DNA from: a virus
Reading direction: 5' to 3' (one strand)
Length of the DNA: 27,299 nucleotides
IMG/VR virus record: IMGVR_UViG_3300046642_001529
Span: 1-27,299 of that record
The notes under the pieces are model-generated. The model was not told the origin of the DNA. It searched no databases and saw only the letters and a list, made by a program, of their open reading frames with translations. This document shows, in pieces, positions 1-27,299 of the stretch (positions are counted from its first letter, which is position 1; every line of letters starts with the position of its first letter). The position numbers and the translations under genes are program-made.

Positions 1-96
1 ATGAGCGGCCTCCCCCCGATCATCCCGGACCTGCCGCCGAGGTTCGCGCTCGCCAGGGCGCTGCGTCGACTGGCCGCCGCCGTGCGGGGGTGGTGA
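1..96 (+). CDS. small hypothetical peptide (31 aa)
   Basis: A short ATG-started reading frame at the very edge of the window, so its ribosome binding site cannot be seen. It encodes a proline-rich start and a basic, leucine/alanine-rich end with no recognised domain. Its TGA overlaps the GTG of the next small frame, which suggests translational coupling. The ATG could be an internal codon of a longer upstream gene. Confidence 0.4.
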   Translation: MSGLPPIIPDLPPRFALARALRRLAAAVRGW

Positions 97-221
97 GCGT
101 GTACGCGAGCCAGCCCGGCGCCCCGACGCCCGAGCCCACGCCGCTGGACGACTACAAGGCCAACCAGGAGACGACCCCGCCGCCCCCGCCCGTGCGCGAG
201 GACTACGAGGAGTCGCAGTGA
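93..221 (+). CDS. small proline-rich acidic peptide (42 aa)
   Basis: The GTG start overlaps the stop of the preceding frame (GTGA arrangement), and its own stop overlaps the next GTG. The product is rich in proline and glutamate, with a run of five prolines near its end and a D-Y-E-E-S-Q terminus. No family recognised. The tight coupling with both neighbours and GC-rich third positions support translation. Confidence 0.4.
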   Translation: MSVYASQPGAPTPEPTPLDDYKANQETTPPPPPVREDYEESQ

Positions 222-295
222 ACGACGCCGAGCGGGCCGCGATGTTGCAGAAGCTCGCCGAGGCCAACAAGCGCAGCGAGAACCGGCCCCGCTGA
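218..295 (+). CDS. micro-ORF (25 aa)
   Basis: A 25-residue frame starting at a GTG that overlaps the previous stop. It encodes a short predicted helix with alternating Ala, Glu, Lys and Leu, followed by a basic tail. It is listed because of the chain of overlapping start and stop codons. Function unknown, and it may not be a functional peptide. Confidence 0.3.
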   Translation: MNDAERAAMLQKLAEANKRSENRPR

Positions 296-323
296 CCACA
301 GACCGCACCCGGAAGGACACTCC

Positions 324-533
324 ATGACCCGCTACAGCGCCGCCGACCGGCAGCAGATCGCCGCCAGCTACGACCAGTCCGCCGACCGGGCGCAGGCCAT
401 CGCCGACCGCCTGACCAGCCAGGGCAAGGACACCGCTGCCGGTATCCACAGCCGTTCCGCGCAGGGCCACCGCGAGGTCGCCGACGCCGCCCGCGAAGGC
501 AGCGACGCCCTCAACCAGATCATCAACGGCTGA
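324..533 (+). CDS. small helical hypothetical protein (69 aa)
   Basis: Starts at an ATG preceded by a clear GGAAGGA ribosome binding site. The product is hydrophilic, rich in Ala, Gln, Arg and Asp, and predicted almost wholly helical (Y-S-A-A-D-R-Q-Q-I-A near the start). It has no membrane segment and no cysteines. It sits at the head of a series of small genes leading into the Spd/Tra module. No family recognised; a small accessory protein of an actinobacterial mobile element is the best description. Confidence 0.6.
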   Translation: MTRYSAADRQQIAASYDQSADRAQAIADRLTSQGKDTAAGIHSRSAQGHREVADAAREGSDALNQIING

Positions 534-599
534 CCCGCCACAGACCGCCGGGCCTGCGCGGACCATCGCTCAGACGACCCGCCAAGCCCGGCAAGAACC

Positions 600-652
600 G
601 CCGGGGTCCTGGGAGGTTGACCGGCTCCCCCAGCCGAACCCAGGACCCCGGC
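600..652 (+). terminator. long hairpin between two small genes
   Basis: A perfect 14-bp inverted repeat: 600-613 (contains CCGGGGTCCTGGG) pairs with 639-652. The 25-nt loop contains a further short CGGCT/AGCCG arm. It lies between the stop at 533 and the GTG at 696. A terminator, attenuator or mRNA-stabilising structure are all possible. No T-tract follows, as is common in Streptomyces terminators. Confidence 0.5.
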
Positions 653-695
653 CCCATCCCGCGCCGCACCGCCGACCCGAAAGGACACCGAACCC

Positions 696-935
696 GTGAC
701 CGCGCAGACCACCCAGACCGCCAAGGAGCAGGGCACCCACCAGTACCTGCTCACCCTCCAGGTCCCGATCAGTGCAGGATTCACCGTCTCCTCCTGGTCC
801 GGTACCTGGACCCCGGTCGCGGGCACCACACGCCACGACTTCTACCAGCTACTGCGCGACGACATTGCGCGGACCGCCCCGCAATTCGCCTCCGCCTCGG
901 TCCTGTTCTTCGACGTCCAGCCCAACCAACTCTGA
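696..935 (+). CDS. conserved small hypothetical protein (79 aa)
   Basis: GTG start preceded by GAAAGGA. After a Thr/Gln-rich N-terminus of about 14 residues, the product looks like a small beta-rich domain (Y-L-L-T-L-Q-V-P and S-W-S-G-T-W-T-P strands) followed by a helix (H-D-F-Y-Q-L-L-R-D-D-I). No signal peptide, membrane segment or metal motif. Its position before the membrane and translocase genes suggests an accessory role in the transfer module, but the function is unknown. Confidence 0.6.
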   Translation: MTAQTTQTAKEQGTHQYLLTLQVPISAGFTVSSWSGTWTPVAGTTRHDFYQLLRDDIARTAPQFASASVLFFDVQPNQL

Positions 936-1127
936 CGGCCAGCCGCTTTGCCCACCCCGACCACCTCGACACGGCCGGACTGCATGCCCGGCAGGCACAC
1001 ACCGCACTCCGGGAAACCGGGGCCCGGCACATCCACAACCGCTGACCCAGCCCGCGGTGCTCAACCCCCGGGGTGAGCACCAAGGAGAACGGTTAGTGAC
1101 CCCGTACCGACCACCGGAAGGAACCCC
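936..1127 (+). other. intergenic stretch with coding-like segment and hairpin
   Basis: No gene with a normal start is supported here. One plus-strand frame ending at a TGA at 1043-1045 has GC-biased third positions and reads like protein (A-H-P-D-H-L-D-T-A-G-L-H-A-R-Q), but it lacks ATG or GTG inside the gap. It could be a degraded gene or use a CTG start. After it comes an inverted repeat, GGTGCTCA (1056-1063) with TGAGCACC (1074-1081), then ribosome-binding-like AAGGAG at 1082-1087. Confidence 0.35.
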
Positions 1128-1403
1128 GTGTCTACTCCCACCGCCCCGACCACACCCGTCCCGCCGCCCCGGAAGCTCAGCGTGTCGACCGTCGCCCTGT
1201 GGGTGCTGCTGGCCGCCGTCCTCGGATCCGCGCCGTCCCTGCTGGCCGTACCCGTGTGGATGCTGCACCAGCCGTGGATCACCGTGCCCGCGCTGCTGAT
1301 CGTGGTCATCGCCCGCTTCAACCCGAAGGCCCTGCTGACGGTCGCCCTGCTCGGCCGCCAGTACGTGGTGCAGCAGCGCCAGTCCAAGACCGCCACCGCC
1401 TGA
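1128..1403 (+). CDS. small membrane protein, Spd-like (91 aa)
   Basis: GTG start behind a GGAAGGA site. After a proline-rich N-terminus of about 22 residues, the protein has hydrophobic stretches at roughly residues 23-43 and 46-63, with a further weak one near 66-76, then a basic Gln/Arg/Lys tail. Small membrane proteins of this kind (Spd, plasmid spread) accompany TraB-type translocases on Streptomyces plasmids and help DNA spread through the mycelium. The Spd assignment rests on size, topology and the neighbouring DUF2637-like and FtsK/TraB-like genes, not on a diagnostic motif. Confidence 0.65.
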   Translation: MSTPTAPTTPVPPPRKLSVSTVALWVLLAAVLGSAPSLLAVPVWMLHQPWITVPALLIVVIARFNPKALLTVALLGRQYVVQQRQSKTATA

Positions 1404-1437
1404 ACCCCCAACCGCCCGACCAGATAGGAGAAGCCCC

Positions 1438-2841
1438 GTGAGCGCCACCCCGGCCCAGGTGAACGGCACCAAGCGGCTTGCCGTGCCCGTGTATGAGGGC
1501 TGGCAGTCGTTCCCGATCATCAGCGGCGTCATCCAGAACGAACAGACCGCACCGGAAGTCGCGGCCCCCGCCGCGCTCGTGCCCGCCGTCGACCCGCGTG
1601 CCGAGGCCGAGGCCGAGGCCATCCGGGCGCAGACCGCCGCCGCCGTTGAGGCCGCCCGCATCGAGGCCGAAGCGAAGGCCGAAGCGATCCGCGCCAAGGC
1701 CGAGGCCGAGGCCGAGCGCCTGCGGCTCGCCAACGAGCGCAACCGCATGGCCCTGGAGGAGAAGCAGGCCGCGCACGCCCGGAAGCTCGCCGAACTCCAG
1801 GCCGAGCAGGAGGAGATCGACCGCCAGGCCGCCGCCGCCCGCAAGAAGGCCGACGACGAAGCCACCGCCGAAGCCGAGGAGCAGCGCAAGCAGCAGGAAG
1901 CCGAGGCTGCGACGCTCGCCGAGATCGCCGCCGCTGACGACAAGTGGCGCAAGTACGCGATCCGGTTCGCGTTCATCTGCGGCATCGTCTCCCTGCCGGT
2001 CCAGATGTCGTTCTTCTGGAACCCGCGCGCCCCGTGGATGGCCGCCGCCCCGGTGATGCTCGAAGGTGCCGCGTGGGTTGTTCACCGCGGTGCCCGAGCG
2101 GCCGTCGCGAACCGCCGTCCCGTCTGGCACTACCGCACGATCGTCTGGCTGCTGGCGTTCGTCGCAGCCGGCGTCAACCTGTACCACGGCCTCCACTCGT
2201 TCGACCCGGGTACGGCACTCGCCACGGCGTTCGCATCGATCGCCGGCCCCGGTGTGTGGGACCTCCACGAGCACGGCCGGATCCGCAAGCGAGCTGGCGT
2301 GCTAACGCGCCGGGAGCGTAAGGCGCAGCAGGCCGCGACGAAGCGTGCCGCTGCCGAGAAGGCTGCCGAGAAGAGGTTCGCGGCGGAGCGCGAGGCGTAC
2401 ATCGAGCACGCTGAGCGCGAGGCCGTCGCGAAGCTCGCCGCCGGCCGCGCGGCGAAGTTCCCGAAGGTGTGGGAGCACGCCCTGAAGTTGGCTGCCGCGC
2501 TCGGCGAAACGACCGTGACCCAGGCCGTCTGGGTGCGTGCCTACAGAGACATCGAGGGCACCGACCCGGGCGACAGCGTCGACGTCATCCGCACCCGCAA
2601 CGTCGCCGCGCGGCGCGTCGCGGCGGCCCTCTCGGAAGCCCCCGGGAATACACCCAGCAAGGTCACGAACGCGCAGCGTGTTCCACATCTGCCCCCTAGC
2701 TCCGGACGCGGCTCGAAGACCGGTCCGAAGGTGCGCGGCATCCGCCGCCAGGGCGACGCTCCGAAGTTCGCGCAAGCCGCCCGCACGCAAGCCGCCATCA
2801 CCGCCAAGAACGTCACCACCAACCCCTCGAAGGAGTCCTGA
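1438..2841 (+). CDS. DUF2637-type coiled-coil membrane protein, SpdB-like (467 aa)
   Basis: GTG start behind ATAGGAG. Residues about 45-165 form a long Ala/Glu/Lys/Arg coiled coil with repeated A-E-A-E units. Residues about 170-280 hold several hydrophobic segments of the DUF2637 type (F-I-C-G-I-V-S-L-P-V-Q-M-S-F-F and W-L-L-A-F-V-A-A-G-V-N). A second charged helical region and a basic Ser/Thr/Lys tail follow. This architecture is typical of SpdB-like proteins encoded just upstream of TraB/FtsK-like translocases on Streptomyces conjugative plasmids and integrative elements, where they are thought to act at the membrane or peptidoglycan with the pump. The gene ends three bases before the next ATG. 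An alternative view is a regulatory DUF2637 protein unrelated to transfer. Confidence 0.8.
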   Translation: MSATPAQVNGTKRLAVPVYEGWQSFPIISGVIQNEQTAPEVAAPAALVPAVDPRAEAEAEAIRAQTAAAVEAARIEAEAKAEAIRAKAEAEAERLRLANERNRMALEEKQAAHARKLAELQAEQEEIDRQAAAARKKADDEATAEAEEQRKQQEAEAATLAEIAAADDKWRKYAIRFAFICGIVSLPVQMSFFWNPRAPWMAAAPVMLEGAAWVVHRGARAAVANRRPVWHYRTIVWLLAFVAAGVNLYHGLHSFDPGTALATAFASIAGPGVWDLHEHGRIRKRAGVLTRRERKAQQAATKRAAAEKAAEKRFAAEREAYIEHAEREAVAKLAAGRAAKFPKVWEHALKLAAALGETTVTQAVWVRAYRDIEGTDPGDSVDVIRTRNVAARRVAAALSEAPGNTPSKVTNAQRVPHLPPSSGRGSKTGPKVRGIRRQGDAPKFAQAARTQAAITAKNVTTNPSKES

Positions 2842-2843
2842 CC

Positions 2844-3383
2844 ATGTCCCGCCAGTCCATCCGTATCGTCCGCTCCGTGGCCCTGTCGGGTGCTGCTCTG
2901 GCGGCGCTCGGGATCGCCACTCCGGCGGTCGCCGCAGCCGCCGAGCACACCTCCACGGTGCAGTCCGTTCAGGCCGCCACCGACACCACCGTCCGCCTCG
3001 CCGACGGCACCCGCACCATGACCGTCCGGGGCCTGCCGACCACCCACTACGCGGCCAGCGCCGACCACTCCGACGCGGTCATCACCGTGGCCGCCGTCCA
3101 GCCGTCCGTCGCCCCCGCGATCGACGCGAACGTCACCCCGGCGGTCGACCAGGTCACCCCGGCGAGCGTCAGTGGCGGCACCATCGGCGCCGGCCTCGTC
3201 GGTCTGATGCTGATCGGCGTGGTCGTGTTCATCGGCATCAAGGGCCGGAAGGTTGCCCCCGGTTGGGCGATCACGCTCGTCGCGCTCGGAGTGCTCCTGG
3301 ACGGGACGTTCGTCGGCCCGCTCATCAAGCAACTCACCACCTCCGTCGTCACCGCCGCCGCCTCGACCCTCGGCAACCTCTAA
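2844..3383 (+). CDS. exported membrane-anchored protein of transfer module (179 aa)
   Basis: ATG start behind CGAAGGAG, two bases after the preceding stop, so probably co-translated with it. The N-terminus is a clear signal peptide: basic residues (R-Q-S-I-R-I-V-R), a hydrophobic core, then A-V-A-A-A-A at about residues 28-33. An extracellular Thr/Val/Asp-rich region follows. Two membrane segments lie at about residues 115-134 and 142-160, separated by a short basic loop (K-G-R-K). Topology and position match the small Spd-like membrane proteins next to TraB on Streptomyces plasmids. Function inferred from context only. Confidence 0.7.
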   Translation: MSRQSIRIVRSVALSGAALAALGIATPAVAAAAEHTSTVQSVQAATDTTVRLADGTRTMTVRGLPTTHYAASADHSDAVITVAAVQPSVAPAIDANVTPAVDQVTPASVSGGTIGAGLVGLMLIGVVVFIGIKGRKVAPGWAITLVALGVLLDGTFVGPLIKQLTTSVVTAAASTLGNL

Positions 3384-3404
3384 CCCACCCGGAGCCCCGC
3401 CGCC

Positions 3405-5627
3405 ATGACCACGCACGCCACCCCGCCCGAGACGGCGGGCCCCCAGATCCCGGTCCAGAACCCCATCCCGCCCATGCCCGGCCATGCCCCCTGGTTCAAG
3501 TCGCCGGTCCCCGCCGGCGCGCCGCCGCCGCAGCACAAGCTGACCGTGTGGGCCCAGACCAAGCGCGGCTGCCACCTCCTCTACCAGCAGGGCCGCGCCT
3601 GGGCCCTGCTGGTAGATGCAGACGAGGAGACCCTCGCCAAGGACGTCATCCACAAGCGGGCCGCCGAGAACCGCAAGGCCATCCGCCAGCACCACAATGA
3701 AGTCCGCGACCTGCAGAAACAGGCCGCTGCTGCCACCAACCAGGGACACCCCGGGACGGCAGACCGCTTCAACCAGGCATTCGCAACTCGCGTCACCATC
3801 GGCCCCGTACTCCCGCACGCGGACGACGACGTCACCGAGAAGGACATCAAACGCCACAAGCTCACCCAGCAGGCCAGCCGGTGCGCCATGGTGGCTGCGG
3901 GCGTGGTGGCCGGCTGGATGACGCTGGGGAAGATGCAGCACCCCATCCTCGGCATCCTCGCCGCGCTCCTCGGCGGGTTCGGTGCGGCGTGGTGGGCGGG
4001 GCGGAACCGCGAGGCCGACGACAAGGAGTCGTCTCCGGTAACGCTGGCCGCTGAGTCGCCCGCCACCATCGCCGCCGCAGCCTCCGCAAGCGCTGTGGGT
4101 CCGGTCGCGCTCACGAAGTCCGAGGACGTACAGGTGCGGGGCGCGAACGACCTGGTCACCGCGCTCATCAAAGCGAAGATCATCGAAGAGGCCGACCGCG
4201 AAGAGACCAGCGTGCTCGGACTCCGCACCGACGGCCCCGGCTGGACCGCCACCATCGAACTGCCCGGCGGACGCACCGCCGAGCAGGCCATCGCCCGCCT
4301 CGTACCGCTCGCCGGCGCACTGCGCGTCAAGGCATCGCGCATCGAACTGAAGAAGGACACCAGCGCCGAGGGGCATGAAGGTCGGTTCACCATCTGGGTC
4401 GCCGACGCCGACAACCCGTTCGGCACCGGCAAGACCACGTCACCCCTGATCAACGCCCCGGAGTGGAACTTCTGGCAGCACGGCGTACCGCTCGGCCAGG
4501 ACGCCCGGCATGACCGGCAGGCACTGCACCTGCTGTGGTCGTCGCTGCTGATCGGTGGTCTGCAGGACTACGGCAAGTCGTACCTGGCACGGCTGATCGC
4601 CTCCGCTGGCGCCCTTGATCCCTACGTGCGGATCATCGTTATCACCGGCAAGTCCGGGCCGGACTGGGCGGCCCTCAAGAAGATCGCCCACGCCTACATT
4701 TCCGGCTCCAAGCCGGACACCCTCGTCGAAGTCCACGAGGTGCTGGACGACTTGATCGGCAGCATGCAGAACCTCGGCGAGCAGTTGGAGAGCCTGTCCG
4801 AGACCGACCCCCAGCAGTGCCCCGAAGGCAAGCTCACCCCGGCGCTCGCCCGGCAGCCGGACAAGAGGCTCACCCTCCTCATCGTCGACGAGCTCCAGGA
4901 ACTCCTTGACGCCGCCGCGAACACCCGCGTCAAGGTCGTCGAGGAGGACGAGGACGGCAAGGGTGCGAAGCATCGCAACGGCAAGGACGTGCTGGTCGAG
5001 ACCCTCGCCCGGTACGTGCGCGTGGCCCGGTTCGTCGGCGGCATGGGCGTGTTCATCACCCAGCGCCCCGACTCCGACAGTGTCCCGACCAAGCTGCGCG
5101 GGGTGTGCGTGAAGCGCGCCTGCTTTCGGGTCAAGGGCGATGCCTCCGCGCGGATGGTTCTCGGCGACGACGCCGTGCAGGCCGGCGCGGCGCCGCACAA
5201 GCTGCTGGAGCACCACAAGGGTGTCGTGGTCCTGGATCAGGGTGCGGAGTCGGGTCACATCACGCAGAAGTCCGATGTGATCGAGCTGCCGGAGTTCCGG
5301 GAGATCGTGGAGCGCGGCTACGACCTGCGGGTGAAGGCCGGGACGCTGACGGGTCAGGCGGCGTCGCGTAGTCGTGTCGATGAGGCGGTGGCGCGTGCGG
5401 CGGAGATGCGCCGGGATGCGGTGGCGGTGTTCGACCGGCTGGGGGTTCCGGAGACGCAGGGGCTGACGGCTGAGTCGCTGGCCGAGGAGGTGGGCGTTGA
5501 TGTGGATGCTCTGCGGGAGCGTCTGCGCCGGGATGGGATCACAACAACGAACATCGTGACGTTCGGGGATCGCAAGCGCCTGAAGGGCTTCAAGCGGGAT
5601 CAGTTCGCCTCCCTGGAGGCGGCCTGA
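3405..5627 (+). CDS. FtsK/SpoIIIE-like DNA translocase, TraB/TraSA-like (740 aa)
   Basis: A membrane-anchored hexameric ATPase predicted to pump double-stranded DNA. A proline-rich N-terminus is followed by a soluble region, a hydrophobic pair at about residues 159-200, and a RecA-like motor domain. The Walker A motif is G-L-Q-D-Y-G-K-S (residues 385-392) and Walker B is L-L-I-V-D-E (Asp495, Glu496). They are followed by the FtsK-type sensor F-I-T-Q-R-P-D-S-D. The C-terminal 100 residues look like a winged-helix DNA-reading domain (L-A-E-E-V-G-V-D-V-D-A-L-R-E-R-L), similar in place to FtsK gamma or the TraB clt-binding domain. On Streptomyces plasmids one such protein suffices for conjugative transfer of duplex DNA. 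The three preceding Spd-like genes support that role. A phage role in genome partition is possible too. Confidence 0.88.
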   Translation: MTTHATPPETAGPQIPVQNPIPPMPGHAPWFKSPVPAGAPPPQHKLTVWAQTKRGCHLLYQQGRAWALLVDADEETLAKDVIHKRAAENRKAIRQHHNEVRDLQKQAAAATNQGHPGTADRFNQAFATRVTIGPVLPHADDDVTEKDIKRHKLTQQASRCAMVAAGVVAGWMTLGKMQHPILGILAALLGGFGAAWWAGRNREADDKESSPVTLAAESPATIAAAASASAVGPVALTKSEDVQVRGANDLVTALIKAKIIEEADREETSVLGLRTDGPGWTATIELPGGRTAEQAIARLVPLAGALRVKASRIELKKDTSAEGHEGRFTIWVADADNPFGTGKTTSPLINAPEWNFWQHGVPLGQDARHDRQALHLLWSSLLIGGLQDYGKSYLARLIASAGALDPYVRIIVITGKSGPDWAALKKIAHAYISGSKPDTLVEVHEVLDDLIGSMQNLGEQLESLSETDPQQCPEGKLTPALARQPDKRLTLLIVDELQELLDAAANTRVKVVEEDEDGKGAKHRNGKDVLVETLARYVRVARFVGGMGVFITQRPDSDSVPTKLRGVCVKRACFRVKGDASARMVLGDDAVQAGAAPHKLLEHHKGVVVLDQGAESGHITQKSDVIELPEFREIVERGYDLRVKAGTLTGQAASRSRVDEAVARAAEMRRDAVAVFDRLGVPETQGLTAESLAEEVGVDVDALRERLRRDGITTTNIVTFGDRKRLKGFKRDQFASLEAA

Positions 5628-5895
5628 TAGGCCGTACACCCCCCGTACAGGGCGGCTGTTTGCCCAGGTAGATGCCGGTATGTGACCCGTACACCCCCCG
5701 CTCACCGGCCACCTGGGGCCGTCCACCTGTACGGCTGATGGCCCCGACTGTACGCCCCGCATACCGGCACATAGCGGTCACTGCACGGGGGGTGTACGCC
5801 CCACAAACCAACACAAACCACCGCCCCCGACGGGGGCTTCCCTCAGCACACCCAAAAACCGGGACCACCCCGGACCAACCCGAAAGGAGCCCGTC
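5628..5895. repeat. noncoding region with GTACACCCCCCG repeats
   Basis: The 12-mer GTACACCCCCCG occurs at 5634-5645 and 5689-5700 on the plus strand and inverted at 5786-5797. A second motif, TGCCGGTATG, occurs once in each orientation (about 5673-5682 and 5759-5768). Single CTGTACGG/CTGTACGC copies lie between. The set forms a broad dyad directly after the translocase gene. That position suits a cis-acting transfer locus bound by the TraB-like protein, an operator for a GntR-type regulator, or an origin. No open frame here has a credible start and site. Confidence 0.6.
5823..5837 (+). terminator. short GC hairpin before accessory genes
   Basis: GCCCCC (5823-5828) pairs with GGGGGC (5832-5837) around a GAC loop, followed by TT. 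This may end transcription from the translocase operon. Weak compared with the long hairpins elsewhere in the window. Confidence 0.45.
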
Positions 5896-6294
5896 ATGGG
5901 CACTTGGTACCGCGCCACCGACTGGATCGACGGAAAGCTCACCGACGCCATCCACAAGACCGGCGCCAGCAACGAAGCCAAGCGCTTCGCCAAGAAGGTC
6001 GTGATCGGCAAGACCTACTACACGATCAAGACGGACAACGGACCGGGCGCCCGGCAGTACCTCGACGAGCACGTCTTCACGAAGATCTCGACCTTCACCG
6101 GCCTGCCCGAAGGCGCCCCCGACGTGTGGGCGTGCGCCGGCCGGGTCTACGACAGCCGCAACGCCCCCGGCTGTAAGGGCCTCATGACCCTGCGCGAGTA
6201 CCGCGAGTGGCTCAACGAAGACGACGGACCGGACATCAGCCGCAACCTCAACGACTACGCCGACAAGCCCAAGCACGGCCGTCGCGCCGCCTGA
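5896..6294 (+). CDS. conserved hypothetical protein (132 aa)
   Basis: ATG behind CGAAAGGAG. A soluble, mixed-charge protein with an amphipathic N-terminal half (G-T-W-Y-R-A-T-D-W-I-D-G near the start) and a central K-T-Y-Y-T-I-K segment. Two cysteines near residues 80-96 lie in W-A-C-A-G-R-V-Y-D and P-G-C-K-G. The C-terminus is basic. No catalytic motif, signal peptide or membrane segment is visible. It leads the accessory gene series and follows the repeat region, so its transcription may be controlled there. Family not recognised. Confidence 0.65.
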   Translation: MGTWYRATDWIDGKLTDAIHKTGASNEAKRFAKKVVIGKTYYTIKTDNGPGARQYLDEHVFTKISTFTGLPEGAPDVWACAGRVYDSRNAPGCKGLMTLREYREWLNEDDGPDISRNLNDYADKPKHGRRAA

Positions 6295-6308
6295 GGGGAG
6301 AGTCCGCC

Positions 6309-6503
6309 ATGCCGTTCTTCAGCCGCAAGTCGTCCGAGCCCGCCATCACCCTCACCGGCCAGGAACTCCAGCACGCCGCCCGGGAGCTCAACCGCGGCAA
6401 CGACGCCCCTGCCGACGCCCTCGTGGACCGCGGCGGCAAAGACCAGGGACTGCGCCAGGCGATCGCCATGCAGGTCCTCGGTGCAGTCGTCGACGAAGGC
6501 TGA
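6309..6503 (+). CDS. small hypothetical protein (64 aa)
   Basis: The ATG at 6309 has a GGGGAGAG site at the correct distance and lies 15 bases after the previous stop, so it is preferred to upstream in-frame codons. The product has a short basic start (F-F-S-R-K) and two predicted helices, with a conserved-looking L-T-G-Q-E-L-Q-H-A-A-R-E-L segment. No family recognised. Confidence 0.55.
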   Translation: MPFFSRKSSEPAITLTGQELQHAARELNRGNDAPADALVDRGGKDQGLRQAIAMQVLGAVVDEG

Positions 6504-6587
6504 CCTGCCCGACCGCCGTGCTCCACACGCCACGACCGGTGTGGGGTCCGGCGGCCGGACAGCCCGGCCGAGATGAGGAGAACCCGC

Positions 6588-6767
6588 ATGGACAAGAAGT
6601 CCCTCGCGACCAAGCTCGACGCCGCCGCGAAGAAGCTCCACGAGACCGGAACCCGCATCGGCGGCGAGACCGGAGGCCGTGCCGGAGACGCCATCGCCAA
6701 CGTGACCATGGGCCGCCTCCGCAACCTCTGCGACGTCGACTGCACCAACCCCAACTGCGACCACTGA
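6588..6767 (+). CDS. small hypothetical protein with Cys/His tail (59 aa)
   Basis: The ATG at 6588 is chosen because GAGGAG lies eight bases upstream; an ATG at 6573 would put that site inside the gene. A basic helical N-terminus and a glycine-rich middle are followed by a C-terminus with C-D-V-D-C-T-N-P-N-C-D-H, three Cys and one His that could bind zinc. Function unknown. Confidence 0.55.
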   Translation: MDKKSLATKLDAAAKKLHETGTRIGGETGGRAGDAIANVTMGRLRNLCDVDCTNPNCDH

Positions 6768-6782
6768 CCCGAGGAGAACCCT

Positions 6783-6968
6783 GTGCCCAGCCAGCACCAG
6801 TCCGTGAACGACTACATCGCCGCCCGCCAGGCTGGCGACAACGCCACCTGTGACCGTCTCGTCGCCGAGGTCAACGCCCGCTTCGCCACCCGCACCACCG
6901 ACGGCAGCGAGATCGCCGAAATGACCGAGGCCAGCATGACCGTGCCGCTCAATGGCGTAAGGCGCTGA
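6783..6968 (+). CDS. small hypothetical protein (61 aa)
   Basis: GTG start behind GAGGAG, 15 bases after the previous stop. Predicted helical, with V-N-D-Y-I-A-A-R-Q-A-G-D and C-D-R-L-V-A-E-V-N segments; no membrane or metal motif. One of a series of small same-strand genes, probably in one transcript. Confidence 0.5.
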   Translation: MPSQHQSVNDYIAARQAGDNATCDRLVAEVNARFATRTTDGSEIAEMTEASMTVPLNGVRR

Positions 6969-6973
6969 CCGCG

Positions 6974-7219
6974 ATGGCCGACTACAGCAACCCGTCCACG
7001 CCGCTTACCGCCAGCAGCTACGCATGGAGTGCAACGCTCATGTGCGGTCCTGTGCGAAGCGGGGCCAACCCGTCAAAGGACCGCACCGGCAGCTACACGC
7101 CGCCGCCCGGCGCCACCGTGGGAACCCTGCTCGACGGAATCCGCGCCATACACGCACGAGAGGGCGGCATCCCCGTCGGAGACACCGTCCTCGTGCGCTA
7201 CTCAATCCGCGAGAAATAG
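6974..7219 (+). CDS. small hypothetical protein (81 aa)
   Basis: ATG five bases after the preceding stop, with only a weak, distant ribosome binding site, so probably translated by coupling. The C-terminal half has a plausible small domain (V-G-T-L-L-D-G-I-R-A-I-H followed by V-G-D-T-V-L-V-R-Y-S-I). No family recognised. Confidence 0.5.
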   Translation: MADYSNPSTPLTASSYAWSATLMCGPVRSGANPSKDRTGSYTPPPGATVGTLLDGIRAIHAREGGIPVGDTVLVRYSIREK

Positions 7220-7311
7220 CGAAGCCGCCCCGCCCCTTCCCGCCTGCCAGCAATCAGGGGCGCCCCATCCACCCACCACGCGCGAACGCGCAGGCAGGAG
7301 ACCTGACCCCC

Positions 7312-7854
7312 ATGCCCGCCACGACCGTCACCCTCGCCGCCCCGGTCCAGCCCGCGGCCCGCATCACCCCCGCCCCGGAGCTGAGCCTGGAAGCGCGGAT
7401 GGCGGCCGTGGACGCGGCCATGACCATCCGCCTCGAAGAAGCCAGCCTCGCCAACGACATCAACACCGCGCACATCGCCACCGAGCCCGTCGACTTAGCC
7501 GACATCATCCGCGGCCCCGTCGACACTCCCCGCACGCCAGTCGACCTGTACCCGACACCCGTCGCCAACCTCCTCCAGCGGGCACATCAGCGGCTCACCC
7601 GCGACGGATGGTGCGCCGGCGCCCTCCGCAACACCGACGGCGCGCGCTGCCTGCTCGGAGCCATCCGCATCGAATCCGGCGGCAACCACGGCGCCGAGAC
7701 CGAAGGGCTCGCAGTCCTTATGGCCGCCATCCGGCGGCGCTTCGGCAACGACGTCGAATCCGTGTGGTCCTTCAACGACGCCCACGGCGGCCCCCGAGTA
7801 CCCCTCCGCATCCTGGGAGAAGCAGCCGACCTCGCAGCAGCCAGAGACATCTGA
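7312..7854 (+). CDS. DUF6197-like protein (180 aa)
   Basis: The ATG at 7312 is chosen for its GCAGGAG site. An Ala/Pro-rich N-terminal third leads into a domain starting near residue 85. It reads L-L-Q-R-A-H-Q-R-L-T-R-D-G-W-C, then R-C-L-L-G-A-I-R, then V-W-S-F-N-D-A-H-G-G, and ends in L-G-E-A-A-D-L-A. This order (GWC, CLLGAI, the W-x-x-N-D pair, a terminal Ala-rich helix) matches my memory of the DUF6197 family. Those are small proteins common in actinobacteria and their phages, with no established biochemistry. The family call is from memory of the pattern. Confidence 0.65.
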   Translation: MPATTVTLAAPVQPAARITPAPELSLEARMAAVDAAMTIRLEEASLANDINTAHIATEPVDLADIIRGPVDTPRTPVDLYPTPVANLLQRAHQRLTRDGWCAGALRNTDGARCLLGAIRIESGGNHGAETEGLAVLMAAIRRRFGNDVESVWSFNDAHGGPRVPLRILGEAADLAAARDI

Positions 7855-7890
7855 ACACCACCGAACCGCAACCCGACCAAGGAGAACGCC

Positions 7891-8004
7891 ATGTCCAAGC
7901 CCACCCCCGCCGAGCTCGACGAGTACGCCAGCCTCAACCAGGCCGTCATCGACGCCGGGAAGAAGCTGCCCAAGCACCTCAAGCACCTCCGCAAGGGCGT
8001 GTGA
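7891..8004 (+). CDS. micro-protein (37 aa)
   Basis: ATG behind an AAGGAG site. Encodes an acidic first half and a lysine/histidine-rich end (K-K-L-P-K-H-L-K-H-L-R-K). The strong ribosome binding site and close spacing to the next GTG support expression. Function unknown; the basic tail could bind nucleic acid. Confidence 0.45.
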   Translation: MSKPTPAELDEYASLNQAVIDAGKKLPKHLKHLRKGV

Positions 8005-8006
8005 CC

Positions 8007-8207
8007 GTGGCCAACGCGAAGAAGGACAACGCTGTCCGCGCCCTCTGGGCAGGCCGAACTGCCGAAGCCGAGGCCGCCGGACTCCGCACCGCCGCCTGCA
8101 CCACATCCGGGTGCCAGGCCGAGGACTACTACCTCGACGGCGACACCCGCGACCAGCAGCGCGCCACCCGCTGGGCCGCCAACCACACGCAGCACCTGAA
8201 GGGATGA
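8007..8207 (+). CDS. small hypothetical protein (66 aa)
   Basis: Begins at GTG 8007, two bases past the preceding stop (GTG 8001 is an alternative, overlapping that stop). Basic N-terminus (A-N-A-K-K-D-N), an Ala/Glu-rich helix, two cysteines in A-C-T-T-S-G-C, and a polar C-terminus with D-Y-Y-L-D-G-D. Its TGA overlaps the next ATG. No family recognised. Confidence 0.45.
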   Translation: MANAKKDNAVRALWAGRTAEAEAAGLRTAACTTSGCQAEDYYLDGDTRDQQRATRWAANHTQHLKG

Positions 8208-8419
8208 CCGTGCTGAAGATCCTCGACCGCGAGCCGCCGCGCAGCAGTCAGACGTGCGGCTACCAGATCAGCGAATCGGGCTGGGACTCCCGCGCCTCGT
8301 ACTGCGGCGAGCCCAAGGTTCGCGGCCTGTACTGGTGCCAGGCGCATCACGACTGGCTGGTCCTCGACGAACCCGACGGGCGAATCCGCATGGCCCCCGG
8401 CAACGCGATCGGAAGGTGA
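8204..8419 (+). CDS. small Cys/His-rich hypothetical protein (71 aa)
   Basis: ATG overlaps the previous stop (ATGA), with GAAGGG upstream. Contains C-G-Y-Q-I near residue 18 and Y-C-G-E-P-K-V-R-G-L-Y-W-C-Q-A-H-H at about 33-49. The C-G-E...Y-W-C-x-x-H pattern suggests a small zinc-binding fold and recalls the C-terminal zinc segment of GcrA-like proteins. It is the last gene before a strong terminator. Confidence 0.5.
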   Translation: MTVLKILDREPPRSSQTCGYQISESGWDSRASYCGEPKVRGLYWCQAHHDWLVLDEPDGRIRMAPGNAIGR

Positions 8420-8435
8420 CCCGCCCCGCCACATC

Positions 8436-8462
8436 GAGGCCCCCGCCGAAAGCGGGGGCCTC
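8436..8462. terminator. strong hairpin terminator between convergent genes
   Basis: GAGGCCCCCGC (8436-8446) and GCGGGGGCCTC (8452-8462) form a perfect 11-bp stem with a CGAAA loop. It follows the plus-strand gene ending at 8419 and abuts the stop of the minus-strand gene starting at 8709, so it could terminate both. Confidence 0.75.
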
Positions 8463-8709
8463 AGCCGTGTTCGGGCTCAGCCTCGCCGCCCCGTGGCTCG
8501 CAGCGCTGCATCAGCCGGGCCCGCGCCGTGATCCCGTGCACCGGTTGCCCCACCGGCAGCATGCCGTGAGCAGCCAGCCACTCAGCCAACTCCGCCTCGT
8601 CATCACCCAACGCCCACAATGCGACCGCCATGGAGTTGAGTGTGGCGGGCTGAATCGGCGCACGGTGGGGAGATTGTGCAATCTGTGCAGTCGTTGGCCC
8701 GGATGTCAC
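8461..8709 (-). CDS. minus-strand hypothetical protein (82 aa)
   Basis: One of the few minus-strand genes. The frame from GTG 8709 encodes a polar Thr/Ala/Pro start, then a compact helical segment (A-L-W-A-L-G-D-D-E-A-E-L-A-E-W-L-A-A-H-G-M), then a basic and finally acidic tail. Starting at ATG 8631 would leave only that compact part (56 aa); no good ribosome binding site decides between them. The gene is divergent from the gene at 8777 and convergent with the one ending at 8419. A small regulator is conceivable but no motif proves it. Confidence 0.45.
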   Translation of the reverse strand: MTSGPTTAQIAQSPHRAPIQPATLNSMAVALWALGDDEAELAEWLAAHGMLPVGQPVHGITARARLMQRCEPRGGEAEPEHG

Positions 8710-8721
8710 CCAGAGTGTGCA
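8671..8721. promoter_or_regulatory. TGTGCA repeats near divergent gene starts
   Basis: TGTGCA occurs at 8675-8680, 8684-8689 and 8716-8721. The first is part of AGATTG-TG-CAATCT (8671-8684), an inverted repeat with a two-base centre. The cluster lies around the start of the minus-strand gene and upstream of the plus-strand gene, where an operator would be expected. The regulator is unknown. Confidence 0.4.
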
Positions 8722-8776
8722 TGATTACAGTCAGAGACTGAGCACCTCGTATCCCCGCACCCGAGGAGCAGTGCCC

Positions 8777-9271
8777 GTGACAGCTTCCGAAAGCGAACCC
8801 GACTGGGACCCCATCTCAGGTAGCCGCACCTGGGATGACGTCAAGGACCACCAATTCACGGGGCTTTCCGGCCTCTTCGGTGCAGCCGCAACCAGTCCCG
8901 ACGACGTCCCGCCTCTCCCCGTACTCCGCGACCTGATCGCAACAGCGCTCATCGCCCGCATCAAGCAGAGCGTCACCCTGCCAGCAACTCCGGGCATGAT
9001 CGGCCAGCCGTTCGCCGCGACCGAGTACGACCTCGCCGACGCTGTCATTGCGGCCGTGAGCGCGCAGCAGCTCTACCCGACCGTGCGGATCTACGAGAGT
9101 GCGGTCACGGAACTCCGCCAGCAACGCGAGCGCGCAGACGCAGTGGAGCAGGCCCTCACCCGCGTCAAGGCTCTCGCTGCCGACATGCGCACATGGTGCT
9201 CGCCCCACGGCATCGCCACCGACTACGCCCAGCGCATCGACGAAGCCATCGCGGGACACCGCACCACCTGA
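8777..9271 (+). CDS. hypothetical phage accessory protein (164 aa)
   Basis: GTG 8777 is preferred because GAGGAG lies upstream; an in-frame ATG at 8717 falls in the TGTGCA region. The N-terminal 45 residues are acidic and tryptophan-containing (S-G-S-R-T-W-D-D-V-K-D). A middle domain (Y-D-L-A-D-A-V-I-A-A-V) is followed by a coiled coil (T-E-L-R-Q-Q-R-E-R-A-D-A-V-E-Q-A) and a short C-terminal segment with C-S-P-H-G-I-A. That C-terminal layout recurs in small actinophage proteins of unknown function. Soluble, with no catalytic motif. Confidence 0.6.
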   Translation: MTASESEPDWDPISGSRTWDDVKDHQFTGLSGLFGAAATSPDDVPPLPVLRDLIATALIARIKQSVTLPATPGMIGQPFAATEYDLADAVIAAVSAQQLYPTVRIYESAVTELRQQRERADAVEQALTRVKALAADMRTWCSPHGIATDYAQRIDEAIAGHRTT

Positions 9272-9307
9272 GCCGCTATCCCTGCCCCGCCCGCAAGGAG
9301 AACCGCC

Positions 9308-10009
9308 GTGCACGACCTCCCCGCCAAGTCCGTGGCCACCGACTACCAGTGGCCGACCTGTACCGCCTGCGGGCGCAACATGTGGGTCAGCGAAACCAGC
9401 AACTGGGCGTGCGGACTGTGCCGCGAACGCACCGCCGAACGCCTGACCGAACTCCCCGGCCTGTTCGCCCGCATCAACTCCACCGCCGCCCTCGTCCGGG
9501 GCTCCCGTCGCGGCACCGGAATGCCCACCGGCTCGCGCGTCCCGCCCATCCCCGCCAACGCCGAAGTCCTCAACCTCGCCGCTACCGGCGGTGTCGCCAC
9601 CCGCCTGCAGGTGATTGAGGACGCGTGGCGGCAGACCCTCGGCTGGACCGTCACCCCGTGGCGCGGCAACGCCGGCCAGTCCCTGCCCAAGCAGGTCGAG
9701 TTCCTGACCAATAACCTCGGCTGGGCGTGCGAGAGGTACGCGGAGGTCGGGCAGGACGTCGAGGAGATCCGACGGGTGCACGCCGAGTGCACCGCTGCTC
9801 TATCGCCGGACCGGAGGATCGGTCCCATCCGCATCGGCGCCTGCCCAGTCCTCACCATTGATGGGCCGTGCGGCCGTCAGCTCACCGCGTCCACCCGGAA
9901 GGAGGCCATCAAGTGCCAGGGCTGCGGCACCGAATGGCCCGACCGTGAAGCGTGGGAGAAGCTCCGTGACGCCCTCCGTGGCGCCCCTGGAGAATCGGTC
10001 GCAGCTTGA
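9308..10009 (+). CDS. zinc-ribbon hypothetical protein (233 aa)
   Basis: GTG start behind CAAGGAG. The N-terminus has a CxxC...CxxC zinc ribbon (C-T-A-C-G near residue 20 and C-G-L-C near 37). A central helical region contains W-R-Q-T-L-G-W and V-E-F-L-T-N-N-L-G-W-A. The C-terminus has a second cluster (G-A-C-P-V-L, G-P-C-G-R-Q-L, K-C-Q-G-C-G-T-E-W) that looks like a rubredoxin-type knuckle, then W-E-K-L-R-D-A-L. Paired zinc ribbons suggest nucleic-acid or protein binding. Similar genes are common in Streptomyces prophages next to small HTH genes, as here. No enzymatic motif. Confidence 0.65.
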   Translation: MHDLPAKSVATDYQWPTCTACGRNMWVSETSNWACGLCRERTAERLTELPGLFARINSTAALVRGSRRGTGMPTGSRVPPIPANAEVLNLAATGGVATRLQVIEDAWRQTLGWTVTPWRGNAGQSLPKQVEFLTNNLGWACERYAEVGQDVEEIRRVHAECTAALSPDRRIGPIRIGACPVLTIDGPCGRQLTASTRKEAIKCQGCGTEWPDREAWEKLRDALRGAPGESVAA

Positions 10010-10090
10010 CCGGCGCGCCCCTTGACAGACCCGCTAGACAAAGATCGACCCAGAATGTCACAATCGGCACCAGCAGCACACGTGTCTTCT

Positions 10091-10119
10091 GAGGCCCCTA
10101 CCGCACCGGTAGGGGCCTC
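10091..10119 (+). terminator. perfect 13-bp hairpin terminator
   Basis: GAGGCCCCTACCG (10091-10103) pairs with CGGTAGGGGCCTC (10107-10119). It lies between the zinc-ribbon gene and the HTH gene. The same GAGGCCCC...GGGGCCTC core as the hairpin at 8436 suggests a shared terminator design. Confidence 0.75.
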
Positions 10120-10140
10120 GATGCATTCCGGGAGGTGAAC

Positions 10141-10371
10141 ATGCCTGCCGACCCGATCTACTGCGACGAGCAGAACCTGATCCCCGCCTGGGAAGCCGAA
10201 CGCGAATACGGCGTGCCGCAGCAGGTCATCCGGAAGTGGGCCAGCCGAGGCAAGATCAATCGGTTTCCCGGCCATCGCAACGCCGACGGCACCTGGTACG
10301 ACCGGTTCGAAGTCGCCGCCCTCGCCGAGACGTACAAGCCGACCCCGCAGCGCGCGCCGCGCGCCGCCTGA
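10141..10371 (+). CDS. excisionase/MerR-like helix-turn-helix protein (76 aa)
   Basis: ATG 10141 has an excellent GGGAGGTG site. The fold can be read as a winged helix: A-E-R-E-Y-G-V-P-Q-Q-V-I-R-K-W-A-S-R-G-K (residues 19-38), a basic wing (F-P-G-H-R-N-A-D-G-T-W-Y-D), then F-E-V-A-A-L-A. This pattern is typical of phage excisionase-like and AlpA/MerR-type DNA-binding proteins. It has its own terminator upstream, so it may be separately transcribed. Whether it is an excisionase or a small regulator cannot be told without the integrase and att sites, which are outside the window. Confidence 0.7.
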   Translation: MPADPIYCDEQNLIPAWEAEREYGVPQQVIRKWASRGKINRFPGHRNADGTWYDRFEVAALAETYKPTPQRAPRAA

Positions 10372-10442
10372 AACTCCTCGCGGTCCGGTTGAGCGCTAGC
10401 GGGGCGCTCCCGGCCCGCGAGGTGTCAACCCCCGGAGGCGCC

Positions 10443-10706
10443 GTGCCCGGCGTGATCTACCGGTACGAGATCCCCGTCGACGACCAATGGCACGACCTGG
10501 AACTCTCCGGCGCCGTCCTCCACGTAGCCGCCCGCAAGTCTCACGCGGTCGAACTGTGGGCACTCGATACCGGAGGCCCTGCAATCACCAGGACGTTCCG
10601 GGTTTTCGGCACTGGCCAGCCGCTACCCGATGGTCGACCACGACACATCGGCACCGCGCTCGCGGCGGGCGGCCAACTCGTCTGGCACCTCATGGAACGC
10701 CACTAA
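10443..10706 (+). CDS. conserved small beta-rich protein (87 aa)
   Basis: GTG 10443 behind GGAGGCGCC. Reads as alternating strands: V-I-Y-R-Y-E-I-P-V-D-D-Q-W-H-D-L, V-L-H-V-A-A-R, V-E-L-W-A-L-D-T, F-R-V-F-G-T-G-Q-P-L-P, ending Q-L-V-W-H-L-M. The W-H and F-G-T-G-Q-P-L-P segments recur in a family of small actinobacterial and actinophage proteins (DUF7352-like, from memory). No enzyme motif; role unknown. Confidence 0.6.
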   Translation: MPGVIYRYEIPVDDQWHDLELSGAVLHVAARKSHAVELWALDTGGPAITRTFRVFGTGQPLPDGRPRHIGTALAAGGQLVWHLMERH

Positions 10707-10743
10707 GCCCGGCGCTCGCATCCCCCCAAGGGCGCGCCGGAAC

Positions 10744-10782
10744 CCCGCTGCCCGGCCATCACTACGCCCGCCGGGCAGCGGG
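10744..10782 (+). terminator. 12-bp stem hairpin
   Basis: CCCGCTGCCCGG (10744-10755) pairs with CCGGGCAGCGGG (10771-10782) around a 15-nt loop, followed by a C-run. It lies between the genes at 10443 and 10808. Probably a terminator or attenuator. Confidence 0.55.
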
Positions 10783-10807
10783 CCCCCCCCACGTCAGGAG
10801 GCGGCCG

Positions 10808-11044
10808 ATGGCAGGCATGAGCGCCACCGACCAGAAGTTCCTGAGCGACATGATCGAACACCATCAGGCCGCGCTGACCATGTCACAGCAGTACCTCGAC
10901 AAAACCAGCCCCCGACTTCGGCAAGCCCGCATCGCCGACCTCGCCCGCACCATCATCACCGCACAGACCGGTGAGATCGCGAAGATGCGGAGCTGGCTCA
11001 AGCAGGCGGGCGTCACCCCGACCAGTGGCGGCATGGATATGTGA
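10808..11044 (+). CDS. DUF305-like protein (78 aa)
   Basis: ATG 10808 behind CAGGAGG; ATG 10817 is an alternative. The DUF305 signature is clear: F-L-S-D-M-I-E-H-H-Q-A-A-L-T-M at about residues 11-25, then I-A-D-L-A-R-T-I-I-T-A-Q-T-G-E-I and M-R-S-W-L. DUF305 proteins are small helical bundles whose His and Met residues have been linked to copper or other metal binding, and many are exported. This copy has no signal peptide and is about half the usual bacterial length, so it is a minimal cytosolic form. Its stop overlaps GTG 11041. Role in a phage unknown. Confidence 0.75.
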   Translation: MAGMSATDQKFLSDMIEHHQAALTMSQQYLDKTSPRLRQARIADLARTIITAQTGEIAKMRSWLKQAGVTPTSGGMDM

Positions 11045-11064
11045 ACCGCGAATGGGAGGGCGAC

Positions 11065-11247
11065 GTGGACGACGAGACGCCCATCGCCGCAACCACAGCA
11101 CCGATCACAGCCGATGCCGCCCTCGGCAATGCGGCCAGGCTTCTCCAAAACGCCGAGATGATCACCGACCTCGCGTTGATGGAACGCCTCGAACGGCTCG
11201 CCGACTCCTGGATCGCCATCGCCCGCACCGTCGCCGAACGGGAGTGA
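11065..11247 (+). CDS. small helical hypothetical protein (60 aa)
   Basis: GTG 11065 is preferred because GGGAGGG lies just upstream; GTG 11041, overlapping the previous stop, is the alternative and adds eight residues. The product is acidic and Ala/Leu-rich with a predicted amphipathic helix (A-L-M-E-R-L-E-R-L-A-D-S-W-I). No family recognised. Its stop lies two bases before the next GTG. Confidence 0.5.
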   Translation: MDDETPIAATTAPITADAALGNAARLLQNAEMITDLALMERLERLADSWIAIARTVAERE

Positions 11248-11249
11248 CC

Positions 11250-11408
11250 GTGCTCGAACTGATCTGCTACCTGCTCGCCGTGGTCCTGGCCGGTCTCGCC
11301 TCGATCGCGCCCAATGGTGCCGCACCCTTCGACCGCACCCGGCTTCTCGCCGCCGCGTTCTGCGCGTTCGCCGTGCCGTTCGTCATCCACGCCGGCCAGC
11401 ACCTGTAA
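11250..11408 (+). CDS. small two-pass membrane protein (52 aa)
   Basis: GTG 11250, two bases after the preceding stop and with CGGGAG upstream. Two hydrophobic segments, about residues 3-21 and 33-47, are separated by a loop with P-F-D-R-T-R. Its position before the tail-fibre genes gives little hint. A holin-like role is possible from size and topology, but there is no endolysin nearby, so it is left as an unknown membrane protein. Confidence 0.5.
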   Translation: MLELICYLLAVVLAGLASIAPNGAAPFDRTRLLAAAFCAFAVPFVIHAGQHL

Positions 11409-11438
11409 GCGCCACAGCCAAAGGCGGGAGGTGACGCA

Positions 11439-12740
11439 GTGGGCTTCCCGACCGGTGCCACCACGATCGCGGTCACCATTAACCGGCCCGTCCCGGCCGG
11501 TGGCGCAGCAAACACCGGCAGTGTGGTCTTCACGCCATCCACGATCCTGGTCGACTCCACCCACAAAGCGATCTACTCCGGATCCGGGGCAGCCGTCCTC
11601 GACAACGGCGGCGCGGCCAGCATCGTTCTCCTCACCAACGACTCCGCAGGCGTCCTGCCCGCCGGATGGCGATGGCAAGTCGACGAGCAGATACCCGGCG
11701 CCCGCCGCACCTACTGGATCGACCTGCCGTCCACGCTCGGGCCCACCATCGACCTGTCCGCCCTCTCCCCGGTCTCCGGGCCGGACGGCTCCGGCGGCAG
11801 CCTCCCGCCCACCGGGCCAGCAGGCGGAGCCCTCTCCGGCACCTACCCCAACCCCGGACTGTCGGCGTCCACCGTGGCAATGTTCGACGCGGCAGGGGCA
11901 GCAGGGATCGCCCAGACGAACGCCACAACGGCGGCAGCGGCAGACGCCACGACGAAAGTCGCCGCACACCGGACCGCCACCGACCCCCACGGCGACCGGG
12001 CCTACACAGACACGGCCATCGCCGCCCGGCCGGCGTTCCTCACCACCAGCGGACAGCCCGACAACGCCCTCGGCATCAACGGCGACTGGGCCATCGACCC
12101 CGGTGCGCGCCGCCTCTACGGGCCGAAGACCGCAGGCGCATGGGCGACCTGGTCGCAGATCACCGCTCCCACCGGTGCGACCTGGCAGCTCAACGGCCAA
12201 GCCGCCCTGACCGGCAGCGACCTGTACCTCACGCACGCCACCGACGGCTTCGGCGCCGGAACCTGCTGGAACACCACCCTCCAGCCCACCGACGGCCTCG
12301 ATGTCACCTTCGAGGTCGAGATGTCCGGCGGAACCGGGGCCGATGGTGTCACCTTTGCGCTTGCTGATCCGGCGACCGTGGCCACGTTTGTCGGCGGAGG
12401 CGGCGGTGACCTCGGGCTCGTCGGCTGCACCGCTGTAGCGCTCGCCCTGGACACCGGAGCCGGTTCGAGAGCCCGCCTCGTCACCACCGATGCGACCACC
12501 ATGACGGCCCTCGTCACCTACGGCGGCGCGCTCACCCTGCGGCCCGCGCCGGTTCAAGTCCGGATCCGGTACCTGAGCGGCGTGTTCACCGCATGGATCG
12601 ACGACGTACAGATCGTCAATCAGGCCGTGGTCGCGGCGGCGAGCGCCCGCATCGGCTGGACGGGATCCAACGGCGGCGCCAACGACAACCACATCGTTCG
12701 CAATGTCGCCTTCACGCCCCGCGGCGGACTGCCGCTCTGA
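11439..12740 (+). CDS. tail fibre protein with L-type lectin domain (433 aa)
   Basis: GTG 11439 behind GGGAGGTG. A beta-rich N-terminal domain of about 100 residues, possibly the virion anchor, is followed by a Gly/Pro/Ser linker. A collagen-poor fibre segment contains T-D-P-H-G-D-R-A-Y-T, a sequence style common in trimeric phage fibres. Residues about 248-427 resemble a legume/L-type lectin jelly roll: G-A-D-G-V-T-F-A-L-A-D, G-G-D-L-G-L-V-G-C, V-A-L-A-L-D-T, V-R-I-R-Y-L-S-G, and R-I-G-W-T-G-S-N-G-G near the end. This predicts a carbohydrate-binding adhesin for the actinobacterial surface. It heads a coupled series with the next two genes. Confidence 0.78.
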   Translation: MGFPTGATTIAVTINRPVPAGGAANTGSVVFTPSTILVDSTHKAIYSGSGAAVLDNGGAASIVLLTNDSAGVLPAGWRWQVDEQIPGARRTYWIDLPSTLGPTIDLSALSPVSGPDGSGGSLPPTGPAGGALSGTYPNPGLSASTVAMFDAAGAAGIAQTNATTAAAADATTKVAAHRTATDPHGDRAYTDTAIAARPAFLTTSGQPDNALGINGDWAIDPGARRLYGPKTAGAWATWSQITAPTGATWQLNGQAALTGSDLYLTHATDGFGAGTCWNTTLQPTDGLDVTFEVEMSGGTGADGVTFALADPATVATFVGGGGGDLGLVGCTAVALALDTGAGSRARLVTTDATTMTALVTYGGALTLRPAPVQVRIRYLSGVFTAWIDDVQIVNQAVVAAASARIGWTGSNGGANDNHIVRNVAFTPRGGLPL

Positions 12741-12773
12741 ACGCCACAAGACCACAGACGGAGGTGAGCGGCC

Positions 12774-13070
12774 ATGGCCACCTACGCCGGCAGCCGCATC
12801 CAGCACCAGACCCTCACCGCCTCCACCGTCGACACGGTCACCTTCGACGCCGACTACACCTACGTCGAGATCGTCAACCGTGACGGGGCGGCAGAGATCT
12901 ACGCCACCGTCGACTCCGGCATCACCCCCTCCGTCGGCGGTGCCGGCTGCGACGTCCTGCCCGCAGGCATGAGTTCGCTCATCGTCAACGCGTCCGGCTA
13001 CGGCTCGCCCACCAGCGTCAAACTCATCAGCGCCGGGACCCCGGCCTACACCGTCAAGGGCCTGCTGTGA
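12774..13070 (+). CDS. small beta-rich tail-associated protein (98 aa)
   Basis: ATG behind GGAGGTGAG. The sequence alternates short strands (V-D-T-V-T-F-D-A-D-Y-T-Y-V-E-I-V-N-R-D-G) with glycine turns and has a C-x-V-L-P-A-G-M segment. Small beta-sandwich proteins of this look lie between fibre genes in many Streptomyces phages. Its TGA overlaps the GTG of the spike gene, so the two are probably made together. A fibre accessory or decoration protein is the best guess. Confidence 0.6.
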   Translation: MATYAGSRIQHQTLTASTVDTVTFDADYTYVEIVNRDGAAEIYATVDSGITPSVGGAGCDVLPAGMSSLIVNASGYGSPTSVKLISAGTPAYTVKGLL

Positions 13071-14731
13071 CGGCCGCAACCCAGCAGCGGGTCTTCCTCG
13101 GCGGCGGAGGCGGGAGCAGCAGTACCCCCGCGTGGGTCTTCGACGTCACCAGGTACGGGGCAGTCGGTGACGCCCAGGTCGTCGGCGACGGGGCCATGTC
13201 GTCCGGCTCGGCAGTCCTCACCAGCGCAACGGCGAACTTCCCCGCGAGCGTCGTCGGCAAGTCGGTCTCCGTGAAGAACGCCGGAGCGAACGGCGTCACC
13301 ACCCTCGTCACCACCGTCGCCAGCCGCCAGAGCTCCACCCAGATCACCCTGAGCGCAGCCAACGCCTCCGGCGGCGCAGTTTCCAACGCGGTCGTCATCT
13401 GGGGCACCAACGACCAAGCCGCGATCCAGGCCGCAGTCGACGCCGCCGAGGCCTACCTGGCCGCCGGCCACACCTACGCGCAGGTGTACTTCCCCCCGAG
13501 GGCGTTCGTCGTCGCCGGGGCGCTGAACACCAGCAAATCCGGCAACGGGCAGATCGTGTTCGGTGTGTACTCCGCGACCGGCACCAAGAGGATCCTGGAG
13601 TTCGCTGGCGCCACCGATGGGGCTGCGGCGGTCCGCCACTGGCTCTCGACGGTCCCGCAGTTCGCCGGATCCTGTCTGATCAGCCTCGGCGTCTACGCCT
13701 CCACGTCAGCGCAGACCTCCGACATCAACGCCCACGGCAACCCGGGCGTGATCTGCGGACCGAACGAGGGCTCCGGCTACGGCGTGGCGGCGGCGTTCAA
13801 CAACGTCATGGCCGTCATCAAGAACCTGGCCATCCTCACCACGCACAGCAGCTTCGGCCTCACCTACGGCGCCGCGAACCTGTGGGGATGCGCGAACGCC
13901 CACGTCGAGAACGCGGGCTACGGCACCGCTGGAACTGTCGCCTCACCGAGCACCGACTACTCCAGCCCCGGCACGTTCGGTACGGGCCTGTCCGTCGGCC
14001 TCCCGTTCCCGGCGCCCGGCAACAACGATCACGTCATCGGCAACAACGTCTCTTGCGGCGGCGGTTACACCTACGCGATGTTCCTCACCGAGCACGCCGT
14101 GATGGACCGCTACATGGCCCTGTACTGCTGGGCTGGTCTGTGCGCCGTCGGGACCTACGCGGGGTCGGTCGGCTCCGTCCACGCCATGAACGTCACCTCG
14201 GCGTCCATCGAGGCGTGCACGCACGAGCTGTACATCGTCGGAGCAGGCTCCCAAGGTGTCGGGCCGACGATCTACATCGCGATCTCCACCGAGTCCAGCA
14301 CGCCGAACGTGGCAGGCAACTCGGCCGGAGCAATGAACGCCGCCCTCGGGCGCGTCGTCCTCACGGGCCTGTTCACCGAGTCTGGTGTCAGCGTCTCCGA
14401 CCCGACCGGCATCGAGCTCGTCAACGGCCAGGTACCGCGTGCCATCAAGCGGAAGACGACGACGTTCACCGCCTCGCCGATCGACCGCACCCTGGTCTGC
14501 GACACCACCTCCGCAGGGTTCACCGGGACGCTCCCGGCAGCCGACTTCTGCCCGACCGAGTACGCCTTCAAGAACGTCGGCGCCAACACCCTCACCGTCG
14601 GGACGACCAGCTCGCAGCTCATCTACACGACCAGCGGCACCGGAGCCACCACCGCCACCGTCAGCACCGGCGGCACACTCCGCGTCCAGGCCCTCTACAA
14701 CGGGACCGCGTGGGGCTGGTACGCCGTCTGA
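13067..14731 (+). CDS. tail spike with pectate-lyase-like beta-helix (554 aa)
   Basis: GTG overlaps the preceding stop. A glycine-rich N-terminus of about 20 residues is followed by F-D-V-T-R-Y-G-A-V-G-D-A, the hallmark start of the pectate-lyase superfamily domain of phage spikes. N-D-Q-A-A-I-Q-A-A-V-D-A-A then occurs near residue 115 and Y-F-P-P-R-A-F near 143. The centre (about 190-450) shows the Gly/Asn/Val repeats of a right-handed beta-helix. The C-terminal 80 residues form a separate beta domain (D-R-T-L-V-C-D-T-T and T-G-T-L-P-A-A-D). Such spikes bind and often cut surface polysaccharide. I cannot identify catalytic acids, so enzymatic activity is inferred from the family. Confidence 0.8.
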   Translation: MTAATQQRVFLGGGGGSSSTPAWVFDVTRYGAVGDAQVVGDGAMSSGSAVLTSATANFPASVVGKSVSVKNAGANGVTTLVTTVASRQSSTQITLSAANASGGAVSNAVVIWGTNDQAAIQAAVDAAEAYLAAGHTYAQVYFPPRAFVVAGALNTSKSGNGQIVFGVYSATGTKRILEFAGATDGAAAVRHWLSTVPQFAGSCLISLGVYASTSAQTSDINAHGNPGVICGPNEGSGYGVAAAFNNVMAVIKNLAILTTHSSFGLTYGAANLWGCANAHVENAGYGTAGTVASPSTDYSSPGTFGTGLSVGLPFPAPGNNDHVIGNNVSCGGGYTYAMFLTEHAVMDRYMALYCWAGLCAVGTYAGSVGSVHAMNVTSASIEACTHELYIVGAGSQGVGPTIYIAISTESSTPNVAGNSAGAMNAALGRVVLTGLFTESGVSVSDPTGIELVNGQVPRAIKRKTTTFTASPIDRTLVCDTTSAGFTGTLPAADFCPTEYAFKNVGANTLTVGTTSSQLIYTTSGTGATTATVSTGGTLRVQALYNGTAWGWYAV

Positions 14732-14795
14732 TCCACGACGGGGAGACCGGCCGCGCGTGGTGCCCGTGAACGATCTCGCCGAAGAGGACCAGTCC

Positions 14796-14975
14796 ATGAA
14801 CCGCTGCCCCGCCACCACCACCGTCACCATCGACGAAGAGCCGCTCGAACTCCGCTGCGTCCACTGGAGCGACGACCCCAACGGGCGCCACCAAGGCGAA
14901 CACCTCGTCCACACATCGCCCGCCATGGGCGACGACCCCACCTGGACCAACGACGATCCGTTGAACGCGGAGTAG
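14796..14975 (+). CDS. small hypothetical protein, possible metal site (59 aa)
   Basis: ATG 14796 behind GAGGA. Contains M-N-R-C-P at the start, then L-R-C-V-H-W-S and G-R-H-Q-G-E-H-L-V-H, two cysteines and several histidines that could hold zinc. Small proteins with this C...C-x-H-W-S...H-x-G-x-H layout follow tail-fibre genes in actinophages. Its TAG is immediately followed by the stop of the opposing gene. Confidence 0.55.
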   Translation: MNRCPATTTVTIDEEPLELRCVHWSDDPNGRHQGEHLVHTSPAMGDDPTWTNDDPLNAE

Positions 14976-15191
14976 CTACTCGCCCCGCCGCCACGGCCGC
15001 TCCTTCCCGCCCGGCCGCAGCGTCACCTCCGGATCCGGCCCCGTCCGCCGCCGCCTCGCGGTGGCAGCCACCGAGCCCAGCATCAACAGGCCGCCGACCA
15101 CCAGCCAGACGACCGTGAACTCGGTGATCACGCCGAACATCAGCACAGCCAGACCCACCACGAACACACCCAGCGCAACATCGCTCCGCAT
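14976..15191 (-). CDS. small two-pass membrane protein (71 aa)
   Basis: Minus-strand gene starting at ATG 15191, which has GAGGGGG about seven bases upstream; a GTG at 15248 is less likely. Two hydrophobic segments at about residues 5-21 and 24-42 are followed by a strongly basic cytoplasmic tail (A-R-R-R-R-T and later K-E-R-P-W-R-R). Its stop codon directly abuts the stop of the plus-strand gene (TAG then CTA). It may be lysogenically expressed, being opposed to the structural operon. Function unknown. Confidence 0.55.
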   Translation of the reverse strand: MRSDVALGVFVVGLAVLMFGVITEFTVVWLVVGGLLMLGSVAATARRRRTGPDPEVTLRPGGKERPWRRGE

Positions 15192-15280
15192 GGCACACCC
15201 CCTCGCCCCTTGAGGCGACCAAGGTACGGCAGCAACCGCCGACCACACCCCATACGCCCGCAGATTGATCCCTGCGGGAA

Positions 15281-15313
15281 GGAAGCCCCGGCGTTCCAGG
15301 CGTCGGGGCTTCC
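15281..15313. terminator. hairpin terminator
   Basis: GGAAGCCCCGGCG (15281-15293) pairs with CGTCGGGGCTTCC (15301-15313) with one G-T wobble and a 7-nt loop. It lies between the minus-strand membrane gene and the gene at 15332, about 20 bases before its ATG. It could insulate that gene from upstream reading. Confidence 0.7.
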
Positions 15314-15331
15314 GCGCTCCCTGGAGACGGC

Positions 15332-16231
15332 ATGGACATCAGGCCCATCGACTTGCCCGATCTGAAAGCAGATCTGATCACCTACCTCGCCAGCAGCAAG
15401 GCGGAGTGGTTCTTCCACGACAGGGCGAGAGGAACAGTCTTCTCCGGCTTCGATCCCCGGCATCTGCAGGCGTGTGAAGTAGGGGCGCTGGCGTCGGCCG
15501 AGATGTACCACCTCTCTCAACAGATGCTCGACCTTGCCACGGCAGCCGCAGATAGTCTTCCGCCCTTCGAGTTGGCTCCCGAAGATCTCCCGTCGAGGGC
15601 CGGATTTGCCTTCCTCGGTTCGGGCGCGGCCCAGCTGCACCCCAAAGTCGGCGAGGCCGCTGCGGTGCTCTGGAGCTCTTTGGCTAGCTGGGACAAGACG
15701 ACCGCGAATCAAGTGATCTTCACCTTCTACGCAGACACCGAGCTGGTGGTTCAACACGTCGTGGCGGAGGGGAGGGCCACGCGGAAGCAGGCTACGGAGC
15801 ATCGCGTAGCAGCAGGCCGACTCTCTCCCATGGCGCTGGAAGCCGTCGTGCCATTCGGTAGCTCTCATAGCCCCGACCGACATGGGCTTGAGCCGATGCT
15901 GCGAGTGGTGCGTGCCGCTTGGCTACTCATGCAGCAACCGCTGGCGCGGACCACAGAAGCAGAACCCAACCGCGCCACGCAGAAGCGCTTGCGCCGCGCG
16001 GGCCACGAGCCCAAACCAGTCCGAGTGATCGAGCTTCGCCGTCCTGCGCACAGCGGCTCCGGTGACAGTTCCCGCGAGTTCCATCACCAGTGGATTGTGC
16101 GCGGTCACTGGCGGCAGCAGTGGTACCCGGCCCGCGAGGTCCACCGCCCCGTGTGGATCGCACCCCACATCAAAGGCCCTGAAGGCGCACCGCTCATCGG
16201 CGGCGAGAAGGTCTACGCCTGGAAGAGGTGA
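15332..16231 (+). CDS. conserved actinobacterial mobile-element protein (299 aa)
   Basis: ATG 15332 with CCTGGAG upstream. A helical N-terminal half (F-F-H-D-R-A, L-S-Q-Q-M-L-D-L-A) is followed by a basic linker and a distinctive C-terminal block. That block reads H-H-Q-W-I-V-R-G-H-W-R-Q-Q-W-Y-P, then H-R-P-V-W-I-A-P-H-I-K-G-P, then G-G-E-K-V-Y-A-W. This block recurs widely in proteins of actinobacterial plasmids, prophages and phages and remains of unknown function. Conserved His, Trp and Lys residues suggest nucleic-acid binding or catalysis. Several codons are less GC-biased than in neighbouring genes, hinting at a separate origin. It precedes the HNH and terminase genes with a 4-base overlap option. 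Confidence 0.6.
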   Translation: MDIRPIDLPDLKADLITYLASSKAEWFFHDRARGTVFSGFDPRHLQACEVGALASAEMYHLSQQMLDLATAAADSLPPFELAPEDLPSRAGFAFLGSGAAQLHPKVGEAAAVLWSSLASWDKTTANQVIFTFYADTELVVQHVVAEGRATRKQATEHRVAAGRLSPMALEAVVPFGSSHSPDRHGLEPMLRVVRAAWLLMQQPLARTTEAEPNRATQKRLRRAGHEPKPVRVIELRRPAHSGSGDSSREFHHQWIVRGHWRQQWYPAREVHRPVWIAPHIKGPEGAPLIGGEKVYAWKR

Positions 16232-16236
16232 GCGCC

Positions 16237-16626
16237 ATGGCCAGGCGAACGGGATGGCGGGTTTGTTCGAAGCCGGGCTGCCCAGAGTTCACGGACCAGG
16301 GCGGTCGCTGCGAAGGCTGCCGGGCCGAAGCCGAGAGGACGCGCGGCACCGCCAAGCAGCGCGGGTACGGCGGCACCCGATGGCGGACCGCACGACGCAC
16401 CGTCCTCGACCGTGACCCCCGGTGCGTCTGCACCGACACCGAGCACGGCCACAACGGACAGTGCCCCGAACCATCCACCGTGGCCGACCACTACCCCGAC
16501 GAACGCCGCGACCTCATAGCCGCAGGCGCTACGGACCCCGACGCACCCCATCGCATGCGCGGCGTCTGCTCCAGGTGCCACAACCGCAAGACCGCCGTCG
16601 AGACGCCAGGAGGATTCCGCGCATGA
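16237..16626 (+). CDS. HNH endonuclease, terminase-associated type (129 aa)
   Basis: ATG 16237 is preferred because AGAGGTG sits at the right distance; GTG 16228 overlaps the previous stop. An N-terminal cysteine cluster (C-S-K-P-G-C and C-E-G-C) is followed by Y-G-G-T-R-W-R, R-D-P-R-C-V-C, the HNH histidine region V-A-D-H-Y-P, and C-S-R-C-H-N-R-K-T. This is the small phage HNH protein usually encoded near terminase genes. In cos phages such as HK97, the HNH protein works with terminase in cutting genome ends. Its stop overlaps the next ATG. The position about 1.4 kb before the small terminase fits a packaging role. Confidence 0.82.
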   Translation: MARRTGWRVCSKPGCPEFTDQGGRCEGCRAEAERTRGTAKQRGYGGTRWRTARRTVLDRDPRCVCTDTEHGHNGQCPEPSTVADHYPDERRDLIAAGATDPDAPHRMRGVCSRCHNRKTAVETPGGFRA

Positions 16627-16868
16627 CCACCAAGCCGAAGCCGGAGCCCAAGACAGAGGACCAGGCCGAGGGCGAGCTGGCAGCCCAGCCCGAGCCCAAG
16701 GCTGACGGGCAGGCAGTTATCGAAGGCCCGCGCTGTGGCGCACCGCACTTCCTGCCCGCCCTCGCCGGACACGTCACCTGCCAGCTGGGCGCTCAGGAAC
16801 TGGAGCCCGGCGAGGCTGGCCACGAGCACCGGCATCAAGACGGTGACGCGCTCTACGTCTGGCGCTGA
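16623..16868 (+). CDS. small charged protein with zinc-like C-terminus (81 aa)
   Basis: ATG overlaps the HNH stop (ATGA), so it is coupled. The N-terminal 35 residues are Lys/Glu/Pro-rich (K-P-K-P-E-P-K-T-E-D). The C-terminus has R-C-G-A-P-H, T-C-Q-L-G, H-E-H-R-H and a terminal Y-V-W-R, resembling small actinophage proteins with a C...H...C...H metal site. Function unknown. Confidence 0.55.
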   Translation: MTTKPKPEPKTEDQAEGELAAQPEPKADGQAVIEGPRCGAPHFLPALAGHVTCQLGAQELEPGEAGHEHRHQDGDALYVWR

Positions 16869-16909
16869 GTCAGCCGCCACGAACACTCGCCGCTGATCCC
16901 GGCGAGCAG

Positions 16910-16942
16910 AAGCCCCCGACCCACTCCGGGTGTCGGGGGCTT
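16910..16942 (+). terminator. perfect 11-bp hairpin terminator
   Basis: AAGCCCCCGAC (16910-16920) pairs with GTCGGGGGCTT (16932-16942) across an 11-nt loop. It separates the first HNH operon from the second HNH gene, whose ATG is 20 bases downstream. Confidence 0.75.
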
Positions 16943-16962
16943 CGTCACACCCGGAGAGCGTC

Positions 16963-17709
16963 ATGAGAACCCGAGCAGACTCACCCACCAAGACCTGCAC
17001 CGAGACCGGATGCGGCAACGCACTGCGAGCCCGCGGCCTGTGCTCCACGCACTACAACCAGCAGCACCAGCCAGACCGGCACCCCAAGACCACGGTCCTG
17101 TGCACGCAATGCGAGACGCCGTGCGTGAAGGAAGTAGGGCGCGACCGACGGTACGGCGGATTGTTCTGTTCCATGGCGTGCCGGGATGCGTGGCGCCAAG
17201 CGACAGGCAACAATCCAGCGCCGAGCCCCGAGGCGCGGGCGGCAGGGCAGGCTACCCGAGCGAGCCGACGATGGAAGGCGCGAGCCAAGCTGCGGGTGGC
17301 CGCTCGCGGTAGGCGCGGTTGCCGATGGGTGGGCGGCAGATGCGAGCGTTGCGGCAGCCTGTTCGTGGCACCCGTCAGGGGGTTCGACTGGGCGCGCTAC
17401 TGCAGCGACCGTTGCAAACTCCGCTCCGTTCGGTCCCGGCGACGCGCCCGCTTGCGGAGTGCCGAAACCGAACGGTACTCACGACATGCGATCTTCGAGC
17501 GCGACGGATGGCGCTGTCATATATGCCGACGCATGACGCGCAAGACGGAGGTCGTGCCGCACTCCTTGGCGCCCACCATCGACCACCTAATCCCGCTCGC
17601 CCGGGGTGGAGGCGATACGCCGGCCAACGTGGCGACGGCACACTTCATTTGCAACTCGATCAAGAGCGATGGCGCCGGCAGACGTGGCGACCAGCTCGCG
17701 ATCATGTGA
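16963..17709 (+). CDS. HNH endonuclease with zinc fingers, likely free-standing (248 aa)
   Basis: ATG 16963 behind GGAGAG is preferred; GTG 16930 lies in the terminator stem. The N-terminus has several cysteine clusters (C-T-E-T-G-C-G-N and C-S-T-H-Y; C-T-Q-C and F-C-S-M-A-C; C-E-R-C-G-S and Y-C-S-D-R-C) joined by very basic linkers. The C-terminus is a classical HNH fold: F-E-R-D-G-W-R-C-H-I-C, T-I-D-H-L-I-P-L-A-R-G-G, then N-V-A-T-A-H-F-I-C-N-S-I-K. Multiple zinc fingers before an HNH domain are typical of free-standing phage homing endonucleases. Codons such as ATA and TCA near the end are unusual here. It is flanked by a terminator and a noncoding gap, consistent with an inserted gene. 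Confidence 0.78.
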   Translation: MRTRADSPTKTCTETGCGNALRARGLCSTHYNQQHQPDRHPKTTVLCTQCETPCVKEVGRDRRYGGLFCSMACRDAWRQATGNNPAPSPEARAAGQATRASRRWKARAKLRVAARGRRGCRWVGGRCERCGSLFVAPVRGFDWARYCSDRCKLRSVRSRRRARLRSAETERYSRHAIFERDGWRCHICRRMTRKTEVVPHSLAPTIDHLIPLARGGGDTPANVATAHFICNSIKSDGAGRRGDQLAIM

Positions 17710-18061
17710 TCGCCCGACATCACGCACCGTGACACCCCCTGGGGCCATTCCCTGAATCGGACATAAGGGACGGACCGCCGGGGAGGGGTGCGCCTACTTT
17801 TCCAGGTTCCAACTTTTCCAAGATCAAATACACCTTGATCGTTAATCACTCACCGTAAGCAGCCCGAGGGTAGCTCCCGAGGGTTAGGAACCCCTGACGA
17901 CTCCAGACGCTGGGTTCCGTCCTTCAAACGTCCGCCTCGCTCACTTGGGCTGCAACAGCGCCAAGGGGAATCGGGGCGGTGGGGAGCAGTTGCTCCTGAT
18001 CGGCTGAGCGCAATGCCCGGCCGTCGCTTGCGCCGCAAGGGCGCGATCCGAGGAGAGCGAT
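17710..18061. other. 352-bp noncoding gap before terminase, possible cos/pac region
   Basis: No supported gene. The centre is AT-rich for this DNA. ACTTTTCCA is repeated at 17796-17804 and 17812-17820. GATCAA (17822-17827) and TTGATC (17835-17840) form an inverted repeat. CCCGAGGGTAG (17863-17873) is followed by the near-copy CCCGAGGGTTAG (17876-17887), and GGAACCC (17887-17893) is inverted as GGGTTCC (17912-17918). Position directly upstream of the small terminase fits the packaging-recognition site of many siphophages; a late promoter may also lie here. No clear -35/-10 pair was found. Confidence 0.45.
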
Positions 18062-18529
18062 ATGCCGAAGGGTGGAGCACGCGCACGTTCTGGTCCTGCC
18101 CCTGATCCGAATGCGCTTCGGCGTGAGCGGGATGCCGGTGAGTGGACGATTCTGCCTGCTGAGGGCCGTCAGGGCTCAATGCCCGTCTGGCCGTTGACGG
18201 ATCAGAGTGTCCGCGAGGACGAGCTGTGGGAGCGGCTGTGGCGGATGCCGCAGGCACTGATGTGGGAGCGGTTCGGCCAGGAGATCGAGGTGGCGCTGTA
18301 CGTCCGGCGGCTCTCGGAGGCTGAGCTGATGGATTCCCGGGTGAACTTGTCGACGCTGGTGCGGCAGATGGCCGACTCTCTGGGCTTGACGACTCCGGGG
18401 ATGCGGGCGAATCGGTGGCGCATCACCGCGGAGGAGGCGCCGGCCCGGCCTGTGGCGGGGCGTTCGGCGCCGGTGCGGTCGTCGGCGCGGTCGCGGTTGA
18501 AGGTCGTCCCGGGCGATGGAGAAGAGTAG
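18062..18529 (+). CDS. terminase small subunit (155 aa)
   Basis: ATG behind GAGGAGAG. The start, K-G-G-A-R-A-R-S-G-P-A-P-D-P-N-A, is the basic Gly/Arg/Pro opening common to actinophage small terminases. It is followed by a helical core (D-E-L-W-E-R-L-W-R-M-P-Q-A-L-M-W-E, Y-V-R-R-L-S-E-A-E) and a basic Ser/Arg/Pro tail. The small subunit recognises the packaging site and recruits the large subunit. The gene overlaps the large terminase start by 14 bases, the usual arrangement. No clear HTH is visible by eye, so the call leans on the start, length and position. Confidence 0.82.
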   Translation: MPKGGARARSGPAPDPNALRRERDAGEWTILPAEGRQGSMPVWPLTDQSVREDELWERLWRMPQALMWERFGQEIEVALYVRRLSEAELMDSRVNLSTLVRQMADSLGLTTPGMRANRWRITAEEAPARPVAGRSAPVRSSARSRLKVVPGDGEE

Positions 18530-20135
18530 CGAGTTCGTCGTCGACTTCCCAACGCTGTGGGTGGCTTGCGACTGGATCGAGGAGCATTGCCGTATCCCAG
18601 ATGGCTTCCGCAAGGGTGAGCCGTTCCAGATGTACGACTGGCAGTTGTGGTGCACGGCGAACTTCTACCGCGTGAAGCCGACTGCGACGGTGGGCCAGCT
18701 GGCGCCGGCATTCTTTTACCGCCGCTCTCAGTGCGTGGCACCACAGAAGACCGGCAAGGGTCCGTGGACAGCGGCGATCTGCGCGAATGAGGGAGTCGGT
18801 CCGGCGGTCTTTGACGGCTGGGCGGTTGGCGGCGAGGTGTATGACTGCCGCGATCACGGCTGCGGCTGCGGGTGGGTGTACGAGTACTCACCGGGAGAGC
18901 CGATGGCGATTCCGTGGCCGACTCCGCTGGTGCAGATCACGGCGTTCTCGGAGGAGCAGACCGACAACGTCTACCGGCCCTTGCAGGCGATGATCCGAAC
19001 CGGCCCGCTGGGTGAGCTGATGCGGGTCGGCGAGCAGTTCATTCGCCTGCCCAACGACGGCCGCATCGACGTGGTGACGTCATCGGCGCAGTCCCGCCTG
19101 GGCAACCCGGTGACGTTTGTCCTGCAGGACGAATCGCAGCTCTGGACGCCCGCGAACAAGATGGACCGGGTTGCCACGACCCAGCGCCGCGGCGCCGCCG
19201 GTATGGGTGGCCGGACGATGGAGACCACGAATGCGTGGAACCCGTCGGAGAACAGCGTCGCGCAGGCCACGTCCGAGGCGAAGGTCAAGGACATCTTCCG
19301 GTTCCACCGGATACCGCCGGCGTCGCTGAAGTACACGAACAAAACGGACCGGCGGAAGATCCACCGGCATGTCTACATGGGCTCGACGCACGTCGACCTG
19401 GATGCGATCGAGGCCGAGGCCGCCGAGTTGCTGGAGAAGGATCCGGAGCAGGCGGAGCGGTTCTTCGGTAATCGCATCGTGTACGGCGCCGGGTCGTGGA
19501 TGAACGGCGACGCATGGGACACCCTCGCGGAGCCCCGCGAGGTTCCGGACGGTACGACGGTCGTGGCGGGCTTCGACGGCTCGGACGTTGATGACTGGAC
19601 GGCGCTTCGCCTGGAGACGCTGGACGGCTACCAGTTCACGCCGACGTTCGGTCCGGACGAGTTGCCGACGATCTGGAATCCGGCGGACTACGGCGGTCAG
19701 GTACCTCGCCTTGAAGTGGCCGCGGCGGTCGACGAGGTGTTCACGCGTTTCGACGTGCTGCGCATGTACTGCGACCCGCCCTACTGGGAATCCGAGGTCG
19801 ACGGATGGGCGGACCGACACGGCGAAAAGCGCGTGGTCCGCTGGTACACGTACCGCACGGTGCAGATGCACGCCGCGGCGGAACGGCTGCTGACGGACGT
19901 CACGAAGGCCGGTTCGGTGTTCCGGCATGACGGCTGTGTGATCACGGCCGCGCACGTCCGGAACGCCCGTAAGGCGGCCCGCGTCGGCGGCCGGTACGTG
20001 CTCGGCAAGGCAAGCCCGTCTCAGAAGATCGACGCCGCGATCCCCAGCATCCTCGCCCACGAGGCGGCTGGTGATGCGACGGCCGCCGGCCTGGCCCGTC
20101 CCAAGAAGAAGTCCAAGATGATCGTCATGCGGTGA
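18516..20135 (+). CDS. terminase large subunit (539 aa)
   Basis: ATP-driven DNA packaging motor and nuclease. The start at ATG 18516 overlaps the small subunit gene. Q-K-T-G-K-G (Lys81) is the Walker A-like loop, preceded by R-R-S-Q-C-V-A-P. Walker B is F-V-L-Q-D-E (Asp205, Glu206). The RNase H-like nuclease half carries acidic residues in A-G-F-D-G-S-D (Asp354), Y-C-D-P-P-Y (Asp420) and Q-K-I-D-A-A-I (Asp506). A C-D-H-G-C-G-C-G-type segment (C-R-D-H-G-C-G-C-G) near residue 110 may bind zinc. Length is normal and no intein is present. It sits between small terminase and portal, with the portal start four bases after its stop. Confidence 0.9.
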   Translation: MEKSSEFVVDFPTLWVACDWIEEHCRIPDGFRKGEPFQMYDWQLWCTANFYRVKPTATVGQLAPAFFYRRSQCVAPQKTGKGPWTAAICANEGVGPAVFDGWAVGGEVYDCRDHGCGCGWVYEYSPGEPMAIPWPTPLVQITAFSEEQTDNVYRPLQAMIRTGPLGELMRVGEQFIRLPNDGRIDVVTSSAQSRLGNPVTFVLQDESQLWTPANKMDRVATTQRRGAAGMGGRTMETTNAWNPSENSVAQATSEAKVKDIFRFHRIPPASLKYTNKTDRRKIHRHVYMGSTHVDLDAIEAEAAELLEKDPEQAERFFGNRIVYGAGSWMNGDAWDTLAEPREVPDGTTVVAGFDGSDVDDWTALRLETLDGYQFTPTFGPDELPTIWNPADYGGQVPRLEVAAAVDEVFTRFDVLRMYCDPPYWESEVDGWADRHGEKRVVRWYTYRTVQMHAAAERLLTDVTKAGSVFRHDGCVITAAHVRNARKAARVGGRYVLGKASPSQKIDAAIPSILAHEAAGDATAAGLARPKKKSKMIVMR

Positions 20136-20139
20136 GGGG

Positions 20140-21585
20140 GTGCCTGTGGAGCGCTCCGAGCTGCAGTGGTTGACGCATCTGATCTCCTGCCACGACAAGG
20201 AGCTGAACGAGCTCAAGCGCCTGAACTCCTACTACGAGGGCTCTCAGCCGCTGTCGTACATGGCTCCTGAGCTCCAGGTGGAGTTGCAGGAGACGGTGCG
20301 GCAGGTGGTCATCAACTGGCCGCGACTGATCGTCGACAGCATCGAGGAGCGTCTGGATGTCGAGGGCTTCCGTTTCCCCGGGGTGGCGGATGCCGATGAC
20401 GAGTTGTGGCGGATCTGGCAGGCCAATGACATGGACGAGCAGTCGCAGATGGGGCATCTGGATGCCCTGGCGATGCGGCGCTCGTACATCGTGGTGGGCG
20501 CGAACGAGGATGACGACTCGACCCCTCTGATCACCGTCGAGAGCGCCCTGGACATGTTCGCGGAGTTCGATCCTCGGACGCGTCGGGTGGCTGCGGCGGT
20601 GAAGCGCTGGCAGGAGGATGGCGAGGGTGATCGGAAGGTCGATCACGCGACGCTGTATCTGCCGGATGTCACGGTGTGGTGGGTGAAGGAGTCGGGTCAC
20701 TGGGTCGAGGACCCGGAGTACCCGCGGGATGAGCATGAGACGGGCGAGGTTCTCGTTGAGGTGCTGCCGAACCGTCCGCGCCTGAAGTGTCCGGGCGGTG
20801 TCAGTGAGCTCCAGGATGTGATCCCGCTCTCCGATGCGGCCTGCAAGATCGCCACGGACATGATGGTGTCCGCCGAGTACCACGCCACCCCGCGCAGGGT
20901 CGCGTTCGGCTTCGGCGAGGACGACTTCGTCGATTCCGAGGGCCGTCGGGTGTCCGCGTTCAGCCGGATCATCGGCCGGATGTGGGCGACGGAGCGGCGC
21001 AAGGGATCGGGCGAGGATGGCGGCGCAGACGTCATCCAGTTCCCTGAGGCGTCGCTCAGCAACTTCCACCAGACCCTCAATCAGCTTGCCCAGCTCGTCA
21101 GCTCGCTGTCGGGCCTGCCGCCGCAGTTCCTGGGCTACAGCACCCAAAACCCGGCGTCGGCGGATGCGATCCGTTCCAGTGAGACGCGGCTGGTGAAGCG
21201 CGCAGAGCGGAAGCAGCGGGCGTGGGGCGGCTCATGGGAGCGCGTCATGCGGCTGGTTCTGCGCGTCAAGGATGGCGAGTGGGATCCGGCGGCCCGGTCG
21301 CTGGAGACCCTGTGGCGGGATGCGGCGACGCCCACTGTCGCCCAGGTGGCCGACGCCGCAGTGAAGAAGTTCCAGACGAAGATCGTGCCGCTGCGGCAGA
21401 CCCGCGAAGACCTGGGCTACACGCAGGCGCAGATCCAGCGCATGGAAGAAGAGGACGAAGCCGCGGCCCAGGACGCGGTGCAGCGCATCATGGCTGGCGA
21501 CTTCTCGGCACTGGAGGCGGGCCCGAAGCCTCCGCCCGATCCCGTCATACCTGAGGCTGACCCCGAACCCGCGCAGGTGGCCTGA
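20140..21585 (+). CDS. portal protein, SPP1 gp6-like (481 aa)
   Basis: GTG 20140 with GAGGGGG upstream, four bases after the terminase stop. The N-terminus shows the SPP1-type portal pattern: L-K-R-L-N-S-Y-Y-E-G-S-Q-P-L at about residues 24-37, then V-V-I-N-W-P-R-L-I-V-D-S-I-E-E-R-L. The middle has L-S-S-L-S-G-L-P-P-Q-F-L-G-Y, with N-P-A-S-A-D-A-I-R just after, another strongly conserved portal stretch. The C-terminus is acidic and proline-rich. Twelve copies form the ring at the capsid vertex through which DNA enters and to which the connector binds. Its stop overlaps the ATG of the minor head gene. Confidence 0.9.
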   Translation: MPVERSELQWLTHLISCHDKELNELKRLNSYYEGSQPLSYMAPELQVELQETVRQVVINWPRLIVDSIEERLDVEGFRFPGVADADDELWRIWQANDMDEQSQMGHLDALAMRRSYIVVGANEDDDSTPLITVESALDMFAEFDPRTRRVAAAVKRWQEDGEGDRKVDHATLYLPDVTVWWVKESGHWVEDPEYPRDEHETGEVLVEVLPNRPRLKCPGGVSELQDVIPLSDAACKIATDMMVSAEYHATPRRVAFGFGEDDFVDSEGRRVSAFSRIIGRMWATERRKGSGEDGGADVIQFPEASLSNFHQTLNQLAQLVSSLSGLPPQFLGYSTQNPASADAIRSSETRLVKRAERKQRAWGGSWERVMRLVLRVKDGEWDPAARSLETLWRDAATPTVAQVADAAVKKFQTKIVPLRQTREDLGYTQAQIQRMEEEDEAAAQDAVQRIMAGDFSALEAGPKPPPDPVIPEADPEPAQVA

Positions 21586-23564
21586 TGGCCACGGGGTCGG
21601 TGCGGGATCTGTCGGCCGAGGAGCTCGCGAACGCCTTCTACGTGGCTCAGCAGTCGCATGCCCGCCGGGTGACGGACCGGGTTCAGCAGTTGTGGCGGGA
21701 GATCGACCGCCGCGATCTGAGCCGGTCGTGGGCCATCTTCATCGGCCCAGAGGTGGTTCGCACTGTGACCGCCGGCCAGCTGGCTACGGCGGCGGCGGCG
21801 GACGCCTACGTTGAGTCCATCATCGCGGCGGGAGGGCTGAGTTCGGATCCGGCGGGGCGCGTTCGGCCCGAGGCCTTTGCTGGGCTTGCCGCTGATGGTC
21901 GGTCGCTGGACACGCTGCTGGATCTGCCGCTCATCACGTCGAAGACGGCCATCGCAGCGGGTGCCGATGAGGTCGAGGCGATGATGACGGGCCTGCAGCA
22001 GTTGCTGCGGATGGCGGCGTCGGAGGTCACGGATGCCGGGAGGGCGGCTACCGGGGTGTCGATCGCGGGGAACCGCACGATCAACGGCTACATCCGGGTG
22101 GTCAACCCGCCCGCCTGCAGTCGGTGCATCATCCTCGCCGGACGGGAGTACGGCTGGAACACCGGCTTCCAACGGCATCCGCGCTGCTTCCCGGCCGGAG
22201 TGGTGGTGTCGGGGCCTAGGTCACAGGCGGCCACGCGGCGGTGGTTCCAAGGGGAACTCATTGTCCTCTCTACCGCGAGCGGCCAGAACCTCGCCCTGAC
22301 CGGAAATCACCCGGTACTGACAAGTCGCGGGTGGGTTCCGGCGAACCTCATCCAGGAAGGCGACGAGGTGGTCCGCAGCACCCGCCCCGAGGGCGCTACG
22401 CCCCTCGTGGTCCCAGATCATCACGAGATGCCATCCCTCATCGAGGACGTATGGGGTGCGCTCAGCGTGCACGGTCTTGACCGCATGCCAACCGCCACCG
22501 AGGACTTCCACGGCGACGGGCAGCAAGGCGAGGTCGACGTTGTATACGCCGATCGCGCGCTGGCGAGTGGCAATCTGGCCACGGTCGGCAAGAAGTTGGT
22601 GCAACTTGGCCTCGCCGGAGGACTGGGCTTGACCGGCCAGTTCGATGCCGAGCGCGCGTCGATGCTTTTGAATCTGTGGGACGCGACGCAATCGGGCGGC
22701 CCGGTTGGCGGCGGCGGCCTGGGTCTTGCGCTCGCCAGCGCTCAACTTGGCCGCCCTGACAACGCCAGCTTCACTGGCGTCACGCCGCTGTACTCCGGCT
22801 TCCGCGAGGCGGCGCGCGATGACATTTCGGGACACCCCGTACTGCTTGCCGAGCGCGAACTCGCTGGCTCCATTGAGGTAGGCGGACGCGATTTCACTGA
22901 TGGGGAGATCGCGGGTCTTCCGCGATGGGATGCCCCGGGAGACTCGTTCTCGGTGGAAACGCGTGACGGATATGCCCGCCAAGGTCGCGATCTCCTGGAT
23001 CGGCTTTCCGGACAGGTAGAGCTCGATCGCGTAGTCGAGCTTCGCCGGGGCGAGTGGAGCGGGCACGTTTACAGCCTCACTTCGGTCGAGGGGTGGCACG
23101 TTGCGAACAGTCTCATTGTATCAAACTGTGACTGCACACATATGCCCGCAAAGCTCATCGCCCGCGACCGTCACATCCCCGGCGCGTTCGATCCGCAGGC
23201 CTACTTCAAAGGTCTGTCCCGCGCCGAGCAGGACCGCATCTTCACCCAGGCCGGCGCGAACGCGATCCGGGACGGCGCGGACATGAACTCCGTCGTCAAC
23301 GCCCGCCGCGGCATGTACACCGCGGCCGACGGCTACGGCGGCCGGGCGCGCGCCACCTACGAGGGCACTACCCGCCGCGGCCTGTACTTCCAGATGGAGC
23401 GGTCCCGCGCCTACCGGGCGGGCACGGCTTCGCCCCGGTATCCCAGACAGTTCCAGCTTTCCTCGCCGCGCTTGCTGCCTGAGCAGATTTACCGGCTCGC
23501 TGGTAGCCGCGATGAGGCAATCAGTTTGCTCCGCCAGTACGGCTATCTGGGCTGGAGCGTCTGA
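21585..23564 (+). CDS. MuF/VG15-like minor head protein interrupted by an intein (659-aa precursor)
   Basis: The ATG overlaps the portal TGA. The N-terminal 200 residues are helical and match the VG15/MuF-type minor head proteins that actinophage annotations often call capsid maturation protease. They lead to P-A-C-S-R-C-I-I-L-A-G and Q-R-H-P-R. An intein occupies residues 201-514. The C-terminal part resumes with C-D-C-T-H-M-P-A and continues to a helical tail. Removal of the intein joins H-P-R to C-D-C, giving H-P-R-C-D-C-T-H, the expected metal-binding-like motif of the MuF domain, and a 345-aa mature protein of ordinary length. MuF proteins sit inside the head at the portal. The gene is unlike its neighbours in base composition only across the intein. 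Confidence 0.88.
   Translation: MATGSVRDLSAEELANAFYVAQQSHARRVTDRVQQLWREIDRRDLSRSWAIFIGPEVVRTVTAGQLATAAAADAYVESIIAAGGLSSDPAGRVRPEAFAGLAADGRSLDTLLDLPLITSKTAIAAGADEVEAMMTGLQQLLRMAASEVTDAGRAATGVSIAGNRTINGYIRVVNPPACSRCIILAGREYGWNTGFQRHPRCFPAGVVVSGPRSQAATRRWFQGELIVLSTASGQNLALTGNHPVLTSRGWVPANLIQEGDEVVRSTRPEGATPLVVPDHHEMPSLIEDVWGALSVHGLDRMPTATEDFHGDGQQGEVDVVYADRALASGNLATVGKKLVQLGLAGGLGLTGQFDAERASMLLNLWDATQSGGPVGGGGLGLALASAQLGRPDNASFTGVTPLYSGFREAARDDISGHPVLLAERELAGSIEVGGRDFTDGEIAGLPRWDAPGDSFSVETRDGYARQGRDLLDRLSGQVELDRVVELRRGEWSGHVYSLTSVEGWHVANSLIVSNCDCTHMPAKLIARDRHIPGAFDPQAYFKGLSRAEQDRIFTQAGANAIRDGADMNSVVNARRGMYTAADGYGGRARATYEGTTRRGLYFQMERSRAYRAGTASPRYPRQFQLSSPRLLPEQIYRLAGSRDEAISLLRQYGYLGWSV
22221..23066 (-). 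CDS. antisense HTH + Vsr/EDxHD-like homing endonuclease nested in intein (281 aa)
   Basis: Lies wholly inside the intein on the other strand, in exact codon register. GTG 23066 is preferred: AGTGAGG lies eight bases upstream. GTG 23099 is the longest option (292 aa; numbering below uses it). Two helix-turn-helix units come first: P-I-Q-E-I-A-T-L-A-G-I-S-V-T-R-F, then F-A-L-G-K-Q-Y-G-V-S-R-N-V-I-A-R-R-L. The nuclease domain has S-G-E-A-K-L-H (Glu163), Y-N-V-D-L-A (Asp189), V-A-V-E-V-L-G-G-G-W-H (Glu198, His205) and M-I-W-D-H (Asp230). This is the E-D-x-H-D order of Vsr-like homing endonucleases. C-Q-Y-R-V-I-S-G-Q-G-E closes the fold. Long antisense frames are common in high-GC DNA, so the call rests on these motifs and not on length. 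Confidence 0.82.
   Translation of the reverse strand: MPAPLAPAKLDYAIELYLSGKPIQEIATLAGISVTRFHRERVSRGIPSRKTRDLPISEIASAYLNGASEFALGKQYGVSRNVIARRLAEAGVQRRDASEAGVVRAAKLSAGERKTQAAAANRAARLRRVPQIQKHRRALGIELAGQAQSSGEAKLHQLLADRGQIATRQRAIGVYNVDLALLPVAVEVLGGGWHAVKTVHAERTPYVLDEGWHLVMIWDHEGRSALGAGAADHLVAFLDEVRRNPPATCQYRVISGQGEVLAARGREDNEFPLEPPPRGRL
23115..23123 (-). promoter_or_regulatory. candidate extended -10 promoter for the antisense endonuclease
   Basis: On the minus strand this reads TGATACAAT, an extended -10 (TGn then TACAAT, one change from TATAAT). No -35 match is seen, which extended -10 promoters tolerate. Transcription from it would start near 23108, about 40 bases before GTG 23066. In the sense frame it is the I-V-S codons ATT GTA TCA of the intein splice motif, all rare in such high-GC DNA. 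Confidence 0.5.
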
Positions 23565-23625
23565 GTCTCACTCTTGGCCGCGCGCAAGGCGCGGTCTCTG
23601 ATCCCGCAACGGGAGACACACCACC

Positions 23626-24414
23626 ATGCACAGCATCCGTAAGAGCTGGCTGTCCGCCGCCCAGGGCGCGGGCTGGTTCCGGCTGGACCGTCACGACGAC
23701 CCCGACCCCGCAGATCCGGCCGACCCGGATCCTGCGGACCCCAAGGGCGACCCGGACCCCGATTCCGTGGACCCGGAACCCGACCCGGACCCAGACGGTG
23801 CCGACAATCTCGGCGACGCTGGCAAGCAGGCCCTTCAGCGCATGAAGGATCAACTCAAGGCGGCCAAGCAGGAGCTGAACGAGCTTCGTGAAGCCAAGTC
23901 AGATGCCGTCCAGACTCGGCAGGCTCGCAAGGATGCCACCGAGGCAAGGAAGCGCGCCGAAGAACTGGCCCGCAAGGTCGCCGAGTTCGAGGATCGCGAC
24001 AAGTCGGAACTGGACAAGGCGACCGCGAAGGCCGAGCGTCTCGCCGATCAAGCCGCTAAGGCAACGGCCCGCGCGGTGCAGGCCGAGGTTCGGGCGCTGT
24101 CCACTGGCGCGTTCGCCGACCCGACGGACGCGGCGGAAGTTCTCATGCGCGATCCGTCGAAGTACGTCGATGACGGCGGCGACATCGACACCGCCGCCAT
24201 CCAGGCGGCCCTCGACGACCTGCTGGAGCGCAAGCCCCACTGGGCGAAGCCCGAGCCGGCCGCTCCGGAGCCGGAGAAGAAGCCGGTACGCCAGCCGAAG
24301 CCCGACCCGGGCCAGGGTGCGCGCCTGCCGACTCCGGCCACGGACTTCCGGACGGCCCCGAAGGAAGAGGTCGCGGCCGAGCTGGCGAAGTACGGCTTCC
24401 GGCAGCGCTACTAG
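23626..24414 (+). CDS. capsid scaffold protein (262 aa)
   Basis: ATG 23626 behind CGGGAG. Residues 17-24 are W-F-R-L-D-R-H-D, repeated in the major capsid protein. A highly acidic Asp/Pro repeat region (residues about 24-60) is followed by a long charged coiled coil (Q-R-M-K-D-Q-L-K-A-A-K-Q-E-L-N-E-L). A C-terminal domain has G-A-F-A-D-P-T-D-A-A-E-V-L and a basic proline-rich end. This acidic start, coiled coil and folded end are typical of head scaffolds, which guide capsid assembly and leave before DNA entry. The last base of its TAG is the first of the protease GTG, so expression is linked. Family-level identity from architecture and position. Confidence 0.85.
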   Translation: MHSIRKSWLSAAQGAGWFRLDRHDDPDPADPADPDPADPKGDPDPDSVDPEPDPDPDGADNLGDAGKQALQRMKDQLKAAKQELNELREAKSDAVQTRQARKDATEARKRAEELARKVAEFEDRDKSELDKATAKAERLADQAAKATARAVQAEVRALSTGAFADPTDAAEVLMRDPSKYVDDGGDIDTAAIQAALDDLLERKPHWAKPEPAAPEPEKKPVRQPKPDPGQGARLPTPATDFRTAPKEEVAAELAKYGFRQRY

Positions 24415-24602
24415 TGATCGAAATCCGTGCCCGGTTGGGCGACGGACACACCCTCCTTGAGGTGTCCGGTCACGAGGGCCATGCCGTGGACGGCCGCGTC
24501 TGTGCGGCGATCACCGCAATTACCCAAACCGCACTGCTCGGGCTTGAGGAATACGCCCGGCAGTACCCGGACCTCGTGTCCGTAGAAATCAATCAGGAGT
24601 GA
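24414..24602 (+). CDS. Prp-family cysteine protease, probable capsid maturation enzyme (62 aa)
   Basis: GTG 24414 overlaps the scaffold stop. The sequence follows the Prp (ribosomal-processing cysteine protease) pattern: an I-E-I-R-A-R-L strand, G-H at residues 19-20, V-C-A-A-I-T-A-I-T-Q-T-A-L at 29-41, then L-E-E-Y-A and a final V-S-V-E-I strand. His20 and Cys30 would be the catalytic pair; the stretch between them is two residues shorter than in the staphylococcal enzyme as I recall it, and the protein is about half the usual length. In Staphylococcus, Prp trims ribosomal protein L27 and the scaffold and capsid proteins of phage 80alpha. The position here between scaffold and capsid points to the same work on phage proteins. 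Confidence 0.8.
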   Translation: MIEIRARLGDGHTLLEVSGHEGHAVDGRVCAAITAITQTALLGLEEYARQYPDLVSVEINQE

Positions 24603-24605
24603 CAC

Positions 24606-25943
24606 ATGAGCTCAACCATGACCGCGGTCCGCCCGCGGCTGAATGTCCAGCGGCGCGCGACGCGGCCGTGGTTCCGCCTCGACCGACACGACGTCCGCAG
24701 CACCGTCCCGGCGGCGATCCGCGCGATGCTGCAGAACGGCACCCTCGACCGCGTCTTCCAGGACGCGCTCGTGCCGGAGTTCCTGTTCCCGCAGATCGCC
24801 GACTCGCAGCCGTGGATGGGCGGCCTCGGTGACAACAAGACGTTCACCCGCCGAGGCCTGCTCGCGACGGCGACGACCGCGATCACCGGGTCGGACCCGT
24901 CGGCGGCCACGTACAACCTGGAGCAGTACTCGGTCACGATGGACCAGTACGGCAACAGCATGGACACCAACATGCTGTCCAGCTCGATGGCCCTGGCCAA
25001 CAAGTTCCTGTCCGACGGCGAGACGCTGGGCATCAATGCCGGCCAGTCCCTGAACCAGATCGCCCGCAACAAGCTGTACAAGGCCTATGCGGGCGGCCGA
25101 ACCTGGTGCACCACTGCTGGGTCGTCGGACACCAGCATCATCGTGCAGTCCGCGAACGGCTTCGAGCAGGTGCTCGTCAACGGAGTCCCGACCGCGGTGT
25201 CGGCGTCGAACCCGCTGACCGTGTCGATCGCCGGTGTCGCAAACACCGTGACCGGCGTCAACACGGGCACCAGCACGCTGACGCTCGGCACCGCCCGCGT
25301 CGATGTCGCTGGCGACTACGTGGTGGCGGCGAACGCCCCGGTTTCGATCCGGGCGACCGGCAACTCGGCCTACGACCTGTCCAGCAGCAACACGGTCACC
25401 TTCGCGAACTTCCGGAGCGCGGTCGCGCGCCTGCGGAAGATGGCGGTTCCGACGCTGGGCGGCTACTACGCGGCCCACATCGACCCGGACACCGAGGCCC
25501 AGCTGTTCGCGGACTCCGACTTCAAGCAGGCCCTGCAGGGCCGCGTTGACTCGCCGATCTACCGGGACCTGTCGATCGGCCGGTTCGCGGGCATCGACTG
25601 GGTGCGCAACCTGGAGACCCCGACCATCGCCAACGGCGGTTCGGCGGGCACGCTCACGGTGCACCGCCCGGTCGTGCTGGGCGCGGGTGCGCTGATCGCG
25701 GCCCCGTTCGAGAAGACCGGAACGCTCCTGGACGGCTCCGGCGTCGAGGACGTCCCGGAGATCCGCAACATCACCCCGGCGGCGGGCGTGGACATCTCGC
25801 TGATCGTGCGTCCGCCGACCGACCGTCTGCAGCAGGTCATCTCCACGACCTGGTCGTGGGTCGGCGACTACGGCGTTCCCTCCGATGCGGGCACGGGCGA
25901 CGCGGCGCTGTTCAAGCGCGGTGTCGTTATCGAGCACGCCTGA
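24606..25943 (+). CDS. major capsid protein (445 aa)
   Basis: ATG 24606, three bases after the protease stop, with CAGGAGTG just upstream. The basic N-terminus (about 20 residues) is followed by W-F-R-L-D-R-H-D at 22-29. Then comes a helix (T-V-P-A-A-I-R-A-M-L-Q) and P-E-F-L-F-P-Q-I-A-D-S. The body shows an HK97-type pattern with an N-arm-like region and the spine helix A-N-F-R-S-A-V-A-R-L-R-K. A Thr/Val/Gly-rich insertion of about 80 residues (roughly 185-265) could be an I-domain-like decoration, as in P22-type coat proteins. The C-terminus has D-I-S-L-I-V-R-P-P-T-D-R-L. Hundreds of copies build the head shell. Confidence 0.88.
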   Translation: MSSTMTAVRPRLNVQRRATRPWFRLDRHDVRSTVPAAIRAMLQNGTLDRVFQDALVPEFLFPQIADSQPWMGGLGDNKTFTRRGLLATATTAITGSDPSAATYNLEQYSVTMDQYGNSMDTNMLSSSMALANKFLSDGETLGINAGQSLNQIARNKLYKAYAGGRTWCTTAGSSDTSIIVQSANGFEQVLVNGVPTAVSASNPLTVSIAGVANTVTGVNTGTSTLTLGTARVDVAGDYVVAANAPVSIRATGNSAYDLSSSNTVTFANFRSAVARLRKMAVPTLGGYYAAHIDPDTEAQLFADSDFKQALQGRVDSPIYRDLSIGRFAGIDWVRNLETPTIANGGSAGTLTVHRPVVLGAGALIAAPFEKTGTLLDGSGVEDVPEIRNITPAAGVDISLIVRPPTDRLQQVISTTWSWVGDYGVPSDAGTGDAALFKRGVVIEHA

Positions 25944-25949
25944 TTGGTT

Positions 25950-25982
25950 CCCGTCGGCGCAGGAGAGCCCTGCGCCGACGGG
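25950..25982 (+). terminator. 14-bp hairpin after the major capsid gene
   Basis: CCCGTCGGCGCAGG (25950-25963) pairs perfectly with CCTGCGCCGACGGG (25969-25982) around a 5-nt loop, seven bases after the capsid stop. It probably reduces read-through so that capsid protein is made in excess over connectors, or protects the upstream mRNA 3' end. Confidence 0.75.
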
Positions 25983-26004
25983 CCCCCGAGTAAGGAGATC
26001 AGGC

Positions 26005-26394
26005 ATGCGCGTGCGCATCGTCACGCCGTTCGCGGCGTACTGGAACTACGAGGTCCGGCCCTTCGCCGAGGGCGAGGAGTTCGTCGGCGACCTCGCCCGG
26101 CACCTGGCCGACAACGGGCCCGGCGAATCGGTGGAGGTACTCGAAGCCGACCCGGAGCCTGAGCCCGAGGTCGAGGAAGAGCCGGACGAGGACCCGGAGG
26201 ACGACAGGGACGACGATCCCGAGGATCCCGAGTCGGCCAACATCCCGTTCCCCGCCGAGGGCACTGCCGCCGAGGCGCTGGCCTGGGTCGGCGACGACAC
26301 GGCGCGCGCTGCGGTGGCGCTGGATGCGGAGCAGGCGAAGGACAAGCCGCGCTCCACGCTAGTGAAGCAGCTCGAAAAGCTCGCCGAGAGCTGA
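26005..26394 (+). CDS. acidic head-region protein (129 aa)
   Basis: ATG 26005 behind TAAGGAG. The first 50 residues form a small beta domain (R-V-R-I-V-T-P-F, F-A-E-G-E-E-F). A linker of almost only Glu, Asp and Pro follows (about 50-80), then a helical C-terminus with A-W-V-G-D-D-T-A-R-A-A-V-A-L-D-A-E-Q and T-L-V-K-Q-L-E-K-L-A. The W-V-G-D-D and T-L-x-x-x-L pattern recurs in small actinophage proteins encoded between capsid and connector genes. A head-decoration or head-assembly role is likely from position. The biochemical role is unknown. Confidence 0.7.
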   Translation: MRVRIVTPFAAYWNYEVRPFAEGEEFVGDLARHLADNGPGESVEVLEADPEPEPEVEEEPDEDPEDDRDDDPEDPESANIPFPAEGTAAEALAWVGDDTARAAVALDAEQAKDKPRSTLVKQLEKLAES

Positions 26395-26406
26395 GGGGAG
26401 GCCGCC

Positions 26407-27042
26407 GTGGCTCTTCCCCTGCTGGCGACGGTGGCCGACCTTGAGGCGGCGATGCAGCGCCCGACAGGCAGTCTGGATACCACTCAGGCAACCTTGGCGC
26501 TGCGCCGGGCCTCTGCTCGGGTCCGTCGGTATACCCGTCAGGACATCTCATTCGTGGCGGGCGACACCATCGAGATCCCGGGCGGCGAGAAGGTGCTGCG
26601 GGTCCCGCAGCGCCCCCTGGTCGTCGACGGATCGAATCCGCTGACCGTGGTGGAGATCGCCGACTTCAGCGGCATCGAATGGGTGGCCCTGGAAGGCCGG
26701 GACTTCTCCCGGCTCGGGTCGGAGCTGACGCGCGGTTACCCGTGGCAGGCGCCGTCCCGGCTGATGGGCTGGCCATGGAATCGGCCACTGGGAGTGTGGG
26801 CGCCGAAGGTCCGCCTCATCCACTCCCACGGCTACAGCGACATCCCGGACGACATCCTCGACGTGGTCCTGGACCTGGCAACGATGACCCTCAGCAACCC
26901 GGAGAACCTGCGGTCGGTCGCCATCGACGACTACAGCCGCACCTTCGCCTCCGAAACCATCGGCGGCGCCGCCCTCACCAAGCAGCACAAAGAAGACCTG
27001 CGGCCCTACCGGGTCGCCGCGTTCAGCGTGAGGGCCTCGTGA
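26407..27042 (+). CDS. head-tail connector protein (211 aa)
   Basis: GTG 26407 behind GAGGGGAGG. The N-terminus has V-A-D-L-E-A-A-M, then A-L-R-R-A-S-A-R-V-R-R-Y-T, a helix pair typical of gp6/gp15-like connectors. Then come strands with I-P-G-G-E-K-V-L-R-V-P-Q-R-P-L, a middle with V-R-L-I-H-S-H-G-Y-S-D-I-P-D-D-I-L-D-V, and a last helix, L-D-L-A-T-M-T-L-S-N-P. The I-P-x-D-I/L stretch is a hallmark of these adaptors, which form a ring below the portal. Its stop overlaps the next GTG. Assigned from pattern and position after the capsid gene. Confidence 0.78.
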   Translation: MALPLLATVADLEAAMQRPTGSLDTTQATLALRRASARVRRYTRQDISFVAGDTIEIPGGEKVLRVPQRPLVVDGSNPLTVVEIADFSGIEWVALEGRDFSRLGSELTRGYPWQAPSRLMGWPWNRPLGVWAPKVRLIHSHGYSDIPDDILDVVLDLATMTLSNPENLRSVAIDDYSRTFASETIGGAALTKQHKEDLRPYRVAAFSVRAS

Positions 27043-27299
27043 CCGCCCTGGATGCCGCCCTGGCGTCGGGCCGGCGCGAGCATGAGGCCATCATGCTCGA
27101 CACGGTCCGCATCTGGCGGCCGGGCCCGGTCGTGTTCAACCGGACCACGGGCACGGAGACGCCGGGTACCCCCGTGGAGTTGTACTCGGGCAAGGCGCGG
27201 GTGAAGCCGTTCGGGCGCTCTGCCTCCACGGGTGTCGAGGCGGGCGAGCAGCAGGTGGTGCTGCGCGAGTACGTGGTGTCGGTGCCGTTCTCGGCGCTG
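27039..27299 (+). CDS. head-closure protein, DUF6093-like, partial at window end
   Basis: GTG overlaps the connector stop (GTGA). Only 87 codons are present and the frame is open at the window edge. The visible part has a helical start and then I-M-L-D-T-V-R-I-W-R-P-G-P-V-V and a strand-rich region with P-V-E-L-Y-S-G-K-A-R-V-K-P. This resembles DUF6093-type actinophage proteins that follow the connector and probably act as head-closure or stopper proteins. The rest of the gene is outside the window. Confidence 0.68.
   Translation, partial: MTALDAALASGRREHEAIMLDTVRIWRPGPVVFNRTTGTETPGTPVELYSGKARVKPFGRSASTGVEAGEQQVVLREYVVSVPFSAL

Follow-up and report, generated by a model that had tools for sequence, protein, structure and literature searches.

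A plasmid-type transfer cassette with a TraB-like DNA pump and a candidate clt site in a probable integrating actinophage

In Streptomyces, a single TraB hexamer assembled on the clt locus moves double-stranded DNA, and TraB recognises 8-bp TRS repeats in clt (PMC4170104). TraB alone, together with clt, is enough for plasmid transfer in Streptomyces (PMC4170104, PMC3583192), and the membrane protein SpdB2, which binds both TraB and DNA, aids the spread across cross-walls (PMC4170104). The clt of pWTY27 is located at and beyond the 3' end of traA (PMC3583192), which is the same place as that of the candidate site described below. AICEs are called by an integrase, Rep or Prim-Pol, and an FtsK-type Tra, and integrases and Prim-Pol are common to AICEs and prophages (PMC3218068). 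Two reports describe pZL12 as a plasmid-phage of Streptomyces that has a locus for conjugal transfer (PMC3583192, PMC4487206), and elements of this kind are therefore already known, with pZL12 as the precedent. The pSVH1 genes begin with a GntR regulator and two small genes, followed by spdB2, one more small gene, traB and a gap, and other Streptomyces plasmids have the same order.

The DNA analysed here, called the window, is a linear IMG/VR record of 27,299 bp with a G+C content of 65–72%, and its likely genes are nearly all on the + strand. A tRNA scan across the whole window detected none, and the tail, lysis, integration and replication regions fall outside this fragment. The original prediction described plasmid-type transfer genes at 1128–5627, with a phage packaging and head module downstream on the same strand, and both were found to be real by homology and family searches. 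The span from 1128 to 5627 consists of exactly four ORFs encoding 91, 467, 179 and 740 aa, and the ORF ends agree with its limits. The order is a 91-aa protein with two TM segments, an SpdB2-like protein, a membrane protein with a signal-like start, a TraB-like protein and a gap. Judged from its sequence, the region 1128–5895 is a plasmid-type transfer cassette, composed of small membrane proteins, SpdB2, a TraB-type pump and a candidate clt. The features of the window are as follows; G001, G002, G007 and G024 are related viral contigs.

1128..1403, + strand: membrane protein of 91 aa, two TM helices predicted, called Spd-like from its position alone
1438..2841, + strand: 467-aa SpdB2-like protein, a long charged N-terminus followed by a DUF2637-type membrane region (tblastn, BLASTP, profile)
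2844..3383, + strand: 179-aa protein, N-terminus signal-like, C-terminus with two hydrophobic helices (hydrophobic segments, position)
3405..5627, + strand: 740-aa TraB/FtsK-type DNA translocase with Walker A and B motifs (BLASTP, motifs, tree)
5628..5895, no strand: candidate clt (translocase loading site), a repeat cluster after the pump gene
5896..6294, + strand: 132-aa protein, first gene past the candidate clt, conserved in G001, G002 and G024
7312..7854, + strand: DUF6197 protein (PF19698, 8.6e-20)
18062..18529, + strand: probable small terminase subunit, TerS (75% identical to a G007 protein matching Kromp TerS; alternative start at 18179)
18516..20135, + strand: large terminase subunit, TerL, Kromp-like (62% identity)
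20140..21585, + strand: portal protein (PF05133, 3.2e-60; phrog_104, 4.3e-143)
21585..23564, + strand: head maturation protease, 659 aa (phrog_1522, 1.2e-89)
23626..24414, + strand: scaffolding protein (phrog_4708, 7.2e-18)
24606..25943, + strand: major head protein (phrog_1357, 7.3e-27)

The gene at 1438–2841, predicted to be DUF2637/SpdB-like, was confirmed as such. Residues 174–284 of its product matched DUF2637-annotated plasmid proteins in tblastn, and the protein matched pSVH1 SpdB2 both in BLASTP (7e-11) and in a profile comparison (99.8%, 1.5e-27). The Pfam DUF2637 model gave no match to the 467-aa protein and missed the G002 homologue too; because the same model also misses pSVH1 SpdB2, this result does not mean absence. 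The SpdB2-like gene is located directly upstream of the pump gene in 8/8 other members of the pump clade described below. The name Spd-like, which had been given to the two small membrane genes, agrees with their position and TM segments and goes no further than these. The gene at 1128–1403 has 95% nucleotide identity to its counterpart in G001, and its product had no family match above the cut-off in the family scans. The 179-aa gene lies between spdB2 and traB, as does the small gene of pSVH1, and its product is 85–93% identical in G001 and G002; a homologue search found no known one. The SpdB2-like gene is mosaic: the window and G001 versions (window 1438–2841; L009 3092–4495) are 36% identical, and the flanking genes are 92–99% identical. 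The SpdB2-like proteins of G001 and G024 share about 70% identity, though the pump of G024 is only 28% identical. An exclusion or compatibility role is possible for this gene.

The prediction of an FtsK/TraB-like pump at 3405–5627 also stood. BLASTP against pSVH1 TraB gave 1e-24 with about 28% identity, and the Walker A (GGLQDYGKS) and Walker B (LTLLIVDE) motifs are present. The sole NCBIfam match was plasmid_TraB (NF041214, 2.8e-7), at 29 bits against a cut-off of 800, so that the pump lies below the curated cut-offs of both this equivalog and PF01580; its best PHROG was the FtsK/SpoIIIE family 1358. The protein has a hydrophobic segment near residues 181–199 and a predicted winged-helix-like domain at the C-terminus. 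The full-length AlphaFold model was poor (pLDDT 49), and the model of the C-terminal 101 residues was a winged helix of moderate confidence (pLDDT 79–87 over most of the core). Comparison of the latter with PDB folds returned mainly winged-helix regulators, in a weak search with no E below 0.03, and a PDB sequence search with the pump gave no match. Comparison of the three closest contigs gave dN/dS values of 0.17–0.20 for the pump, and by this measure the gene is under purifying selection. In tblastn, the pump had zero matches among 50,697 phage records, and hence no plaque-isolated phage is known to use such a pump. It matched 80 plasmid records, 64 of which are from Streptomyces, with 31–35% identity at best. 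Two scans of genome contigs with the window-type pump as the query found no relative.

In the translocase tree, the window pump falls in an 11-member clade (support 100/100), and 11/11 members are from phage. This clade nests in a 35-row set that includes pSVH1 TraB (support 99/98), and outside the set are the FtsKs of phages Gilgamesh and Baka, a remote gene of pZL12, and E. coli FtsK. The phylogeny check proposed with the original prediction thus placed the pump in the TraB-containing set, outside the lytic-phage FtsKs tested, with its own clade phage-only in this sample; a grouping with lytic-phage FtsK was rejected. The deeper branching order was unstable once the long branches were dropped. 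Seven or more changes between phage and plasmid labels, as counted on the first tree, were also rejected, and only three are needed without the long branches; on this tree we estimate at least three switches of the pump between phage and plasmid and claim no more. The function of the pump may have changed to a phage-specific use, as its clade is phage-only.

Downstream of the pump gene come 268 bp that hardly differ between the window, G001 and G002; these three are near relatives, and their repeats are therefore not independent. The motif GTACRCCCC occurs at 5634, 5689, 5750 and 5794 on the + strand and at 5789 on the − strand, and these sites are part of longer repeats, both direct and inverted. 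A stretch of 170 bp (5634–5802) holds all five copies of the 27-kb window, as compared with an expectation of 0.004 per 270 bp, the motif and the repeat threshold having been picked after the sequence was seen. The same gap in the eight other clade members contains 3–7 copies of CCCGGTCG (ACCCGGTCG-type repeats) instead. When the same repeat scan was applied to pSVH1, it detected five copies of GACCCGGA behind traB, which we take to be the published TRS. Repeat-rich gaps were found in 6/7 gaps after a pump gene and in 5/87 other intergenic gaps (P 3.8e-6, close relatives counted). Pumps of different repeat types share 62% identity in the ATPase core and only 23% in the winged-helix/C-terminal domain. 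Within the second repeat type, the values are 86–94% for the core and 73–84% for the C-terminal domain. The DNA-reading domain and the presumed site have changed together, as expected for a working loading system, and the 268 bp look like a transfer locus, a candidate clt. The DUF6197 gene is also located downstream of the pump gene in 8/8 other clade members.

The head module spans 18.1–27.0 kb on the + strand and is closest to that of Streptomyces phage Kromp. Between the transfer module and the terminase, the region 11439–14731 encodes a tail-fibre/lectin-like protein (phrog_14726, PF18483) and a pectin-lyase-like protein (phrog_32881), an unusual site for receptor-binding genes. An HNH endonuclease gene is found at 16930–17709, upstream of the small terminase (PF01844, 4e-7; phrog_1271, 1.5e-29).

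The linkage of the two modules was investigated in related contigs. The pump is present at 94 and 97% in two viral contigs, G001 and G002. Collinearity with the window extends through the portal and protease in G001 (48 kb), whose TerL is only 31% identical, and to about 11.4 kb of the window in G002 (80.7 kb), which then carries a terminase, a major head protein and a tape measure of unrelated type. Upstream, G002 has RecT, DnaB and an integrase, and a GntR/UTRA regulator (4.6e-22), related to plasmid GntRs, is divergent to its spd-tra operon. A SocA/Panacea-type antitoxin-like gene of G002 (PF13274, 1.5e-15) adjoins a 156-aa ORF (L013 2567–3016), and the two are possibly a toxin-antitoxin pair. 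Eight more viral contigs share the pump clade with the window and all carry a large terminase, so that TerL is found in 10/10 relatives of the clade (PHROG 9 or 2); in most of the ten, the FtsK gene is 4–18 kb upstream of TerL on the same strand. A search from the window terminase detected a pump match in 14/30 longer contigs, and 11 of the 14 belong to the TraB-containing part of the tree. Four terminase-linked contigs (G007, G023, G024 and G025) were examined in full. The order in G023 and G025 is integrase, replication genes, pump, TerS, TerL, portal and tail, and G007 and G024 agree with it from the pump on. Another 24 pump matches in viral contigs represent a sister type with 66–100% identity to the G023 pump, and in 7/24 of these contigs a terminase match lies within 5 kb, one of them on the opposite strand.

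Two complete circular Pseudonocardia molecules of 27.4 and 41.9 kb contain a Pfam-recognised DUF2637 gene beside FtsK, and they also hold a terminase, a prohead protease and a major capsid protein. These two circular "plasmids" (NZ_CP053567 and CP052773) resemble phage genomes with DUF2637-FtsK, and one of the two also has an integrase, Prim-Pol and a primase, which would make it an AICE by the usual rules. From the repeated occurrence of this linkage, both in independent contigs and in complete circular molecules, we conclude that the transfer module and the head module form one element. Two separate adjoining elements, which had been named as the outcome that would overturn the prediction, and a misassembly were both rejected, as the linkage recurs with different terminases. 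Three near-identical early regions (pump 94–97%) are joined to three different large terminases (L010 2926–4545, window 18516–20135, L012 201–1445), and two of them then continue into the same portal and protease. Going by these identities, the exchange of packaging modules among the near-identical early regions is recent.

The rest of the element was checked for replication, partition and integrase genes, as had been proposed with the original prediction. ParA was found in 1/22 related contigs. A tyrosine integrase match (E ≤ 0.001) was found in 13/22 and a serine recombinase in three, which gives about 15/22 with either. The 27-kb fragment itself contains no integrase, which is present in G002 and most long relatives, and family scans of the window genes recognised no partition or plasmid replication gene in this fragment. 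With integrases in about 15/22 and ParA in 1/22, the group is therefore called temperate integrating phages, some members of which occur as circles. The original prediction, a phage-plasmid with a plasmid-type transfer module, holds in that the module belongs to a phage, and it is not supported for the group as an autonomous replicon. The gene pattern is that of integrating temperate phages or AICE-phage hybrids, as far as gene content tells, with two Pseudonocardia relatives recorded as circular plasmids; G023 and the P. broussonetiae circle carry an integrase, Prim-Pol and the pump. The window is probably part of a temperate, likely integrating, Streptomyces-type siphophage that has in its early region a complete plasmid-type cassette, which would move double-stranded phage DNA across septa and between hyphae.

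Since the phage has a TraB-type pump, a candidate clt and SpdB2, the same use on its own unpackaged genome is the most economical explanation, and we hold it somewhat more likely than not. After induction or infection, a TraB hexamer would load on the repeats at 5634–5802 via its C-terminal winged-helix domain, and the loaded pump would move double-stranded phage DNA that has not been packaged through contacts at septa or hyphae. A channel that SpdB2 and the small membrane proteins may form or extend would let the DNA spread across the cross-walls of the recipient mycelium. In this way a mycelium, and perhaps also the one next to it, could be colonised by the phage with no virions made, and packaging into Kromp-like heads would still be possible. 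The genes, their homology and order, the repeats and their co-change with the domain, the phage linkage and the purifying selection are read from the sequences, and from there we infer binding, loading, transfer and their timing in the phage cycle. A wider reading, to which we give a probability of about 0.4, is that a widespread group of integrating actinophages spreads in two ways, by virions and by naked double-stranded DNA pumped through septa and between hyphae with their own TraB-clt-SpdB2, and that the pump and its site co-evolve within the phage lineage.

The same genes could serve inside one mycelium only, where the pump and SpdB2 would move the phage genome or prophage through septa or into pre-spores, aiding the spread of infection or the maintenance of lysogens with no donor-to-recipient conjugation. 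Streptomyces hyphae are compartmented, SpdB2 has been linked to plasmid stability and to spread within the mycelium (PMC4170104), the pump clade is phage-only (11/11), and the cassette is kept with quite different head modules, all of which fit such a use. Plasmids, however, do both steps with the same genes, and the retained clt-like repeats and the GntR control resemble those of conjugative plasmids, and we regard the restricted use as rather unlikely. A lysogen that is an extrachromosomal replicon and also conjugates has a model in pZL12 (PMC3583192, PMC4487206) and in the two Pseudonocardia circular plasmid records that combine DUF2637-FtsK with phage structural genes. This is doubtful for the present group, in which ParA is rare (1/22) and integrases are frequent (about 15/22); moreover, the pZL12 translocase is on a very long branch away from the window clade, and no replication or partition gene was identified in the window.

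A borrowed pump might instead have another job, such as superinfection exclusion or manipulation of the host chromosome. The exchange of SpdB2-like alleles is independent of the pump, which would suit genes for exclusion or compatibility, and FtsK-like genes with no assigned role occur in other phages too. On the other side, the repeats adjoining the pump gene change with its DNA-binding domain, which fits the loading of the element's own DNA, and we consider another job quite improbable. Taken alone, the window would also fit a misassembly, or a prophage next to which an AICE or a plasmid has integrated, and integrases and Prim-Pol occur in AICEs and prophages alike (PMC3218068). The same order is nevertheless found in G001, G002 and eight contigs with different terminases, in more distant phages and in circular molecules; such a chimera is hardly credible for the window and is refuted as a general account by this recurrence.

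Transfer by both virions and pumped DNA, if true, would change the view of infection in mycelial hosts, on which plaques are usually explained by virions alone. Many related viruses hold the same set of pump, spreading protein and probable loading site. If these phage mating cassettes work, a lysogen could convert a whole mycelium without free particles, and even a receptor-less neighbour would be convertible. The line between AICEs, conjugative plasmids and prophages would then blur, and some Int-Rep-Tra "AICEs" would be phages and vice versa. That the repeat and the DNA-binding domain change as a pair offers a direct and cheap handle on function. In the open-licence papers searched, we found no description of a family-wide integrating phage lineage with a transfer cassette, a clt-like site and co-change of pump and site.

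Compared with known systems, the FtsK-like genes of lytic phages (Gilgamesh, Omegavirus Baka; PHROG 1358) share the FtsK/SpoIIIE ATPase core with the window pump, but they lie outside the TraB-containing set and no DUF2637 gene is annotated beside them. The Kromp-like Streptomyces phages (Kromp, Dubu, phiSASD1) have a TerL 58–62% identical to that of the window, and the head gene order of Kromp is the same; they differ in the pump, which was matched in no phage record. G023 and the P. broussonetiae element have the three genes by which AICEs are called, and the window fragment has Tra only, but the AICE definition is without the terminase, portal and capsid that the window element has. pZL12/phage ZL12 (NC_013420) likewise combines phage structural genes, an FtsK-type gene, GntR and an integrase on one element, but it is a ParA/ParB plasmid and its translocase is only remotely related to the window pump in the tree. 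The Streptomyces venezuelae conjugative plasmid pSVH1 shares the order of spdB2, small gene, traB and repeat-bearing gap, with homologous SpdB2 and TraB and a GntR regulator as in the relative G002. The identity is about 28%, the small membrane genes are not homologous, and the 8-bp repeats of the pSVH1 clt are different from the repeat of the window. pSVH1 is a Rep plasmid, whereas the window cassette lies instead in a phage with head genes.
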